Made by a program: the position numbers and the translations under genes. Shown here piece by piece: positions 1-64,000 of a stretch of DNA of 64,000 nucleotides. The notes under the pieces are model-generated. The model searched no databases and was not told where the DNA came from. It was given only the letters and a program-made list of their open reading frames with translations. Every line of letters begins with the position of its first letter. Position 1 is the stretch's first letter. Source of the stretch: Lachnospiraceae bacterium (GTDB taxonomy: Bacteria > Bacillota > Clostridia > Lachnospirales > Lachnospiraceae); contig JAGPFR010000005.1 of NCBI GenBank assembly GCA_018056425.1, positions 25,630 to 89,629 of the forward strand. Reading direction: 5' to 3'.

Positions 1-13
1 GGTAAATACCGCT

Positions 14-406
14 ATGGCAAACTGGCTTAAAGGACTGGATAAGAGTGCCAGGAGCCGTTTTATAGACTGTGTATTTGAAGTTGCGGACGCATGTGAGGAT
101 AACGATCTTGTCTCCATTGCACTTAATCCGGTCAGGAGCATACGGCAGATGCTCGACGGATACGACAGGATGGAAGACGGAGAAAGAGAGTTTCTCAAGG
201 AAGTTCTTAACGGACTTATCAAAAATACCGGAGGCAGTGCCAGAGATGAAGTCAAAGAAGGCTGGGGAGAATTTACGGAGTCCGTTGATAAATGGATTGA
301 CATGGTCCAGGGCGTCATAGAGGAAAAACAGGCTTCGAAAAAGAAGACATCCGGTAAAAAGGGAGTTCCCAAAAAACTCCCGGGCAAGAAAAAAACGAAA
401 GGGTAA
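14..406 (+). CDS. Uncharacterised protein with Lys-rich tail, first gene before atpB
   Basis: I do not recognise this 130-residue protein. It is predicted to be mostly helical and soluble, with no membrane segment, so it is not the AtpI protein often found at this position. The last 25 residues are strongly basic, with repeated KKK and GKK runs, which would suit binding to nucleic acid or acidic surfaces. It ends 5 bases before atpB and is presumably co-transcribed with the ATP synthase genes. The reading frame stays open to the window edge and no clear ribosome site precedes the ATG at 14, so the true start may lie upstream of the window. Confidence 0.6.
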   Translation: MANWLKGLDKSARSRFIDCVFEVADACEDNDLVSIALNPVRSIRQMLDGYDRMEDGEREFLKEVLNGLIKNTGGSARDEVKEGWGEFTESVDKWIDMVQGVIEEKQASKKKTSGKKGVPKKLPGKKKTKG

Positions 407-411
407 GGATT

Positions 412-1101
412 ATGGAGCATATAGCTGAAGAGTTAATGGAACAGCTCGAGACAGCGGATGCGTTTTCTTTTACCGTGTCGGGATACACGATAAACATTGC
501 GGAGTCCGTGGTCGTAAGCTGGATAGTGATCGGAATAGTCCTGGTGCTCTGTCTGATACTTACTTCGGGCATGAGAGTCGACCATATTTCGAGAAGGCAG
601 GCATTGGCCGAATGGCTCGTTGAAAAGGCGGAAGGCCTGATAGAAAGTATGGTCGGAGAAGAGGGAAAGGAGTACATTCCGTACCTGCTGACGGTTCTCA
701 TATTCATCGGATTATCCAACACGATAGGCCTGATAGGAATGAAACCGCCGACCAAGGATCTGAACGTAACCGCCGCACTTGCGATAATGAGTATCGTGAT
801 CGTGCAGGCTGCGGCGATCAGGAAGAAACGAGTGGGAGGATGGCTCAAGGGCTTTACTCATCCCGTTGCGATAGTAACGCCGATCAACATACTCGAACTC
901 GGGATCAAGCCATTGTCACTGTGTATGCGACTGTTCGGCAATGTTGTCGGTGCATTCGTTATAATGGAGCTTTTAAAGACCGTCGTACCGGTTCTGGTGC
1001 CTGCAGTATTTTCACTGTATTTCGATATATTCGACGGATTACTTCAGGCATACGTATTTGTATTTTTGACATCGATGTATATCAAAGAAGCTATTGAATA
1101 A
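412..1101 (+). CDS. atpB: ATP synthase F0 subunit a
   Basis: This is the membrane subunit a of F-type ATP synthase, which forms the two ion half-channels next to the c-ring. The 229-residue protein has several hydrophobic segments. It carries the hallmark motif around residues 168-180 (LSLCMRLFGN), with Arg173 as the essential stator arginine. It is the first recognisable subunit of the operon and is followed by atpE after 36 bases. The length is normal for bacterial subunit a. Confidence 0.95.
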   Translation: MEHIAEELMEQLETADAFSFTVSGYTINIAESVVVSWIVIGIVLVLCLILTSGMRVDHISRRQALAEWLVEKAEGLIESMVGEEGKEYIPYLLTVLIFIGLSNTIGLIGMKPPTKDLNVTAALAIMSIVIVQAAAIRKKRVGGWLKGFTHPVAIVTPINILELGIKPLSLCMRLFGNVVGAFVIMELLKTVVPVLVPAVFSLYFDIFDGLLQAYVFVFLTSMYIKEAIE

Positions 1102-1137
1102 TTAAGCAAATAAGCTGGCTATATAGGAGGAAACAAA

Positions 1138-1362
1138 ATGGTAGCACTTGGAGCAAGTATTGCGGCACTCGGATGTATCGGAGCAGGCGTAAGCCTCGGA
1201 TTGGCAACAGGAAAGGCATGTGATGCATGTGCGCGTCAGCCCGAAGCCGATTCCAAGATCATGAAGCTTCTCATTCTCGGAGGAGCACTTGCGGAGGCAA
1301 CCGCGATTTATTCTTTCGTTATCGGAATACTTATCATTCTTTTCATGGGCGGCGCATCATAA
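1138..1362 (+). CDS. atpE: ATP synthase F0 subunit c
   Basis: This 74-residue two-helix hairpin forms the rotor ring. The polar loop has the conserved ARQPEA sequence (residues 32-37) and the ion-binding carboxylate is Glu53 in helix 2 (ALAEATAIYS). By comparison with the sodium-type c subunit of Ilyobacter, the helix-1 Gln is Leu20 here and the Ser after the Glu is Ala54. The usual sodium ligands are therefore missing and protons are the likelier coupling ion (inference). A very strong ribosome site (AGGAGG at 1125-1130) fits the high copy number of c subunits. Confidence 0.95.
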   Translation: MVALGASIAALGCIGAGVSLGLATGKACDACARQPEADSKIMKLLILGGALAEATAIYSFVIGILIILFMGGAS

Positions 1363-1385
1363 CGAAAATATTTCAGAGGTGAAAA

Positions 1386-1862
1386 ATGCTCAGATTTGAT
1401 ATTAATTTCGTGTTTACGATAATAAATGTTCTTATCCTTTTTGCAGTCGTTAAGATCTTTCTGATCGGACGTGTGCATAAGATTCTTGATGCCAGAAAGG
1501 CTCAGGTTGACGAACAGTTTTCCGAGGCCGAGAAGAAACTTGAGGAAGCCGATAAGGCCAGGCAGCAGTATGAGGATTCTATCAAGGACATCGAGGCTGA
1601 AAAGGAGCGTCGTTTTACCGAGTCCAGAAATCAGGCAAAGAGCGAGTATGAACGTCTGATGGAGCAGGCTAAGAAAGAATCCGACAAGATTCTTGCCACC
1701 GCACGCAAAGAGGCGGAGGAAGAAAGACAGATCAGATTAAGACGCGCCAACCAGGAGATAACCGATATGGTTGCAAAGGCTGCAGAGAGAATCGTTACTG
1801 CCGATCAGAACGAAGAAATGGATAAGCAGCTCTATGACAGATTCCTTGAACAGGCTAAGTAA
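1386..1862 (+). CDS. atpF: ATP synthase F0 subunit b
   Basis: This is the peripheral stalk subunit. The 158-residue protein has one N-terminal membrane helix (about residues 6-27) followed by a long charged helix rich in Glu, Lys, Ala and Gln that forms the b-dimer coiled coil. The length is typical, and there is no fused delta domain at its C-terminus as found in mycobacterial b-delta proteins. Only 18 bases separate it from atpA, so there is no room for an atpH gene between them. Confidence 0.93.
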   Translation: MLRFDINFVFTIINVLILFAVVKIFLIGRVHKILDARKAQVDEQFSEAEKKLEEADKARQQYEDSIKDIEAEKERRFTESRNQAKSEYERLMEQAKKESDKILATARKEAEEERQIRLRRANQEITDMVAKAAERIVTADQNEEMDKQLYDRFLEQAK

Positions 1863-1880
1863 GGTAAGGGGGACAGGTCA

Positions 1881-3656
1881 ATGAGTAAAAAAGCCGCATT
1901 CAAAGTGGTTTTATATTATGTCACGCCTCCTACGGAAGAACAGCTTCAGGGTATCTGGAATTTCGTGCTCGGCAAGTATGTGACCGATGACAGAAAAGCG
2001 GAGGACATTGAGTTTTCCGTTGAAGAGGATCCTTCGCTCGGGGGAGGATTCATCCTCAAGTGCGAGAACGAGGTTTACAACTGGAGCACAAGAGGAAGGC
2101 TCGGACAGTTTAATGAAAAGCTTCAGGCTATCCGCAGAAAAGTGGGAGCAGATGAAGACGTTGTTTCCATACTCAAAACAACCGTAGACGAATTCAAACT
2201 CTCCAAACGTTTCAGAAGATCCGGATATGTTGTATCCGCAGGAGACGGTATTGCAAGAGTTAAGGGACTTGAAAGAGCCGAGTACGGTGAGATTCTTATT
2301 TTTGCAAGCGGACTCAAGGGCATGGTCCAGGACATCCGCAAGGAGGACTGCGGTGTAATCCTCTTCGGTAAGGATGATGAGATAAGAGTCTGGGACGAGG
2401 TTGCAAGAACCGGAATGAGAGCAGGTATTCCCGTAGGGGATGACCTGCTTGGAAGAGTGCTCAATTCACTCGGAGAGCCCATAGACGGAGGAAGGGATTT
2501 TGATTCGGAAGGTTTCAGACCGATCGAATCTCCGGCACCCTCTATCACGGCAAGACAGCCTGTTGACACTCCTCTTGAGACCGGAATTCTATCGATCGAT
2601 TCTATGTTCCCCATAGGAAGAGGACAAAGAGAACTTATCATCGGTGACAGACAGACCGGTAAGACATCGATCGCAATAGATACGATCATCAATCAGAAGG
2701 GCAAGGGCGTAAAGTGTGTTTACGTAGCAATCGGTCAGAAGGCATCGACCATCGCAAGGCTTGTTAACCGCCTCAGGGAAGCAGGTGCAATGGATTATAC
2801 GGTCGTTATTTCTTCGACTGCTTCGGATCCCGCACCCCTTCAGTATATAGCTCCGTATTCGGGCACATCCATCGCAGAGTTTTTCATGCATAAGGGCGAG
2901 GATGTTTTGATAGTATATGACGATCTTTCCAAGCATGCTGTTGCTTACAGAGCGCTTTCACTGCTGCTTGAAAGAAGTCCCGGACGTGAGGCATATCCCA
3001 GAGATGTATTCTATCTTCACTCAAGACTTCTTGAAAGAAGTGCGAGACTTTCCGATGAACTGGGAGGCGGTTCCATCACCGCACTCCCCATCATAGAAAC
3101 TCAGGCGGGAGACGTTTCCGCATATATCCCCACCAATGTAATATCCATAACCGACGGACAGATCTATCTCGAGAGCGAACTCTTTTTCCTCGGATTCAGA
3201 CCTGCGGTCAATGTCGGTTTGTCCGTATCCCGTGTAGGTGGTGCGGCTCAGACAAAGGCTATGAAGAAAGCAGCCGGATCCATAAGAATAGATCTTGCCC
3301 AGTACAGGGAGATGGAAGTCTTTACGCAGTTTTCTTCGGATCTTGATGATGCTACGAAGAATCAGCTCCGTCACGGAAGAATACTTATGGAACTGTTAAA
3401 GCAGCCGCTCGGTCATCCCAGATCCATGGCGGATCAGGTTATGCTTCTTACGATAGTCAATTCCGGAGTTGTCGATACCGTTCCCGTTGAGATGGCAAGG
3501 GAATTCACCGACAAACTTCTTGCCAAGATCCATGAGGAGCAGCAGGCTACCGTAACCGATATAGAAACAATGGGTGTGCTCAACGATGACGAGAAATATT
3601 TCCTCGTTGACCTGGCGGGAAAAGAACTTCGTGAATTCATGAGCGTAAAGGAATGA
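1881..3656 (+). CDS. atpA: ATP synthase F1 subunit alpha with fused delta C-terminal domain
   Basis: The 591-residue protein is about 90 residues longer than normal alpha. Residues about 92-591 are a standard alpha subunit: the N-terminal helix, the beta-barrel (SAGDGIARVKGL), and the non-catalytic P-loop GDRQTGKT at 255-262. Residues about 6-85 instead match the C-terminal domain of the delta subunit (AtpH): the TEEQL helix, DPSLGGGF at 50-57 (delta signature) and STRGRL at 69-74. Delta normally attaches F1 to the b stalk. No separate atpH exists in the operon, so this fusion probably replaces it. The ATG at 1881 has a GGGGGAC ribosome site. Alpha assignment is certain; the delta homology is by eye but strong. 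Confidence 0.95.
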   Translation: MSKKAAFKVVLYYVTPPTEEQLQGIWNFVLGKYVTDDRKAEDIEFSVEEDPSLGGGFILKCENEVYNWSTRGRLGQFNEKLQAIRRKVGADEDVVSILKTTVDEFKLSKRFRRSGYVVSAGDGIARVKGLERAEYGEILIFASGLKGMVQDIRKEDCGVILFGKDDEIRVWDEVARTGMRAGIPVGDDLLGRVLNSLGEPIDGGRDFDSEGFRPIESPAPSITARQPVDTPLETGILSIDSMFPIGRGQRELIIGDRQTGKTSIAIDTIINQKGKGVKCVYVAIGQKASTIARLVNRLREAGAMDYTVVISSTASDPAPLQYIAPYSGTSIAEFFMHKGEDVLIVYDDLSKHAVAYRALSLLLERSPGREAYPRDVFYLHSRLLERSARLSDELGGGSITALPIIETQAGDVSAYIPTNVISITDGQIYLESELFFLGFRPAVNVGLSVSRVGGAAQTKAMKKAAGSIRIDLAQYREMEVFTQFSSDLDDATKNQLRHGRILMELLKQPLGHPRSMADQVMLLTIVNSGVVDTVPVEMAREFTDKLLAKIHEEQQATVTDIETMGVLNDDEKYFLVDLAGKELREFMSVKE

Positions 3657-3657
3657 T

Positions 3658-4566
3658 ATGGCCGGATTAAGAGAGATATCGGGACGAATCAGAAGTGTCC
3701 GCGATACCATGAAAATCACAAATGCCATGTATATGATCTCCTCGACCAAACTGCGTAAAGCAAAGAAGGATGCGGAGCTTAATAATCCGTACTTCGAAGC
3801 AATGCAGGAGATGCTCCTTGGTATCATGAATACTTCGGATCATCTGCAGCATAAGTATACGGACAGAAGGCCGGAGAAGAAGGGTAAGGACCGTACTCAT
3901 GCCGTGATCGTTATAACCGCAGATAAGGGACTTGCCGGAGCATATAATCACAACGTCGTTAAACTTACCGAAGAGAGTTTTTTCGGCAGGGATGAAAAGA
4001 CGGTTTTGTATGTTGTAGGAGAAGCGGGAAGAACTTATTTTGCGAGTAAGAAGGTTCACCTCGAAGGTCAGTTTAAATACACGGCACAAAATCCCACACT
4101 TCACAGGGCGAGGGTAATATGCGACAAGATGCTTGAGGAATTTAATTCCGGAAGAGTGGATGATGTATCGATCGTATATACCGGAATGAAGGATCAGCTT
4201 ACGAGCGAAGCAAGAGTCATGCATCTTCTTCCTCTGGTACACGAAGAGATTGACGGACGTCTTGCCGTTGAAGAATCATATGAAGACGATCTTAAATTCC
4301 ATCCGTCCGCCGAAGAAGTCATGAACATCATAGTTCCCGATGTTCTGACCGGATATATATACAGTGCACTGGTTGATTCTTTCTGCAGTGAACAGAATGA
4401 CCGCATGCTGGCAATGGATGCCGCCGACAGAAATGCGGGAGAGATGATCAGGACCCTTTCCATCGAATACAACAGGGAAAGACAGGCCATGATCACACAG
4501 GAGATAACTGAGGTTGCGTCCGGGGCAAGGGCACAGAAAAAGGCCAAAGCCCGGAGGGGAAACTGA
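3658..4566 (+). CDS. atpG: ATP synthase F1 subunit gamma
   Basis: This is the central rotor shaft, 302 residues. The N-terminal helix (REISGRIRSVRDTMKITNAM) and the C-terminal helix (ATDRN-like region AADRNAGEMI, then IEYNRERQAMITQEI) are the conserved coiled-coil parts that rotate inside the alpha3beta3 hexamer. The middle segment (VIVITADKGLAGAYN) is the expected Rossmann-like domain. The ATG begins one base after the atpA stop, so translation is coupled. Confidence 0.95.
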   Translation: MAGLREISGRIRSVRDTMKITNAMYMISSTKLRKAKKDAELNNPYFEAMQEMLLGIMNTSDHLQHKYTDRRPEKKGKDRTHAVIVITADKGLAGAYNHNVVKLTEESFFGRDEKTVLYVVGEAGRTYFASKKVHLEGQFKYTAQNPTLHRARVICDKMLEEFNSGRVDDVSIVYTGMKDQLTSEARVMHLLPLVHEEIDGRLAVEESYEDDLKFHPSAEEVMNIIVPDVLTGYIYSALVDSFCSEQNDRMLAMDAADRNAGEMIRTLSIEYNRERQAMITQEITEVASGARAQKKAKARRGN

Positions 4567-5973
<1,407 letters not shown>

Positions 5974-5974
5974 T

Positions 5975-6415
5975 ATGAGTGAAGTTTTTCATTTGAAAAT
6001 CTTAGCAAGTGACAAGACCTTCTTTGAAGGCCGTGTGATCAGCATGACGATTCCTGCATTTGACGGATCGTACCAGATCATGGCCCATCATGAGCCTGTG
6101 GTAATGGCTCTGAAAGAGGGTGTGATCCGCTTGAGATATGAGGAGGAAGACGGAAGCGAAGTGACCGTAACAGGCATAAACGGCCTGGGGCTTGTGAACA
6201 TCACGAGGGATATGGTTACTGTTTTGGTCGATTCCATTGAAGCACCCGAGGATATCGACAGAGCCAGGGCCGAAAAGGCACTCAAAAGGGCTATGGAGCA
6301 GCTCCGTCAGGACCAGAGTATCCATGAGTATGAGATGAGCAGGGCTTCCATGGCAAGGGCGATGCTCAGGCTTTCGAATTCCGGCAATCCGAGTGACGGA
6401 TTCGGAGATAAATAA
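5975..6415 (+). CDS. atpC: ATP synthase F1 subunit epsilon
   Basis: This 146-residue protein has the N-terminal beta-sandwich (FHLKILASDKTFFEGRV, then a GSYQIMAHHEPVV region) that binds gamma and the c-ring. A C-terminal helical hairpin rich in Arg, Ala and Glu (RARAEKALKRAMEQL) can inhibit ATP hydrolysis in the family. It is the last gene of the ATP synthase operon. No convincing T-run hairpin terminator was seen directly after it. Confidence 0.93.
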   Translation: MSEVFHLKILASDKTFFEGRVISMTIPAFDGSYQIMAHHEPVVMALKEGVIRLRYEEEDGSEVTVTGINGLGLVNITRDMVTVLVDSIEAPEDIDRARAEKALKRAMEQLRQDQSIHEYEMSRASMARAMLRLSNSGNPSDGFGDK

Positions 6416-6498
6416 AAGCTATCTGAAATCCAAAATATTTGGTAAAATAAAGTGTTGTTTATTTGCTCTGACATAAGTTTCCGGTAAGGAGATATGAT

Positions 6499-6918
6499 AT
6501 GGCACTTCGTAAAAATGAATCCGTCGAAGATTACCTTGAATGTATTCTGATGCTGAGTGAGAAAAAGCCGGTAGTCAGAAGCGTTGATATTGCCAATGAA
6601 ATGGGCTTTAAGAAGTCATCGGTTTCTGTTGCAATGAAAAACCTGAGAGAAAAAGAGCACATCGTTGTTTCCGATGAAGGATATATCACTCTTACGGAAT
6701 CAGGTAAAGAAATCGCTTCAAGGATCTACGAAAGACACTCACTTCTGACCGAGTGGTTTGTCAATATAGGTATAGATCCCGAAGTTGCTGCGGATGATGC
6801 CTGCAAAGTTGAACATGATATTTCTCAGGAAAGCTTTGAGGCTATCAAAAAGTATGTTATGAACTGCCGCAACAATTGCCAAAAATGTGACTATTATAAA
6901 AGGAGTTATTCCAAGTGA
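6499..6918 (+). CDS. DtxR/MntR-family metal-dependent transcriptional regulator
   Basis: This 139-residue repressor has an N-terminal winged helix (residues 8-60; SVDIANEMGFKKSSVS) and a dimerisation/metal-binding half. Aligned by eye, it has Asp11 and Glu14 as in MntR, His80, then Cys102, Glu105 and His106 as in DtxR (ACKVEHDIS against ACRWEHVMS). The ligand set is thus a mixture of the manganese and iron types, and the metal cannot be named. A C-terminal Cys cluster (123, 127, 130) is an added feature. There is no SH3-like third domain. Its TGA overlaps the GTG start of the permease at 6915, so the two are translated together. An AAGGAGAT ribosome site precedes the ATG. Confidence 0.85.
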   Translation: MALRKNESVEDYLECILMLSEKKPVVRSVDIANEMGFKKSSVSVAMKNLREKEHIVVSDEGYITLTESGKEIASRIYERHSLLTEWFVNIGIDPEVAADDACKVEHDISQESFEAIKKYVMNCRNNCQKCDYYKRSYSK

Positions 6919-8207
6919 AGATTGCTGCCATTATTTTATTTGTGATCATGTATGTATGCATGATCGCTTTTCCCAAGAGAAGACCTGTATTTGCGCTTTC
7001 AACAGCTGCAATCTATATAATCCTATCATTTCTTCCCATCGCCGACATGTCCATTCTGAAGATCTCGGATCTTGCGGATGCTATCGACTGGAACGTAATA
7101 ATGATGATCACCGGAACGATGATAATAGTTGATTATTTCATCGAGTCCAAAATGCCCAATGTCATTGCCGAGGCTCTCTTAAGGACCGCTCCGAATGTAC
7201 TCTGGGTTACGGTCCTCATGTCGCTTTTTTCGGGAATCATTTCGGCATTCATCGACAATGTTGCAACTGTTCTAATGGTAGCTCCCGTAGCCATCGTAAT
7301 CTGTAAGAAGCTTAAGATATCACCCGTCGGAATGGTAATCTGTATTGCGGTTTCCTCAAACCTTCAGGGTGCCGCTACCCTTGTCGGTGACACCACTTCC
7401 ATCATGCTTGCGGGTGCTGCTTCCATGAACTTCGCAGACTTTTTCGTAATGAACGGAAAAGCGGGAATGTTCTTTGCTACCGAGCTCGGCGCACTCTTTA
7501 CCGTACCCATCATGATGATCATGTTTAGGAAGGAAAAAGAGCCCGTTACTTCCAACGAGAGAACAAAGGTAAAGGATTTCTTCCCTACCGTAATGATGAT
7601 CAGCTATGTTGTTGCACTGATCATTGCTTCCTTTATACCGAATACTCCGGAGTGCATAAACGGTTATATCTGTCTCACGGGCGCGATCATCACCGCAGTG
7701 GCAGAATTCCTTATCCATAAAAATACAGTTGGTCTTAAGCATTCACTTAAGAACCTTGATGTTGATATGATACTGCTCCTTATCGGACTCTTTTCCGTTA
7801 TCGGGGGCATCACCAATGTCGGTGTCATCGGAGATCTGGCAGGTCTTATCGCATCGGCCGGCGGGAACAACAAGTTCCTCCTTTATACCATCGTTGTATG
7901 GGGGTCCGTTGTAATCTCGGCATTTATCGATAATATCCCTTATGTTGCCACCATGCTTCCCATTCTGGGCGGAGTAGCACAGACACTCGGAATAGAACCT
8001 TATTTCCTTTATTTCGGATTGCTTGCAGGTGCGACTCTCGGCGGTAACCTGACTCCTATCGGAGCTTCCGCAAATATCGCCGGTGTCGGCATGCTCAGAA
8101 AAGAAGGATATGAGGTCTCTTTCGGAGACTTCATGAAAATAGGTGTTCCCTTCACCCTGACTGCGGTCATGACGGGTTACCTCTTCATATGGTTCGTTTG
8201 GGCTTGA
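6915..8207 (+). CDS. ArsB/NhaD/SLC13-type membrane transporter
   Basis: This 430-residue polytopic membrane protein has about 11 hydrophobic segments and the internal two-fold repeat of the ion transporter superfamily. The near-duplicate motifs SAFIDNVATVLMVAP (about residue 115) and SAFIDNIPYVATMLPI (about 338), plus ATLGGNLTPIGASANI, are typical of ArsB/NhaD/CitM-like permeases. The substrate could be an anion, an organic acid or sodium/proton exchange; motifs do not decide. The start is a GTG at 6915 that overlaps the regulator stop (GTGA), with AGGAG at 6901. The coupling suggests the regulator controls this transporter or that it moves a metal-related ion (inference). Confidence 0.8.
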   Translation: MKIAAIILFVIMYVCMIAFPKRRPVFALSTAAIYIILSFLPIADMSILKISDLADAIDWNVIMMITGTMIIVDYFIESKMPNVIAEALLRTAPNVLWVTVLMSLFSGIISAFIDNVATVLMVAPVAIVICKKLKISPVGMVICIAVSSNLQGAATLVGDTTSIMLAGAASMNFADFFVMNGKAGMFFATELGALFTVPIMMIMFRKEKEPVTSNERTKVKDFFPTVMMISYVVALIIASFIPNTPECINGYICLTGAIITAVAEFLIHKNTVGLKHSLKNLDVDMILLLIGLFSVIGGITNVGVIGDLAGLIASAGGNNKFLLYTIVVWGSVVISAFIDNIPYVATMLPILGGVAQTLGIEPYFLYFGLLAGATLGGNLTPIGASANIAGVGMLRKEGYEVSFGDFMKIGVPFTLTAVMTGYLFIWFVWA

Positions 8208-8257
8208 CGTTAAGGCTATAATACTATTCTACACATCTAGACAGGAGATCTTTGAAA

Positions 8258-9874
8258 ATGAGTTCCGGAAATACTGCTTCAGAAATAAACCGCAGGCGTA
8301 CGTTTGCCATCATATCCCACCCGGATGCAGGTAAAACTACCCTTACCGAAAAATTCTTATTATACGGCGGAGCCATCAATCTGGCCGGCTCCGTAAAAGG
8401 AAAAGCCACTGCAAGACATGCGGTTTCCGACTGGATGGAAATTGAGAAGCAGCGTGGTATTTCCGTTACTTCATCGGTTCTTCAGTTCGAATATGACGGT
8501 TACTGCATCAACATCCTCGATACCCCGGGTCACCAGGATTTCTCCGAGGATACCTACAGAACCCTTATGGCAGCGGATTCCGCAGTCATGGTCATAGACG
8601 GATCCAAGGGCGTTGAGGCACAGACCAGAAAACTCTTTAAGGTCTGCGTAATGCGCCATATCCCTATTTTCACATTTATCAACAAACTCGATCGCGATGC
8701 CATGGATACTTTCGATCTTCTCGATGATATCGAAAAAGAGCTCGGCATTGCCACCTGTCCCGTTAACTGGCCGATTGGATCAGGCAAGGGATTCCAGGGT
8801 GTTTACGACAGAAAATCGCAGACGGTAATTACATATTCCGATACCGAAAAGGGAACCAAAGAAGGTGTTTCCGAAGCCGTGTCCGTATCCGATGAATCTG
8901 CAATGAGGAATCTGATCGGAGATGATGCAGCCGATAAGCTTCTCGGGGAGATGGAACTCCTTGACGGTGCGGGAGCAGATTTTGATCTTGATGCCGTAAG
9001 AGCAGGTCAGCTTACTCCCGTATGCTTCGGTTCGGCACTTACCAATTTCGGTGTTGAGATCTTCTTAAAGCATTTCCTCGACATGACCACATCGCCCCTT
9101 CCCAGAGAGGCTTCAAATGCGGCGGGAGAGAGAATCACCGTTAATCCTCTTGAGGATGAATTCTCCGCATTTGTTTTTAAGATCCAGGCCAATATGAACA
9201 AGGCTCACAGAGACAGAGTTGCGTTCATGAGAATAGTATCCGGAAGATTTGATGCAGATAAGGAAGTAAAGCATCTTGCGACCGGCAAGACAATGAGACT
9301 TTCCCAGCCCCAGCAGATCATGGCAGACGAAAGGAAGATCCTTTCCGAGGCTTATGGCGGAGATATCATAGGCGTATTCGATCCCGGTATCTTTTCAATC
9401 GGAGATACGGTCTGTGCCCCTTCGATGAATGTTAAGTTCGACGGTATCCCCACCTTCGCACCCGAGCATTTCTGCAGAGTTCATCTGATGGATACCATGA
9501 AGAGAAAGCAGTTCGTAAAAGGCGCGACCCAGATCGCACAGGAAGGCGCGATCCAGATCTTTACCGAGCTTTCCGGAACCATGGAAGATGTCATCGTCGG
9601 AGTTGTAGGTGTTCTCCAGTTCGACGTTTTCAAATACCGTATGGAGAATGAGTACAATGTCGAGGTAAGAATGGATTCGCTTCCTTACGAGCATATCCGC
9701 TGGATCGTAAATCCCGGAGAGTTCGATCTTGACCGCCTGACCGGCACCTCGGACATGAAGAAAGTACGCGATATGAAGGGCAATCCTTTGCTTCTGTTTG
9801 TCAATGAGTGGAGCGCTCAGATGACCATAGACAGGAATAAGGGACTTGAACTTGCCGATTTTTCAAAGAATTAG
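8258..9874 (+). CDS. prfC: Peptide chain release factor 3
   Basis: RF3 is a translational GTPase that recycles RF1/RF2 from the ribosome after termination. The protein has 538 residues from the ATG at 8258. Motifs are G1 (SHPDAGKTTLTEK), G3 (DTPGHQDF) and G4 (NKLDRD), and the RRRTFAIISHPDAGKT entry is diagnostic of RF3 against EF-G. A TTG two codons upstream (8252) is also possible; AGGAG at 8242-8246 is spaced 5 from the TTG and 11 from the ATG. It is transcribed alone or with the upstream permease. Confidence 0.93.
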   Translation: MSSGNTASEINRRRTFAIISHPDAGKTTLTEKFLLYGGAINLAGSVKGKATARHAVSDWMEIEKQRGISVTSSVLQFEYDGYCINILDTPGHQDFSEDTYRTLMAADSAVMVIDGSKGVEAQTRKLFKVCVMRHIPIFTFINKLDRDAMDTFDLLDDIEKELGIATCPVNWPIGSGKGFQGVYDRKSQTVITYSDTEKGTKEGVSEAVSVSDESAMRNLIGDDAADKLLGEMELLDGAGADFDLDAVRAGQLTPVCFGSALTNFGVEIFLKHFLDMTTSPLPREASNAAGERITVNPLEDEFSAFVFKIQANMNKAHRDRVAFMRIVSGRFDADKEVKHLATGKTMRLSQPQQIMADERKILSEAYGGDIIGVFDPGIFSIGDTVCAPSMNVKFDGIPTFAPEHFCRVHLMDTMKRKQFVKGATQIAQEGAIQIFTELSGTMEDVIVGVVGVLQFDVFKYRMENEYNVEVRMDSLPYEHIRWIVNPGEFDLDRLTGTSDMKKVRDMKGNPLLLFVNEWSAQMTIDRNKGLELADFSKN

Positions 9875-9900
9875 AAAAAAAGCCCGTAATATGGTAAAAT
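9871..9900 (+). promoter_or_regulatory. Possible promoter of the Asp23-nusB-xseAB-ispA-dxs string
   Basis: A TATGGTAAAAT element (TAAAAT at 9895-9900) lies 50 bases before the Asp23 start. A weak TTAGAA occurs at 9871-9876, with an 18-base spacer. It overlaps the prfC stop codon. Similar GGTAAAAT elements occur before the metal regulator (6441-6448) and the radical-SAM pair. Confidence 0.45.
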
Positions 9901-9949
9901 ATTAAGGTCTATTCAGACCACAGGTTTGTTTTTCGAAAGGAGACCTAAA

Positions 9950-10324
9950 ATGGCTGCTGTTAAAGAAAAGAAGGTCAAAGCACCCAAGAATACCACTGAG
10001 AAGTCCGGTATCTCCATCGGAACTTCCGAGAATAATGGTCACGTATTTATTGCCGATGCTGTTGTTGCCGAGATCGCCGCTCTTGCCGCAAGCGAGATTG
10101 AAGGCGTAGAAGGCATTGCTGAGAAGGCTAAGAATAAGTCGCTTATCAAGGCTGACATCGCAGGAACCAACGTTAAGATATCCATGATCATCTCAACCAG
10201 ATTCGGATATCCCATCCCTGCAACATGCCAGGCTGTTCAGTCCAGGGTTAAGCAGTCCGTCGAGAATATGACCGGACTTACCTGTACCGACGTAAATATC
10301 AGAGTGAGCGGAGTAGAGATCTGA
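9950..10324 (+). CDS. Asp23/Gls24 family protein
   Basis: This 124-residue protein belongs to the Asp23/Gls24 (DUF322, YqhY-type) family. The conserved core is VFIADAVVAEIAALAASEIEGVEGIAEK followed by beta-strands ending in CTDVNIRVSGVEI. The family is linked to the cell envelope and, for YqhY, to fatty acid or acetyl-CoA carboxylase control. It directly precedes nusB, the standard Firmicutes position of YqhY. The ATG at 9950 is chosen because GAAAGGAG sits 7 bases upstream; an in-frame TTG at 9926 has no such site. Confidence 0.88.
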   Translation: MAAVKEKKVKAPKNTTEKSGISIGTSENNGHVFIADAVVAEIAALAASEIEGVEGIAEKAKNKSLIKADIAGTNVKISMIISTRFGYPIPATCQAVQSRVKQSVENMTGLTCTDVNIRVSGVEI

Positions 10325-10325
10325 C

Positions 10326-10760
10326 GTGGATATTACCGATAAAAAAAACATGACAAGACATATGCTGCGGGACAAGGTCTTCGGACTTGTGTTCCGCATT
10401 GAATTTTATCCTGAAAACGAGCTTGACGAGCAGGTAAAGTTCTTCGAGGAATATGCGGGTGAGGAGGAATATCTTCCCGAGGATCTCGAATACATTACCG
10501 CTAAATTCAAGGCTGTTAAGGATAAACTTTCAGAGATAGATCAGGCGATAGATAAATGTGCCGTCGGCTGGACCAGAAGCCGTATGGGCAAGTGTGAACT
10601 TGCGGCACTCAGGCTGGGCATATATGAGATGCTCTACGATGATGACATCCCCGAAGGCGTTGCCATGGATGAGGCGGTAGAGATCGCCAAGACCTATGGG
10701 GACAACACTTCCGGAGCTTTTGTAAATGCCATTCTTACCAAGGTAAGGGAAAATTCTTAA
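10326..10760 (+). CDS. nusB: Transcription antitermination factor NusB
   Basis: NusB binds NusE (S10) and boxA RNA during rRNA antitermination. The 144-residue protein is all-helical. It has the family start (TRHMLRDKVFGLVFRIEFY) and the C-terminal block VAMDEAVEIAKTYG followed by GAFVNAILTKV. The start is a GTG at 10326, one base after the preceding stop; an internal ATG at 10350 would match the usual family N-terminus but lacks a ribosome site. The stop TAA overlaps the xseA ATG by one base. Confidence 0.9.
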   Translation: MDITDKKNMTRHMLRDKVFGLVFRIEFYPENELDEQVKFFEEYAGEEEYLPEDLEYITAKFKAVKDKLSEIDQAIDKCAVGWTRSRMGKCELAALRLGIYEMLYDDDIPEGVAMDEAVEIAKTYGDNTSGAFVNAILTKVRENS

Positions 10761-12049
10761 TGGCATTTAAGGTATCGGAACTGGTTCAGAATCTGAATAA
10801 TGCCATCAGACTGAGCAACTCCTTGAGCAAAGTAGAGATTGAAGGCGAGATAGTCGGATATCACGGTCCCAACAGAAGCGGGCATATCTACTTCGACCTT
10901 AAGGATGATAAAGCAATAATCAAGTGCATGATGTTTGCAAGCAAATGCACATATGAGTATAAACAGATCATCCGCGAAGGAGCCGAGGTCGTCTTATACG
11001 GGAGCCTGAATTACCACCAGCAGTTCGGGCTTTCTTTTGTATTTGAGAGAATCGAAGACGGCGGCGAAGGTGCAAGGATGAGAGCTCTTGAAGAACTTCG
11101 TAAAGAGCTCGAAGAACTCGGAATGTTTGATGAGATGTATAAAAAGCCTGTTCCGAGATTTCCTAAGACGATAGGTCTTATTACCGCGCTTTCGGGAGCC
11201 GCAATAGGTGATGTCGTAACCAATGCCAGGAAGAACAATCCGTACGTGCAGATAGTCGTCGCACCAGCACTTATGGAGGGAGACGGAGCACCTGCTGAAG
11301 TCGTCCGTGCAATAAAGCTGATGGATAAGTTTGCACCGGACGTAATACTTCTGACAAGAGGAGGCGGATCCAAGGACAGCCTCTGGACATTTAACGAAAG
11401 GGAAGTTGCACAGGCGGTTTTTGACTGCGAGACTCCCATTGTATCTGCGATTGGTCATGACAGGGACAGATCCCTTACGGATGATATTGCAGATCACTAT
11501 GAATCCACGCCGACGGGCGCCGCTTTGTTTTTGACGGAAGATACAAGGGATCTTCTCGGATATCTGGATGAAGCCCCGGATGAACTTCTGTCACTTATGA
11601 ATTCGCGTATCAGGGATCTCAGAGTCCGCGTAAGAGAAGCGGCTTCACAGGTTAAGTACAATTCGCCTCAAAGCAGGCTTGACCGCAGGAAAAAGGAACT
11701 TGAAAAATATGCGGTAACACTAAAGAGTCTTATGGATTCCAGGCTCACGGAGGATAAGGCAAAGGTCGATAAACAAAGAAGCCTTTTACCCGGACTTATG
11801 GATTCATCGCTCAAGAGGGCTCTTTATAAAAAGGATCTGTATGTCGGAATGCTGGAAGGATTGTCACCGGTATCGAGATTGAAGAGCGGATATTCGTATG
11901 TATCCGATCCGGGCGGCAGAAACATCAGATCCGTTACGCAGATTCAAAAAGGCGATGAGATCAGGATCAGGGTAACGGACGGAGAGATAGCATCGATCGT
12001 TGAATCCGCAGTTACCTTAACGGAGGAAGAACATGGCAGCAAAGGCTGA
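10760..12049 (+). CDS. xseA: Exodeoxyribonuclease VII large subunit
   Basis: This is the catalytic subunit of exonuclease VII, which degrades single-stranded DNA. It has 429 residues. An N-terminal OB-fold (residues 1-105; GHIYFDLKDDKAIIKCMMF) is followed by the nuclease domain with IGLITALSGAAIGDVV and the motif LLTRGGGSKDSLWTFNE around residue 200, then a long coiled-coil region. It overlaps nusB by one base and xseB by 17 bases, so the three genes are translationally linked. Confidence 0.95.
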   Translation: MAFKVSELVQNLNNAIRLSNSLSKVEIEGEIVGYHGPNRSGHIYFDLKDDKAIIKCMMFASKCTYEYKQIIREGAEVVLYGSLNYHQQFGLSFVFERIEDGGEGARMRALEELRKELEELGMFDEMYKKPVPRFPKTIGLITALSGAAIGDVVTNARKNNPYVQIVVAPALMEGDGAPAEVVRAIKLMDKFAPDVILLTRGGGSKDSLWTFNEREVAQAVFDCETPIVSAIGHDRDRSLTDDIADHYESTPTGAALFLTEDTRDLLGYLDEAPDELLSLMNSRIRDLRVRVREAASQVKYNSPQSRLDRRKKELEKYAVTLKSLMDSRLTEDKAKVDKQRSLLPGLMDSSLKRALYKKDLYVGMLEGLSPVSRLKSGYSYVSDPGGRNIRSVTQIQKGDEIRIRVTDGEIASIVESAVTLTEEEHGSKG

Positions 12050-12263
12050 TAAAGATACTGTTAAAGAAAACACCCTTGAAGAGAATTTTGAACTTCTGAG
12101 TGAAGTGACCGGGAAATTGCAGTCCGACGATCTTCCTCTCGAAGAAGCTTTCGAGAATTATAAAAAGGGTATGGATCTGATCAAAAAATGTTCCGACCAG
12201 ATAGATAAAGTTGAGAAGGAAGTACTTAAACTCAATTCGGATCTGAGTCTGGAAAAAATCTGA
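12033..12263 (+). CDS. xseB: Exodeoxyribonuclease VII small subunit
   Basis: The 76-residue helical small subunit binds the coiled coil of XseA and is needed for an active complex. The family pattern is visible: NFELLSEVTGKLQSDDLPLEEAFENYKKG, then a second helix. The start overlaps the end of xseA by 17 bases, the usual arrangement. Confidence 0.93.
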   Translation: MAAKADKDTVKENTLEENFELLSEVTGKLQSDDLPLEEAFENYKKGMDLIKKCSDQIDKVEKEVLKLNSDLSLEKI

Positions 12264-12272
12264 GGGGTTAAA

Positions 12273-13223
12273 GTGGACAGAAAAGTATTCGTAGCAGAGT
12301 TAAAGCGTCAGACCGAGATTGCGGAAGGCATTGTGATGAAATATCTTCCCGATCCCGAGGATAAATTCCAGCAGTCGGTTATCGAAGCGATGAATTATTC
12401 GGTAACTGTGGGCGGTAAGAGATTAAGACCGCTTCTCATGCAGGAAACATATCGCATGTTCAGAGGACAGGATGAGATCATAGAGCCTTTTATGGCTGCC
12501 ATCGAGATGATCCATACTTACTCCCTCGTTCATGACGATCTTCCCGCAATGGACAACGATACGCTCAGAAGGGGTAAGGAGACCACCTGGAAAAAGTACG
12601 GCGAGGCAATGGCCATACTTGCAGGAGACGGATTGCTCAATTATGCGTATGATACTGCGATAAAGAGTTTTGATCTTATCGAAAAAGAAGGCGCAATGTA
12701 CGAAGCGGGTCCCGAGACCATAACCTCCAGATACCAGTCCTGCGTTAAGGCTATGGCCATCCTTGCACAGAAGGCCGGAATATTCGGAATGGTGGGCGGA
12801 CAGTGTCTGGATGTTGAAGCGGAGAAGAAGGATCTTGATCTGACAGAAGATCAGCTTCTGTTTATACACGAACACAAAACCGCTGCCCTGATACAGGCAA
12901 GCTTCATGATAGGCGGAGCACTCGCAGGTGCGGGCAAGAGACAGATAGAAAGACTTGAAAAGATCGGATACAACATAGGTGTTGCGTTCCAGATAAGGGA
13001 TGACTGCCTGGATGTAATAGGCGATACCGAGACGCTCGGCAAGAATGTCGGATCCGATGAGAAAGACGGAAAGAAAACCTATGTAACACTTCACGGACTT
13101 GAGCAGTCCGAAGAAGATGAAAAGCAAATGACGGAAGAGGCGCTTGAACTTCTGAAAGGCCTGCCCGGAAAACATGAATTTATGGAGGAGCTTTTGCTCT
13201 CACTCCTTGGAAGACGAAGTTAA
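12273..13223 (+). CDS. ispA: Polyprenyl (farnesyl/geranylgeranyl) diphosphate synthase
   Basis: This enzyme condenses IPP with allylic diphosphates to make farnesyl or geranylgeranyl diphosphate. The 316-residue protein has the GGKRLRP entry motif, the first Asp-rich motif in VHDDLPAMDND (about residue 88) and the second in IRDDCLDVIGD (about residue 246). The two residues between the Asp pairs of the first motif (DDLPAMD) are typical of bacterial FPP synthases. The start is a GTG at 12273. The next gene, dxs, supplies the isoprenoid precursor pathway. Confidence 0.92.
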   Translation: MDRKVFVAELKRQTEIAEGIVMKYLPDPEDKFQQSVIEAMNYSVTVGGKRLRPLLMQETYRMFRGQDEIIEPFMAAIEMIHTYSLVHDDLPAMDNDTLRRGKETTWKKYGEAMAILAGDGLLNYAYDTAIKSFDLIEKEGAMYEAGPETITSRYQSCVKAMAILAQKAGIFGMVGGQCLDVEAEKKDLDLTEDQLLFIHEHKTAALIQASFMIGGALAGAGKRQIERLEKIGYNIGVAFQIRDDCLDVIGDTETLGKNVGSDEKDGKKTYVTLHGLEQSEEDEKQMTEEALELLKGLPGKHEFMEELLLSLLGRRS

Positions 13224-13224
13224 A

Positions 13225-15093
13225 ATGATCCTTGATTCAATAAATAAAACAGGTGACATCAAAAATGTCCCTTATGACAAGATGGGTGAGCTTGCCACCG
13301 AGATCAGAGAATTCCTGATCGATAAGGTCAGCAAGACCGGAGGTCATCTCGGCGCAAACCTCGGCGTTGTGGAACTCACCATGGCGCTTCATCTCGAACT
13401 TGATCTTCCCAAAGACAAGATAATCTGGGATGTAGGCCACCAGTCATATACTCACAAGATCCTTACCGGAAGAAAGGAAGGATTTGATAACCTTCGTAAG
13501 TACGGCGGAATGAGCGGGTTCCCCAAAGCATCGGAAAGTGACTGCGACTGCTTTGATACCGGACACAGCTCCACCTCGATCTCTGCCGGACTCGGTATGG
13601 TATGTGCACGTGACTTAAGAGGAAGCGATGAGACCATCGTATCCGTAATAGGAGACGGATCTCTTACGGGCGGAATGGCATACGAAGCCCTTAACAATGC
13701 CGGAAGACTGGATTCGAATTTCATCATCATCCTTAACGACAACAATATGTCGATATCCGAGAATGTAGGAGGCGTGCCGAAGTATCTTAATTCGATAAGA
13801 ACTTCCACCGGATATCTCGGACTGAAGGAAAGCGTTTATAACAAGATCAAAGACAAGCCCTACGGCGATTCCGTAGTGGGTAAGATCAGAAGAGCGAAGA
13901 ACAGTTTTAAATCACTCATGGTTCCCGCAGGTATGATGTTTGAAGAGATGGGCGTGGTTTATCTCGGACCCGTCGACGGACATAATATCTATGCACTAAG
14001 AACAGCAATAACGGAAGCAAAGCGTTTTAAGAGAGCCGTGCTCATCCATGTACTTACCAAGAAGGGCAAGGGGTTCGAGCCTGCAATAAAGCATCCGGCA
14101 AGATTCCACGGAACCGAGCCTTTTGACGTAACAAACGGCGTGCCTCTCAATCACAGAACGGTTGCCGGCTGGACCGATATCTTCTCGACCGTAATGTGCA
14201 AACTCGGTGAGAGGGATGACAAGGTTGTCGCCATCACCGCGGCAATGGCCGAAGGATGCGGCTTAAAACGTTTCAGGAATAAATTCCCCGACAGATTTTT
14301 TGATGTCGGAATTGCGGAACAGCATGCGGTTACTTTTGCCGCAGGCCTTGCGCGAAGCGGATACAAACCCATAGTTGCGGTTTATTCTTCATTCCTGCAA
14401 AGAGCGTACGACCAGGTTCTTCATGATGTATGTCTGCAGAATCTTCCTGTCGTATTTGCGATAGACAGAGGCGGTCTTGTGGGTGCGGACGGAGAAACTC
14501 ATCAGGGTGTTTTCGATCTTTCGTACCTTACGCAGATACCGAATATGGTTGTAATGTCTCCCAAGAATAAATGGGAGCTTTCCGATATGCTCAAGTTCGC
14601 GGTTTCCTATGACGGGCCCATCGCAGTCAGATATCCCAGGGGAACCGCATATGCAGGGCTTCAGGAAAAGAGAGCACCAATCGAACTCGGAAAGAGTGAA
14701 TGGATCTGTGAAGAAGACGGCATTTGCATTATGGCCATCGGAAACATGGTAGAGACAGCACTTAAGGTAAAAGAACTCCTCAGCACGTCTTCGCTTCATG
14801 TAAGTGTCGTAAATGCAAGATTTGCCAAGCCGCTTGATAAGGACATGATCCTTGATATCTGTAAGAATCATTCTCTTATAGTTACTCTTGAGGACAATAT
14901 CGTAAGCGGAGGATTCGGAAGCGGAGTGCTTGGTCTTCTTTCCGATGAAGGGCTGCTAAAAGAGGTTATGTGTCTCGGCATTCCCGACAGATTTATTCAT
15001 CAGGGAAGTATCGATCAGCTGAGAAAAGAAATCGGACTCGATCCCGAAAGTATAGCCGATAAGATCAGGAATAAACTTTCCGTGGGACTTTGA
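13225..15093 (+). CDS. dxs: 1-deoxy-D-xylulose-5-phosphate synthase
   Basis: DXS joins pyruvate and glyceraldehyde 3-phosphate with thiamine diphosphate in the first step of the MEP isoprenoid pathway. The protein has 622 residues from the ATG at 13225. It has HLGANLGVVELT, DVGHQSYTHKILTGR, the thiamine-diphosphate motif GDGSLTGGMAYEALNNAG with LNDNNMS, and a transketolase C-terminal half (FDVGIAEQHAVTFAAG, YSSFLQRAYDQ). The ATG lies one base after the ispA stop, and the family N-terminus (MILDSIN) supports it over any start inside ispA. Confidence 0.95.
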   Translation: MILDSINKTGDIKNVPYDKMGELATEIREFLIDKVSKTGGHLGANLGVVELTMALHLELDLPKDKIIWDVGHQSYTHKILTGRKEGFDNLRKYGGMSGFPKASESDCDCFDTGHSSTSISAGLGMVCARDLRGSDETIVSVIGDGSLTGGMAYEALNNAGRLDSNFIIILNDNNMSISENVGGVPKYLNSIRTSTGYLGLKESVYNKIKDKPYGDSVVGKIRRAKNSFKSLMVPAGMMFEEMGVVYLGPVDGHNIYALRTAITEAKRFKRAVLIHVLTKKGKGFEPAIKHPARFHGTEPFDVTNGVPLNHRTVAGWTDIFSTVMCKLGERDDKVVAITAAMAEGCGLKRFRNKFPDRFFDVGIAEQHAVTFAAGLARSGYKPIVAVYSSFLQRAYDQVLHDVCLQNLPVVFAIDRGGLVGADGETHQGVFDLSYLTQIPNMVVMSPKNKWELSDMLKFAVSYDGPIAVRYPRGTAYAGLQEKRAPIELGKSEWICEEDGICIMAIGNMVETALKVKELLSTSSLHVSVVNARFAKPLDKDMILDICKNHSLIVTLEDNIVSGGFGSGVLGLLSDEGLLKEVMCLGIPDRFIHQGSIDQLRKEIGLDPESIADKIRNKLSVGL

Positions 15094-15094
15094 T

Positions 15095-15982
15095 ATGAAA
15101 GAACGACTAGATGTTTTGCTCGTAAATAAAGGCCTTGCTCCCTCCAGAGAAAAAGCCAAAGCTCTTATCATGGCCGGTGAAGTATTCGTGGACGGAAACC
15201 GCGAAGATAAGGCCGGAGCAAGTTTTAATCCCGATGGCATCAATATCGAGGTTAGATCCAGGCAGCTTAAATACGTAAGCCGCGGAGGCTTTAAGCTTGA
15301 GAAGGCGATGGATGTCTGGGGCATAGATCTGGCCGGTAAGGTATACATGGACATCGGATCTTCCACCGGAGGATTTACCGACTGCATGCTTCAAAACGGA
15401 GCGGTTAAGGTTTACTCCGTTGATGTGGGAAAGGGACAGCTTGATTGGAAGCTTAGAAACGACGAAAGGGTCGTGGTAATGGAACAGACCAATTTCAGAT
15501 TCCTTACTCCCGCAGATATTCCCGAGAAGATAGATTTTGCAAGTGTTGATGTATCATTCATATCGCTCGATAAGATACTCATCCCTGCAAGAAATCTTCT
15601 GAACGATCACGGAAGGATCGTTGCGCTTATCAAGCCTCAGTTTGAAGCAGGCAAGGGTAAGGTCGGTAAAAACGGAGTTGTAAGAGAATTATCCGTTCAT
15701 GAAGAAGTTATCGAAAGAGCGGTAAGCTTTGCTGATTATATAGGATTTAAGATTCTCGGAATTGACTTTTCACCCATAAAAGGCCCCGAGGGAAATATCG
15801 AATATCTTATGAGTCTCGAGAAGAAGGATGACATTTCCGAAGACATCCTGAAGCTTGAGGAAAAAGAAGCAATCGACAGTTTTGAGGAAGCGGGAAAACA
15901 GGGTCTTTGGATCGCATCCGAAGAAAGCTTCAAGGCACGTATCAAGGAACTGGCAGGTAAATCTCATACGGAGCTTACATGA
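15095..15982 (+). CDS. tlyA: TlyA-family rRNA 2'-O-methyltransferase
   Basis: The 295-residue protein has an N-terminal S4 RNA-binding domain (ERLDVLLVNKGLAPSREKAKALIMAGEVFVDG) and an FtsJ/RrmJ-type methyltransferase domain with DIGSSTGGFTDCMLQNGA as the SAM-binding motif. Catalytic-type residues are in DVSFISLDKIL and ALIKPQFEAGK. Members methylate cytidine 2'-OH in 16S and/or 23S rRNA; some were named hemolysins. It starts one base after dxs and overlaps nadK by 4 bases. Confidence 0.9.
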   Translation: MKERLDVLLVNKGLAPSREKAKALIMAGEVFVDGNREDKAGASFNPDGINIEVRSRQLKYVSRGGFKLEKAMDVWGIDLAGKVYMDIGSSTGGFTDCMLQNGAVKVYSVDVGKGQLDWKLRNDERVVVMEQTNFRFLTPADIPEKIDFASVDVSFISLDKILIPARNLLNDHGRIVALIKPQFEAGKGKVGKNGVVRELSVHEEVIERAVSFADYIGFKILGIDFSPIKGPEGNIEYLMSLEKKDDISEDILKLEEKEAIDSFEEAGKQGLWIASEESFKARIKELAGKSHTELT

Positions 15983-16836
15983 TGAAAAAAGTTCTTATTT
16001 ATGCAAATAAATACAAGGATCCTGACGGTAAGATCACAAAGCGTGTATCCGATTATCTCGATAAAAACGGGGTAGCCTGGAGCGTTATAATATCCGATCT
16101 TGACAGGACCGAAGATAAAGATGCCGATATGGGCCTTAAACCCGGTGAGTATGATTGCATTATCGTACTCGGAGGAGACGGAACCGTTCTGCAGGCGGCA
16201 AGGGAAGCAAGAGAACTTGAGATACCGATAGTTGGTGTAAATCTCGGAAGACTGGGATTCCTTACCGAGATAGAACCCGATAAGATCGAGAACAGTCTGG
16301 AAAGACTGATCAAGGGAGACTACTTTACCGAAAAGAGGATCATGCTCCGCGGTGAAGTAGTCAGGAAAAACGGGGAGATCATCACAAGCCGTTCCCTGAA
16401 CGATATCGTAATAAGCAGATACGGCGGAATGAATCTCATCAAACTGCCCGTATATGTAAACGGCCAGTTCCTGAAAGATTATCTCGGTGACGGGATCATA
16501 GTTACGACTCCTACCGGATCTTCGGGATATAACCTTTCCGCAGGCGGTCCGATCGCCATCCCCACATCGGACGTAATGATCATGACTTCCATCTGCTCGC
16601 ACTCACTTATTCAGGCCAGTATTATTTTATCCGCTCAGGATAAGATAGAAGTGAGGATTCCCGAAACGGATGAGAGCTTCAGACCCGCGGAGTGTTCTTT
16701 TGACGGAAGTATAAGAGTGCTTCTTGAAAAAGGAGATATCATAAGGATCAGAAGATCGGAGAAATACACAGACTTTATCAGACTTAATAACCTCAGCTTC
16801 CTTGAAACCCTTCATAAAAAACTTGGAGATACCTGA
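15979..16836 (+). CDS. nadK: NAD kinase
   Basis: The enzyme phosphorylates NAD to NADP. The 285-residue protein has the conserved GGDGTVL motif (about residue 61), VNLGRLGFLTEI, and TPTGSSGYNLSAGGPI in the C-terminal beta-sandwich. It overlaps tlyA (ATGA-type) and its stop overlaps the argR ATG, so all three are translated in series. Confidence 0.94.
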   Translation: MMKKVLIYANKYKDPDGKITKRVSDYLDKNGVAWSVIISDLDRTEDKDADMGLKPGEYDCIIVLGGDGTVLQAAREARELEIPIVGVNLGRLGFLTEIEPDKIENSLERLIKGDYFTEKRIMLRGEVVRKNGEIITSRSLNDIVISRYGGMNLIKLPVYVNGQFLKDYLGDGIIVTTPTGSSGYNLSAGGPIAIPTSDVMIMTSICSHSLIQASIILSAQDKIEVRIPETDESFRPAECSFDGSIRVLLEKGDIIRIRRSEKYTDFIRLNNLSFLETLHKKLGDT

Positions 16837-17291
16837 TGCTGAAGAAAGAAGAAAGACAAAGAGCAATACTTAACCTGATCGAAAGCCGTGACATATCTAC
16901 TCAGGAGGAACTCTGCGCACTTCTTGAAGAAGCCGGATTCCCCGCAACCCAGGCAACCGTATCCAGAGATATCCGTGAACTGTCTCTGTCAAAGATGCCT
17001 TCCGATGAAACGGGACAGAAATATGTAAGGATCCGCATGTCCGAAAGTGATATGGATGAGAAGTATTCCAGAGTACTCAGAGACGGATATGTTGCGATGG
17101 ACAAGGCACAGGGACTTCTTGTGCTTAAAACCGTTTCCGGAATGGCCATGGCCGTTGCCGCATCGATCGATGCCATGCATCTTAAGGAAGTATCGGGATG
17201 TATTGCAGGAGATGATACCATAATGATTGCCGTAAGAGATGCTTCTCAGGCGGAAAGCCTTATGGCAAGGATCAAAGATATAGTCGGATAA
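16836..17291 (+). CDS. argR: Arginine repressor ArgR/AhrC
   Basis: This is the hexameric arginine-sensing regulator, 151 residues. The N-terminal winged helix (residues 1-70) has the family block QATVSRDIRELSLSKMP. The C-terminal oligomerisation and arginine-binding domain has GCIAGDDTIMIAVRD, matching the usual GTIAGDDTI motif. Its place between nadK and recN is the standard Firmicutes order. Confidence 0.94.
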   Translation: MLKKEERQRAILNLIESRDISTQEELCALLEEAGFPATQATVSRDIRELSLSKMPSDETGQKYVRIRMSESDMDEKYSRVLRDGYVAMDKAQGLLVLKTVSGMAMAVAASIDAMHLKEVSGCIAGDDTIMIAVRDASQAESLMARIKDIVG

Positions 17292-17346
17292 TTAACATAT
17301 ACCTGATTCACCGCTGATTCATTACAGAAAAAGGCGGAAATGTTCA

Positions 17347-19029
17347 ATGCTTAAAAATTTACATGTACAAAACCTGGCTCTTATAGAGGATGCGGATATC
17401 GAATTCTCCGAAGGGCTCAATATCCTGACCGGTGAGACCGGTGCGGGTAAATCCTTACTCATGGGCTCCGTGATGATGGCCATGGGTTCCAAATTTGATA
17501 CCTCAATGATCAGAAAGGGAGCGGAGCAGGCACTTGTCGAGCTGGTGTTTGATGCTGTTCCCGAAAAGGCACTTGAGGTTCTTAAAGAACTTGATATCTA
17601 TCCGGAAGAAGACGGAAGTGTGATCATAAAGAGAACCTGTTCTTCATCCAGAAGTTCGTGCAAAATCAACGGATCAAATGTTGCCGTAAGAGAGATGAAA
17701 AAACTCGCTCAGGCATTCATCGATGTTCACGGACAAAGAGATTATGAGACACTTCTCAAAAAGTCCGAACTTCTGGCAATACTCGATCTTTATTCGGGTG
17801 ATAAGATGCCGGATCTCTTAAAGGATATACGTAATAAGTATCACGTGATGACAGAGCTTAAGGATAAGCTTGAAGAAGAAACATCCGATACCGGTTCATC
17901 ATTACGCGAAGCATCGCTTGCAGAGTTTGAGGTCGGTGAGATCGAAGATGCAGCTCTCATCCCCGGTGAAGATGAGGAACTTGAAGCTTCATACAGAAAG
18001 CTCAATAACTTCAGAAAGATTGCGGAAGGCCTCGGAAGAGCTCATGCAATGATCGGTTCGGATGAAGGAGAGAATGCTTTTTCTCTTACCTCCATGGCCT
18101 TGAGGGAACTTTCACAGATATCCGAATATGATGGTGAAGTAAAAGGCTTTGAGGAAGAATTAAGATCCGCGGAATCCATTTTAGGTGATCTGAATATGTC
18201 CCTGGGTTCGTATATTTCCTCAATGGAATTTGATGAAGAAGAGTTTGCACGCATAGAGGAAAGACTCGATCTTATCAATAAGCTTAAGAGTAAATACGGA
18301 AGAACAATACCTGATATTCTGAAGTATGCGCAGGATCGAAGGGAAGTTCTTGAAAAACTGTCGGATTACGATGCATATCTTGAAAAACTCAAAGAGGATG
18401 TAAAGAAGGCTGAGGATGATTACTTTGAATCAGCGAGGAAGGCATCCGCTATCAGAAAAAAGAATGCACCTTTGCTTGAGAAGGAATTGACCGGGAGATT
18501 AAAGGATCTTAATTTCAATTCCGTAGATCTGGAGATCAGACTCGAAGAGGTTAAACCCGGTCCTTCGGGATGTGATGCGGTTGATTTCTATATTTCATTT
18601 AATCCCGGAGAGGACAGAAAGCCCATCGCAGAGGCTTCATCCGGCGGAGAACTTTCAAGAATGATGCTTGCCGTAAAGACTGTCATGGCGGGAAGGGAAG
18701 ATACCGGAACACTCATCTTTGATGAGATAGATGCCGGTATAAGCGGAATCACGGCATGGAAGGTTGCTGAGTCTTTGTCGGGAGTATCAAGGCATCATCA
18801 GGTGATCTGCATCACGCATCTTCCTCAGATCGCGGCAATGGCAGATAACCATTTTGTAATAACAAAAATGTCGGACGCTTCCTCCACAACGACCGACATC
18901 AGACTTATTGATGAAGAGGATTCTATAGCGGAGATCGCAAGACTTCTCGGATCGGATTCACTTTCCGAAAGTTCGCTGTCCAATGCAAGAGATCTTAAAT
19001 CCAAAGCATCAGCATCAAAAAACAGATAA
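17347..19029 (+). CDS. recN: DNA repair protein RecN
   Basis: RecN is an SMC-like ATPase that acts early at double-strand breaks. The 560-residue protein has Walker A GETGAGKSLL near residue 33, a central coiled-coil region rich in Glu, Lys and Leu, and the C-terminal ABC signature SSGGELSRMMLA with Walker B LIFDEIDAGISG. The last gene of the string, it is followed directly by the REP-like palindromes. Confidence 0.95.
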   Translation: MLKNLHVQNLALIEDADIEFSEGLNILTGETGAGKSLLMGSVMMAMGSKFDTSMIRKGAEQALVELVFDAVPEKALEVLKELDIYPEEDGSVIIKRTCSSSRSSCKINGSNVAVREMKKLAQAFIDVHGQRDYETLLKKSELLAILDLYSGDKMPDLLKDIRNKYHVMTELKDKLEEETSDTGSSLREASLAEFEVGEIEDAALIPGEDEELEASYRKLNNFRKIAEGLGRAHAMIGSDEGENAFSLTSMALRELSQISEYDGEVKGFEEELRSAESILGDLNMSLGSYISSMEFDEEEFARIEERLDLINKLKSKYGRTIPDILKYAQDRREVLEKLSDYDAYLEKLKEDVKKAEDDYFESARKASAIRKKNAPLLEKELTGRLKDLNFNSVDLEIRLEEVKPGPSGCDAVDFYISFNPGEDRKPIAEASSGGELSRMMLAVKTVMAGREDTGTLIFDEIDAGISGITAWKVAESLSGVSRHHQVICITHLPQIAAMADNHFVITKMSDASSTTTDIRLIDEEDSIAEIARLLGSDSLSESSLSNARDLKSKASASKNR

Positions 19030-19032
19030 TCA

Positions 19033-19130
19033 GATGACACGGGGATGTTTCTACTGTCATCTTTTCGTGAGACTTGGCACAGGCACTTGATCTATACAAA
19101 AGATGACAGAAGAAACGTCCCCGTGTCATC
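19033..19130. repeat. Pair of inverted REP-like palindromic elements
   Basis: Two 33-base arms (19033-19065 and 19098-19130) are inverted copies of each other with 2 mismatches, separated by 32 bases. Each arm is itself framed by GATGACA and TGTCATC, so it is a palindrome inside a palindrome. This is the layout of paired REP (BIME-like) elements. The full structure could form a long hairpin after recN and may act as a transcription end or mRNA stabiliser. Related TGACACGGG stems occur at 26438 and, in part, at 49055. No transposase is present in the window. Confidence 0.8.
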
Positions 19131-19147
19131 TTCGTAAGGAGGAGATT

Positions 19148-20464
19148 ATGAAAAGGAAGTACCTTGCTCTTATACTTGCCTGTTTTATGACAGTTCCTTT
19201 GTTTATGTCGTCCTGCGGAAAGGCCGCCGAAGAGATTTCGCAAGCAGAAGACGATGAGGATGATGAGGAAGGTGAAGAAAGGGAATCGGAAGAGCCTGAA
19301 GAAGACGATGAAGAGTCGGAACCTGAACTTCCTGCTTTGGTCAAAGAGATCGATGATGAAACTTTATCATCACAGGTCGGTGTTTTTTTATCCGATCGTG
19401 ATGAGTGGGTGATTCCCGCTGAAGAATCACTTCAGGCTGACACCACTTACTATGCTTTGACGGATATGAATTTTAACGGCCGCGCGGAACTGATTGTCGG
19501 TGACTGGATGGGCACCGTTAATGCAAGTACGGTCAGGATATATGAGATAGATGAAAAAGGGGATGATTTTACCTCTTTGGATTGGTCGTTTACAGGACTT
19601 GATTCCGATAAAAATTCTTATCCGGATGTATCCTTCAACACTTATGTAAGTGCGTATTATGACAGGAAAACAGGAACGGCTCATTTCCTTTTCAATGATT
19701 TTTATCTGTATTCTTTCAGTTCCGGCGGTACAAGACAATGCGATCTGTCAATCGTCTCGGATATGGTGGTCAGCGATGCTTATGCGATGGCTTTTTCCAT
19801 CGGTTCCGACGGAGATGAGAAGGACACTTATTACGGACCTGACGGAGAGATAACGGAGACTGAGTATTATACCCTCACATCTTCCTATCCGGAGGGCTAT
19901 ACGCTTAACAGCTTTGCCTTTGGATTCTATTTCGGAGAAGATATTTATACCCGGGGCGGAGTCTGCGTTCAGGATATGGACGATGATCATCTGGGCAACA
20001 TCCTGACCGACTCATATCATGTTTTTTCGGGAAAACTTGATTATGATACTTTTTACAAAAGACATATGATAGACGAAGGTGCCATGAATCCCGAAACTCT
20101 TTTGGAGCTTTCCGTGGGAAGCTGGGGCCTTGTGATGACGGATACTGAAGGTAATATCAATTATTACACCCCTGATGATGATCATTATATGACACTGGAT
20201 GTATATGAAGATATGTCGGTACATCTCGTTGAAGATGCCGGAACCGGGGTCGAATATTCGATCGATATGAATGTATTCGAGCATGGTGACGGTTCGCTGA
20301 TGGGATCCTTTACTCCCCTGAGTACCGACGGAAGATATTATGATGATCTTGTGCTGTCTATAACCGATGTCAATGATGACGGATTATTGGTTGTTACCGA
20401 GGATGTATGGGAAGGTCAGAATTATCTTGGCGGAACCATCCTTTACTTCGAAAGACTTAACTGA
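19148..20464 (+). CDS. Tandem acidic lipoprotein 1
   Basis: I do not recognise a named family. The 438-residue protein starts at the ATG at 19148, which has AAGGAGGAG upstream. It has a lipoprotein signal with Cys23 after MSS, then an acidic Asp/Glu linker (about residues 30-65). A middle domain contains LTDMNFNGRAELIVGD. The C-terminal beta-rich domain (about residues 320-438) begins VGSWGLVMTDTEGNINYYTP and looks lipocalin-like. It should be anchored on the outer face of the membrane. It is the first of three paralogues in a row (next gene 14 bases on), sharing the same signal, linker and domain order. Confidence 0.85.
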   Translation: MKRKYLALILACFMTVPLFMSSCGKAAEEISQAEDDEDDEEGEERESEEPEEDDEESEPELPALVKEIDDETLSSQVGVFLSDRDEWVIPAEESLQADTTYYALTDMNFNGRAELIVGDWMGTVNASTVRIYEIDEKGDDFTSLDWSFTGLDSDKNSYPDVSFNTYVSAYYDRKTGTAHFLFNDFYLYSFSSGGTRQCDLSIVSDMVVSDAYAMAFSIGSDGDEKDTYYGPDGEITETEYYTLTSSYPEGYTLNSFAFGFYFGEDIYTRGGVCVQDMDDDHLGNILTDSYHVFSGKLDYDTFYKRHMIDEGAMNPETLLELSVGSWGLVMTDTEGNINYYTPDDDHYMTLDVYEDMSVHLVEDAGTGVEYSIDMNVFEHGDGSLMGSFTPLSTDGRYYDDLVLSITDVNDDGLLVVTEDVWEGQNYLGGTILYFERLN

Positions 20465-20478
20465 TTGGAGGAAATGCT

Positions 20479-22152
20479 ATGAAAAAGAAGTATCTGGCTG
20501 TTTTACTTGCCTGCTTTATAACAATTCCCTGCTTTTTGACTTCCTGCGGAAGGATCGCGGATGAAATCGTTACGGATGAAGAAGATGATAAGGATGATAC
20601 GGACGAAGAAGAGGACGAGGAAGAAGAACCCGTATACATCGATGCCATAAGTGATGATGATCTGGAAGAGCAGCTTGGTGTGATAATCGATAATCGTGAC
20701 GACTGGCTTATTGCGGCAGGCAGCAGCGCTCCGATAGACGAGGTCAGCTATTGTTTAACTGATCTCGATCATAACGGAAGAGCTGAGGTGATATCCATAT
20801 CCCGTTTTGACTACACCAGTCATAATGAAGTTCATGTATATGAAGTTGATAAAGATGGTAAAGGACTTGACGAGGCAAAGTGGAAATTTAAGGGGCTGGA
20901 AAAAACTTCCGATCAATACCCCGATTTTGAATCGGATTATGCCTTTCTGAGTTATTACGATAAAAAAGAAAACGAAACCCACTACTTTATAGATAATTTC
21001 TTTGATAACGGCAACATGGAATTAGGAACCGTTTACTGTGACCTTAAGTATGTTGACGGTAAGATTACCTGTTTGAATTATGCGGCAATAGTTCATTCAG
21101 GCGATTACGGGTATTATTTTGAAGACGGTACCGAAGCTGCCGATGATGAAGAATTTTTCGATCATCTCACGGATTATACCAAGAAGTCCCGTTCGGATTT
21201 TCTGTATTTCGGTTTTTTCACCGGAAGCTATTCTGAAGCGGACAGATTTGACGGGATGGATGATGACGAATGGGAAGAGGTTCTTACCGCGTCTTACCAT
21301 GTTTTTATCGGAGAGATGGATCAGGATGTATTTGACGGTACATATAACAGTTATGATGAACCGGATTCTGACGGTATTTCATATGATGATCTGGTCGGTA
21401 CATGGATGCTTTATTCCAGCGATGACGGTTACGAGACCGAGTATTACGACAAGGATTCGGACGGATATTTTGTAATTGACTTATTTCCTGATATGACAGG
21501 CGAATTGCAGATTCACATTGAAGATACTTCTGTATCCAAAGAACTGGAAGTCTATGATGAGGATGGATTCTGGATATTGGAAATGCGGGATCCCGAAGGA
21601 GATGTACTGGATGAGGATCTTGACTATGTACAGTTTATGATCATGGATATGACGGATGACGGGCAGGATATTTCCGTTTACAACCTTGTTTATGACAAGG
21701 ACGGTTTTATCGAAGAAGGCTACGATCTTGTATTTATCAGGGATAAGGATTCACAGGGCGGTGGCAGCTCGGATCAATCACTTGACAGATATATCGGTGA
21801 ATGGGAGCTTGTTTCCAGTGAGATCGAGGGTGATGTGACTTATTACGAGCCGGGCGGTTCATTTAATGCGACCCTGATCGTAAGTGAAGACGGCATGGCG
21901 GATCTATTGGAGTACAGAAACGGCAAGCTTGACCTAGAGATAAATGCCGAAATGGAGTTTGACCGAAGCGGTCTTCCCTATTTCGGATACAGTGATCCGG
22001 ATGCGCTTACTCCGCCCATAGCGACCGAGACTTATACATTATTCCTTAATATAGCGGATTACGAAATAATGGATGTATATCTTGATTTCTATGACGAAGA
22101 TGGGGATTTTATCGGCGGATGTGTCCTGACATTTGAAAAAACCTACGGTTAA
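20479..22152 (+). CDS. Tandem acidic lipoprotein 2, with doubled C-terminal domain
   Basis: This is a paralogue of the preceding gene, 557 residues. The lipobox Cys is again residue 23 (LTSC), followed by an acidic linker and the LTDLDHNGRAEVISI motif. Unlike its neighbours it carries two copies of the C-terminal beta-rich domain, one starting DLVGTWMLYSSDDGYETEYY and the next YIGEWELVSSEIEGDVTYYE, which explains its extra 110 or so residues. Function unknown; surface-anchored by inference. The very acidic composition is shared with both neighbours. Confidence 0.85.
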   Translation: MKKKYLAVLLACFITIPCFLTSCGRIADEIVTDEEDDKDDTDEEEDEEEEPVYIDAISDDDLEEQLGVIIDNRDDWLIAAGSSAPIDEVSYCLTDLDHNGRAEVISISRFDYTSHNEVHVYEVDKDGKGLDEAKWKFKGLEKTSDQYPDFESDYAFLSYYDKKENETHYFIDNFFDNGNMELGTVYCDLKYVDGKITCLNYAAIVHSGDYGYYFEDGTEAADDEEFFDHLTDYTKKSRSDFLYFGFFTGSYSEADRFDGMDDDEWEEVLTASYHVFIGEMDQDVFDGTYNSYDEPDSDGISYDDLVGTWMLYSSDDGYETEYYDKDSDGYFVIDLFPDMTGELQIHIEDTSVSKELEVYDEDGFWILEMRDPEGDVLDEDLDYVQFMIMDMTDDGQDISVYNLVYDKDGFIEEGYDLVFIRDKDSQGGGSSDQSLDRYIGEWELVSSEIEGDVTYYEPGGSFNATLIVSEDGMADLLEYRNGKLDLEINAEMEFDRSGLPYFGYSDPDALTPPIATETYTLFLNIADYEIMDVYLDFYDEDGDFIGGCVLTFEKTYG

Positions 22153-22199
22153 GTAAAAGAGTCGGAAAGAAATATCCCGCTGATTTCCGGAGGAGATAT

Positions 22200-23540
22200 A
22201 TGAGAAAAAAATACTTTGCACTTATGATGGCCGGCATTCTTTGTTCTTCGGTTTTTATGTCCGGATGCGGTAAAGCGGACGAACCTCAGACTGAGATCGA
22301 AGAAGATGACGAAGAAGATGACGATGATGAAGATGAGGACAGTGACGGGGAAGAAGATTCGGAAGACGATATTTCAGACTCTTCGAATGAAACGGATGAG
22401 AAGACAGATCCGTCCGAAATAGTCAAAGAAATCGATGAGGATGAGCTTTATTCGCAGATAGACATCTTCCTGGATAACCGTGATGCCATCTTTTTCCCGG
22501 AATCGGATGATTACCTTTATACCAGCTGCGCAGTGTGTGATCTGGATTTCAACGGAAGGTGCGAGCTTGTTCTCGCGGGCGGAAGCTGGTACGGTGCAGA
22601 GCTTGAAAACCGTATTTATGAGATCAGTGAAGACGGGGACGGTTACTATATCCCAGAGTATGCTTTTCTGGGAATGGAATCGGAGCAGCGCATTGTGCCT
22701 AAATTGTCTAATTGGAATTCTCTGGATGCATTTTATGATAAGAACGATGGAAGAGTTCATTATCTGATGCCGCAATCCCTTCCCAATGACTCTGATGATT
22801 CCGGATTCTGCTATTGTGATGTTTCCCTGAAAGGCGGCGTTATTCAAAATGATATTTATGGTATGTATCAATATCATTATGATGACGGATATCAGGCTGT
22901 CTATTTTGGCCCTAATGGTGAAATGACCCAGGATGAATTTAATGAATATATCGATTCATATCCCGGAGATCATGTCGTAAAGAGTATGACTTTCGGTACA
23001 TATGAAGGAACGGCTTATTACCCTCTCTCCGACGGAGATATAGAGACCATGGATTCGGAGGCACTCAGGAAAATCCTGGCCGATTCATACCGCGTATTTT
23101 CCGGAACCATGACATACAGTGAATTCAGAAGGATCCATTCAACGCACAGTAACGATTACGACGACGCGGGAAACCTGCTTCGTGACAGTGTCGGAAGCTG
23201 GGGACTGTACGTTACGGATACGGAGGGGGATGTAACTTATTACACTCCGGACAGTGAGTTCTATATGACCGTGGATATTTATGAGGACGGTTCATTTGAT
23301 CTTTACAGGTTCCTGAATACCGACCATGAAATGACCATAAGCGGTGTTCTGGAAGCGGATGAAAACGACGATCTGTCCTACACGTATACACCTGAATCAG
23401 ATGATGAAATGGGCGGCTCTACTCTTGAGATAATAGTATGCGAGGTCAATATGGACGGACGGCTGGTGATCTCTACGAGTTCAATGTACGGAAATGAATA
23501 TCTCGGAGGAAGCACCTGGTATTTCGACAGGATTGATTGA
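22200..23540 (+). CDS. Tandem acidic lipoprotein 3
   Basis: This is the third paralogue, 446 residues, with lipobox Cys23 (MSGC), the longest uninterrupted acidic linker of the three (about residues 32-62), the CDLDFNGRCELVLAGG motif, and one C-terminal domain beginning SVGSWGLYVTDTEGDVTYY. The latter is nearly the same as in lipoprotein 1, so these two are the closest pair. A GGAGGAG ribosome site precedes the ATG. Function unknown. Confidence 0.85.
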   Translation: MRKKYFALMMAGILCSSVFMSGCGKADEPQTEIEEDDEEDDDDEDEDSDGEEDSEDDISDSSNETDEKTDPSEIVKEIDEDELYSQIDIFLDNRDAIFFPESDDYLYTSCAVCDLDFNGRCELVLAGGSWYGAELENRIYEISEDGDGYYIPEYAFLGMESEQRIVPKLSNWNSLDAFYDKNDGRVHYLMPQSLPNDSDDSGFCYCDVSLKGGVIQNDIYGMYQYHYDDGYQAVYFGPNGEMTQDEFNEYIDSYPGDHVVKSMTFGTYEGTAYYPLSDGDIETMDSEALRKILADSYRVFSGTMTYSEFRRIHSTHSNDYDDAGNLLRDSVGSWGLYVTDTEGDVTYYTPDSEFYMTVDIYEDGSFDLYRFLNTDHEMTISGVLEADENDDLSYTYTPESDDEMGGSTLEIIVCEVNMDGRLVISTSSMYGNEYLGGSTWYFDRID

Positions 23541-23585
23541 CGAAACCGTTAATACACAGGATGAAATTTGACTCAGGGTTTCGTC
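23539..23585 (+). terminator. Possible weak terminator of the lipoprotein cluster
   Basis: GACGAAACC at 23539-23547 pairs perfectly with GGTTTCGTC at 23577-23585 across a 29-base loop. The T-rich tract that follows is interrupted and starts more than 10 bases downstream, so termination is uncertain. Confidence 0.35.
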
Positions 23586-23629
23586 GGTGGTATTGTGTCT
23601 TTTGGTTTTGTATATAAAAGGAGGATAAT

Positions 23630-24451
23630 ATGAAAAAAGCAGCTTTTAAAAAGCTTGCATCCGTTTCGCTTGCGCTGACTCTTCTTGCCGGCATTTGCGG
23701 ATGTGGTGCAGCAAAGACTTTCCCCATCGAAGTATCCGAGACCAAGGTTGAGGTTGAAGTAGATGAGAAGGTAAAGGTAGAGATTGAGAATTATGAAGAT
23801 CTTAAAGACGTTGTTGTAGAGATTGATGACGATGATATCGCCAAGGTTAAGGAGAACAACGGTACCATCACCATTACCGGACTTGAAGACGGTAAAGCTA
23901 AGGTTACCGTTACCGCTTCCAACTCTGAGGATGAGATCGCCATCAAAGTAACCGTTAATGCTCCCGAACCCGAGCCTGAACCCGAGCCCGAACCCGAGCC
24001 CGAACCTGAACCCGAGCCCGAGCCTGAACCCGAACCCAGCACCACCGGATCTGTGGATGACTGGTACGGAACCTATTCGGGAACCATTTCCCTTTACGGA
24101 ACCGATAAGTGGTCCGATGAGAGCTATGAGTGGGACATTTACGCTATTGTCGATGAGTCCAACGGACAGCCTTTCTTCGAAGGCTTCTCTGATGAGATGG
24201 ATCTCTGGGGCGGAGACTGGTCAACAGAAGGAAATGCAGTATTCTCATTCTGGGTAGACCTTACCGAGGACAAGATGACCGCAGATACCTCTTATGATTG
24301 CTGGATCCTTGATGAGGATGACCTTTCCGACAGCGATTATGTATATTACTGGTATTCATATGAGCGTGATTATCTCCTTATCTGCCTCAACTACTATGAT
24401 CCCGATTATGACGGCGGATTTGATGTATACATCACCCTTACCAAGGACTGA
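23630..24451 (+). CDS. Lipoprotein with Ig-like domain and Pro-Glu repeat linker
   Basis: The 273-residue protein has a lipoprotein signal with Cys25 (GICGC). An Ig-like, BIG2-type domain follows (about residues 33-110; GTITITGLEDGKAKVTVTA), then a stretch of 12 Pro-Glu repeats (about residues 112-135), and a C-terminal domain rich in Trp, Tyr and Asp beginning DWYGTYSGTISLYG. The Pro-Glu stretch should act as a stiff spacer holding the last domain away from the membrane (inference). It follows the three acidic lipoproteins but has a different domain order. A strong AGGAGG-type site precedes the ATG. Confidence 0.85.
   Translation: MKKAAFKKLASVSLALTLLAGICGCGAAKTFPIEVSETKVEVEVDEKVKVEIENYEDLKDVVVEIDDDDIAKVKENNGTITITGLEDGKAKVTVTASNSEDEIAIKVTVNAPEPEPEPEPEPEPEPEPEPEPEPEPSTTGSVDDWYGTYSGTISLYGTDKWSDESYEWDIYAIVDESNGQPFFEGFSDEMDLWGGDWSTEGNAVFSFWVDLTEDKMTADTSYDCWILDEDDLSDSDYVYYWYSYERDYLLICLNYYDPDYDGGFDVYITLTKD
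23963..24034 (+). repeat. In-gene (Pro-Glu) codon repeat, 12 units
   Basis: Twelve 6-base CCN-GAR units encode consecutive Pro-Glu pairs. Both CCC/CCT and GAA/GAG are used, so the DNA repeat is imperfect while the protein repeat is exact. Gain or loss of units keeps the reading frame. Confidence 0.9.
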
Positions 24452-24471
24452 TAAGTAAATACGCATGTTTG

Positions 24472-24501
24472 GGCGGATTCCCTGTGGAATCCGCCTTTTT
24501 T
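24472..24501 (+). terminator. Rho-independent terminator
   Basis: A perfect 10-base stem (24472-24481 with 24486-24495) has a 4-base loop and is followed by six T (24496-24501). It ends the transcript of the Pro-Glu lipoprotein. Confidence 0.9.
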
Positions 24502-24504
24502 AGT

Positions 24505-24537
24505 GCTGTGACAGGGGTGCCGACCCCCTGTCACAGC
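24505..24537. repeat. Perfect hairpin with TGTGACAGGGG stem, REP-like
   Basis: A perfect 13-base stem (24505-24517 with 24525-24537) has a 7-base loop, placed immediately after the previous terminator and before the typA promoter. The stem contains TGACAGGGG, resembling the TGACACGGGG core of the elements at 19033. There is no T-run beyond CTTTC, so it is not a standard terminator. Confidence 0.6.
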
Positions 24538-24545
24538 CTTTCTAC

Positions 24546-24574
24546 TTGAAAAATGCTTCTTCATGCGGTATATT
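24546..24574 (+). promoter_or_regulatory. typA: Predicted sigma-A promoter of typA
   Basis: TTGAAA (24546-24551) and TATATT (24569-24574) are separated by 17 bases, 25 bases before the typA start codon. Confidence 0.7.
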
Positions 24575-24598
24575 ATTAAGGTTTTGAGAGGAGCAAAT

Positions 24599-26431
24599 AT
24601 GATAACCAAGAGAGAAGACATAAGAAATGTCGCTATTATCGCACATGTAGACCATGGTAAGACCACCCTGGTTGATGAGCTTTTGAAGCAGAGCGGTGTA
24701 TTCAGAGAGAATCAGGAAGTAGCGGAGCGTGTAATGGACTCCGGAGATATCGAGCGTGAGCGCGGTATCACCATTCTTTCCAAGAATACCGCAGTTACAT
24801 ATAAGAATACCAAGATCAACATTATCGATACTCCGGGACATGCGGATTTCGGCGGTGAGGTTGAGCGTGTACTCAAGATGGTTAATGGTGTAATCCTCGT
24901 TGTTGATGCATTCGAGGGTGCTATGCCCCAGACCAAGTTTGTACTCAGGAAGGCACTTGAGCTTAAGCTTCCCGTTATCGTATGTATCAATAAGATCGAC
25001 CGCCCCGAGGCTCGTCCCAGAGAGGTTGTCGACGAGGTTCTTGAACTTTTTCTTGAACTTGATGCTGACGATGCTCAGCTTGACTGTCCTTTCGTATACG
25101 CTTCCGCAAAGAGCGGTATTGCGAGCATGGATCCCGATACTCAGGGAACCAGCATGGCACCTCTTTTTGATACCATTATCGATTACATTCCAGCTCCCGA
25201 GGGTGATCCCGAGGCAGGTACCCAGGTACTTATCTCCACAATCGATTACAACGAGTATGTCGGACGTATCGGTATCGGTAAGGTTGAGAACGGTTCCGTC
25301 AAAGTAAACCAGGAAGTTGTCATCTGTAACCATCACGATCCCGATAAGCTTATCAAGACCAAGATAAGCAAGCTCTATGAGTTTGACGGACTTGCCAAGG
25401 TTGAAGTCAATGAAGCTAAGATCGGATCTATTGTTGCCATTTCGGGTATTTCGGAGATTCACATCGGAGATACCATCTGCAGCCCCGATGCCGTGGATCC
25501 CATTCCTTTCCAGAAGATCTCCGAGCCTACCATTGCCATAGATTTCTGTGTTAACGATTCACCTCTTGCAGGACAGGAAGGAAAGTTCGTTACATCCAGA
25601 CATCTCAGGGACAGACTTTACAAAGAGCTTAATACTGACGTTTCACTCAGAGTCGAGGAGACCGAAGATACCGACCGTTTCAAGGTATCCGGAAGAGGAG
25701 AACTTCATCTTTCCGTTCTCATAGAGACTATGAGAAGAGAAGGATATGAGTTTGCGGTATCCAAGGCTGAGGTTCTTTATAAGACCGATGAAAACGGTAA
25801 GAAGACCGAGCCCATGGAAGTTGCTTATATCGATGTTCCCAATGACTGCACCGGCGCTGTTATCGAAAAGCTCGGAAGCAGAAAAGGCGAACTTCGCAAC
25901 ATGAGTTCCATCAGCGGAGGCACCTATACCAGACTTGAGTTCCTTATCCCTTCAAGAGGTCTTATCGGATACAGAGGGGAGTTCCTCACAGATACCAAGG
26001 GAAACGGAGTTATCAATACCGAATTTGACGGATATGCCCTTTATAAGGGTGATATCTCTTACAGAAAGATGGGATCACTCATCGCATTTGAAGCAGGCGA
26101 GGCCATTACCTACGGTCTCTTCAATGCTCAGGAGAGAGGCACTCTGTTCATCGGCCCCGGCGATAAGGTGTATGCCGGCATGGTCGTCGGTGAGACCGGA
26201 AGATCCGAGGATATCGAGGTCAACGTATGCAAGAAGAAGCAGCTGACCAACACCAGATCTTCATCCGCAGATGAAGCGCTTCGTCTTACACCTCCCAAGA
26301 TTCTTTCACTTGAGCAGGCACTCGATTTTATTGAGACGGATGAACTCCTTGAGGTAACTCCTCAGACTCTTCGTATCAGAAAGAAGATTCTTGATTCAAG
26401 ACTTCGTAAGAGAGCTAATTTCAGCAACTGA
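24599..26431 (+). CDS. typA: Ribosome-associated GTPase TypA/BipA
   Basis: This translational GTPase is related to EF-G and binds 70S ribosomes under stress. It has 610 residues from the ATG at 24599, with GAGAGGAG upstream. Motifs are G1 [15 protein letters not shown], the RGITILSKN switch, G3 DTPGHADF, G4 [10 protein letters not shown], and the family C-terminal segment with [15 protein letters not shown] longer in-frame start at 24563 has no ribosome site and falls inside the predicted promoter. Confidence 0.95.
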
Positions 26432-26437
26432 TAACAA

Positions 26438-26470
26438 ATGACACGGGATGTTTCCCGTGTCATCTTTTTT
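26438..26470 (+). terminator. Rho-independent terminator of typA, REP-related stem
   Basis: A perfect 11-base stem (26438-26448 with 26453-26463) has a TGTT loop and is followed by CTTTTTT. The stem ATGACACGGGA matches the outer part of the REP-like arms at 19033, so a repeat seems to serve as the terminator here. Confidence 0.9.
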
Positions 26471-26520
26471 ATATCTCACCCTGTGGTATACTGTAATGGT
26501 ATCAAAGGAGCAAATGACTG

Positions 26521-28128
26521 ATGCTAAGCAAGAAAACCACAAAGGTACAAAAAGATCTTTCCCCCGAGAATATCTTCGAAATGCTTAAAAGCAGATTATT
26601 CGGATATAAAGAAGATTCTCCGAAGGTTATAATGATAACCACGATCGTCTGCACATTTCTGTGCTATTTCTATCATATGGTGAACGGACTCGGATGTCCC
26701 GATACGCTCACGGAAGGTATCTATACCTACAAATCATTTGACTATACAACTTCACTTGCAAGATGGATGATCAGATATCTTAATGAGTTATTCGGCAAGA
26801 ACATCGTCATCCCTGCGCTTATTGTTTTTATCTATTGCCTGATGATCGGAATGTCATCCTATATCATCTGCAGGATGACGAAGCTTTCGGAGCCCTTTTA
26901 TCAGATCATGCTTACTGCAATGATGGTAAGCTTTCCCGTGGTGCTTCATCAGTTTGCATTTATGTGCGCCGCACTTGCGTATTCTTTTTCATTCCTTGCG
27001 GTAGTGACGGGAACTCTTCTTATCAGAACGCGCAAAGCTGCAGGCATCATTGCGGGAACATGTTTTTACCTCATGATGCTCGGATCGTATCAGTCATACA
27101 TCGGAGCAATTTCGTCGCTTGCAGTAATTCTTCTTATTTATGATTCTTTGTATGAAAAAAAGATATCGCAGGGGCTTATCCGTTTTGCGCTTTGCGGAGG
27201 ATGCGGATTACTTGCCTGCATTATCGATATGCCTTTTTCATCATGGATGATGAAGATTCACGGTATAGAACAGAGCTCGAGAGTGTCCGAGTTTTCATAT
27301 AGATCAATATTTGAGAATCTGGGATTTTCTCTTCGCTATTCCTATGTATGGTTTTTCTCGTATTTCGACAATGATGTGCTTTCAAGAAACAGGCTGTATA
27401 CTGCGGTTTTTGCGGTGATCGTATGCCTGCTCATACTCACCTTTATAAAACTGTTTGGGGAAAAGAGAATCATAAATGCGGTGACGGTACTTGTATCCGT
27501 GATCATACTTCCCATTGCCATGAACCTTATTCTGATCGTTTTTACCGGATACGGAATGCATGATATTCTCCGCTATCAATACGTTCTTATCTTCAGCCTT
27601 TTGTTTATCCTTCATAAATATCTCGGCAGGGATTTTCTGAACGGTCTTTTGAAGTATGTCAGCGTTTTGGCTGTTTTACTTTTGTTTATCGGAAATATTA
27701 TTTCGGCATGCAGCACTGCGTTTATGTATAAGATCTATTACGATCATTATGAGCAGCAGTACCTTCTTGCCATGGATCGAATTTATGAACTTGAGGGATA
27801 TACCGTTAACGTGACCAGGATCGTATCCGGAGGAACTCCTTCATGTGAGGTTTACCATATCAATAATCCCAAGATATTCAGATATGCGGAGCAGGAGGGC
27901 GGTCCGGTATTTTGGGGCGATCCGTTCGGAATGACGGCAAGCCGTGAATATTTCTTCAAAGATTTCCTCGGGATCGATCCGGGAACGCTTTCCAATCAGG
28001 AATATCACGACATCATTCACAGTGAGGAATTCGAGGAGATGCCGATATGGCCTGCCGAAGGTTCGGTTAAGATGATAGATGGAATGGCAGTGATCAAGTT
28101 CTCGGATTATCCTCCGAGATACTACTGA
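26521..28128 (+). CDS. GtrII-like polytopic membrane protein (putative glucosyltransferase)
   Basis: This 535-residue protein has about 11-12 membrane segments and a soluble C-terminal part of roughly 120 residues. The layout and the DTLTEGIYTYKSFDYTTSLARWMIRYLN region after the first membrane helix resemble the GtrII family of O-antigen and teichoic-type glucosyltransferases. In that family an acidic residue in the first outer loop is part of the active site. The assignment rests on topology and weak motif likeness, so the family is probable and the sugar or acceptor unknown. It stands alone between the typA terminator and the lysine riboswitch promoter. Confidence 0.6.
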   Translation: MLSKKTTKVQKDLSPENIFEMLKSRLFGYKEDSPKVIMITTIVCTFLCYFYHMVNGLGCPDTLTEGIYTYKSFDYTTSLARWMIRYLNELFGKNIVIPALIVFIYCLMIGMSSYIICRMTKLSEPFYQIMLTAMMVSFPVVLHQFAFMCAALAYSFSFLAVVTGTLLIRTRKAAGIIAGTCFYLMMLGSYQSYIGAISSLAVILLIYDSLYEKKISQGLIRFALCGGCGLLACIIDMPFSSWMMKIHGIEQSSRVSEFSYRSIFENLGFSLRYSYVWFFSYFDNDVLSRNRLYTAVFAVIVCLLILTFIKLFGEKRIINAVTVLVSVIILPIAMNLILIVFTGYGMHDILRYQYVLIFSLLFILHKYLGRDFLNGLLKYVSVLAVLLLFIGNIISACSTAFMYKIYYDHYEQQYLLAMDRIYELEGYTVNVTRIVSGGTPSCEVYHINNPKIFRYAEQEGGPVFWGDPFGMTASREYFFKDFLGIDPGTLSNQEYHDIIHSEEFEEMPIWPAEGSVKMIDGMAVIKFSDYPPRYY

Positions 28129-28138
28129 TGCTCACCAC

Positions 28139-28167
28139 TTGACACATCAGGTACGCAGTGTTAGTAT
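28139..28167 (+). promoter_or_regulatory. Predicted promoter of the lysine riboswitch-dapA transcript
   Basis: A consensus TTGACA (28139-28144) and TAGTAT (28162-28167) are separated by 17 bases. The start point would fall about 15-20 bases before the riboswitch P1 helix. Confidence 0.75.
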
Positions 28168-28188
28168 TTGCAATAAGTTAATAAAAAC

Positions 28189-28353
28189 GGTAGAGGTTGC
28201 GCCAATCAATAGTATCATGTCGGATGTGCCGTACACAGATGATGACTTGAGAAAGGGTGAGGCGCCGAAGGAACGGTTAATACGGAGAACCGGATCCTGG
28301 GCATACGGAGAATATCTGCATGACTGTCATCCCGAAAGGGATGGGGAGCTATC
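28189..28353 (+). promoter_or_regulatory. Lysine riboswitch (L box)
   Basis: The region matches the lysine aptamer by eye: GGTAGAGGTTGCG at the 5' side, an ATAGTA segment, GCGCCGAAGG, CTGGGCATACG, GACTGTCAT, a small CCCGAAAGGG hairpin, then GGGGAGCTATC. GGTAG (28189-28193) pairs with CTATC (28349-28353) as P1. The order and the 165-base length fit the family. It lies between a promoter and a terminator and just before dapA, so it should turn off lysine (diaminopimelate) synthesis when lysine is plentiful. The whole 325-base gap 28129-28453 is explained by this leader. Confidence 0.9.
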
Positions 28354-28372
28354 AAATTATTATGTTGATAAC

Positions 28373-28409
28373 GGCTGACCGTATTTTATTACGTGTCAGT
28401 CTTTTTTTT
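28373..28409 (+). terminator. Riboswitch expression-platform terminator
   Basis: GCTGAC (28374-28379) pairs with GTCAGT (28395-28400), and CGTA with TACG inside, followed by eight T from 28402. The stem starts 20 bases after the aptamer P1, as expected for transcription attenuation in response to lysine. Confidence 0.75.
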
Positions 28410-28453
28410 AAGACTGACGTAGTAAAAATCCATTTTTCGAGAGGAGAAACAAA

Positions 28454-29389
28454 ATGAACAAACCTATTTTTACCGGAGCTGCAGTTGCACTCGTAACACC
28501 CATGACCGCTGACGGCAGCGTTAATTTCGAAAAGCTTGATGAACTTATCGAGTTCCAGATCTCGGGCGGAACCGATGCAATCGTAGCATGCGGAACCACA
28601 GGTGAGGCATCCACGCTTACACATGAGGAACACCTGAATGTTATCAGACATACCGTAGAGAAGGTCGCAGGACGTGTACCCGTTATCGCAGGAACCGGCT
28701 CCAACAGCACAGAGACCGCTATCTACCTCAGTGTTGAAGCTGAGAAAGCAGGAGCGGATGCACTTCTTCTTGTAACACCTTATTACAACAAGGCTACCCA
28801 GAAAGGTCTTGTCGAGCATTTCGTAAAGACCGCTGAGGCAGTTAAGATCCCCGTGATCCTGTACAATGTTCCTTCAAGAACCGGATGCAACATCCTTCCC
28901 GCAACAGTTAAGAAAATCAGCGAGCGCGCTAAGAATGTGGTAGCTATCAAGGAAGCAAGCGGAAACATTTCACAGGTTGCAACACTCGCATCCATCATGG
29001 ATGATGACTTCGCAATCTATTCCGGAAATGACGATCAGATCGTTCCCCTGCTTTCACTCGGAGGACTCGGAGTTATCTCCGTTCTTTCTAACGTAGCTCC
29101 CAGACAGACTCATGACATCGTAGCTTCATATCTTGAAGGCGATGTTAAGAAGAGCTGCAAGCTTCAGCTGGAGGCACTCGATCTTATCGGAAGTCTTTTC
29201 TGCGAAGTTAATCCCATTCCCGTTAAGACTGCACTCAATCTCATGGGTATGAATGCAGGTCCCTTAAGACTTCCTCTTACCGAGATGGAAGAAGCAAATG
29301 TTTCCAGACTTAAACAGTCACTTGCAGATTACGGACTTAAAGTAGCTGAAGGCGCAGTAATTAAATTCAACGATCTTTCCAAAGACTGA
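28454..29389 (+). CDS. dapA: 4-hydroxy-tetrahydrodipicolinate synthase
   Basis: DapA condenses pyruvate with aspartate semialdehyde, the entry step to diaminopimelate and lysine. The 311-residue TIM barrel has [14 protein letters not shown], the conserved Tyr in YYNKATQ and YNVPSRTG, and the Schiff-base Lys in VAIKEASGN near residue 162. The GAGAGGAG site precedes the ATG at 28454. Expression is controlled by the upstream lysine riboswitch. Confidence 0.95.
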
Positions 29390-29398
29390 GGTGTGAAT

Positions 29399-30172
29399 AT
29401 GACCAGAATTATCATGCACGGCTGCAACGGCCGTATGGGACAGATGATCACAGGCATCGTCAAAGAACGTGATGATGCCGAGATCGTCGCAGGAATAGAT
29501 GTAGCCGATACCATAACTACAAACGGATATCCTGTTTTTACCGACATTAATGCATGCGATGTATCAGCTGATGTTGTTATCGATTTTTCAAGCGCATCTG
29601 CAGTAGATAAACTCATGGATTATTGCGAGAGCAGGAATCTTCCTCTTGTACTTTGCTCAACCGGGCTTTCCGAAGAGCAGCTTTCCAGGGTAAAGACTCT
29701 TTCCGGCAAGATTGCTGTTCTTAAGAGCGCAAACATGAGCCTCGGAATCAATCTTCTCCAGAAGCTTCTTAAAGAGGCTGCGGCTATCCTCGGACCTTCC
29801 GGATTTGATATTGAGATCGTTGAAAAGCACCACAGAATGAAACTCGATGCTCCCAGCGGAACAGCACTTGCACTTGCGGATTCCGTTAATGAAGCTCTTA
29901 ATAATGAGTATGAGTATGTCTATGACAGATCAGCCAGAAGGCAGAAGAGACCGGATAAAGAAATCGGCATCAGCGCGGTAAGAGGTGGTACAATCGTAGG
30001 TGACCACGATGTTATCTTCGCAGGAACCGATGAGGTTATCACTTTCTCTCACAGTGCATATTCAAGAGCCGTATTTGCAAAAGGTGCTGTAAGTGCTGCG
30101 GTATTCCTTGCGGGAAAACAGCCGGGCTTTTATGACATGAGCAATGTTATCGAGGAGTCGCTTAACAAGTAA
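29399..30172 (+). CDS. dapB: 4-hydroxy-tetrahydrodipicolinate reductase
   Basis: DapB reduces the DapA product with NAD(P)H. The 257-residue protein has the Rossmann motif HGCNGRMGQMI at the start, IDFSSASAVDKLM, and the signature EIVEKHHRMKLDAPSGTA around residue 140. The ATG at 29399 is preferred over a GTG at 29393 because TGAGGTG (29387-29393) is then properly spaced. It lies 9 bases after dapA, and its TAA overlaps the hisA ATG. Confidence 0.94.
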   Translation: MTRIIMHGCNGRMGQMITGIVKERDDAEIVAGIDVADTITTNGYPVFTDINACDVSADVVIDFSSASAVDKLMDYCESRNLPLVLCSTGLSEEQLSRVKTLSGKIAVLKSANMSLGINLLQKLLKEAAAILGPSGFDIEIVEKHHRMKLDAPSGTALALADSVNEALNNEYEYVYDRSARRQKRPDKEIGISAVRGGTIVGDHDVIFAGTDEVITFSHSAYSRAVFAKGAVSAAVFLAGKQPGFYDMSNVIEESLNK

Positions 30173-30951
30173 TGAGATTTCGTCCCTGTATCGATATTCA
30201 CAACGGAAAAGTAAAACAGATCGTAGGGTCATCACTCAAGGATGAAGGAAGCAAAGCTTCCGAAAACTTTGTATCCGGGAAGACTTCGGTTTACTATGCC
30301 GGGATGTTTGAGTCAAAAGGACTTAAGGGCGGACATGCGATCATCCTCAATAAAAAAGGAACTCCCGAATATGATGCATCATATGAGGAATGTATCAAAG
30401 CATTGAAAGCATACCCCGGCGGACTTCAGGCAGGCGGAGGCATCACTCCCGATAATGCCAAGGAGTTTCTGGATGCCGGTGCATCACATGTTATAGTAAC
30501 ATCCTATGTGTTTGCAGACGGTAAGATCATCAGGGATAATCTCGAGAAGATAAGTAATGTCGCAACTCCCCAAAGGCTTGTACTTGATCTTAGTTGTAAG
30601 AAGTATGAAGACGGTTATTATATTATGACCGACCGCTGGCAAAATAAAACGGATGCGGTCCTTACAACAAATCTTCTTGAGGAACTGTCATCCTATTGCG
30701 ATGAGTTTCTGATACATGCAGTTGATTCCGAAGGCAAAGCAAACGGTCCCGAAAAAGGAGTTCTGGAGATCCTCAGAAGCTTTAAGAAAAGACCGGTTAC
30801 ATATGCAGGCGGTATTGCATCTTATGATGATATCAGAAACATCAGGAATCTGTGTGAAGGAAGAGTGGATATCACAGTAGGTTCCGCACTTGATATTTAC
30901 GGCGGAAAACTTGATACGGACGAGATCATAAAGATCTGCGGCGAGAACTGA
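30172..30951 (+). CDS. hisA: HisA isomerase of the eukaryotic (His6) type
   Basis: The 259-residue protein is a histidine-biosynthesis isomerase (ProFAR isomerase) TIM barrel. The sequence follows yeast His6 rather than bacterial HisA: CIDIHNGKVKQIVG, NFVSGKTSVYYA, LQAGGGI, VIVTSYVF, LDLSCKK, EFLIHAVDSEG, TYAGGI and TVGSALDIYGG. Asp8 in CIDIH is the expected catalytic acid. It overlaps dapB by one base and so is co-transcribed with lysine genes under the lysine riboswitch, not with other his genes. The family call is from remembered His6 motifs. Confidence 0.88.
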   Translation: MRFRPCIDIHNGKVKQIVGSSLKDEGSKASENFVSGKTSVYYAGMFESKGLKGGHAIILNKKGTPEYDASYEECIKALKAYPGGLQAGGGITPDNAKEFLDAGASHVIVTSYVFADGKIIRDNLEKISNVATPQRLVLDLSCKKYEDGYYIMTDRWQNKTDAVLTTNLLEELSSYCDEFLIHAVDSEGKANGPEKGVLEILRSFKKRPVTYAGGIASYDDIRNIRNLCEGRVDITVGSALDIYGGKLDTDEIIKICGEN

Positions 30952-30967
30952 ACGGAAAATTTTAAAT

Positions 30968-30998
30968 GAGCTTCGGTATCATCCGGAGCTCTTTTTTT
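30968..30998 (+). terminator. Terminator of the dapA-dapB-hisA operon
   Basis: A 9-base stem with one G-T pair (30968-30976 with 30983-30991) has a 6-base loop and is followed by seven T. Confidence 0.85.
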
Positions 30999-31080
30999 AC
31001 TGTTTTTTAATATTATTGCGTGCTTTTTTGCTTATTTTTGCTCATAAAACGCTAAATGTTACATCATTGTTACGAAATGT

Positions 31081-31109
31081 TTGCATAAATTTTTTTATAA
31101 TGCTATATT
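31081..31109 (+). promoter_or_regulatory. Predicted promoter of the LytM-bactofilin pair
   Basis: TTGCAT (31081-31086) and TATATT (31104-31109) are separated by 17 bases, with an extended TGC just before the -10 box. Confidence 0.65.
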
Positions 31110-31143
31110 TACCCATAATCGGAACTTATTTTTTGGAGGTTTG

Positions 31144-31968
31144 ATGGCTTCACGTTTTGTTTATGTGCTGAAAGATTCAAAGCACAGAAAAAAAATCAGA
31201 CGCCAGATGATCGTTGCATCCGACGATGTAAATGAACGGATCAAGCCGATCAGGATTCATAAAGGTCTTATCTACGCGGGCACATTACTGGTGTGTACCG
31301 TTCTTGGTGTATCCGCAGGTTATTTCGCCAATGAGGCGGGAATAATCAAACGTTATACGGACGGCATCGATATCAGAAACGAGAAGATCGTTGCTCTCGA
31401 GACTGAAGTTGCAAGACTTAATGAAACCATCTCCACCAAGGATTCCGAGATCATGATCCTCTCGCAGACCGTAAATGCCAAGAGCGGTGAACTCGAGGAG
31501 CTTAACAGACAGCTTGCGAGTATGTATCTTCCTACAGGATTTCCTTTAAGCGGCTCTGCCACCATGACAAATACTTTTGACGGTGACATTCCGGTTATCA
31601 TTTTTAACGGCTCTGAAGGCGATTATTGCAAAGCAACCGCCGCAGGCACAGTCATTGAGATCAGAACAAATCCCAAAAGCGATAATGACGGTTCCATCGC
31701 TGAATATTATGTTGCGGGTGAAACGGTAGACAGTTCGGAAGAAGAGGTCAGGGACCTCGGCTATTACACTGTCGTTACCATCGATCACGGCAACGGATAT
31801 CTCACCATATATATGAACGATGGTGATCCGATGGTTTCCGAAGGCGATACGGTATCAGCCGGAAATACTCTTTTCAATCTTAAATCGGGCAATACTTCAC
31901 TGGGCTATAAGATGATCTATGAAGGCAACTTCATAAATCCCGATGAGGTTATGATAATCAGCGGATGA
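31144..31968 (+). CDS. Membrane-anchored degenerate LytM (M23-like) protein
   Basis: The 274-residue protein has a basic N-terminus, one membrane helix (about residues 42-62), a coiled coil (about 72-118) and a LytM-like beta domain (about 125-274). The C-terminal part (VTIDHGNGYLTIYMNDGDPMVSEGDTV) clearly follows the M23 fold. However, the zinc-ligand motifs HxxxD and HxH are absent: the usual HLHFE position reads YKMIYEG. It is probably inactive and acts as a regulator or scaffold at the cell wall (inference). The ATG at 31144 follows GGAGGT closely; a bactofilin gene follows 50 bases later. Confidence 0.8.
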   Translation: MASRFVYVLKDSKHRKKIRRQMIVASDDVNERIKPIRIHKGLIYAGTLLVCTVLGVSAGYFANEAGIIKRYTDGIDIRNEKIVALETEVARLNETISTKDSEIMILSQTVNAKSGELEELNRQLASMYLPTGFPLSGSATMTNTFDGDIPVIIFNGSEGDYCKATAAGTVIEIRTNPKSDNDGSIAEYYVAGETVDSSEEEVRDLGYYTVVTIDHGNGYLTIYMNDGDPMVSEGDTVSAGNTLFNLKSGNTSLGYKMIYEGNFINPDEVMIISG

Positions 31969-32018
31969 TCTTATGATTATCCGTAAAATAGATTAAGGAT
32001 TTTTAAGGGAGTACAGTA

Positions 32019-32507
32019 ATGAAAAATCAGAAATTGAATATCAGTACGCTTATCGGCAAAGGCTCCGTAATGAACGGGGATTTTGCTGCTCCGGGCAGTG
32101 TTCGTATCGACGGTAAGATAACAGGTAACGTTAATGTGGAGGGAACTCTTGTTATCGGAACCAGCGGCGTTATCAGAGGAAATGTTAAATGTGCCGGAAT
32201 AGTGGTAGGCGGTGACATTGAAGGAAATATCATTGCACCCGAAAGGGCGGAGCTGTCATCAACCTCCAGAATAATCGGCGACATTCACACCGGTAACATC
32301 ATTATTGATGAGAAGGCTCTTTTCCAGGGCAGGATCATTATGAATGAGGACGGTGATCCCGTCAGGGAAAAAGAAACCTTATCCTATAAAGCCAAGGAAA
32401 GAAAAGATTCCAAAAAGGCTGCATCCGAGGTTAAGGAAGCTCTTGAAGAGGCCAAGGAAAATGAGCCCGAGCCTGTAGAAGAAAAGGTTGTAGAGGCTGA
32501 AGAGTAA
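32019..32507 (+). CDS. Bactofilin family cytoskeletal protein
   Basis: The 162-residue protein has the bactofilin beta-helix core (residues about 8-110) of repeated short strands with Gly at turns: KGSVMNGDFAAPGSVRIDGKITGNVNVEGTLVIG and VKCAGIVVGGDIEGNIIAPERAEL. The C-terminal 50 residues are charged and Lys/Glu-rich. Bactofilins form non-polar filaments that place cell-wall enzymes, and their genes often sit next to M23 peptidase genes, as here. A AGGGAG site precedes the ATG. Confidence 0.92.
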   Translation: MKNQKLNISTLIGKGSVMNGDFAAPGSVRIDGKITGNVNVEGTLVIGTSGVIRGNVKCAGIVVGGDIEGNIIAPERAELSSTSRIIGDIHTGNIIIDEKALFQGRIIMNEDGDPVREKETLSYKAKERKDSKKAASEVKEALEEAKENEPEPVEEKVVEAEE

Positions 32508-32524
32508 AATAAGAGCATAATAAA

Positions 32525-32558
32525 ACTGTGGAAAGAAAGTTCTTTCCACAGTTTTTTT
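32525..32558. terminator. Bidirectional terminator between bactofilin and yerC
   Basis: An 11-base stem (32525-32535 with 32542-32552) has a 6-base loop. T-runs follow on the + strand (32552-32558), and an A-rich flank on the other side gives a shorter run for the minus strand. It lies between convergent genes. Confidence 0.85.
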
Positions 32559-32573
32559 GTTTGATCCGGATGA

Positions 32574-32873
32574 TTATTTGTCTTCTTTTTCCTTCATCCT
32601 TGCAAGGACTACATCATATCCGTCATTGCCGTATGTAAGGCTTCTGTTTACTCTGCTGATGGTAGCGGTCGAAGCTCCCGTCTTTGCCGAGATCGCAAGA
32701 TAGGTCTGACCTTCTTTTAACATCTTGGCAACTTCAAATCTCTGGGACATACTTACCAGTTCACCGATGGTACACAGATCTTCGAAGAAAGAATAGCATT
32801 CATCGAGGGTCTGAAGTTCGAGGATGCCCTTAAAAAGCTGATCCACTGATTCCGACTTCAACTTCTCATTCAT
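32574..32873 (-). CDS. YerC/YecD-family TrpR-related regulator
   Basis: The 99-residue helical protein belongs to the TrpR-like YerC family of Firmicutes. The conserved middle part is DECYSFFEDLCTIGELVSMSQRFEVAKML, with a helix-turn-helix in YLAISAKTGASTATISRVNRSL. It should bind DNA; targets are not known from the sequence. It is the only gene in a 450-base stretch on the minus strand and is read away from the acyltransferase. Confidence 0.9.
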   Translation of the reverse strand: MNEKLKSESVDQLFKGILELQTLDECYSFFEDLCTIGELVSMSQRFEVAKMLKEGQTYLAISAKTGASTATISRVNRSLTYGNDGYDVVLARMKEKEDK

Positions 32874-33101
32874 TGTAATCTGTTCTCCTTTATCCGTAAG
32901 GATCCCGCCCGGAAATCCCTGTATTTATTTATTACTTTTACAAGTTAAAATTTTAATACTTTAATCAGTGAAAGTAAAGAGAGCATAAGAAAGCAACGAA
33001 ACATTACAAAATACGTATTAAAATGTTAGGTTTGGTTGGTGGATTGCCCGGATGCCCCGCGATAATATGATGTTAATAATTATTGCAAAAGTGAGGCATG
33101 T

Positions 33102-34184
33102 ATGAGAAAACATTATTTGGACAACATCAGATGGATCACGGTTGTTTTGGTGGTATTTTATCATCTCTTTTATATGTATACGGCAACGGGTATACCCGGG
33201 GGAGTGGGTAATATCACGGGACTTGATGTCCAGTATTGGGATATGTATCAGTATGCGGTTTATCCATGGTTTATGTTCCTGCTTTTCATCGTATCGGGAA
33301 TAAGCTCAAGACTTTATTTTGATAACCATACGGCAAAGCAGTTCATAAAGAGCAGGACTGTAAAGCTCTTGGTTCCCTCGACAATAGGACTTTTTGTTTT
33401 CTGGTTTATCCAGGGATATTTAAGCATGTCCTTCGGTGATGCGTTTAACACCTTGTCAGGTGTTCCGAAATTTATTCAGTATTTCATCATGGCATTATCC
33501 GGAATCGGTGTACTCTGGTACATTCAGATTCTTTGGATCTTTTCGCTTCTTCTTGTACTTGTCAGGAAGATTGATAAGGACAGACTTTGGAATCTCGGTA
33601 AGAAGACCGGCATCATCGCGATCGTAATCATGGCAGCTCTTTCGTTCTTGGGAGCACAGGTGCTTAACACTCCCATCATATGCGTGTACCGTTTCGGATA
33701 TTACGGCGTAGCATTCTTTTTGGGATATTTTGTTTTCTCACATGACGAGGTTATGGAAGTTTTGAAGAAATATTTCTTCCTTCTTCTTGCAGCGGCGCTT
33801 ATCCTCGGCTTTGCATTTTGCTATAAGTACTTTGGTGAAAACTACGCAGATGCTCCCATAAACAGATATCCGCTTTTTACTTCTTTCGGATGGTTTGCAT
33901 CCATGGCTTTTTTGGGAGGAGGCGCCAAATATCTTGATCGTACAAACCGCTTTGCAACATGGATGACAAAGAAAAATTTCGGATTATATGTTTTCCATTA
34001 TCTGGGACTGTCCATAGTTGCATATTTTTTCGGAACCCGCGGGACGATTCATCCGGTAATTGTTTATGCGCTTTCGCTTGTTTCTGCATTTGTAACTTCG
34101 TATGTATTGTTTGAAATAATATCGAGGATTCCTTTCTTCAGATGGGCTATTCTCGGCATTTCGGGTAAAAAAAAGGAGAAATAA
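33102..34184 (+). CDS. Acyltransferase family 3 membrane protein
   Basis: The 360-residue protein has about 10 membrane segments. The first, RWITVVLVVFYHLFYMY, carries the conserved His of the acyltransferase-3 (OafA/YrhL-like) family, and the LYVFHYLG block near residue 295 is also typical. Such proteins acetylate or otherwise acylate cell-surface sugars. The gene for an XRE-AbrB regulator starts 2 bases after its stop. The 228-base gap upstream (32874-33101) holds the divergent yerC start and no clear element beyond short palindromes. Confidence 0.8.
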   Translation: MRKHYLDNIRWITVVLVVFYHLFYMYTATGIPGGVGNITGLDVQYWDMYQYAVYPWFMFLLFIVSGISSRLYFDNHTAKQFIKSRTVKLLVPSTIGLFVFWFIQGYLSMSFGDAFNTLSGVPKFIQYFIMALSGIGVLWYIQILWIFSLLLVLVRKIDKDRLWNLGKKTGIIAIVIMAALSFLGAQVLNTPIICVYRFGYYGVAFFLGYFVFSHDEVMEVLKKYFFLLLAAALILGFAFCYKYFGENYADAPINRYPLFTSFGWFASMAFLGGGAKYLDRTNRFATWMTKKNFGLYVFHYLGLSIVAYFFGTRGTIHPVIVYALSLVSAFVTSYVLFEIISRIPFFRWAILGISGKKKEK

Positions 34185-34185
34185 A

Positions 34186-34611
34186 TTGTTCAGGGATAAT
34201 ATCGTCAACCTCAGAAAAATACACGGTATGACGCAGGAAGATCTTGCGGAGAAGGCCGGTGTTACCAGACAGGCCGTTGCAAAATGGGAATCGGGCGAAA
34301 CGGTTCCGGATCTTGAAAAATGCAGATTGCTTGCGGAAACTTTCGGTGTATCTCTTGACGATCTTGCCAATTATGAGCCGGAAGATAATCTCGGACTTGA
34401 TGTTCCGCCCAAAGGAAAACACCTCTTCGGACTTGTTACCGTGGGAGATAAAGGGCAGATAGTTATCCCTGCAAAGGCAAGAAAACTATTTGACATTAAC
34501 CCCGGAGATTCACTTGTTGTGCTTGGCGATGAGGGGCAGGGGCTTGCGATCATCAAATCAGAGCATTTCTTAAATCTTGCAAATATGATCAGGAAGGTTA
34601 CTAAAAAATAA
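34186..34611 (+). CDS. XRE-type HTH regulator fused to an AbrB-like domain
   Basis: The 141-residue protein starts at a TTG (34186) preceded by AAAAGGAGAAA. Residues 1-62 are an XRE helix-turn-helix (NLRKIHGMTQEDLAEKAGVTRQAVAKWE). Residues about 82-130 are an AbrB/SpoVT swapped-hairpin domain (VTVGDKGQIVIPAKARKLFDINPGDSLVVLGD). Two DNA-binding modules in one short protein suggest a dimer with composite operators. It lies 2 bases after the acyltransferase gene and may control it or itself. Confidence 0.88.
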   Translation: MFRDNIVNLRKIHGMTQEDLAEKAGVTRQAVAKWESGETVPDLEKCRLLAETFGVSLDDLANYEPEDNLGLDVPPKGKHLFGLVTVGDKGQIVIPAKARKLFDINPGDSLVVLGDEGQGLAIIKSEHFLNLANMIRKVTKK

Positions 34612-34626
34612 AGTCACGGACCGTGT

Positions 34627-34655
34627 TTGGTTTTATTATGCGGGGATGGTAAAAT
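34627..34655 (+). promoter_or_regulatory. Predicted promoter of the radical-SAM pair
   Basis: TTGGTT (34627-34632) and TAAAAT (34650-34655) are separated by 17 bases, with TGG directly before the -10 box. Confidence 0.55.
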
Positions 34656-34682
34656 ACTTATAAAAAAAGGAAATCATCCCCA

Positions 34683-35585
34683 ATGAAGTTTTCTTCTTTT
34701 ATGCCGCTTGCCCGCTTCGGCGTCCGCACGGTTTTGTTCGGAAAAAAAGATCCCATACTCGGAACAGTAATAGTGACCGACAAGTGCAATTTAAAATGCA
34801 GGCACTGTTCGGTAAACAATATAACTGCCGTCATCCATCCTTATGCTCAGATAAAAGGAGAGATGCAGCAGCTTTTTGACATGGGGATCCGTATTCTTTT
34901 TTTCTGCGGAGGAGAGACATTCCTGTGGGAAGACAGCGGCAAGACCATAAGGGATCTTGTTATCGAAGCAAAAGAAATGGGGTTTCTTATCGTTAACGTG
35001 GTTACCAACGGAACGCACCCTATCGACCTTCCCGAGGCAGATCTGATACTCCTTAGTCTTGACGGAGACAGGGAGCGTCACAACGAAGTCCGCGGCGATA
35101 CCTATGATACGATCATGGAAAATATCGCAAATGCAACTTCGGACAATATCTGTTTTTACATGGCGGTTAATCAGATAAATAAAAATGCGATAGAGCATGT
35201 ATGCCGCAAAGCAAGAGATACAAAGAATGTAAGAGCGGTTTCTTTTAACTTCCATACTCCATATCCCGATACAAGGGATCTTGCGCTCAGCAAAGAAGAA
35301 AAGGCTGAGTGCTGCAGGACGATCGAAAAGATGATGAAGGAAGGATGTCCGGTATTTAATCTGAAGAGTGCATTTGACTATATCATCAACAACACATTCC
35401 CTACTCCCTGCTATCAGTGCGTTGTCATAGAAAACGGGAAGCTGTCGGTATGCGGAAGATGTATCGATGTTCCGGGGCTGTGTGATGAATGCGGATATTT
35501 CTTTGTTGCTGAATATACACTTTTATTCAGCGGAAATCTGAAGATAATTTTTGAGATGCTCAGAACATATCTGAAGTACGTGTAA
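34683..35585 (+). CDS. Radical SAM protein with C-terminal Cys cluster
   Basis: The 300-residue protein has the radical-SAM cluster motif at Cys35, Cys39 and Cys42 (CNLKCRHC). It also has the conserved FFCGGETFLW strand for SAM binding, and LLSLDGDRERHNEVRG. Six further cysteines between about residues 241 and 267 (CYQC, CGRC, CDEC) resemble a short SPASM/twitch-type site for an extra iron-sulfur cluster. The substrate is unknown. No small precursor peptide gene is next to it. It stands 2 bases before the second radical-SAM gene. Confidence 0.82.
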   Translation: MKFSSFMPLARFGVRTVLFGKKDPILGTVIVTDKCNLKCRHCSVNNITAVIHPYAQIKGEMQQLFDMGIRILFFCGGETFLWEDSGKTIRDLVIEAKEMGFLIVNVVTNGTHPIDLPEADLILLSLDGDRERHNEVRGDTYDTIMENIANATSDNICFYMAVNQINKNAIEHVCRKARDTKNVRAVSFNFHTPYPDTRDLALSKEEKAECCRTIEKMMKEGCPVFNLKSAFDYIINNTFPTPCYQCVVIENGKLSVCGRCIDVPGLCDECGYFFVAEYTLLFSGNLKIIFEMLRTYLKYV

Positions 35586-35587
35586 AG

Positions 35588-36841
35588 ATGAGTATAGGAA
35601 CTACGCTTACGAGAATGTGGCTTACAAGATCTTTCAGGCCCTTTCTTTTTACAAATGAATACGATGACGATCTGAAATTCGAAGATCTTGATAATCTCGG
35701 ACTTTACGTGCATATACCCTTTTGCGAGAGTATATGTAATTTCTGTCCCTATTGCAAAGTCATGTACGAGAAGGATCTTTGTGACAGATATATCGACGCA
35801 CTCATCAAAGAGATCCATATGGTCGGATCCCGCATCCCGGGTAAAAAGAAAACAACCAGTCTGTACTTCGGAGGCGGAACTCCCGCACTTGCTTCGGGAC
35901 GTATTGCTGAGATCATAGGTGCGATAAATGAGCACTTTATCATCACGGAAGGGATCGGAGCAGAGCTTCATCCTTCGAATGTAACTGCGGATAAACTCCT
36001 TGTTTTGAAAGAGGCAGGGGTTACGAAGATCAGTATCGGAATACAGTCTTTCGGTGAAAAATATCGTAAGATACTCGGAAGAAGTCAGGCTGATCCTGCA
36101 GCGCTTAAGAAAGCACTCGATGAAGTTTCTTTTGAAACCGTATCGATGGATTTTATCTTCGCACTTCCGGGTCAGATATTTGAAGATATCAGATCGGATA
36201 TCGACACGGCTTTTAAGTGCGGCGCAAATCATGTGGCGGTATATCCTTTTATCGATTTTACTTTTACATCCAGTAAAGTTAAGGCTATGCCCAAGAAGGA
36301 AAAGAGAGCACTTCTTGATAAGGTCACTGCATACTGCAGGGAAAAGGGATATCCCAGGAATTCCATATGGACATTTGCAGGCAAAGAGAATGCAAGATAT
36401 TCGTCCATGACGAGGGATAATTTTCTGGGCTTTGGATGCTCTGCGACAACGCTTTTGCGGGACAGGTTTAAGATCAACACATTCTCCGTGGAAGAGTACT
36501 GTAAGAGGGTGGATGAAGGAAAGCTCCCGACTTCCCTTACCATCAGATTCACCCTTCGCCAGAGAATGGTTTATTACCTCTTCTGGACAGCATATTCCAC
36601 CAAAATAGATCCCAAGGGGTTCGAGGAGTATTTCGGCGTGCCTCTGAGTAAGAAGTACGGCTTTGAGTTTGCCCTGGCCAAAATGGCAGGATTTTTGACT
36701 GAAGAAGACGGTGTTTATACCATGACTCCCAAGGGGGCTTTCTATTACCATTATTACGAGAATTTCTATACCCTCGCATATATAGATAAAATGTGGGGGA
36801 TCATGAGAAAAGAAGCATTTCCGGAAAAGATAGTTCTTTAA
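35588..36841 (+). CDS. HemN-like radical SAM protein
   Basis: The 417-residue protein has the radical-SAM motif at Cys46, Cys50 and Cys53 plus Cys56 (HIPFCESICNFCPYC), as in the HemN/HemW/HutW group. It also has LYFGGGTPAL, VTKISIGIQSFGEKYRKILGR and SMDFIFALPGQ, which are standard HemN-family blocks. True coproporphyrinogen oxidase cannot be told apart from HemW-like heme chaperones or HutW-like methyltransferases by eye, and no other heme gene is near. Pairing with the previous radical-SAM gene suggests a joint pathway. Confidence 0.82.
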   Translation: MSIGTTLTRMWLTRSFRPFLFTNEYDDDLKFEDLDNLGLYVHIPFCESICNFCPYCKVMYEKDLCDRYIDALIKEIHMVGSRIPGKKKTTSLYFGGGTPALASGRIAEIIGAINEHFIITEGIGAELHPSNVTADKLLVLKEAGVTKISIGIQSFGEKYRKILGRSQADPAALKKALDEVSFETVSMDFIFALPGQIFEDIRSDIDTAFKCGANHVAVYPFIDFTFTSSKVKAMPKKEKRALLDKVTAYCREKGYPRNSIWTFAGKENARYSSMTRDNFLGFGCSATTLLRDRFKINTFSVEEYCKRVDEGKLPTSLTIRFTLRQRMVYYLFWTAYSTKIDPKGFEEYFGVPLSKKYGFEFALAKMAGFLTEEDGVYTMTPKGAFYYHYYENFYTLAYIDKMWGIMRKEAFPEKIVL

Positions 36842-36922
36842 AACGTTTTCCCTCTTTTTAGGGATGCGTTACCTGCGATAATCGTGTATAATTATAACGG
36901 TTATTTTAACCAGGGGGGACAT

Positions 36923-38143
36923 ATGAATTACGAGAAGATCATCAATGATTTTGTAAAGGATGGTGCCGGTGAGTTTATCATCACCGACAGGCACGGAGAT
37001 GTTCTGTACAGAAACCGTGTTGAAGAATTCACCGATGACCAGTGGAAGGCATGGGCAGCATTTAACATTGATGCTGCTACGATAGACCGTGAGGAAGATT
37101 GGGAAATCTCCGACAGAAGCGGCGGGAACTATTATAATGCCAAGTCGCTTCCCGTTTCATGCGACGGTGAAGAGGTCATCCTGCACCATGTTTACAACAC
37201 CAGTCAGTACGCAACTCTTTTGCGTGACGTTTCAGGCTATCTTAAGGATTGGAGAGATCTGAGTGCATTCCAGACAGCTATGCTGGAGAAGCTCTCGGGT
37301 AACTATGAATCCTGTCTGCCGGTTGTTCTTAAATATTTCAAAGTATCAAGCGCAGTAATGTATATAGGCCGTGACAGGAAGATGGAGAGACATCTTCTGA
37401 ACAAAGGCACTAAGACCATTGAATCCACCCGTATTGACAGGGAGGATGTTTTTGATGCTCCCAAGGGAGAATTCAGAAAGCTTCCCGGAATGGGCGATGA
37501 AGCATATCTGTGCTATATCTGCGACAGTGCGATACACGGAACCGATTATGCACTGTATCTTTATTCAGAAGAACTCGAGAGCGATGACGATTTCAGCATG
37601 CATTACAACGTCATAAAGCTCTTTATTGAAAACGGACTTCTTCGTGAACAGATTACCTACGAAAGTGAACACGACAAGCTCACATCCCTTTACAACAAGG
37701 GGAAATATATGTCCATGCTTTCGGACTTTCTTCCCAAGAAGAACCGTGTTGCCATTTATAACATGGACGTTAACTATCTCAAGAGGACCAATGATACGCT
37801 CGGTCACGAAGCGGGAGATGCACTTTTGGTTAAAGCGGGAAAGAGCCTTCTTGCAGTCGAAAGAGACAATGTCAGAGGCTTCAGAATGGGCGGGGACGAA
37901 TTCATGCTTCTCGGATGGGACCTTGAAGAGGAAGAAGCTGCTGCCGTCAAGAAAGAGTGGGAAGAAGCTCTTGATAAGCTTAATAAAACGGACAACGGTG
38001 TTGAATGTATCATTGCATGCGGTCTTGCTTACGGTAAGGGGGACTTCGATCTGAAGGAACTCCTCAAGAAAGCAGACGATCTGATGTATGAGAATAAAGT
38101 AGCTATTAAACTGTCCAGGGGTGAAGATCCCAATTCCAGATAA
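36923..38143 (+). CDS. GGDEF-domain protein, probable diguanylate cyclase
   Basis: The 406-residue protein (ATG at 36923, GGGGGG ribosome site) has an N-terminal part of about 230 residues that I do not recognise. The early segment resembles a PAS-like sensor (EFIITDRHGDVLYRN). The C-terminal GGDEF domain has an intact GGDEF at residues 323-327 and NDTLGHEAGDALL. No RxxD inhibitory site is seen at the expected spot before it. It should make cyclic-di-GMP. It is the first gene of the tightly spaced unit that includes the STAS and NRPS genes; a TATAAT lies at 36887-36892. Confidence 0.85.
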   Translation: MNYEKIINDFVKDGAGEFIITDRHGDVLYRNRVEEFTDDQWKAWAAFNIDAATIDREEDWEISDRSGGNYYNAKSLPVSCDGEEVILHHVYNTSQYATLLRDVSGYLKDWRDLSAFQTAMLEKLSGNYESCLPVVLKYFKVSSAVMYIGRDRKMERHLLNKGTKTIESTRIDREDVFDAPKGEFRKLPGMGDEAYLCYICDSAIHGTDYALYLYSEELESDDDFSMHYNVIKLFIENGLLREQITYESEHDKLTSLYNKGKYMSMLSDFLPKKNRVAIYNMDVNYLKRTNDTLGHEAGDALLVKAGKSLLAVERDNVRGFRMGGDEFMLLGWDLEEEEAAAVKKEWEEALDKLNKTDNGVECIIACGLAYGKGDFDLKELLKKADDLMYENKVAIKLSRGEDPNSR

Positions 38144-38167
38144 AATTACAGAACGGAGGAGAATAAT

Positions 38168-38467
38168 ATGACTATCAACAAGAATCAGGACGGAAGCAAA
38201 CTTGAAATCGCGCTCGAGGGAAGACTCGATACAATGACAGCACCCTCACTCGAAGAGGAAGTTAAGAATTCCATCGAAGGAATCAAGGAGCTTATCTTTG
38301 ATCTTAAGGATCTCGTATATGTATCATCCGCAGGACTTCGTGTTCTTCTGTCAGCCCAGAAAACCATGAACAAGCAGGGCAGCATGACTATTAAGAATGC
38401 AAATGAAGAAGTTATGGAGATTTTCGAAGTAACCGGATTTATTGACATCCTTAATATCGAGGAATAA
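38168..38467 (+). CDS. STAS-domain anti-sigma factor antagonist
   Basis: The 99-residue protein is a single STAS domain of the RsbV/SpoIIAA type. The phosphoacceptor loop reads YVSSAGLRVLL, with a Ser at the usual position (about 57-58). In partner switching the kinase phosphorylates this Ser, the PP2C phosphatase removes it, and the free form sequesters the kinase. The matching kinase and two phosphatases are further along in the same unit. GGAGGAG precedes the ATG. Confidence 0.9.
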   Translation: MTINKNQDGSKLEIALEGRLDTMTAPSLEEEVKNSIEGIKELIFDLKDLVYVSSAGLRVLLSAQKTMNKQGSMTIKNANEEVMEIFEVTGFIDILNIEE

Positions 38468-38483
38468 GGCTTGGATTAATCTT

Positions 38484-41400
38484 ATGGGTGGAGAATTAAT
38501 ACGGCTAAACCCTTCCAGGGAAGCTATTGAGATGAACGATCTGGCTTTTCCGGATTCGTCTATCAACACGGTCGGATTCAGGCTGGATCTTCCTGAGACG
38601 GATGCTGCGGACCTTAAGGATGCTTTCGAAAGAGTGGCAGACAAAACGGTTTTGCTGCATCTTGATCTGATTAAAAAAGACGACGGACGTTATCTGCATG
38701 ATACCGGGAAACCTGTATCGGCTGTTAGCGTCGGGAAAATAACGCTTGATGAAGCTGACGAAGAGTGGGAGAAAGATACGCAAAGTTCTCTCCCGGAGGC
38801 CGGATGGAAAGCAAAAGTTTTCTCCGTAAAAGACAGTGGGAGTTCTTTGTTTTTTCTGGTTCATCATCTGCTTCTGGACGGCTACACATGTATGCAGCTG
38901 GCCCAGCTTGTACTCGATGAGGTTAACGGCGTCAGTACGGACATTTCCGAGATCGATTATGCGCGTCTTCCGGAAGATGATGATAATTCGGACGGCTTAA
39001 CACGTGAAGAGCAGAAGAATTTCTGGTTGCATTATTTTGACGGAGTTCAGAATGAAGCATCAGTGATGCGCGGTGATCCTTCGGGATGCGAAAGGCTCCG
39101 TCTTACATGGAGCGTGCCGGAAGATCTTCTGGATAAGATCGATAAATTTGAAGAAGAAAAGGGACTCAAAGACTCCGCAGTGTTTGGTGCCGCTCTTTCC
39201 CTGTACCTTGCAAGGAGCGGGCAGACGCAGGACGGAGTTTTTCTTATGCCCAGACTTAACAGGGAAAATCCAAGGCAGCTTTCTGCAATGGACTGCATGA
39301 CCATGGTCGTTCCGGTCAGGAACACCATAAGGGAAGAGGACAGCTTTACAGAAATCTGCAGACAGTCAATGCGTCAGGCAAGGGAAGCATCCCGCCATAA
39401 GCATTACGGAATTAAAAACATAGCAGGAGACCTGCATGCCTCGGGCATATTAAGCGGCATGATATCCGAATATGTTCTCAACTGCATACACGCGGGAAGA
39501 CTCAGAAGCAGGCTTCCTTTTACCATCATGGAAAACATGAGCGGCGGTATGAGCAATCATCTTACGATCGCCGTTCAGCGTATCGCAGGCGGCATCAATA
39601 TGATCTATGATGCACGCGTCGGTATCTATGATGAAGAAAAGACAAAGGCATTTAACGATGCGCTCCTGCACATCATAGAGCAGGGTATAAGTTCTGAGAT
39701 CACCGCCGGTAATATTGAGATAGTCGCTCCTGCGGAGAAAGAAAAGCTCCTCGGGATCAAAGGCCGTGAGATCAAAGTAAGCGATACCGATTCCATAGCA
39801 GATCTTTTCAGGAAAGCGGTTGATAAGTATTCCGACCGGTATGCGCTTTATGCCGGTGACGAATCCTATACATATGCAGAGCTTGATAAGATATCAAGCC
39901 GTATTGCCAATGCACTTATCTATAAAGGAGTTAAGCCCGGAGAGCCGGTTCTGTATATGCTTAAAAGAGATCACAGACTGATCCCCGCACTCCTTGGAAT
40001 CATCAAATCAGGTGCATTTTTCATTCCGCTCGACCCTAATTATCCGGAAAAAAGGATCAGTTATATCACGGCGGATTCCGGTGCATCCAGGATGATCGTA
40101 AGCAGGGATACAATCGGAGAAGATGAGGGGATCGAATATCTTGATATCGATGGGCTGATCTCTTTTGAAGATGATAAAGATCCCTGCCTTTCAATTCCTC
40201 AGGAAAGCCTTGCTTATTCGATCTATACTTCCGGAACAACAGGTAATCCCAAGGGCGTTCTTCTGACTCACAAAGGTATCGTAAATATCACCGCACCGGA
40301 AAACAATCCCTTTAACCGGGAGGTGGTCAAAAACGGAAAGGGCATCGTAGCCATAGGTTCGGTGTGCTTTGATATTTCTCTTTTTGAATTCTTCGTACCA
40401 CTGTTCAACGGATGCTTTATTGAACTTGCACCAGAAAATGCAATGGCAGATCCCAGAGTTCTTGCCGTTCTTATACTTAAGCATAATGCAAATCTGATCC
40501 ACTGTACTCCGTCAAGACTTGCGGCATATCTTAGAGAAGAAACATTCAGCAGGGCGCTTAAGAGCGTCGATGCGGTTCTTTCCGCAGGAGAGGTTCTTCC
40601 CGGAAGCCTTATCAAGCAGCTCAGGGATGTATATGATGTCCATATCTATAACGGATACGGTCCTACCGAGACTACGATTGGCGCAACCATAACCGAAGAA
40701 GGTGATGAGCTTTCAATCGGTAAGCCCATCGCAAATACCGGAATACTTATTCTCGATGCAAAAGGAAGACTTGTTCCCTTCGGAGCACTCGGAGAAATCT
40801 GTATCTACGGAAACGGTGTAGGATGCGGATATCACAATCTGAGCGAAGAAACCGAAAAACGTTTCAAGGTATATTTCGGGAAGCGTCTGTACCGCACCGG
40901 AGATCTCGGAAGATTTTTTGATGACGGCAGGATAGAGTATCACGGCAGAAATGATTTTCAGGTCAAAGTAAGAGGCCTGCGCATAGAACTTGCCGAGATA
41001 GAAAACTGCATGATGTCTTATAAGGGTATCAATGCTACATGCACTCAGGTCAGAAATATGTACGGCAGGGATACACTGATAGGATTCTATACCGCAGTTC
41101 CCGGATGCGAGATAGACGAAGCTGCATTCAGGGAATATATGAGCGGGCGTCTCACCAGCTATATGGTTCCGGATATTTTAAAGCAGATAGAAGAGATGCC
41201 TTCGACTCCGGGCGGAAAGCTCGATCTTAAGAAGCTTCAGCAGATTCCGGTTGAATATGTTTCGATATACAGGGCTCCCGAGAATGAATACCAGCGTATT
41301 GTCTGTGAAGTATTTGGCAAGGTGCTCGGAATAGAGAAGGTCAGCATTAACGACAGCTTCTTCGAAATTGGAGGAGATTCGCTTCATACAGCCGAGCTTA

Positions 41401-42725
41401 TTCATAATCTCACGGAGAAAATACCGGGGCTTAAACTCGAGTTTGGAGACATATTTAAATATCCTGTTCCGGAAACGCTCGCCCAGTTTATCTACAGGCA
41501 GTTTGCAGAACTTAAGGAATCCAAAGAAAGCGTTATAGATAAGCTTGATTACACAGGCATAGATCATCTGCTTTCCAAAAACACGCTTCCTTCCGGTGAA
41601 ATTGCAGTTACAAGAAAACACGGAAATGTTCTTCTTACCGGAGCTACCGGATTCCTCGGACTGCATGTTCTTATGGAACTTTTAAAAGATCCGGATTCTT
41701 TTGAAAAGATCTATTGTCTTATAAGACCTACCAAGAGGCTGGATCCGCCGAAGCGTTTGAAGAACCTTTTGTTTTATTTTGAAAATACGGATTGTGAAGA
41801 GATGCTCGGGACCAGGATATTTGCGGTATCCGGAAATATCGAATCGGGGAAGATCTTTGATGAAGAGATTTCGGAGCATTTTGATACCGTTATAAACTGT
41901 GCCGCGGATGTAGCTCATTATGCATTCGACGATAAGCTCGATAAGGTTAATACCGAGGGAGTACGTAATCTCCTGAAGCTGTGCGAGAAGAATGAAGCAA
42001 GGTTTATACAGGTTTCGACAATATCCGTTTCGGGCTTTTACAGGAGCGGTTCAGAGCCGCTGAGCTTTGATGAGAGGAATCTCTACGTCGGGCAGACGAT
42101 CGACAATGGGTACATTCTTTCGAAATACATGGCAGAGTATGAATGCCTCAAAGCCATGGCTGGGGGCAGGGCCGACGTGAAGATCATGAGAGTCGGAAAT
42201 CTTCAGGGAAGATTATCTGACGGAGAGTTCCAGGTCAACAAGAATAAGAATGCATTTACAAGAAGACTTGTATCATATGTAAATATCGGGAAGGTGTCTC
42301 AAAGCGTTTATGACAGCTTCGTGAATTTCTCACCGGTGGATGAGGTTGCACATATGATTTGCAGTCTGTCGAAGCTTCCGATGGACTATACGGTATTCCA
42401 TGTTTCTCCGGATAAAGAGATCCCCATGAGTCTTTTGTTTGATTCTCTTAAAGATCTGGGATATGAGATCCTGGTTGTCAGTGATGAAGAATTCGATTCC
42501 TATGTTGAGGAGCTTAAGAGCGACAAGGATGGAAGAGAAAAGCTTGAAGGTCTTCTGGCAGACAATCCGGATATGAATTACAGATTCACAAATGTATCAC
42601 AGAGTTTTACTGACGGCATCATTAAAGAAGCCGGTCTTAAATGGGGGGATATCACAGAAGAATATCTTTCCAGATATCTGCAAGTGCTTGATGAATTCGG
42701 TATATTTGAGGGAGGGGTTATATGA
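38484..42725 (+). CDS. NRPS: condensation, adenylation, carrier and thioester-reductase domains
   Basis: The 1413-residue single-module synthetase begins with a condensation domain (about 1-425) whose active motif HHLLLDG is at 127-133. The adenylation domain (about 435-925) has YTSGTTGNPKG near 581, YGPTETT near 724 and YRTGDLG. The carrier domain (about 930-1005) has FFEIGGDSLHT with the phosphopantetheine Ser. The C-terminal reductase (about 1045-1400) has LLTGATGFLG and an intact YxxxK pair near 1211. It should release an aldehyde or alcohol instead of an acid. The start codon is 16 bases after the STAS gene; the end overlaps the phosphatase start (ATGA). No phosphopantetheinyl transferase is in the window. 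Confidence 0.92.
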   Translation: MGGELIRLNPSREAIEMNDLAFPDSSINTVGFRLDLPETDAADLKDAFERVADKTVLLHLDLIKKDDGRYLHDTGKPVSAVSVGKITLDEADEEWEKDTQSSLPEAGWKAKVFSVKDSGSSLFFLVHHLLLDGYTCMQLAQLVLDEVNGVSTDISEIDYARLPEDDDNSDGLTREEQKNFWLHYFDGVQNEASVMRGDPSGCERLRLTWSVPEDLLDKIDKFEEEKGLKDSAVFGAALSLYLARSGQTQDGVFLMPRLNRENPRQLSAMDCMTMVVPVRNTIREEDSFTEICRQSMRQAREASRHKHYGIKNIAGDLHASGILSGMISEYVLNCIHAGRLRSRLPFTIMENMSGGMSNHLTIAVQRIAGGINMIYDARVGIYDEEKTKAFNDALLHIIEQGISSEITAGNIEIVAPAEKEKLLGIKGREIKVSDTDSIADLFRKAVDKYSDRYALYAGDESYTYAELDKISSRIANALIYKGVKPGEPVLYMLKRDHRLIPALLGIIKSGAFFIPLDPNYPEKRISYITADSGASRMIVSRDTIGEDEGIEYLDIDGLISFEDDKDPCLSIPQESLAYSIYTSGTTGNPKGVLLTHKGIVNITAPENNPFNREVVKNGKGIVAIGSVCFDISLFEFFVPLFNGCFIELAPENAMADPRVLAVLILKHNANLIHCTPSRLAAYLREETFSRALKSVDAVLSAGEVLPGSLIKQLRDVYDVHIYNGYGPTETTIGATITEEGDELSIGKPIANTGILILDAKGRLVPFGALGEICIYGNGVGCGYHNLSEETEKRFKVYFGKRLYRTGDLGRFFDDGRIEYHGRNDFQVKVRGLRIELAEIENCMMSYKGINATCTQVRNMYGRDTLIGFYTAVPGCEIDEAAFREYMSGRLTSYMVPDILKQIEEMPSTPGGKLDLKKLQQIPVEYVSIYRAPENEYQRIVCEVFGKVLGIEKVSINDSFFEIGGDSLHTAELIHNLTEKIPGLKLEFGDIFKYPVPETLAQFIYRQFAELKESKESVIDKLDYTGIDHLLSKNTLPSGEIAVTRKHGNVLLTGATGFLGLHVLMELLKDPDSFEKIYCLIRPTKRLDPPKRLKNLLFYFENTDCEEMLGTRIFAVSGNIESGKIFDEEISEHFDTVINCAADVAHYAFDDKLDKVNTEGVRNLLKLCEKNEARFIQVSTISVSGFYRSGSEPLSFDERNLYVGQTIDNGYILSKYMAEYECLKAMAGGRADVKIMRVGNLQGRLSDGEFQVNKNKNAFTRRLVSYVNIGKVSQSVYDSFVNFSPVDEVAHMICSLSKLPMDYTVFHVSPDKEIPMSLLFDSLKDLGYEILVVSDEEFDSYVEELKSDKDGREKLEGLLADNPDMNYRFTNVSQSFTDGIIKEAGLKWGDITEEYLSRYLQVLDEFGIFEGGVI

Positions 42726-44194
42726 GTTCTTCAGTAATTTTGCTATGGAGCGTTTCGGCAGTAATATCTTTTGTGTTCTCGATGATAATGGCGGATGCCA
42801 CGCTCAAAGCCAAGTACCCGAAGGGGAAGATGATCTTCTGGTGGATCGTCGGTCTTATATCCGACTTTGTGCTGGTATTTGTGAGTTACACCATCAATCC
42901 CTTAGTTGATGTCATGAACGCCATTGGACAGTGCATCATCCTGGTAATCTGTCTTATCCTGCTTTACTCGGATTCACTGGAAAACAAAGCGTTTATCGGT
43001 ATGACAATGTCGCTTGCTTCCAGCGTTGCAATCTTCCTGTTCTGCGGAACAACGGATCAGATCGTTGGTGCAAGACTGAATCTTTTTGATGAAGTATTCG
43101 GACCTTATACCATAAAGAATATCCTGTTCTTCTCCGGCATCAAGATCATTGTTCTGGCAATAATCGCAGCATTGTATGTGTGCTTCCTCAGAAAAGCATT
43201 CACGGATATGCTTCGCCTGGCGGAAGGTCAGATGAAAAAATACCTTGTGGCACCTGCATTTTCGGTAATAGGTTTCTACATCATAAACATTGTTTCCAAT
43301 TCGACAGGGATCTATCCCACAAATGCATATTTCGTTCCTCTGTACCTGACTGTATGTACGATATTTGTTGTAGAGTATATCCAGATATTCTCATCCGTAA
43401 GATGGACAGCAGAGGCTAAGAAAGCAGAGCAGGAGAAAGAGAGGATAGGAGCTGAGCTTAATGTCGCCACTCAGATCCAGGCGGACATGCTTCCCAGAAT
43501 CTTCCCTGCATTCCCCGAAAGGAATGAATTTGATCTTTATGCACTCATGAATCCCGCCAAGGAAGTCGGAGGTGACTTCTACGACTTTTTCCTGATAGAC
43601 GACGATCATATAGGCCTTGTAATGGCGGATGTATCGGGTAAGGGAGTTCCCGCAGCACTGTTCATGGTCATCGCAAAGACACTTATCAAGAACAGGGCAC
43701 AGATGGGAGGATCCCCCTCAGAGGTTTTGGCATATGCCAACGATCAGCTCGGAGAAGGAAATGAAGCAGAGCTTTTCGTAACCGTATGGTTTGCTATAAT
43801 AGAGATATCAACGGGAAAGGGCGTTGCGGCAAACGCAGGTCATGAGCATCCCGCGATCTGTAGGAAGAACGGAAAATTCGAGCTCGTCAAATACCGTCAT
43901 TCACCTGCGGTTGCAACCATTCCGGGAATCGAATTCCGTGAGCATGAGTTTAAGCTTGAGCCCGGTGACAGTCTTTATGTATATACGGACGGTGTTACCG
44001 AAGCCACAAGAAGTGACAATGTGCTTTTCGGAACTGACAGGATGCTTGATGCACTCAACAAGAATCCCTCTGCTTCACCTGAAAAGATGCTGAAAACCGT
44101 CCGTGCCGATATAGATGAATTTGTCGGAAGCGCTCCTCAGTTTGATGATATAACCATGTTGGGATTCAAATACATGGGGGCCGGAAAGGAGTGA
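42722..44194 (+). CDS. Membrane SpoIIE-type PP2C phosphatase (first copy)
   Basis: The 490-residue protein has about 7 membrane segments in residues 1-225, a short coiled coil, and a SpoIIE/RsbU-type serine phosphatase domain (about 240-490). The metal-binding motifs are intact: EVGGDFYDFF near 282, MADVSGKGVPAALFM, TDGVTEA and FDDITMLG. The likely substrate is the phosphorylated STAS protein of the same unit. The N-terminal membrane part may sense a signal. It overlaps the NRPS by 4 bases. The catalytic half is almost identical to that of the gene at 44601. Confidence 0.92.
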   Translation: MSSSVILLWSVSAVISFVFSMIMADATLKAKYPKGKMIFWWIVGLISDFVLVFVSYTINPLVDVMNAIGQCIILVICLILLYSDSLENKAFIGMTMSLASSVAIFLFCGTTDQIVGARLNLFDEVFGPYTIKNILFFSGIKIIVLAIIAALYVCFLRKAFTDMLRLAEGQMKKYLVAPAFSVIGFYIINIVSNSTGIYPTNAYFVPLYLTVCTIFVVEYIQIFSSVRWTAEAKKAEQEKERIGAELNVATQIQADMLPRIFPAFPERNEFDLYALMNPAKEVGGDFYDFFLIDDDHIGLVMADVSGKGVPAALFMVIAKTLIKNRAQMGGSPSEVLAYANDQLGEGNEAELFVTVWFAIIEISTGKGVAANAGHEHPAICRKNGKFELVKYRHSPAVATIPGIEFREHEFKLEPGDSLYVYTDGVTEATRSDNVLFGTDRMLDALNKNPSASPEKMLKTVRADIDEFVGSAPQFDDITMLGFKYMGAGKE

Positions 44195-44196
44195 CA

Positions 44197-44604
44197 ATGA
44201 GAGAACTTAGCATTGAAGCTTTGGTAGAAAATCTGGATCAGGTAATTGCGTTTGTCGATGATGAAATCGACAAACTGGATTGTTCTGTCAAAATCCGGAC
44301 TCAGATCGATATTGCGGTTGAGGAATTATTTGTAAACATTGCTCACTACGCATACAATCCCGAGACGGGTCCCGCAACGGTAAGAGTTGAGGTTGAAAAG
44401 GATCCTCCTGCCATATCGATAACCTTCATCGACAAAGGCGTGCCTTACGATCCTCTTGCCAAGGAAGATCCGGATATTACTCTTTCTGCCGAAGAAAGGC
44501 AGATCGGAGGTCTCGGAATATTCATGGTCAAGAAGAGCATGGACAGCATAGACTATGAATATAAAGACGGCCAGAATATTTTACATATCAGAAAAATAAT
44601 ATGA
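44197..44604 (+). CDS. RsbW-like anti-sigma/serine kinase
   Basis: The 135-residue protein is a GHKL ATPase of the RsbW/SpoIIAB kind. The N-box is VEELFVNIAHYAY, G1 is DKGVPYDP and G2 is GGLGIFMVKK. It would phosphorylate the STAS protein and bind an unknown partner. No sigma factor gene is near. The ATG at 44197 is preferred over a GTG at 44191 because GAAAGGA lies 6 bases upstream. It sits between the two phosphatase genes. Confidence 0.92.
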   Translation: MRELSIEALVENLDQVIAFVDDEIDKLDCSVKIRTQIDIAVEELFVNIAHYAYNPETGPATVRVEVEKDPPAISITFIDKGVPYDPLAKEDPDITLSAEERQIGGLGIFMVKKSMDSIDYEYKDGQNILHIRKII

Positions 44605-46262
44605 AGAATAAAAGATTTAATGTGACAGGTCTTGCCGGAAGGCTCATACTGGGGCTTGCTCTTTTCGTTGCACTTGTAATCGTCGGTTCGATCAGCGTCG
44701 GTATCAATACATACAGGGCATCAACCTACAGACATTACAATGATGTGGCATATCAGGTTGCGCGTTCGGTTGAACTGCTTTTTGACAAGGAACAGCTGAA
44801 AGCATGGAGTGATGCTGCGTTTGAATATAATACTTCGGGAACCGGGATCGAGAAGATAGAAGAGATCAGACAATCCGAAGATTATCTTGCATATCTGGAT
44901 ACTTTTACAAACTTACGCCGCGGAATGGATGCCGATGACATTTTCATAGGTGCCGTTAATGGAGATGAGATTTATTACATTCTGGATACGGATCCTTTGG
45001 AGGACAGAAGATATACTCTCGGTGACAGCAGCGGTATCGAGGTATACATCAGTGAAGGGCTTCGCAGCGCATGGCAGACCGGTATCCCCTACAGCGGATA
45101 TCTGATACATGAGACTGATTACGGTCAGAACATTACCGCTGTATATCCGATAGTTCATGACGGATCAACGATCGCATTTGTTGCGGTTGAATCTCCAATG
45201 AGAACACTTGAATCGGATGTTAACAGTTATATTTTCACCGTGCTGATAATCGTATGCATCATCTCGGTAATTCTCTTTGTCCTTACCGCATTCATACTTG
45301 TTAACCTGCTCATCAGACCCATCAAGACCATTTCACACGAAGCCGCATATTTCGTTGAAAATGAAAACGAGATCTCGGAAAATCTCCGGAAGATCAAGAA
45401 TCGTGATGAGATACAGGTGCTTGCGGAAAGCGTTCTTAAGATGGAGATCGGTATCAACGAATACATCTCCAACCTGACCAGGGTAACGGCTGAAAAGGAG
45501 AGGATCGGAGCTGAGCTTAATGTCGCTGCCAAGATCCAGGCAGACATGCTTCCCGGTGTTTTCCCCGCATTCCCCGAAAGGCATGAATTTGATCTTTATG
45601 CACTCATGAATCCTGCCAAGGAAGTCGGAGGTGATTTCTACGATTTCTTCCTTATCGACGAAGATCATATCGGACTTGTTATTGCGGACGTATCCGGTAA
45701 AGGAGTACCCGCGGCATTGTTCATGGTCATTGCAAAGACACTTATCAAAAACAGAGCGCTCATGGGAGGTTCACCTTCACAGGTCCTTGCATATGCCAAC
45801 GATCAGCTCGGTGAAGGAAATGATGCTGAGCTGTTTGTAACCGTCTGGTTTGCAATCATCGAGATTTCGACAGGTAAGGGACTTGCGGCAAATGCAGGTC
45901 ACGAGCATCCCGCACTTAGAAGAAAAGACGGCAGTTTCGAACTTGTAAAGTATCGTCACTCACCTGCCGTTGCAACCATGCCCGGAATAAACTTCAAGGA
46001 GCATGAGTTCAAACTTGAACCCGGTGACTGCCTGTATGTATATACCGACGGAGTTACGGAGGCTACAAGAAGTGACAATGAGCTCTTCGGAACAGACAGA
46101 ATGACAGCATCGCTCAATAAGAATCCTGATGCGGATCCTAAGACAATGCTTGAGACGGTTCGTGCCGATATTGATGAATTTGTCGGCGACGCACCTCAGT
46201 TTGACGATATTACGATGCTTGGATTTAAGTATATGGGATCAGAAAAATCTCCACTTGCTTAA
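44601..46262 (+). CDS. Sensor SpoIIE-type PP2C phosphatase with HAMP region (second copy)
   Basis: The 553-residue protein has two membrane helices (about residues 15-37 and 208-232) enclosing an extracellular sensor of about 170 residues. A HAMP-like linker and coiled coil (about 232-295) follow, and then a phosphatase domain (about 300-550) with EVGGDFYDFF near 343. That domain matches the one of the 42722 gene over about 250 residues with few changes. It overlaps the kinase by 4 bases (ATGA) and its last 24 bases overlap the convergent permease gene. Confidence 0.92.
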   Translation: MKNKRFNVTGLAGRLILGLALFVALVIVGSISVGINTYRASTYRHYNDVAYQVARSVELLFDKEQLKAWSDAAFEYNTSGTGIEKIEEIRQSEDYLAYLDTFTNLRRGMDADDIFIGAVNGDEIYYILDTDPLEDRRYTLGDSSGIEVYISEGLRSAWQTGIPYSGYLIHETDYGQNITAVYPIVHDGSTIAFVAVESPMRTLESDVNSYIFTVLIIVCIISVILFVLTAFILVNLLIRPIKTISHEAAYFVENENEISENLRKIKNRDEIQVLAESVLKMEIGINEYISNLTRVTAEKERIGAELNVAAKIQADMLPGVFPAFPERHEFDLYALMNPAKEVGGDFYDFFLIDEDHIGLVIADVSGKGVPAALFMVIAKTLIKNRALMGGSPSQVLAYANDQLGEGNDAELFVTVWFAIIEISTGKGLAANAGHEHPALRRKDGSFELVKYRHSPAVATMPGINFKEHEFKLEPGDCLYVYTDGVTEATRSDNELFGTDRMTASLNKNPDADPKTMLETVRADIDEFVGDAPQFDDITMLGFKYMGSEKSPLA

Positions 46263-47381
46263 TAAGTAACCGGGTATTACGACGATGATGAAGAATATCC
46301 AGCTTATCAGTGTGAAGACTTTGATGAACTGCTTTCCGCGTCCGGGATATTCCCTGACATAGATCCTGTAGTTTATGACGGAAGCAAGAGATCCGATAAG
46401 CGAGCAAAGTCCTGCGGTATCCGCTCCGTAGATAAGTCCGGAGAAGTTCTCGGAAAAAGGATAGAGAACAATGGATGCGGGGACGTTTGAGATGACCTGG
46501 CTGAGCAGGATTACGGAGATGTATTCGTGACCTGCAACAGTCCTTTGAAGGAAGCTTTCTATCGAAGGGTTTGCGGTTATCGATGAAGAGAAAACAAAGA
46601 AGCAGAAGAATGTGACGAGAAGAACGTAGTCAACACTCTTAAGAAGTTTTCTGTTTACGATAAGAACCGAGACGATAACGACCAAAACAGCTGCGGGCCA
46701 GAGATTCGTTCTTGATACGATAACGATAAGGATCATGATAAACAGAGCAAGATAGGTTATGCGTCTTGCTCTGTATTCTTTTTTCCAGGGAATCAGATCA
46801 AGTTTGAATTCTATCTTCTTGCCCTTTTCGCGTCTGTAATAAACCGTTACGAATATGATAAGAAGTATCGCGGAGCTTATGCATAAAGGTGACATGTGAA
46901 GAATGAATCTTCCCGCACTTACTCCGGACTTGTTAAAAAGAAACAGATTCTGAGGGCTTCCGAAAGGCATCAGAAGTGAGCCTCTTATGGCCGCTATGTT
47001 TTCCATGGAGATGATCGGAAGGATGCATTCTTCCCTGCCGACGCTTCTGAAAAGAAGGATGGTAAGAGGGACGAAAATGATCAGCGATACATCATTGGTG
47101 ACAAACATCGATGTACAGAACACTCCGAATATAAGAAAGAGTGACAGTGAGACAAGCGTTGAAAATCCGGAACTGTATTTTACCAAAGGTCTGAAGAGGT
47201 CTTCCTGTTTGAAACCCTCAAGTACGGTCAGCATCATAAAAAGAATTCCGAGCGTATGCCAGTCGATCGCTTTTAACAGCTCCTTTCCGGGAGGCGTGAT
47301 GAAAAGGGAAATAACGGCTGCAAGGATTGAAACGGGCAGCATCGGATCTTTTTTTATTTTGGCGATAAGTTTGTTAAGCAT
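46239..47381 (-). CDS. SLC13/ArsB-type membrane transporter
   Basis: The 380-residue protein has about 10 membrane segments. The family blocks are MFVTNDVSLIIFVPLTIL and LLMPFGSPQNLFLF in the first half, and VISNVPASIVLYPFSENF with GTDTAG-like GADTAGLCSLIGSLAS in the second. It belongs to the same ion-transporter superfamily as the gene at 6915 but is not a close copy. Substrate unknown. It is read toward the phosphatase gene and the 3' ends overlap by 24 bases. GGAGAAGAC precedes its ATG. Confidence 0.82.
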   Translation of the reverse strand: MLNKLIAKIKKDPMLPVSILAAVISLFITPPGKELLKAIDWHTLGILFMMLTVLEGFKQEDLFRPLVKYSSGFSTLVSLSLFLIFGVFCTSMFVTNDVSLIIFVPLTILLFRSVGREECILPIISMENIAAIRGSLLMPFGSPQNLFLFNKSGVSAGRFILHMSPLCISSAILLIIFVTVYYRREKGKKIEFKLDLIPWKKEYRARRITYLALFIMILIVIVSRTNLWPAAVLVVIVSVLIVNRKLLKSVDYVLLVTFFCFFVFSSSITANPSIESFLQRTVAGHEYISVILLSQVISNVPASIVLYPFSENFSGLIYGADTAGLCSLIGSLASVINYRIYVREYPGRGKQFIKVFTLISWIFFIIVVIPGYLLSKWRFF

Positions 47382-47451
47382 AGTCTTCTCCGAAAAAAAT
47401 CGTTGTCAATTGTATCACATCGAAGGAAGAATATGTATAGGGAATGAGAAC

Positions 47452-47480
47452 TTGCCATATAGTTTTCAAAACTATATAAT
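47452..47480 (+). promoter_or_regulatory. Promoter with palindromic operator before the DUF1836 gene
   Basis: TTGCCA (47452-47457) and a consensus TATAAT (47475-47480) have a 17-base spacer. A perfect 21-base palindrome (arms 47457-47466 and 47468-47477, centre C at 47467) fills the spacer and runs into the -10 box. This is a strong operator candidate, perhaps for the DUF1836 protein itself. Confidence 0.75.
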
Positions 47481-47537
47481 GTATGAGTAATTTACAATAT
47501 TTATGGAGCTGCGGGACCCGTTCCCGCCGTTGTTGTT

Positions 47538-48158
47538 ATGAACGAAGCGAAATTTACAGAAACAGTTGAACGTGCGATAGATAATCTCAGAACCATCAAT
47601 ACCATTTCACCAGACGAATTTCCGGCAATGGATCTTTATATGGATCAGCTTACAACCTTTATGGACAGAAAGCTTTCCGGACTTGTAAGAAAGCCTTCCA
47701 GGGATAAGGTTCTCACCAAGACGATGATCAATAACTATGCCAAGAATCATCTGATCCAGCCTCCGGTTAAGAAGAAGTATTCCAAGGAGCATATGCTCGA
47801 GCTCCTGTTCATTTTCTATTTCAAATCATTCCTCTCGATCGGTGATATCCAGACACTTCTTTCACCTCTTGCGGATGAACTCACCGGAGAAGGATACACT
47901 GCGGAAAGACTTTATGCGCAGATGATCCAGGCCGGAAAGGGTGCCAGGGGCAAGCTTAAGAAAGACCTTGATGAGAAGGTTGAAAAGATCGACCGTGCAT
48001 TTGACGATGCACCCGATGACGAGAGAGAATATCTCAAGAAGTTCAGCTTTATCTGTCAGCTCGGTTATGATATCTATCTTAAGAAGACCATCATCGAGCA
48101 TATGATAGATGAAATGGCGGAAGAGCAGTTCTTAAGAGAATCACCCGACGATAAATAA
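47538..48158 (+). CDS. DUF1836 protein, MerR-like putative regulator
   Basis: The 206-residue protein matches the DUF1836 family common in Clostridia. Residues about 55-105 (TKTMINNYAKNHLIQPPVKKKYSKEHMLELLFI, then IGDIQTLL) read like a MerR winged helix, so it probably binds DNA (inference). The C-terminal half is helical and may dimerise or bind a ligand. There is no good ribosome site before the ATG. A small hairpin (47511-47516 with 47522-47527) sits in the leader instead. A palindromic promoter lies upstream and a perfect terminator downstream, so the gene is a single unit. Confidence 0.8.
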   Translation: MNEAKFTETVERAIDNLRTINTISPDEFPAMDLYMDQLTTFMDRKLSGLVRKPSRDKVLTKTMINNYAKNHLIQPPVKKKYSKEHMLELLFIFYFKSFLSIGDIQTLLSPLADELTGEGYTAERLYAQMIQAGKGARGKLKKDLDEKVEKIDRAFDDAPDDEREYLKKFSFICQLGYDIYLKKTIIEHMIDEMAEEQFLRESPDDK

Positions 48159-48167
48159 TGAGACGAT

Positions 48168-48198
48168 AAAAAGAGGACGGTCAGGCCGTCCTCTTTTT
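48168..48198. terminator. Perfect bidirectional terminator
   Basis: A 13-base perfect stem (48168-48180 with 48186-48198) has a 5-base loop, with A-run on one arm and T-run on the other. It serves the DUF1836 gene and the convergent response-regulator gene. Confidence 0.93.
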
Positions 48199-48203
48199 AA
48201 GTG

Positions 48204-48965
48204 CTATTTGTTGTATTTCTGCGATACGAAGAATTCCTTGAGGGTTTTGATAAGATCCGCTTTATTGATGGTTTTTAGCAGGTATCCCGCAGGTCTTAGG
48301 CTCATTACCTTCATAATGCTTTCCTTATCGTTTTTGCCGGTAAGGAACATTACGGGTATTCCCGATATCTCGGGGTCCGATTTCATCATCTCATAGACCT
48401 TCGGCCCGTTTGTGATCGGCATATCGTAATCGAGCAGCAGAAGATCTATCTGATTATTGGACATATGATTGATCGCCTGCATGGCAGAAGATACGATCGT
48501 CACATTATATTAGTGCTTGAGCCATTCCCTTATTATCTTAAGGTATGTTGCATCATCGTCGACGACAAGGATGTTCTTCTTCTGACTGAAGTCATCGGAA
48601 GTATATTTATTCATGTCGCTTATCAGCCTGTTCATATCCAGGGGTCTTGCCATGGTATCGCAAAGGGATGCCTGGGGAACTGTTTTGTATATGTATTGAA
48701 ATTCATCGGGGTCGCCGATCACATACAGGAGTTTATTCTCGTCCAGAACAATCTCTTTAAGATACGTCAGAACGGAAGATACAAGTTCGATCGTCTCGAT
48801 GCCGTCCGTGTAAAACAGTATGAGCGAGCAATCATCCTTATATCTCTGAATGGATTTGGTGTTTACCGGCTCTTCGAGAACATTGAAGCCCGCTTTTATA
48901 AGTCCTCCGGTAATGGCACTTGTCATGAAGTTTTTTTCTTTTCTGATGAAAAGTATCGATGCCAT
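48204..48965 (-). pseudogene. Response-regulator gene split by an in-frame TAA
   Basis: Read on the minus strand, one frame runs from the ATG at 48965 to 48204 except for a TAA at 48510-48512. The first 150 residues end in a receiver-domain start (NILVVDDDATYLKIIREWLKH). The frame resumes directly after the stop with YNVTIVSSAMQAINHM, then the phosphoacceptor LLLLDYDMP, and the LT and LKTI motifs of the same receiver. A Lys at the stop would restore a normal domain, so a single A-to-T change (AAA to TAA) is likely. Restart at a GTG (48503) would give a receiver lacking its acidic pocket. The N-terminal 105 residues are a second, non-canonical receiver-like domain. No output domain is present. 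Recent inactivation, readthrough or a read error are all possible. Confidence 0.8.
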
Positions 48966-49096
48966 CAGTTTTACCTCATCTGAATAATAATACTATTTTA
49001 TAATGCTTTATATCCTGCTTGAAAGTGCCTAATTATTAAATGTTTGTAAAACTGTGACACGGGTGGAAATCGGTCCGTGCCGAAGGCTTGATTTTC

Positions 49097-49125
49097 TTGC
49101 AGAAAAACCGATTTTTAGGTATAAT
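49097..49125 (+). promoter_or_regulatory. Predicted promoter of the SPFH/zinc-ribbon gene
   Basis: TTGCAG (49097-49102) and TATAAT (49120-49125) are separated by 17 bases, 49 bases before the start codon. The 209-base gap 48966-49174 also contains TGACACGGG at 49055, a likely REP remnant. Confidence 0.7.
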
Positions 49126-49174
49126 TTTATCGCTGTGAATTTTATGGCAATCTATCTACAGGAGGGATACTAAA

Positions 49175-50536
49175 ATGGGACTTATCAGTGCCGCAATGTC
49201 AGCAGCAGGCGGAACCCTTGCCGATCAGTGGCTTGAGTTTTTCTACTGCGATTCCATGTCAAATGACGTCCTTCTCACCAAAGGACAGATGAGAACAAAT
49301 GGTTCAAGAAACAGCAATACAAAGGGAAATGACAACATCATTTCCAACGGATCCAAGATCGCCGTAAACGAAGGTCAGTGTATGATCATCGTTGATCAGG
49401 GTGCGGTTGTTGATTTCTGCGCAGAACCCGGTGAGTTCATCTATGATACTTCAACCGAGCCTTCACTTTTTTATGGAAAACTTGGTGAGAATCTTCTCAA
49501 TACCTTCAAGACCATAGGAAAGAGAATCGCAATGGGTGGTAACACCGGAAAGGATCAGAGAGTTTATTTCATCAATACAAAAGAGATCCTTCAGAACAAG
49601 TGGGGCACTCCTCAGACTGTTCCTTTTAAGATCGTTGATCCCGATCTCGGAATGAAGCTTACCGTTAACATCAAGGCAAACGGTGAGTACTCATTTAAGA
49701 TCGTTGATCCCCTTCTTTTCTATAAGCATGTATCCGGCAACGTTACCGGCGACTACACCAAGGATAATCTTGCTTCTATCATGAAGTCCGAGCTTTGCAG
49801 TGCACTTCAGCCTGCATTCGCCAAGATTTCCGCTCAGCGTATCGAGTACGATCAGCTCGTAGGTCACACCACCGAGCTTTGCAACATCCTTAATGAGGAG
49901 CTTTCCTCTCAGTGGGGAGACCTCAGAGGTATCAACATCGCTTCCATCTCCATCAATTCCGTTAAGGCTAATGAGGAAGATGAGAAGAGACTTAAGGATG
50001 CTCAGGAGAGAGCAGTCTACAGAGATCCCAACATGGGCGCTGCAGCTATGACTCTCGGAACCGTAAATGCTATGGAAGCAGCTGCCAAGAACACCTCTAC
50101 CGGTCCCATGATGGCATTCGCAGGAATGAACATGGCAGGTATGATGGGCGGACAGCAGGCAGCAGGCATGTATCAGATGGGTCAGGCACAGCAGATGTAT
50201 CAGCAGCCTCAGCAGCCCATGGGACAGCCCATGCAGGCAGGCGCAGTAGCAGGAGCAGCCGTTAACGGATGGACCTGTTCATGCGGAGCAACCGGAAATA
50301 CCGGAAGATTCTGCGGAAGCTGCGGAGCACCCAAGCCTTCAGATGCAGGATGGACCTGTTCATGCGGAACCGTAAACCAGGGTAATTTCTGCAACAATTG
50401 CGGCGCAAAGCGTCCTTCCGGAGCACCTCTTTACAAGTGCGACAAGTGCGGATTTGAGCCCGAGGATCCTGCTAATCCTCCCAAGTTCTGCCCTCAGTGC
50501 GGAGACCCCTTCAACGAGGCAGATATTAAGCAGTAA
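49175..50536 (+). CDS. SPFH-domain protein with three zinc ribbons (YdjI-like)
   Basis: The 453-residue protein has an SPFH/band-7-type domain (about 1-290) of the YdjI 'virion core' kind, ending in the LKDAQERAVYRDPN helix. A linker rich in Met, Gly, Ala and Gln (about 290-360) follows. Three four-Cys zinc ribbons then end the protein: WTCSCG...FCGSCG, WTCSCG...FCNNCG and YKCDKCG...FCPQCG. It lacks an N-terminal membrane segment, so it may assemble on membranes or in the cytoplasm. The family is found near phage-shock and membrane-stress genes. The next gene also ends in a zinc ribbon. Confidence 0.88.
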   Translation: MGLISAAMSAAGGTLADQWLEFFYCDSMSNDVLLTKGQMRTNGSRNSNTKGNDNIISNGSKIAVNEGQCMIIVDQGAVVDFCAEPGEFIYDTSTEPSLFYGKLGENLLNTFKTIGKRIAMGGNTGKDQRVYFINTKEILQNKWGTPQTVPFKIVDPDLGMKLTVNIKANGEYSFKIVDPLLFYKHVSGNVTGDYTKDNLASIMKSELCSALQPAFAKISAQRIEYDQLVGHTTELCNILNEELSSQWGDLRGINIASISINSVKANEEDEKRLKDAQERAVYRDPNMGAAAMTLGTVNAMEAAAKNTSTGPMMAFAGMNMAGMMGGQQAAGMYQMGQAQQMYQQPQQPMGQPMQAGAVAGAAVNGWTCSCGATGNTGRFCGSCGAPKPSDAGWTCSCGTVNQGNFCNNCGAKRPSGAPLYKCDKCGFEPEDPANPPKFCPQCGDPFNEADIKQ

Positions 50537-50553
50537 TAAGTATTATGATTTTA

Positions 50554-50584
50554 AGCCCGTCTCCGCAATGGGGACGGGCTTTTT
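50554..50584 (+). terminator. Terminator between the SPFH and Tim44-like genes
   Basis: An 11-base stem with one G-T pair (50554-50564 with 50570-50580) has a 5-base loop followed by five T. The next start codon is only 13 bases further on, so it may act as an attenuator setting the ratio of the two genes. Confidence 0.8.
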
Positions 50585-50596
50585 GAAAGGAAGGCC

Positions 50597-51367
50597 ATGG
50601 CTTTATTTCCCTTAATATCATCAGCTGTATTTCTTATTCTTTTTCTCGCTGCGATTATTGCGGGAGTTGTTATTTATTTCAAGATCAAGGCAAAAACCCG
50701 TCAGATATCCAAGGATCTCTTCGGAAATGAAAACCTGATCCAGTCTCTTAAGAAGAATGAGCAGGAATATCTTCAGACCCCCAGATCCGTATCCGACGGT
50801 TCATCCATATATGCACCCAAACTTGCCAGGGATTTCCCAGAGTTTAATGTGGGAGAAATGACTGCAAGAGCAGAAAACTGTCTCAAAGAATACCTTATGG
50901 CAATTGATACGAGAGATGCTTCCAAGCTTCAGGACGGAAACGAAGAACTCAAGGAAGCTCTTTTCCTGAGACTTAACGATCTTAACCTTCGCGATATCAA
51001 AGAGCATTACGAAGGCATCAAGATCCACAATACGGTTCTTAATACCTACAACAAATTCCCCGGAAGATGCATAGTAAGATTCCAGTCTTCGGTTCAGTAC
51101 ACATTCTGGGCTGAGAATGATGAGGGAAAGGTTATCAGAGGCAGAAAAGATGCCCTCGAGCAGACCAGATATTCGATCGACTGCTGCTATATTCAGGATT
51201 CCGATAAGGTTGAAAATATCGCTGCTGCGGGTCATGCGCTTAACTGCCCCAACTGCGGAGGCGCGATAACCAATCTCGGTATCAAGACCTGTCCTTATTG
51301 CGGATCGGTCGTAACCGAATTCAACATTAAGGTTTGGAATTTCTGTGCGATCAAGGAGAGCATTTGA
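50597..51367 (+). CDS. Membrane protein with Tim44-like and zinc-ribbon domains
   Basis: The 256-residue protein has an N-terminal membrane helix (about residues 5-28) and a soluble domain (about 80-205) that looks Tim44-like: AENCLKEYLMAIDTRD, and IKIHNTVLNTYNKFPGRCIVRFQSSVQYTF. It has one C-terminal zinc ribbon (LNCPNCGG...TCPYCGS, about 215-237). The pairing with the SPFH gene suggests joint function at the membrane. The family call is tentative. Its stop overlaps the first base of the pcrA start (TGATG). Confidence 0.75.
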   Translation: MALFPLISSAVFLILFLAAIIAGVVIYFKIKAKTRQISKDLFGNENLIQSLKKNEQEYLQTPRSVSDGSSIYAPKLARDFPEFNVGEMTARAENCLKEYLMAIDTRDASKLQDGNEELKEALFLRLNDLNLRDIKEHYEGIKIHNTVLNTYNKFPGRCIVRFQSSVQYTFWAENDEGKVIRGRKDALEQTRYSIDCCYIQDSDKVENIAAAGHALNCPNCGGAITNLGIKTCPYCGSVVTEFNIKVWNFCAIKESI

Positions 51368-53652
51368 TGGGACTTACTGACGGATTGAATCCTATGCAGG
51401 CTGCTGCCGTTACCGCTCCCGACGGACCGCTCCTTATACTTGCGGGTGCCGGATCGGGCAAGACACGTACGCTTACATACAGGATCGCATATCTCATTTC
51501 CGAGAGAAAAGTAAATCCTTATAATATTCTCGCCGTTACCTTCACCAATAAAGCGGCCGGCGAGATGAGAGACAGGGTAGAGAATCTGATAGGACCCGAT
51601 GCGAGGTACATGCAGGTTTCCACCTTTCATTCGGCATGCATGAGGATATTGAGATCCAACATATCGCTTCTCGGATATGACGACAGATTTACCGTATACG
51701 ATACCGATGATCAAAAGAGTGTCATGAAGAGCGTTTGCAAGCGCCTTAATATCGACACCAAGAGATATAAAGAAAGAACGATACTTTCCGAGATATCATC
51801 CGCAAAGAATGAACTTATGGGTGTTTCGGAATATGAGAAATATGTTCTGAATGATTTTACCAAAACGGTATACGTAAGATGCTACAACGAATACCAGGAG
51901 ACCTTAAAAAAGAACGGAGCTGTTGATTTCGACGATATCATCATGCTGACAGTAAAACTGTTTAAGGAGTTTCCGGAGGTTCTCGATAAATACAGGGAGC
52001 GCTTTAAGTATATTCTTGTAGATGAGTATCAGGATACCAATACCGCACAGTTTGAGCTTATAAGACTGCTTGCGGACAAATACAGAAACCTCTGCGTTGT
52101 AGGTGACGACGATCAGTCCATCTACAGGTTCCGCGGAGCAAACATCAGAAATATCCTGGATTTCGAAGAGCATTATCCCGAAGCTACGGTAATAAAGCTT
52201 GAGCAGAATTACCGCTCCACACAGTACATTCTGGATGCGGCAAACTCTGTTATAAGCAATAACACAGGCCGTAAGGACAAGAAGCTCTGGACCGAAGAAA
52301 CGGGCGGTAAAAAGCCTGTATTTGTACAGTTTGATACTGCATTCGAAGAGGCAGAGTACATAGTCTCCGATATCAGACACCGTAAGAAGATGGGTACCGC
52401 GGATTACGGAAGCTGCGCGGTTTTGTACAGAACAAACGCTCAGTCCCGTATTATCGAGGAAAGACTGATCATGGCAGGTATCCCCTACAATGTTGTGGGC
52501 GGTATCAATTTCTACTCGAGAGCAGAGATCAAGGATATCCTCGCATATCTTAAAGTCGTCGATCTTGGAATAGACGATCTGTCGGTAAGAAGGATCGTAA
52601 ATGTTCCCAAGAGAGCCATCGGAAATGCGACTCTCGAAAAGGTTCAGGATTATGCGGAAAGCAGGGACCTTTCTCTTTTCACCGCAATGGTTCAGGCAGA
52701 TGATATACCCGGCCTCGGAAAGACGGCTGCCAAGCTGAATGCATTTACCGATCTTATCGGAGTGCTCAGGGGCTACAGGGATAACGGAACTATCGCAGAG
52801 CTCATTGCCAAGATCATCGAGATGACAGATTACGAGGAATATCTCAAAGATCTCGATGAGGAAAAGGCCGATGACCGTATCGGTAACGTAAACGAACTTG
52901 TAAGTAAGGCGGTTGCCTTTTCGGAAAGCAGACCGGATGCATCACTTTCCGATTTCCTTGAAGAAGTAGCTCTGGTAAGTGACCTTGATTCGGCGGACCT
53001 GTCCGAGCAGAGAGTCCTTCTTATGACGCTTCATTCCGCAAAGGGACTTGAGTTTCCGATCGTATATCTGACCGGTATGGAGGACGGACTGTTCCCCGGA
53101 TATCTTGCTGTTTCTTCGGGAGATCCCGAGGATATAGAAGAGGAGAGGCGTCTAGCCTATGTCGGGATGACAAGAGCAGAGGAAGAACTCATCATGACCT
53201 GCGCCAAGGCAAGGATGCTTCGCGGAGAGACTCAGTTTAATCCCGTAAGCAGGTTTGTTACCGAGATCCCTTCCGAATATGTCGAGGGTTATATCCCCAG
53301 GAGAAGAAAGTCCTATGACGACTACGATGAAGGATATTCCCGGAAAACTTATAACTACTCATCCATAGAAAAGAACCCGGCAAGGCGCACGGATGAAAAG
53401 GTAACTCCGGTAAAGCCCGTATATTCCAAGGAATCCTTTGCATCCCTCGGTATCAGAAAGGGCGCCTGCTCGTCCCAGGCTCCCGCGGAAGTTGATTACG
53501 GCGTAGGGGACAGGGTCAGACATTTCAAATTCGGTGCGGGAACTGTGACAAATATTGTCAAAGAACCCAGGGATTATAAGGTGAGCGTTGACTTTGACGC
53601 ACACGGCACAAAAGTGATGTATGCTTCCTTTGCAAAACTGGTTAAGGAATGA
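51367..53652 (+). CDS. pcrA: ATP-dependent DNA helicase PcrA/UvrD
   Basis: This superfamily-1 helicase acts in repair and replication fork maintenance. It has 761 residues from the ATG at 51367. Motifs in order are Walker A (AGAGSGKTRTL), AVTFTNKAAGEM, DEYQDTN, GDDDQSIYRFRGA, LEQNYRSTQ, TLHSAKGLEF and VGMTRAEEEL. A Tudor-like C-terminal segment (VGDRVRHFKFGAGTV) is typical of PcrA. AAGGAG precedes this ATG; a longer in-frame start at 51334 inside the previous gene has no ribosome site. Confidence 0.95.
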   Translation: MGLTDGLNPMQAAAVTAPDGPLLILAGAGSGKTRTLTYRIAYLISERKVNPYNILAVTFTNKAAGEMRDRVENLIGPDARYMQVSTFHSACMRILRSNISLLGYDDRFTVYDTDDQKSVMKSVCKRLNIDTKRYKERTILSEISSAKNELMGVSEYEKYVLNDFTKTVYVRCYNEYQETLKKNGAVDFDDIIMLTVKLFKEFPEVLDKYRERFKYILVDEYQDTNTAQFELIRLLADKYRNLCVVGDDDQSIYRFRGANIRNILDFEEHYPEATVIKLEQNYRSTQYILDAANSVISNNTGRKDKKLWTEETGGKKPVFVQFDTAFEEAEYIVSDIRHRKKMGTADYGSCAVLYRTNAQSRIIEERLIMAGIPYNVVGGINFYSRAEIKDILAYLKVVDLGIDDLSVRRIVNVPKRAIGNATLEKVQDYAESRDLSLFTAMVQADDIPGLGKTAAKLNAFTDLIGVLRGYRDNGTIAELIAKIIEMTDYEEYLKDLDEEKADDRIGNVNELVSKAVAFSESRPDASLSDFLEEVALVSDLDSADLSEQRVLLMTLHSAKGLEFPIVYLTGMEDGLFPGYLAVSSGDPEDIEEERRLAYVGMTRAEEELIMTCAKARMLRGETQFNPVSRFVTEIPSEYVEGYIPRRRKSYDDYDEGYSRKTYNYSSIEKNPARRTDEKVTPVKPVYSKESFASLGIRKGACSSQAPAEVDYGVGDRVRHFKFGAGTVTNIVKEPRDYKVSVDFDAHGTKVMYASFAKLVKE

Positions 53653-53733
53653 TATACTAAATTGATTTATTAGGGTCTATAAATAAATTTAAAAGTAATT
53701 TTACATGACTATATATGTGGAAAGGCGGTACAT

Positions 53734-54084
53734 ATGAGTTGTAAAGGCAATTGTAAAAAAGCGGATCTTAAGAACAAGCTTGGACTTGATATCGATCAGC
53801 TCAAGGATTTCGGCGGTTCACAGGCTGCCAGAGTTGCCGAACTTGCAGCAGCTGCAGGGCTCGGTAATCTGATCGCAAGACCTGCCGATGATGAGGAAGA
53901 CGAGAAGAAGTCCCATGCAGGACTTATCATTCTTGCGATCATCGGAATCATCGCAATCGGTTGCCTTATCGGATATATCGTTTATCGTCACTTCTGCCCC
54001 GATTATCTCGAGGATTTCGACGACGAATTCGAAGATGACGAGTTCGAAGATGATGATTTCTTCGCTGACGAAGCAGACAGCTGA
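53734..54084 (+). CDS. Small single-pass membrane protein with acidic tail
   Basis: I do not recognise a named function. The 116-residue protein has a Cys/Lys-rich start (MSCKGNCKKADLKNKLGL), an Ala-rich helix, and one membrane segment (about residues 62-84). The C-terminal tail is almost entirely Asp, Glu and Phe. The predicted orientation leaves the basic N-terminus inside and the acidic tail outside (inference). It lies 2 bases before the RNA methyltransferase gene. AAAGGCGG precedes the ATG. Confidence 0.75.
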   Translation: MSCKGNCKKADLKNKLGLDIDQLKDFGGSQAARVAELAAAAGLGNLIARPADDEEDEKKSHAGLIILAIIGIIAIGCLIGYIVYRHFCPDYLEDFDDEFEDDEFEDDDFFADEADS

Positions 54085-54086
54085 TC

Positions 54087-55490
54087 ATGAAGAGAGGCCA
54101 GCTCGTCGAGGGATTTGTAGAAAGCTGCGATTACCCCTGCAAAGCACGTGTAAAGTGTGAAGAGGGGATTGTTGCAGTTAAGAATGCACTTCCCGGACAG
54201 AAGGTCCTTGTACGTATCGGCAGGAGCAGAGACGGCAGAGCGGACGGCTCACTTGTAGAGGTTTTATGCCGCAGCACACTTGAAACAGGCAGGATATGCG
54301 CACACTTCGGGGATTGCGGAGGATGCGCATATCTTTCTATGTCCGAAGGTGACGAGGTCAATCTCAAGGGTGAGCAGATGAAGAAGCTCTTTTCGGGAAG
54401 GATTTCCGAAAGCGAGAGAAAATACGGCAAAGGGCCGGTATGGGATGGGATCAGACAGTCCCCCAAAGTATACGGATACAGAAATAAAATGGAGTTTTCC
54501 TTCGGTGATGAGACCAAGGGCGGTGACTTAAACGTCGGTCTTCATAAAAGAGGAGCATTCCATGACATCATAGATACCTCGGACTGCCTTATCGTCGATG
54601 AGGACTACAGGACCGTACTTACAGTCACGAGGGATTATTTCAGGGAAAAGAAAACTCCCTTTTATCACAAGACTTTACGCAGCGGATATCTGAGAAACCT
54701 GATGGTAAGGAAAGCCGCATATACCGGTGAGATACTGGTGTGTCTTGTGAGTGCTTCTTCCGAAAAGTGGGGAGAAGACGATACGGATTTACTGGAAGGA
54801 TATGTTAAGGCACTTTCCGGTGCCTCGTATGAAGGAAGCCTTACAGGCATAGTTCATATAACATGTGACAGTCTGTCGGATGCGATCGTTCCTGATAAGA
54901 CCGATCTGATATACGGCAGAGACTATATTAACGACAGATTACTCGGTCTGGACTTTAAGATAGGACCGTATTCTTTTTTCCAGACGAATTCCTACAGTGC
55001 GGAGGTGCTGTACGGAATGGTAAGAGAATATGTGGGCTTTTGCGGAGGCACGGAAGGTAAGACGGTTTACGATCTTTACTGCGGAACCGGAACCATAGCT
55101 CAGATCGCCGCGCCCGCGGCAAGCAAGGTTTACGGGGTCGAGATCATACCCGAAGCCGTTCGCGCGGCAGTAGAGAACGCGGAGAGAAACGGCATAACCA
55201 ATTGTGAATTCATATGCGGTGATGTACTTAAGGTTTTGGATGACCTTACGGATAAACCGGATATCATCATACTGGATCCGCCCAGGGACGGAATTCATCC
55301 CAAGGCGCTTCCCAAGATCATCGATTACGGAGTGGACCATATCATATACATATCATGTAAGCCGACTTCTCTTGAAAGAGATCTCGAGGAGCTTTTAGGC
55401 AGAGGATATATGATAGAGCGTTACGGCTGTGTCAATCAGTTTCCCTGGACAAGGGAGGTTGAGACGGTCATGTTACTTGGCAGAAAGTAA
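54087..55490 (+). CDS. TrmA/RumA-family rRNA uracil-5-methyltransferase
   Basis: The 467-residue protein has an N-terminal TRAM domain (about 1-60) and a 4-Cys iron-sulfur motif (CAHFGDCGGCAYL, plus an earlier Cys). The SAM domain has YDLYCGTGTIAQIAA, DPPRDGIHPKAL and the catalytic Cys in ISCKPTSLERDL near residue 420. Members methylate U747 or U1939 of 23S rRNA (RlmCD/RlmD); the exact site cannot be read from the sequence. Confidence 0.92.
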   Translation: MKRGQLVEGFVESCDYPCKARVKCEEGIVAVKNALPGQKVLVRIGRSRDGRADGSLVEVLCRSTLETGRICAHFGDCGGCAYLSMSEGDEVNLKGEQMKKLFSGRISESERKYGKGPVWDGIRQSPKVYGYRNKMEFSFGDETKGGDLNVGLHKRGAFHDIIDTSDCLIVDEDYRTVLTVTRDYFREKKTPFYHKTLRSGYLRNLMVRKAAYTGEILVCLVSASSEKWGEDDTDLLEGYVKALSGASYEGSLTGIVHITCDSLSDAIVPDKTDLIYGRDYINDRLLGLDFKIGPYSFFQTNSYSAEVLYGMVREYVGFCGGTEGKTVYDLYCGTGTIAQIAAPAASKVYGVEIIPEAVRAAVENAERNGITNCEFICGDVLKVLDDLTDKPDIIILDPPRDGIHPKALPKIIDYGVDHIIYISCKPTSLERDLEELLGRGYMIERYGCVNQFPWTREVETVMLLGRK

Positions 55491-55551
55491 AATTCAGATA
55501 GATTCAATGTGGCACAGCAGGTTAAGCCTGCAGATCAGAAAGGAAGATTTT

Positions 55552-58500
55552 ATGAAAAGAACAGACATCCATCGCATCCTGATAATCGGATCGGGCCCCA
55601 TCATCATCGGCCAGGCCTGCGAATTCGATTATTCCGGAACACAGGCCTGCAAGGCTCTCAGAAAGCTCGGCTATGAGATAATCCTTGTAAACTCAAACCC
55701 CGCTACCATCATGACAGACACTGAGACGGCGGATGTCACCTATATCGAGCCTCTTAACGTAAAGAGACTTACCCAGATCATCGAGAAGGAGCGTCCCGAT
55801 GCACTTCTTCCCAACCTTGGCGGACAGTCCGGACTTAACCTTTGTTCGGAACTTGCACAGGCAGGTGTACTTGAAAAATATAACGTTAAGGTAATCGGTG
55901 TTCAGGTAGATGCCATCGAAAGAGGAGAGGACAGAATCGAGTTCAAGAACACTATGGATGAGCTCGGGATCGAGATGGCACGTTCACAGGTTGCTTACAG
56001 CGTAGATGAGGCTGTAGAGATCGCATCACGTCTCGGCTATCCTGTAGTACTCAGACCCGCTTATACCATGGGAGGTTCAGGCGGCGGAATTGTATATAAC
56101 GTAGAAGAACTTAAGACCGTCTGTGCAAGAGGTCTTCAGGCATCCATGGTTCATCAGGTTCTCGTAGAAGAATCCGTAATCGGATGGGAAGAGCTTGAAC
56201 TCGAGGTAGTAAGAGATTCAACCGGTAAGATGATCACCGTTTGCTTCATCGAGAATATCGATCCCATGGGAGTTCATACCGGAGATTCTTTCTGCTCCGC
56301 ACCCATGCTCACTATTTCACAGGAAGTTCAGGACAGACTTCAGAAGTATGCATACAGCATCGTTGATAAAGTACAGGTTATCGGCGGATGTAACTGTCAG
56401 TTTGCACACGATCCCAAGACCGATCGTATCATCGTGATCGAGATCAACCCCAGAACATCCAGATCCTCAGCTCTTGCATCCAAGGCAACAGGATTCCCCA
56501 TCGCACTTGTTTCGGCAATGCTCGCGTGCGGACTTGATCTTAAGGATATCGAGTGCGGCAAGTACGGCACTCTCGATAACTATAAGCCCGACGGTGATTA
56601 CATTGTAATCAAATTCGCAAGATGGGCATTTGAGAAGTTCAAAGGAGTTGACGATCATCTCGGAACTCAGATGAGAGCCGTAGGTGAAGTCATGAGTATC
56701 GGTAAGACCTACAAGGAAGCATTCCAGAAGGCTATCAGATCTCTTGAAAAGAGCAGATACGGACTTGGCTTCGTTAAGAACTTCCATGACATGAGTCTTG
56801 ATGAGCTTAGAAAAGAACTTGTAAATCCCACCTCAGAGAGACAGTTCATCATGTATGAGGCTCTCCGCAAGGGAGCAAGCATTGATGAGCTTCATGAGAT
56901 GACTAAGATCAAGAAGTATTTCATCGAGCAGATGAAGGAACTTGTAGACGAAGAGGAAGCTATCATTGCCTCAACTAACGGAAAGGTTCCCGCAGTCGAT
57001 GTACTTACCAAGGCTAAGAAGGACGGATTCTCCGACAAGTATCTCGCACAGATCTGCAAGGTAAGTGAAGAAGAGATCAGAAATGCCCGTGAGGCAGCAG
57101 GCGTAGTAGAAGGATGGGAAGGTGTACACGTAAGCGGCACCAAGGACAGCGCTTACTACTATTCAAGCTACAACATCGAAGACAGAAGTCCCGCTCCTTC
57201 GGATAATAAAAAGGTTATGATCCTCGGCGGCGGTCCCAACCGTATCGGCCAGGGTATCGAATTCGACTATTGCTGCGTACATGCCGCATTCGCGCTTAAG
57301 AAGCTCGGTTATGAGACAGTTATCGTAAACTGTAATCCTGAGACCGTTTCGACCGACTATGATACATCCGATAAGCTCTACTTCGAGCCTCTTACCCTTG
57401 AGGATGTTCTCAGTATCTATAGGAAAGAGAAGCCTGTCGGAGTCATTGCACAGTTCGGAGGACAGACTCCTCTTAACCTTGCGGCAGATCTTAAGAAGTA
57501 CGGTGTCAACATTCTCGGAACCACTCCCGAGACCATAGATATGGCAGAGGACAGAGATCTGTTCCGTGATATGATGGACAGACTCGAGATCCCCATGGCA
57601 GAATCCGGAATGGCATCCGATGTGGACGGAGCAAAAGAAATCGCTCACCGCATAGGCTATCCCGTTATGGTACGCCCCTCATATGTCCTCGGCGGAAGAG
57701 GAATGGAGGTTGTACATGATGACGAGCAGATGGATGTCTACATGAAAGAAGCAGTCGGTGTAACTCCCGACAGACCCATCCTCATCGACAGATTCCTTCA
57801 CAATGCAACAGAGTGTGAGGCTGATGCTATCAGTGACGGTGAGAATGTATTCGTTCCCGCAGTCATGGAGCATATTGAGCTTGCAGGTATCCACTCCGGA
57901 GACTCCGCTTGTATCCTTCCTTCAAAGCACCTCACCGAAAAGCAGGTTGCCACTATCAAGGAGTACACCAGAAAGATTGCCAAGGAGATGCATGTTGTAG
58001 GTCTTATGAACATGCAGTACGCTATAGAGGATGATGTGGTATATGTACTCGAGGCCAATCCCAGAGCATCACGTACCGTACCTCTTGTTTCCAAGGTATG
58101 TGACATCAACATGGTCAAGCTCGCTACAGAGATCATGATGAGCTCTATTACAGGTGAAGCTTCACCCGTACCCGGACTTAAGGACAGAAAAATTCCTTAC
58201 TACGGTGTCAAGGAGGCGGTATTCCCCTTCAACATGTTCCCCGAAGTAGACCCCGTTCTCGGACCCGAAATGAGATCAACCGGTGAGGTTCTCGGACTTT
58301 CCGATAATGTAGGAAAGGCATTCTTTAAGGCAGAAGAAGCTACCAAGACCGAGCCTCCTCTTTCCGGAACCGTGCTTATAAGTGTTAACCACGATGACAA
58401 GCCTTATCTTCTTCCCATCGCACAGAGCTTTGCCGATGACGGATTCAAGATCCTTGCAACAGGCTCTACCTATGAGAAGATCGTTGAAGCAGGAATCAAG

Positions 58501-58770
58501 GCTGAGCGTATCAACAAGATCTTTGAGGGAAGACCCAATATCGTGGATGCGATCAAGAACGGAGAGATCGATCTCATCATTGATACACCTTCTACCAAGA
58601 AGGATGATGTAAGCGACTCATACATCCGTCAGAATGCTATCAAGCATCACGTTCCTTATATCACCACCATTGCCGGAGCAAGAGCTACCGCAGAAGGCAT
58701 TAAGGCAGAACTTTCCGGTGAAGGTGTACATGTACGTTCACTTCAGGAATATCATTCAATGATCAAATAA
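55552..58770 (+). CDS. carB: Carbamoyl-phosphate synthase large subunit
   Basis: CarB makes carbamoyl phosphate for arginine and pyrimidine synthesis from bicarbonate, ammonia and two ATP. The 1072-residue protein has two homologous ATP-grasp halves, starting with ILIIGSGPIIIGQACEFDYSG and, near residue 555, MILGGGPNRIGQGIEFDYCC. A C-terminal MGS-like allosteric domain follows (FKILATGSTYEKI). The ATG at 55552 with AGAAAGGAAG is chosen. The glutaminase partner carA is not next to it or anywhere in the window. Confidence 0.96.
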   Translation: MKRTDIHRILIIGSGPIIIGQACEFDYSGTQACKALRKLGYEIILVNSNPATIMTDTETADVTYIEPLNVKRLTQIIEKERPDALLPNLGGQSGLNLCSELAQAGVLEKYNVKVIGVQVDAIERGEDRIEFKNTMDELGIEMARSQVAYSVDEAVEIASRLGYPVVLRPAYTMGGSGGGIVYNVEELKTVCARGLQASMVHQVLVEESVIGWEELELEVVRDSTGKMITVCFIENIDPMGVHTGDSFCSAPMLTISQEVQDRLQKYAYSIVDKVQVIGGCNCQFAHDPKTDRIIVIEINPRTSRSSALASKATGFPIALVSAMLACGLDLKDIECGKYGTLDNYKPDGDYIVIKFARWAFEKFKGVDDHLGTQMRAVGEVMSIGKTYKEAFQKAIRSLEKSRYGLGFVKNFHDMSLDELRKELVNPTSERQFIMYEALRKGASIDELHEMTKIKKYFIEQMKELVDEEEAIIASTNGKVPAVDVLTKAKKDGFSDKYLAQICKVSEEEIRNAREAAGVVEGWEGVHVSGTKDSAYYYSSYNIEDRSPAPSDNKKVMILGGGPNRIGQGIEFDYCCVHAAFALKKLGYETVIVNCNPETVSTDYDTSDKLYFEPLTLEDVLSIYRKEKPVGVIAQFGGQTPLNLAADLKKYGVNILGTTPETIDMAEDRDLFRDMMDRLEIPMAESGMASDVDGAKEIAHRIGYPVMVRPSYVLGGRGMEVVHDDEQMDVYMKEAVGVTPDRPILIDRFLHNATECEADAISDGENVFVPAVMEHIELAGIHSGDSACILPSKHLTEKQVATIKEYTRKIAKEMHVVGLMNMQYAIEDDVVYVLEANPRASRTVPLVSKVCDINMVKLATEIMMSSITGEASPVPGLKDRKIPYYGVKEAVFPFNMFPEVDPVLGPEMRSTGEVLGLSDNVGKAFFKAEEATKTEPPLSGTVLISVNHDDKPYLLPIAQSFADDGFKILATGSTYEKIVEAGIKAERINKIFEGRPNIVDAIKNGEIDLIIDTPSTKKDDVSDSYIRQNAIKHHVPYITTIAGARATAEGIKAELSGEGVHVRSLQEYHSMIK

Positions 58771-58811
58771 GCACAGAGCATTGAGATAAGAATATTCTGT
58801 ACCGATAATAT

Positions 58812-58850
58812 TACCGGTGTCTCTGATAAAAGGCACCGGTATGTTTTTTT
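58812..58850 (+). terminator. Terminator of carB
   Basis: An 8-base stem (58812-58819 with 58834-58841) has a 14-base loop, followed by seven T (58844-58850). It directly abuts the mgtE ribosome site AAGGAGG. Confidence 0.75.
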
Positions 58851-58862
58851 AAGGAGGCTGCG

Positions 58863-60278
58863 ATGGATGAACAGGAAATAATGACAAATGCATCCGAAGA
58901 AAGAGATTATGAGCAGGAGATAATCGAACTGCTCCAAAGCAGTCTGCCTGACGAAGAGATAGCAGAGAAACTCTCGGACTATCATGATAATGATATCGCG
59001 AGCGCATTGGATGATCTCGATAAAGATGCTCTTAAGAGAGTATATGAAATACTCGGAGAAGAAAAATTTTCCGAGATTCTTGCATATGTGGAAACCTCTC
59101 ATGAATTCCTGGCAGGTCTCTCCGCAGATCTCGCCGCTAAATTCCTCGAGAACATGGATACGGATGATGCCGTAGATATTCTCGAGAACATGGATGATGA
59201 GACTGCACAAACGATCGTCGATCACATGGAAAAAGAGACTGGCGAAGAGATCCGAATGATCCAGTCTTATGAAGATGATGAGATCGGTAGCCGAATGACT
59301 ACGAATTATATAGTCATTCAAAAGGATCTGGATATCCGCTCCGCCATGAAGGAGCTGGTAAAGCAGGCAGGTGAAAACGACAACATCATGACCATATATG
59401 TTGTCGATGAAAACGAAGTTTTCTATGGTGCCATCGATCTTAAGGATCTGATCGTTGCCAGGGACACCGCAGATCTTTCGGATCTGATAATCACATCCTA
59501 TCCTTATCTGACAGATCATGAGATCGTTTCGGACTGCATCGAAAGAATCAAGAGCTACGCAGAGGACTCCATTCCCGTTCTCAATGAAGAAGGTCATATT
59601 CTTGGTGTAATCACCTCTCAGGATATCGTCGAAGCCGTTGATGATGAGCTCGGTGAAGACTATGCAAAGCTGGCAGGTCTCTCGGAGGAAGAAGATCTCA
59701 ACGAGAAAACTTCCGTATCCATCAGAAAGCGTATACCCTGGCTCATTGCACTCCTTTTACTAGGAATGCTGACCTCCACTTTGGTAGGTGCATTCGAAGG
59801 AGTAATTGCTGCCATTCCCGTTGTTATAGCTTTCCAGTCACTTATCCTGTCCATGTCCGGTAATGTCGGAACCCAGTCACTTGCTGTTACGATCAGAGTT
59901 ATCGCGGACGAAGACCTGACCATGGCGGATAAGGTAAAACTGATCTTCAAAGAGGGAAAAGTGGGATTCGGAAACGGCCTCATCCTCGGGATTATTTCCA
60001 TACTTGTAGTCGGGATCTATATTCACTTTGCAAAGGGTGAAGCATGGAATTATTCCGTTACCGTATCGGTATGCGTAGGCTTTGCAATGCTTGTTGCGAT
60101 GTTGGTTGCTTCGATCACCGGAACGATCATCCCTCTGTTTTTCAACAAAATAAAAGTGGACCCTGCCGCAGCATCGGGTCCGTTTATCTCAACACTTAAT
60201 GATATTCTGGGAGTTGCACTTTATTACGGCCTTTGCTGGTTCCTTCTTATCAAGGTATTCGGCCTGGGCGGTATCTGA
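58863..60278 (+). CDS. mgtE: MgtE-type magnesium transporter
   Basis: The 471-residue protein has an N-terminal helical MgtE domain (about 15-150; LSADLAAKFLENMDTDDAVDILENM), a pair of CBS domains (about 150-275; SRMTTNYIVIQKDLDI, IPVLNEEGHILGVITSQD) and a five-helix pore (about 300-471). The pore has SMSGNVGTQSLAVTIR and ITGTIIPLFFNKIKVDPAAASGPFIST, which hold the magnesium-selective residues. It is followed 2 bases on by a convergent gene. Confidence 0.94.
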   Translation: MDEQEIMTNASEERDYEQEIIELLQSSLPDEEIAEKLSDYHDNDIASALDDLDKDALKRVYEILGEEKFSEILAYVETSHEFLAGLSADLAAKFLENMDTDDAVDILENMDDETAQTIVDHMEKETGEEIRMIQSYEDDEIGSRMTTNYIVIQKDLDIRSAMKELVKQAGENDNIMTIYVVDENEVFYGAIDLKDLIVARDTADLSDLIITSYPYLTDHEIVSDCIERIKSYAEDSIPVLNEEGHILGVITSQDIVEAVDDELGEDYAKLAGLSEEEDLNEKTSVSIRKRIPWLIALLLLGMLTSTLVGAFEGVIAAIPVVIAFQSLILSMSGNVGTQSLAVTIRVIADEDLTMADKVKLIFKEGKVGFGNGLILGIISILVVGIYIHFAKGEAWNYSVTVSVCVGFAMLVAMLVASITGTIIPLFFNKIKVDPAAASGPFISTLNDILGVALYYGLCWFLLIKVFGLGGI

Positions 60279-60280
60279 CA

Positions 60281-60658
60281 TCACTGAACAAAAGGTTTTA
60301 TTTTCACGGAAGTGCGATCCTTTTCGAGCGAGTCATAGTATCTGTAAAGAGTCTGTGTTCCGTTTTCGAGAATGTAGTAATGCCTGATGTACGGAACGAG
60401 AAGTATCAGAAGAAGCAGCATCAGAGCCGCAAGAGGAAGATAACCGGTGACGCATATTCCCAAAAGGGTCATCACCGTCACTATGGCGAAGGTCATTGTA
60501 ACTATCAGATGGATCAGCCTTTCATGCTGGAAAAATCCTATCTGAACCAGTGCCTGTTTTCTTAAGGTATCAAGTTCTTCAGCCGAAAACACGCCGCTTT
60601 GAGCTTTTTCGGAGATGTCTTTAAGATATGCCATGTAATTAAGTAAACGTTTTTCCAT
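60281..60658 (-). CDS. Uncharacterised membrane protein
   Basis: I do not recognise this 125-residue protein. Residues 1-45 are soluble and helical (LKDISEKAQSGVFSAEELDTLRKQAL). Two membrane segments follow (about residues 48-90), then a short charged C-terminus. The ATG at 60658 with GAGG upstream is preferred to one 15 codons earlier. It is convergent with mgtE, with only 2 bases between stops, and divergent from yqeG. Confidence 0.7.
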   Translation of the reverse strand: MEKRLLNYMAYLKDISEKAQSGVFSAEELDTLRKQALVQIGFFQHERLIHLIVTMTFAIVTVMTLLGICVTGYLPLAALMLLLLILLVPYIRHYYILENGTQTLYRYYDSLEKDRTSVKIKPFVQ

Positions 60659-60731
60659 TTTTCTTACCTCACATGTTATCATTATATCACTTTCACTTGT
60701 CATCGAATGAATGGATGAAAGGGAGCATGTA

Positions 60732-61238
60732 TTGTTAGAAAAACTGTATCCTACAAAAGAAAACGACTCCGCATTTACGATTCCTTATGAAAGCCTTTAT
60801 GCACTCGGCAAAAGAGGGATCATTTATGATATAGACAATACTCTTGTAATGCACGGAGCTCCGGCTGACCAAAGGAGCAGGGAGCTGTTTGAAAAGCTCA
60901 GATACATCGGGTTTAAGACTGTTCTTTTATCCAATAATAAGGAAAAACGCGTCAAGCCTTTTGCCGATGAAGTCGGTTCCGAGTATGTGTATAAAGCCGG
61001 AAAGCCTTCAAAAAAAGGCTATCAGGATGCAATGAAGATAATGGGGACAACGCCCGATACAACAATCTTTATCGGTGACCAGCTCTTTACCGATATTTGG
61101 GGAGCCAATCGCGCAGGGATCGAGACCATACTCACCAAGCCCATAGATAAAAAAGAAGAGATCCAGATCATATTAAAAAGAAGACTTGAGTGGTTTGTAC
61201 TTAAGGCGTATCACAGAAAGAACAAGGTTAAAAAATGA
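60732..61238 (+). CDS. yqeG: YqeG-family HAD phosphatase
   Basis: The 168-residue protein is a HAD-superfamily IIIA phosphatase with the catalytic motif YDIDNTLV, SNNKEKR and the metal motif IGDQLFTDIWGANRAG. A TTG start at 60732 gives the usual family N-terminus (MLEKLYP) and has AAAGGGAG 6 bases upstream. The in-frame ATG at 60711 lacks a ribosome site. The gene overlaps aroE by 4 bases. YqeG beside aroE is a standard Firmicutes pairing. Confidence 0.88.
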   Translation: MLEKLYPTKENDSAFTIPYESLYALGKRGIIYDIDNTLVMHGAPADQRSRELFEKLRYIGFKTVLLSNNKEKRVKPFADEVGSEYVYKAGKPSKKGYQDAMKIMGTTPDTTIFIGDQLFTDIWGANRAGIETILTKPIDKKEEIQIILKRRLEWFVLKAYHRKNKVKK

Positions 61239-62095
61239 GACCGATTGACGGAACTACTTTTATATGCGGACTGATCGGAAATCCGGTCGCACACACCAAG
61301 TCACCTGCGATCCATAATTTTCTTGCAGAGAAGACCGGTTTTAATCTGGCTTACGGAGCTTTTCCCGTTGATACCGGAAGACTTGATAAAGCCATTCCCG
61401 GTGCATTTGCTCTCGGGATCAGGGGACTTAACGTAACCGTTCCTTATAAGGAAGATGTTATTTCCCTCCTTGCGGATATAGATCCTCTTGCCGGGAAGAT
61501 AGGTGCGGTTAATACGCTTGTCAGAACGGAAGAAGGTTATAAGGGATTTAATACCGATATGCCCGGCCTTTTAAGAGCACTTGAAAGAGACGGGGTGGAT
61601 ATAAAGGGTGAGGATGTGATAATCCTCGGAGCAGGCGGAGTTGCAAGAGCAGCGGCTATGATGCTTGAGACTGCGGGTGCTTCCACCGTTACCATTATGA
61701 ACAGGAACACGGACAGGGCTGAGGAACTTGCCGGAAGCATTAATGAGATCTGCGGAAGAAGTTTTGCTCATCCTTTGCCGATTTTGGGATATGAAAGACT
61801 TCCCCGAGATGTGAAATATATCGTTATCCAGGCAACAAGCGTCGGAATGCATCCCGATACCGAAAAAGCCGTGATCGAGGATCCGGAGTTTTATAAGAGA
61901 GTTAAAGTGGGATATGATCTTATATTTAATCCTCCCGAGACGAAATTCATGAAGCTTTGCAAAGAAGCAGGTGCCGAGAGCTATAACGGTTCCAAGATGC
62001 TTCTGTATCAGGGAATAATAGCCTATGAGTACTGGACCGGGCTTTCGATCGATGATGACCTTGCCGATGCATGCTATGCGGAAGTTTTTAAATGA
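61235..62095 (+). CDS. aroE: Shikimate dehydrogenase
   Basis: AroE reduces 3-dehydroshikimate with NADPH. The 286-residue protein has GNPVAHTKSPAIHNF (shikimate binding), GLNVTVPYKEDV with the catalytic Lys, the Rossmann loop ILGAGGVARAAA, and the C-terminal YNGSKMLLYQGIIAYEYWTG. It overlaps both yqeG and aroK by 4 bases (ATGA), giving a coupled shikimate unit. Confidence 0.95.
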   Translation: MRPIDGTTFICGLIGNPVAHTKSPAIHNFLAEKTGFNLAYGAFPVDTGRLDKAIPGAFALGIRGLNVTVPYKEDVISLLADIDPLAGKIGAVNTLVRTEEGYKGFNTDMPGLLRALERDGVDIKGEDVIILGAGGVARAAAMMLETAGASTVTIMNRNTDRAEELAGSINEICGRSFAHPLPILGYERLPRDVKYIVIQATSVGMHPDTEKAVIEDPEFYKRVKVGYDLIFNPPETKFMKLCKEAGAESYNGSKMLLYQGIIAYEYWTGLSIDDDLADACYAEVFK

Positions 62096-62712
62096 GTAAT
62101 ACCAGGCATAAGAAAAACAGTGAATACAAAAAAGGACCCCATCTTGTTCTGATAGGATTTATGGGAAGCGGTAAGACTTCGATTGGAAGGAGCCTTTCCT
62201 ATAAACTCAAAAGAGCATTTTACGATACCGATAAGATGATCGAGGATAAAGAAGGTATCACGATCTCCGAGATCTTTGCCGTAAAGGGCGAGAAATATTT
62301 CAGGGAACTTGAAACGAGTGTCTTAAGGGAAATCAGGGAAGATAAGATTCCGAGAATCTATTCCCTCGGCGGAGGAACACCCGTAAGCCTTCAGAATCAG
62401 CCGCTTATTAAGACCATAGGTACGGTGGTTTATCTGAGGCTCAGGCCCGAAGAAGTCTGGGAAAGGCTTAAGGGAGATACCACAAGACCTCTTCTTCAGT
62501 GTGACGATCCCCTTGCCAGGATTCAGAGTCTGATGAAACTCAGGGCTCCCGCATACGAAAGATGCGCCGATATCATAATTGATAACGGAAGCAAGGACAG
62601 GGATGAAGTGATCACGGAAATTCTTGGTGAACTTGAAAAAAGAGGATGGAAGATACCTCCCGAAAGTTATCAGGCAGCATCCGATAAAGCCGAAACGGAG
62701 AATAACGAATGA
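62092..62712 (+). CDS. aroK: Shikimate kinase
   Basis: AroK phosphorylates shikimate at O3. The 206-residue protein has the P-loop GFMGSGKTSIG, the shikimate-binding DTDKMIE and FRELE motifs, SLGGGTPVS, and the lid Arg in RLKGDTTRPLL. About 15 basic residues precede the fold and about 25 follow, so it is slightly longer than usual. It overlaps aroE and aroQ by 4 bases each. Confidence 0.94.
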   Translation: MSNTRHKKNSEYKKGPHLVLIGFMGSGKTSIGRSLSYKLKRAFYDTDKMIEDKEGITISEIFAVKGEKYFRELETSVLREIREDKIPRIYSLGGGTPVSLQNQPLIKTIGTVVYLRLRPEEVWERLKGDTTRPLLQCDDPLARIQSLMKLRAPAYERCADIIIDNGSKDRDEVITEILGELEKRGWKIPPESYQAASDKAETENNE

Positions 62713-63146
62713 AAATCCTTGTAATAAACGGTCCCAATCTCAATTTTCTCGGGATAAGGGAAAAGAACATATACGGAAATCAGGATTATGACTATCTCAT
62801 TAAGATGATAGAAGATCATGCGGCCGAAAAAGGCATCGAAGTTGACTGTTTTCAGTCAAATCATGAAGGAGCCATAATCGACAGGCTTCAGGAGGCATAT
62901 TTTGACGGAACTGACGGTATCGTGATCAATCCCGGAGCATACACACATTACAGTTATGCCATTCACGATGCACTCAAAAGCCTTGAAAAACCTGTAAAGG
63001 TAGAGGTTCACATATCTGATATTTCCTCGAGGGAAGAGTTCCGCAAAGTGTCCGTAACCGCCCCTGCCTGTGACCGTCAGATTTACGGAAAAGGCCTTGC
63101 AGGTTACATCGAAGCTATTGATTATATTGCAGAAGCCCAAAAATAG
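62709..63146 (+). CDS. aroQ: Type II 3-dehydroquinate dehydratase
   Basis: This enzyme converts dehydroquinate to dehydroshikimate. The 145-residue protein has the type II signature NGPNLNFLGIREKNIYG with the catalytic Tyr, FQSNHEG, INPGAYTHYSYAI and VEVHISDISSREEFR. It overlaps aroK by 4 bases. The pathway order aroE-aroK-aroQ is not the biochemical order but is common. Confidence 0.95.
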   Translation: MKILVINGPNLNFLGIREKNIYGNQDYDYLIKMIEDHAAEKGIEVDCFQSNHEGAIIDRLQEAYFDGTDGIVINPGAYTHYSYAIHDALKSLEKPVKVEVHISDISSREEFRKVSVTAPACDRQIYGKGLAGYIEAIDYIAEAQK

Positions 63147-63148
63147 GT

Positions 63149-63177
63149 TGAAATCCCGATTTTTTTAATGTAATATA
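63149..63177 (+). promoter_or_regulatory. efp: Predicted promoter of efp
   Basis: TTGAAA (63149-63154) and TAATAT (63172-63177) are separated by 17 bases, 45 bases before the efp start. Confidence 0.65.
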
Positions 63178-63221
63178 TTCGAGGATTATTTTTGGTTGGC
63201 AAAGTTATTAGGAGGTTTTTT

Positions 63222-63779
63222 ATGATTTCTGCAGGTGACTTCAGAAACGGTATTACTATCGAACTTGATAATTCCGTTTATCAGATCATCGATTTCCAGC
63301 ATGTTAAGCCCGGAAAGGGAGCGGCATTCGTCCGCACCAAGCTTAAGGACATTAAGAACGGCGGCGTAGTAGAGCGTACTTTCCGCCCTACCGAGAAATG
63401 CCCTCAGGCTCATATAGACAGAAAGGATATGCAGTATCTCTATAAGGATGGCGATCTTTATTCCTTCATGGATACCGAGACCTACGATCAGGTTCAGCTT
63501 TCCAGCGACCTTGTAGGCGACGCTCTTAAGTTCGTCAAAGAGAACGAGATCTGCAAAGTTTGCTCACACAACGGAAATGCTTTCTCAATCGAGCCTCCTC
63601 TTTTTGTAGAGCTTGATATCACTGAGACCGAGCCCGGCTTCAAGGGTGATACCGCTACCGGTGCATCCAAGCCCGCTACCGTTGAGACCGGCGCTATCGT
63701 TCAGGTTCCTCTCTTCGTTAACACCGGAGACAAGATCAAGATCGATACCAGAACCGGCGAGTATCTCTCAAGAGTATAA
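63222..63779 (+). CDS. efp: Elongation factor P
   Basis: EF-P relieves ribosome stalling at polyproline stretches. It has 185 residues from the ATG at 63222 (AGGAGG site). It shows the three-domain fold with [15 protein letters not shown], the [21 protein letters not shown] loop with the Lys at the tip, and the C-terminal [16 protein letters not shown]. The window itself encodes a 12-unit Pro-Glu protein, though alternating Pro is a weaker EF-P client than consecutive Pro. Confidence 0.95.
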
Positions 63780-63807
63780 TTTCAGTCCTTTCATAGCAAT
63801 GTGAATG

Positions 63808-63839
63808 ACAGCCATGCGTTTATGCATGGCTGTTTTTTT
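63808..63839 (+). terminator. Terminator of efp
   Basis: A perfect 10-base stem (63808-63817 with 63824-63833) has a 6-base loop, followed by a run of seven T. Confidence 0.92.
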
Positions 63840-63840
63840 A

Positions 63841-64000
63841 CCCATTAACCGTGTTGTGAAAGGAAAAATATGACATTTGATTGAAAAATTAAACCTGTTC
63901 TTTGACAACTGAAAATCGCCAAAAAAGTCTGGTTTACTCTTGCAACGGACTCTGTTAATGTCCATATACGATTACTATCTGCAGGATAGGAGCAGATATG
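63841..64000 (+). other. Leader of the next gene, cut by the window end
   Basis: After the efp terminator the sequence is non-coding. It ends with a good ribosome site (GGATAGGAG at 63984-63992) and an ATG at 63998-64000, probably the start of the next gene. No clear promoter pair was found; a TTGACA at 63902-63907 lacks a -10 partner. Confidence 0.4.

Follow-up and report, generated by a model that had tools for sequence, protein, structure and literature searches.

Partner switches are commonly presented as a means of controlling sigma factors, which is the classic role of the RsbW, RsbV and SpoIIE families. Switches that target a diguanylate cyclase are also known. In SiaABCD of Pseudomonas aeruginosa, the antagonist SiaC binds SiaD and phosphorylation of the antagonist decides cyclase activity (PMC7278518; a second source on the system is PMC8457831, here in excerpt). 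In the HsbA–HsbD pair of the same species, an anti-anti-sigma factor interacts with a diguanylate cyclase; the excerpted source places HsbA in the HptB pathway, near flagellar genes, and its excerpt does not mention an NRPS (PMC5085249). In Methanobrevibacter ruminantium M1, genes mru0066-0071 comprise an NRPS and, on its flanks, genes for two serine phosphatases, an anti-sigma factor antagonist and MatE; the authors guessed at roles in environment sensing, regulation and export (PMC2812497, 2010, in excerpt).

The operon studied here lies in a window of 64,000 nucleotides, by which we mean the whole stretch of DNA analysed. As in SiaABCD, a membrane PP2C phosphatase, a kinase, a small antagonist and a diguanylate cyclase are found in one operon, but the antagonist of the window operon is a STAS protein, its kinase is of the RsbW type (HATPase_c_2), it has two phosphatases where Sia has one, and an NRPS sits in the middle of the operon. 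NCBIfam includes SiaB and SiaC models, and neither was matched by the kinase P0005 or the antagonist P0002; the equivalog cut-offs for SiaA (67.5 bits for the phosphatase P0006, cut-off 700) and SiaD (68.2 bits, cut-off 290) were not reached. With the RsbU/RsbV/RsbW and SpoIIE/SpoIIAA/SpoIIAB switches the operon has three protein families in common, and the antagonist serine is kept, but it contains no cognate sigma factor, and the curated RsbW, SpoIIAB and SpoIIAA equivalog cut-offs of NCBIfam were not reached by its proteins.

The methanogen genes are a printed precedent for an NRPS together with a partner switch, although they are archaeal, the NRPS has two modules, and the excerpt contains no GGDEF protein, kinase–exporter fusion or comparative survey (PMC2812497). 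This was the only relevant paper in our literature search for NRPS and partner switching; in the excerpt of a review of STAS-only proteins, the words diguanylate, HsbA and peptide synth are absent (PMC8256260). A sequence-only reading of the window had proposed a new kind of signalling module, which cannot be upheld, because cyclase-target switches are known from SiaABCD and HsbA–HsbD and NRPS and switch genes were listed together in 2010.

RESULTS

Six genes in a tightly packed operon

Six plus-strand genes are tightly packed at positions 36923-46262, with intergenic gaps down the operon of 24, 16, -4, 2 and -4 bases; the ORFs checked in the window and the Pfam domains agree with the genes, coordinates and gaps of the sequence-only reading. 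In gene order, Pfam matched GGDEF; STAS; Condensation, AMP-binding, PP-binding and NAD_binding_4; SpoIIE; HATPase_c_2; and SpoIIE, all above Pfam cut-offs, and matched no sigma factor in the six proteins, just as that reading had stated. The motifs HHxxxDG, GGDS and GGDEF, the STAS serine and four SpoIIE motifs in each phosphatase are intact. The genome G011 has the identical six-gene set in the same order, and dN/dS between it and the window genome (G000) is 0.023-0.088 across all six genes. All six are therefore under purifying selection, and the operon is not a chance arrangement. Scanning the locus for promoters and terminators gave chance-level results (26 promoter-like sites versus 23.4 in shuffles), which speak neither way on whether the six genes share one transcript. 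The host is a Lachnospiraceae bacterium whose kin are rumen strains.

The first gene (36923-38143) encodes the GGDEF diguanylate cyclase P0001 (406 aa; PF00990, 2.5e-22), in which an N-terminal sensory part of ∼240 aa, probably PAS followed by GAF, precedes the GGDEF domain, whose motif is intact at residue 323. The I-site RxxD, read by eye, is not conserved and reads RDNV. The structure model of this protein is weak (pLDDT 52), so a comparison with the SiaD stalk was not possible. The second gene (38168-38467) encodes the STAS anti-sigma-antagonist P0002 (99 aa; PF01740, 2.6e-16), which scores 72.6 bits against TIGR00377, above the cut-off of 53.45. In an alignment with 6m36_B its S54 falls on the RsbV-motif serine, which is conserved in 105/106 distinct STAS hits.

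The third gene (38484-42725) encodes P0003 (1413 aa), a single-module C-A-PCP-R NRPS recognized by Pfam and NCBIfam domains and by its orthologues. Its C (∼1-430), A (442-920), PCP (939-1003) and reductase (∼1048-1405) domains have intact motifs, which makes it a reductase-ended NRPS. It exceeds the cut-off of TIGR01733 (341.7 bits, cut-off 317.4) and of PF07993, and stays below that of TIGR01746 (154.6 bits, cut-off 213.35). The nearest NCBIfam match is to AusA-type NRPSs (aureusimine), at 576.7 bits and far below the cut-off of 2500; the product of P0003 should differ from the AusA type, since P0003 consists of a single module that begins with a C domain.

Two phosphatases, identified by the Pfam SpoIIE domain and membrane prediction, enclose the kinase gene. 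SpoIIE1 (P0004, 490 aa, 42722-44194) has seven predicted membrane segments in residues 1-226 and a SpoIIE/PP2C domain at 293-482, and SpoIIE2 (P0006, 553 aa, 44601-46262) has predicted membrane segments at ∼15-33 and 203-241, a part in between, and a SpoIIE/PP2C domain at 353-542. SpoIIE/PP2C metal-binding motifs were found in both. In the window genome their catalytic domains are 84% identical and their sensor parts are unrelated, which fits two inputs and one substrate. The RsbW-like serine kinase P0005 (135 aa, 44197-44604) exceeds the Pfam cut-off for HATPase_c_2 (PF13581, 1.1e-21) with intact N, G1 and G2 boxes, and is the sole HATPase_c_2 match at E 1e-6 in its genome; it had no match among PDB sequences at E 0.001. 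The marks of a partner switch, i.e. the STAS serine, the kinase boxes and the phosphatase metal-binding motifs, are all found in the operon.

A resident switch merged with a synthetase unit

In the genus, a full NRPS was found in just 2/31 genomes, and the chromosomal slot occurs in three states: occupied by the NRPS, empty (2 genomes), or occupied by ATP-grasp-MATE-GH3 (6 genomes). Ten genus loci carry more than the GGDEF-STAS pair, and eight of these are without the NRPS, seven with the complete GGDEF-STAS-RsbW-SpoIIE set and the eighth (G045) with a contig end inside SpoIIE. The resident switch therefore does not require the NRPS, and SpoIIE2 is its phosphatase, present with or without the NRPS. 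STAS adjoins GGDEF at 11/11 testable genus loci, a linkage that stays constant while the remaining operon varies. Thus, the locus is a resident GGDEF-STAS-RsbW-SpoIIE2 switch at a fixed site, merged with a synthetase unit. Among the 295 genomes of the order, the N-terminal part of P0001 matched one further genome, G058, in which the matching GGDEF protein again adjoins STAS and RsbW; a third lineage with this arrangement, L191, was discovered via RsbW.

The order NRPS-SpoIIE1-RsbW is found in 5/5 genomes with an NRPS orthologue (identity at least 49%; G011 89%, G697 49%, G752 49%, and 56% for a fragment in G748), and three of the five, G697, G752 and G748, are outside the genus. G011, G752 and G748 were discovered by the NRPS alone, but G697 was picked up through RsbW, which means that neither its RsbW neighbour nor the genome itself can count as independent evidence. 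There is no STAS gene adjacent to the NRPS of G697, and eight STAS matches lie elsewhere in that genome. Neither GGDEF nor SpoIIE2 was found near the orthologous NRPS within 20 kb in G697 and G752, or in the 4.5-kb stretch of G748, which has contig ends on both sides. Cyclic-di-GMP is therefore not a general partner of the NRPS, and the notion that the six genes are one ancient unit was rejected on the same observation. The cargo is NRPS-SpoIIE1, which elsewhere has its own gene run, (STAS-)NRPS-SpoIIE1-RsbW. In these counts neighbours were identified by tblastn, because ORF-picking maps miss some small genes, and the best 2-3 NRPS candidates per genome were scored.

The dependence is one-sided. 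In five genomes the NRPS was never seen without SpoIIE1 and RsbW, and the switch does without the NRPS; the proposed association of the synthetase with its flanking genes survives for SpoIIE1-RsbW (5/5) and fails for the switch as a whole (8/10 genus loci without NRPS). Among the loci fetched, the seven-helix sensor part of SpoIIE1 matched only the five NRPS-orthologue genomes. The product had also been suggested as the signal of both membrane phosphatases. We rejected this for SpoIIE2, which is resident and persists where the NRPS is absent, and the suggestion stays alive for SpoIIE1 only.

RsbW-type domains near other reductase-ended synthetases

In the order, HATPase_c_2 was found within 10 kb of 7/30 reductase-ended places (expected 0.66, P ∼2e-6), a statistic computed after some neighbourhoods had already been viewed. 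In the fresh class-level set the count was 8/32 (expected 0.62, P ∼1e-7 uncorrected); a single genus accounts for four of the eight places, and the P value for five or more is 3e-4. In both sets the best 2-3 candidates of each genome were scored. RsbW-type domains are accordingly ∼10 times commoner within 10 kb of reductase-ended NRPSs than under random placement, for which the P values ignore contig ends and relatedness, and they are often fused to a MATE exporter. At the remaining places, 23/30 in the order and 24/32 in the class, HATPase_c_2 is absent from the surrounding 10 kb. The HATPase_c_2 genes near the NRPS in G027 and G272 are encoded on the other strand.

DISCUSSION

Our favoured reading, a tentative one that we regard as quite possible but short of probable, is that a sigma-free partner switch drives the cyclase and that the NRPS and its sensor phosphatase are cargo in a fixed slot. 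RsbW (P0005) would phosphorylate STAS on S54, and SpoIIE2, through an extracellular sensor part, and SpoIIE1, through its seven-helix membrane sensor, would both dephosphorylate it. Unphosphorylated STAS would bind and activate the diguanylate cyclase encoded next to it, in the way that SiaC acts on SiaD, so that c-di-GMP would go up. The NRPS would couple one amino acid to an acyl or aminoacyl donor, and reductive release would yield an aldehyde or alcohol. SpoIIE1 may then read the level of this product, or of a precursor, at the membrane and feed it into the common STAS pool, and synthesis and c-di-GMP state would thereby be coupled. In favour of this mechanism are the precedents for antagonists that bind a cyclase in SiaC–SiaD and HsbA–HsbD, the three states of the slot, the conserved STAS serine, kinase boxes and SpoIIE motifs, and the purifying selection on all six genes; the invariant GGDEF-STAS linkage is only suggestive that the antagonist may activate the cyclase. 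Against it are the absence of GGDEF near the NRPS orthologues outside the genus, in the stretches covered, the missing STAS neighbour in G697, and the sigma-like matches of the window genome, to which a switch could connect in trans. Co-occurrence points to SpoIIE1 as a candidate sensor of the NRPS product, and the five genomes in which the NRPS is followed by SpoIIE1 and the kinase suggest that making and sensing of the molecule are wired together.

A rather unlikely alternative is that the partner switch in this bacterial group acts on product export. The MATE protein that exports the NRPS or GH3/ATP-grasp product would bear an RsbW-like kinase or pseudokinase domain as the binding site for STAS, and the window locus would be a reduced form of this system, with its exporter lost or encoded elsewhere. 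At the best 80 RsbW loci of at least 572 relatives, 19 MATE proteins were found at 17 loci, of which 11 match HATPase_c_2 at E ≤0.01 and, against this alternative, 8 do not. A MATE with a C-terminal HATPase_c_2 above the Pfam cut-off adjoins a reductase-ended NRPS at L073, L075, L169, L258 and L259. In the 14 long MATEs aligned, E494, E495 (the N-box Glu), P535, G548 and N568 are invariant; the N-box Asn is present in 3/14 (NRPS-linked L169:2065, L151, L210) and missing in 11/14, GH3-linked ones included. The ATP-grasp-MATE-GH3 state of the slot itself has such a MATE, with a C-terminal part at E 0.0095, below the Pfam cut-off, which AlphaFold models as alpha/beta (pLDDT 83.9). However, 50 of 401 Foldseek matches of this model, those listed, are MATE or related flippases and none aligned the C-terminal part alone, and the window operon has no MATE and its genome no second HATPase_c_2 at E 1e-6. 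Among the literature matches listed, nothing relevant to a MATE–kinase fusion was found. A fusion of an ABC-ATPase with HATPase_c_2 was dropped as a firm claim, with 2/6 long ABC proteins (L142, L171) matching, both below the Pfam cut-off.

It is unlikely that the operon is an ordinary anti-sigma switch acting in trans, in which RsbW would hold a sigma factor encoded elsewhere and the whole operon, NRPS included, would be just part of that regulon. This would be the classical role of the RsbW/RsbV/SpoIIE families, and sigma factors below the TIGR02980 cut-off are present in 11/11 genomes searched. The window genome has four such matches, the best at 7.1e-41 (in a frame of 645 aa, a size that resembles RpoD) and the second at 1.2e-36 (265 aa, a possible target of RsbW), and G748 has two (1.6e-55 and 9.4e-52). 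Nevertheless, the curated SigB/F/G cut-off was reached in 0/11 genomes searched and exceeded by 1/14 controls, the six operon proteins lack a sigma domain, and the STAS-GGDEF linkage is retained although the rest of the operon changes.

Mere co-transcription, in which the NRPS-SpoIIE1 pair went into an operon favourable for its expression but is functionally unconnected with the switch and with c-di-GMP, is already disfavoured and we judge it improbable. In its favour, the NRPS is rare in the genus, the slot also takes the unrelated ATP-grasp/MATE/GH3 cassette and most reductase-ended places have no HATPase_c_2 nearby. Against it, the NRPS orthologues of three extra-genus genomes (one of them RsbW-found) retain SpoIIE1 and RsbW, and HATPase_c_2 is in excess near reductase-ended places in both order and class.

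The proposed sigma-free switch may also belong to something wider. It is conceivable, though doubtful, that Clostridia of gut and rumen have a whole class of such switches that governs small-molecule production, with swappable NRPS or GH3 and ATP-grasp cassettes in the fixed slot, a readout through antagonist docking on kinase or pseudokinase domains of the exporter or through a cyclase, and a cassette-specific membrane phosphatase that senses the product and so closes a self-sensing circuit; the window locus would be its c-di-GMP-coupled member. In our view, the regulation of natural products from gut and rumen is largely open. The NRPS, never seen apart from its sensor phosphatase, and the MATE exporters with an RsbW-type domain provide direct handles on the protein that STAS contacts and on whether the phosphatase responds to the product. 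If the proposal is true, phosphorylation would link c-di-GMP in intestinal anaerobes to a small molecule that they secrete and to its export, and the gene neighbourhood reported for a rumen methanogen in 2010 would become easier to understand.

Organization of the window operon

Six genes lie on the + strand of the window at 36923-46262, and the arrangement, positions and gaps (24, 16, -4, 2 and -4 bases) given by the sequence-only reading were recovered exactly. Pfam matches, every one above cut-off, are in operon order GGDEF; STAS; Condensation, AMP-binding, PP-binding and NAD_binding_4 in the NRPS; SpoIIE (SpoIIE1); HATPase_c_2 in the RsbW-like kinase; and SpoIIE (SpoIIE2). A motif check found HHxxxDG, GGDS and the reductase motifs TGATGFLG and YILSK in the NRPS, the GGDEF motif in the cyclase, four SpoIIE motifs in each phosphatase and S54 in the STAS protein, which aligns with the RsbV-motif serine of 6m36; we take all of these to be as expected of active proteins. 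The host is a draft genome (G000) of 2.56 Mb in 84 contigs. Compared with its congener G011, all six genes gave dS of 0.56-1.17 and dN/dS of 0.023-0.088.

Within G000 the catalytic domains of SpoIIE1 and SpoIIE2 are 84% identical and their N-terminal parts are unrelated. On hydropathy only, seven membrane segments are predicted in the N-terminal part of SpoIIE1, and one at 15-33 and two at 203-241 in SpoIIE2, the part in between being presumably extracellular. On our reading, the two proteins would be two sensors acting on one substrate.

Downstream, on the - strand at 48204-48965, a response-regulator gene is broken by an in-frame stop; its G011 counterpart (L033:17743-18504) is a single 253-aa frame.

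Three states of one locus in the genus

Of 31 genomes of the genus, 12 yielded a GGDEF orthologue and 2 the NRPS in full. State A, GGDEF-STAS-NRPS-SpoIIE1-RsbW-SpoIIE2, occurs in G000 and G011; state B, GGDEF-STAS-RsbW-SpoIIE2, in G043 and G044; and state C, GGDEF-STAS-ATPgrasp-MATE-GH3-SpoIIE-RsbW, in G015, G004, G017, G040 and G001, and in G045 as far as the SpoIIE start, where the contig ends. The state C cassette (loci L037-L041 and L141, e.g. L038:7286-11802) encodes an ATP-grasp protein, a MATE exporter and a member of the GH3 acyl-amido synthetase family. G005 has a diverged GGDEF-STAS pair alone on a 3.5 kb contig, and the G046 GGDEF locus is truncated by a contig end; GGDEF adjoins STAS in all 11 judgeable loci. 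The states share one site, as judged from left-hand neighbours visible in 10/10 loci and right-hand neighbours in 7/10, the contigs of G015, G001 and G045 stopping short, and the slot therefore accepts differing small-molecule cassettes.

Immediately upstream of the operon (window 33102-36841) are an acyltransferase, an HTH gene and two radical-SAM genes, conserved in states A and B and in G015, with no match in the remaining state C loci. Another member of the genus, G009, encodes a synthetase in which ParB_N, C, PCP and reductase domains matched but no A domain did (L008:3-2786, start lost at the contig edge); a STAS gene follows at 2897-3187. A rumen habitat is inferred for L141 (Lachnospiraceae bacterium) from its isolate name, Tb.RUG.334.

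The NRPS unit outside the genus

An RsbW scan of named genomes, of which the best 80 of at least 572 relatives were kept, retrieved locus L202 of uncultured Clostridiales RUG11935 (G697), where the NRPS shows 49% identity along its entire length. SpoIIE1 and then RsbW directly follow it; no STAS gene is adjacent, and the genome has 8 STAS matches. Searching 200 genomes of G697's family with the NRPS gave two further orthologues, in G752 (STAS-NRPS-SpoIIE1-RsbW) and G748 (NRPS-SpoIIE1-RsbW, flanked on both sides by contig ends). Together with G000 and G011, these gene orders therefore give NRPS-SpoIIE1-RsbW in 5/5 orthologue-bearing genomes, a sample in which G011, G752 and G748 were found via the NRPS alone, G697 via its RsbW, and G000 was the starting case. 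The proposed association of synthetase and switch thus stood in one direction, but the switch also occurs without the NRPS, in states B and C.

STAS precedes the NRPS in 3/4 orthologue genomes with a visible 5' side, and within the stretches retrieved GGDEF and SpoIIE2 are present only in the two same-genus members. By tblastn against the loci retrieved, matches to the SpoIIE1 sensor part were confined to the five genomes.

RsbW-type genes near reductase-ended NRPSs

When 295 genomes of the order were scanned, TIGR01746 at E 1e-25 picked out 30 places with a reductase domain, spread over 28 genomes. HATPase_c_2 genes number 1-7 per genome (one in G000). Such a gene lay within 10 kb of 7/30 places, where 0.66 would be expected at random (P about 2e-6); the other 23 had none at that distance. 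A second set, 391 genomes of the class, gave 33 NRPS matches in 32 genomes; outside G000, HATPase_c_2 was within 10 kb at 8/32 places (0.62 expected) and absent from that range at 24, four of the eight positives being from one genus (P 3e-4 for five or more). For the 11 NRPS places in G697's family, the raw count, taken with no control, was 8 with STAS, RsbW or SpoIIE in the retrieved stretch, one with a MATE-HATPase gene alone and two with neither kind.

MATE exporters and other contents of partner-switch loci

Several of the HATPase_c_2 neighbours counted above encode MATE exporters; none of the six window genes does. MATE proteins with a C-terminal HATPase_c_2 domain above the Pfam cut-off are encoded in partner-switch/NRPS loci at L073:4496-6259, L075:43-1872, L169:2065-3822, L258:3351-5093 and L259:9467-11194, and at L151:6229-7950 in a locus with no NRPS match. 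The 19 MATEs in the clustering came from 17 of the RsbW loci (the best 80 of at least 572), and 11 of them match the domain at E 0.01. The N-box Asn is retained in three of 14 aligned long MATEs (L151, L210 and the NRPS-linked L169:2065) and absent from eleven, GH3-linked ones included. These C-terminal RsbW-type domains and the N-box pattern suggest that in those loci the antagonist may dock on the exporter.

GH3 was present in 7 of the same best 80 loci, L141 among them. In the L151 partner-switch locus one gene (3503-4690) joins STAS to an APH-type kinase domain, and a C39-peptidase ABC transporter is also encoded. An LPG_synthase_C gene (Pfam; aminoacyl-lipid type) lies in a partner-switch locus at L075:12324-13268, and by tblastn in L142, L145, L183, L187 and L190 (22-48% identity; 5 of these best 80). 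L142, L145 and L171 are on contigs labelled Synergistaceae with RsbW 69-76% identical to that of the window, reflecting either gene transfer or mis-binning.

The GGDEF protein as a possible target

No SigB/F/G factor above the curated cut-off was found by genome-level search in 11/11 genomes, all of which have weaker sigma matches. When the N-terminal part of the GGDEF protein was compared with the 295 genomes of the order, G058 was the one match other than G000; there the GGDEF gene is downstream of RsbW and STAS. In that locus (L100:5745-9722) RsbW, STAS and GGDEF come after a CHASE2-guanylate/adenylate cyclase gene, which makes it, as judged from its genes, another nucleotide-signalling partner switch. 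L191, found via RsbW, combines STAS, SpoIIE and RsbW with a GGDEF protein that shares 36% identity throughout its length. A precedent is SiaABCD of Pseudomonas aeruginosa, in which the phosphorylation state of the antagonist governs the cyclase (PMC7278518). No window protein matched SiaB or SiaC, and scores of 67.5 of 700 bits for SiaA and 68.2 of 290 bits for SiaD place the window proteins outside these families; our claim is therefore limited to a system that works like Sia, not one that is a Sia system.

Discussion

The account of Methanobrevibacter ruminantium M1 places an NRPS beside a pair of serine phosphatases, a MatE protein and an anti-sigma factor antagonist, for which its authors proposed sensing, regulation and export (PMC2812497). 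Among the literature matches listed, subscription papers being mostly outside reach, none reported an NRPS encoded within a partner-switch operon that also has GGDEF, a pairing of NRPS with SpoIIE1, or a MATE-RsbW fusion.

Our best-supported guess at mechanism, held tentatively and with somewhat less than even confidence, is that the STAS protein would turn on the cyclase and that SpoIIE1 would sense the NRPS product. Of the new points, the strongest are that NRPS, SpoIIE1 and RsbW are linked in genomes of two separate groups, that the contents of the slot are exchangeable, and that RsbW-type domains are enriched near reductase-ended NRPSs.
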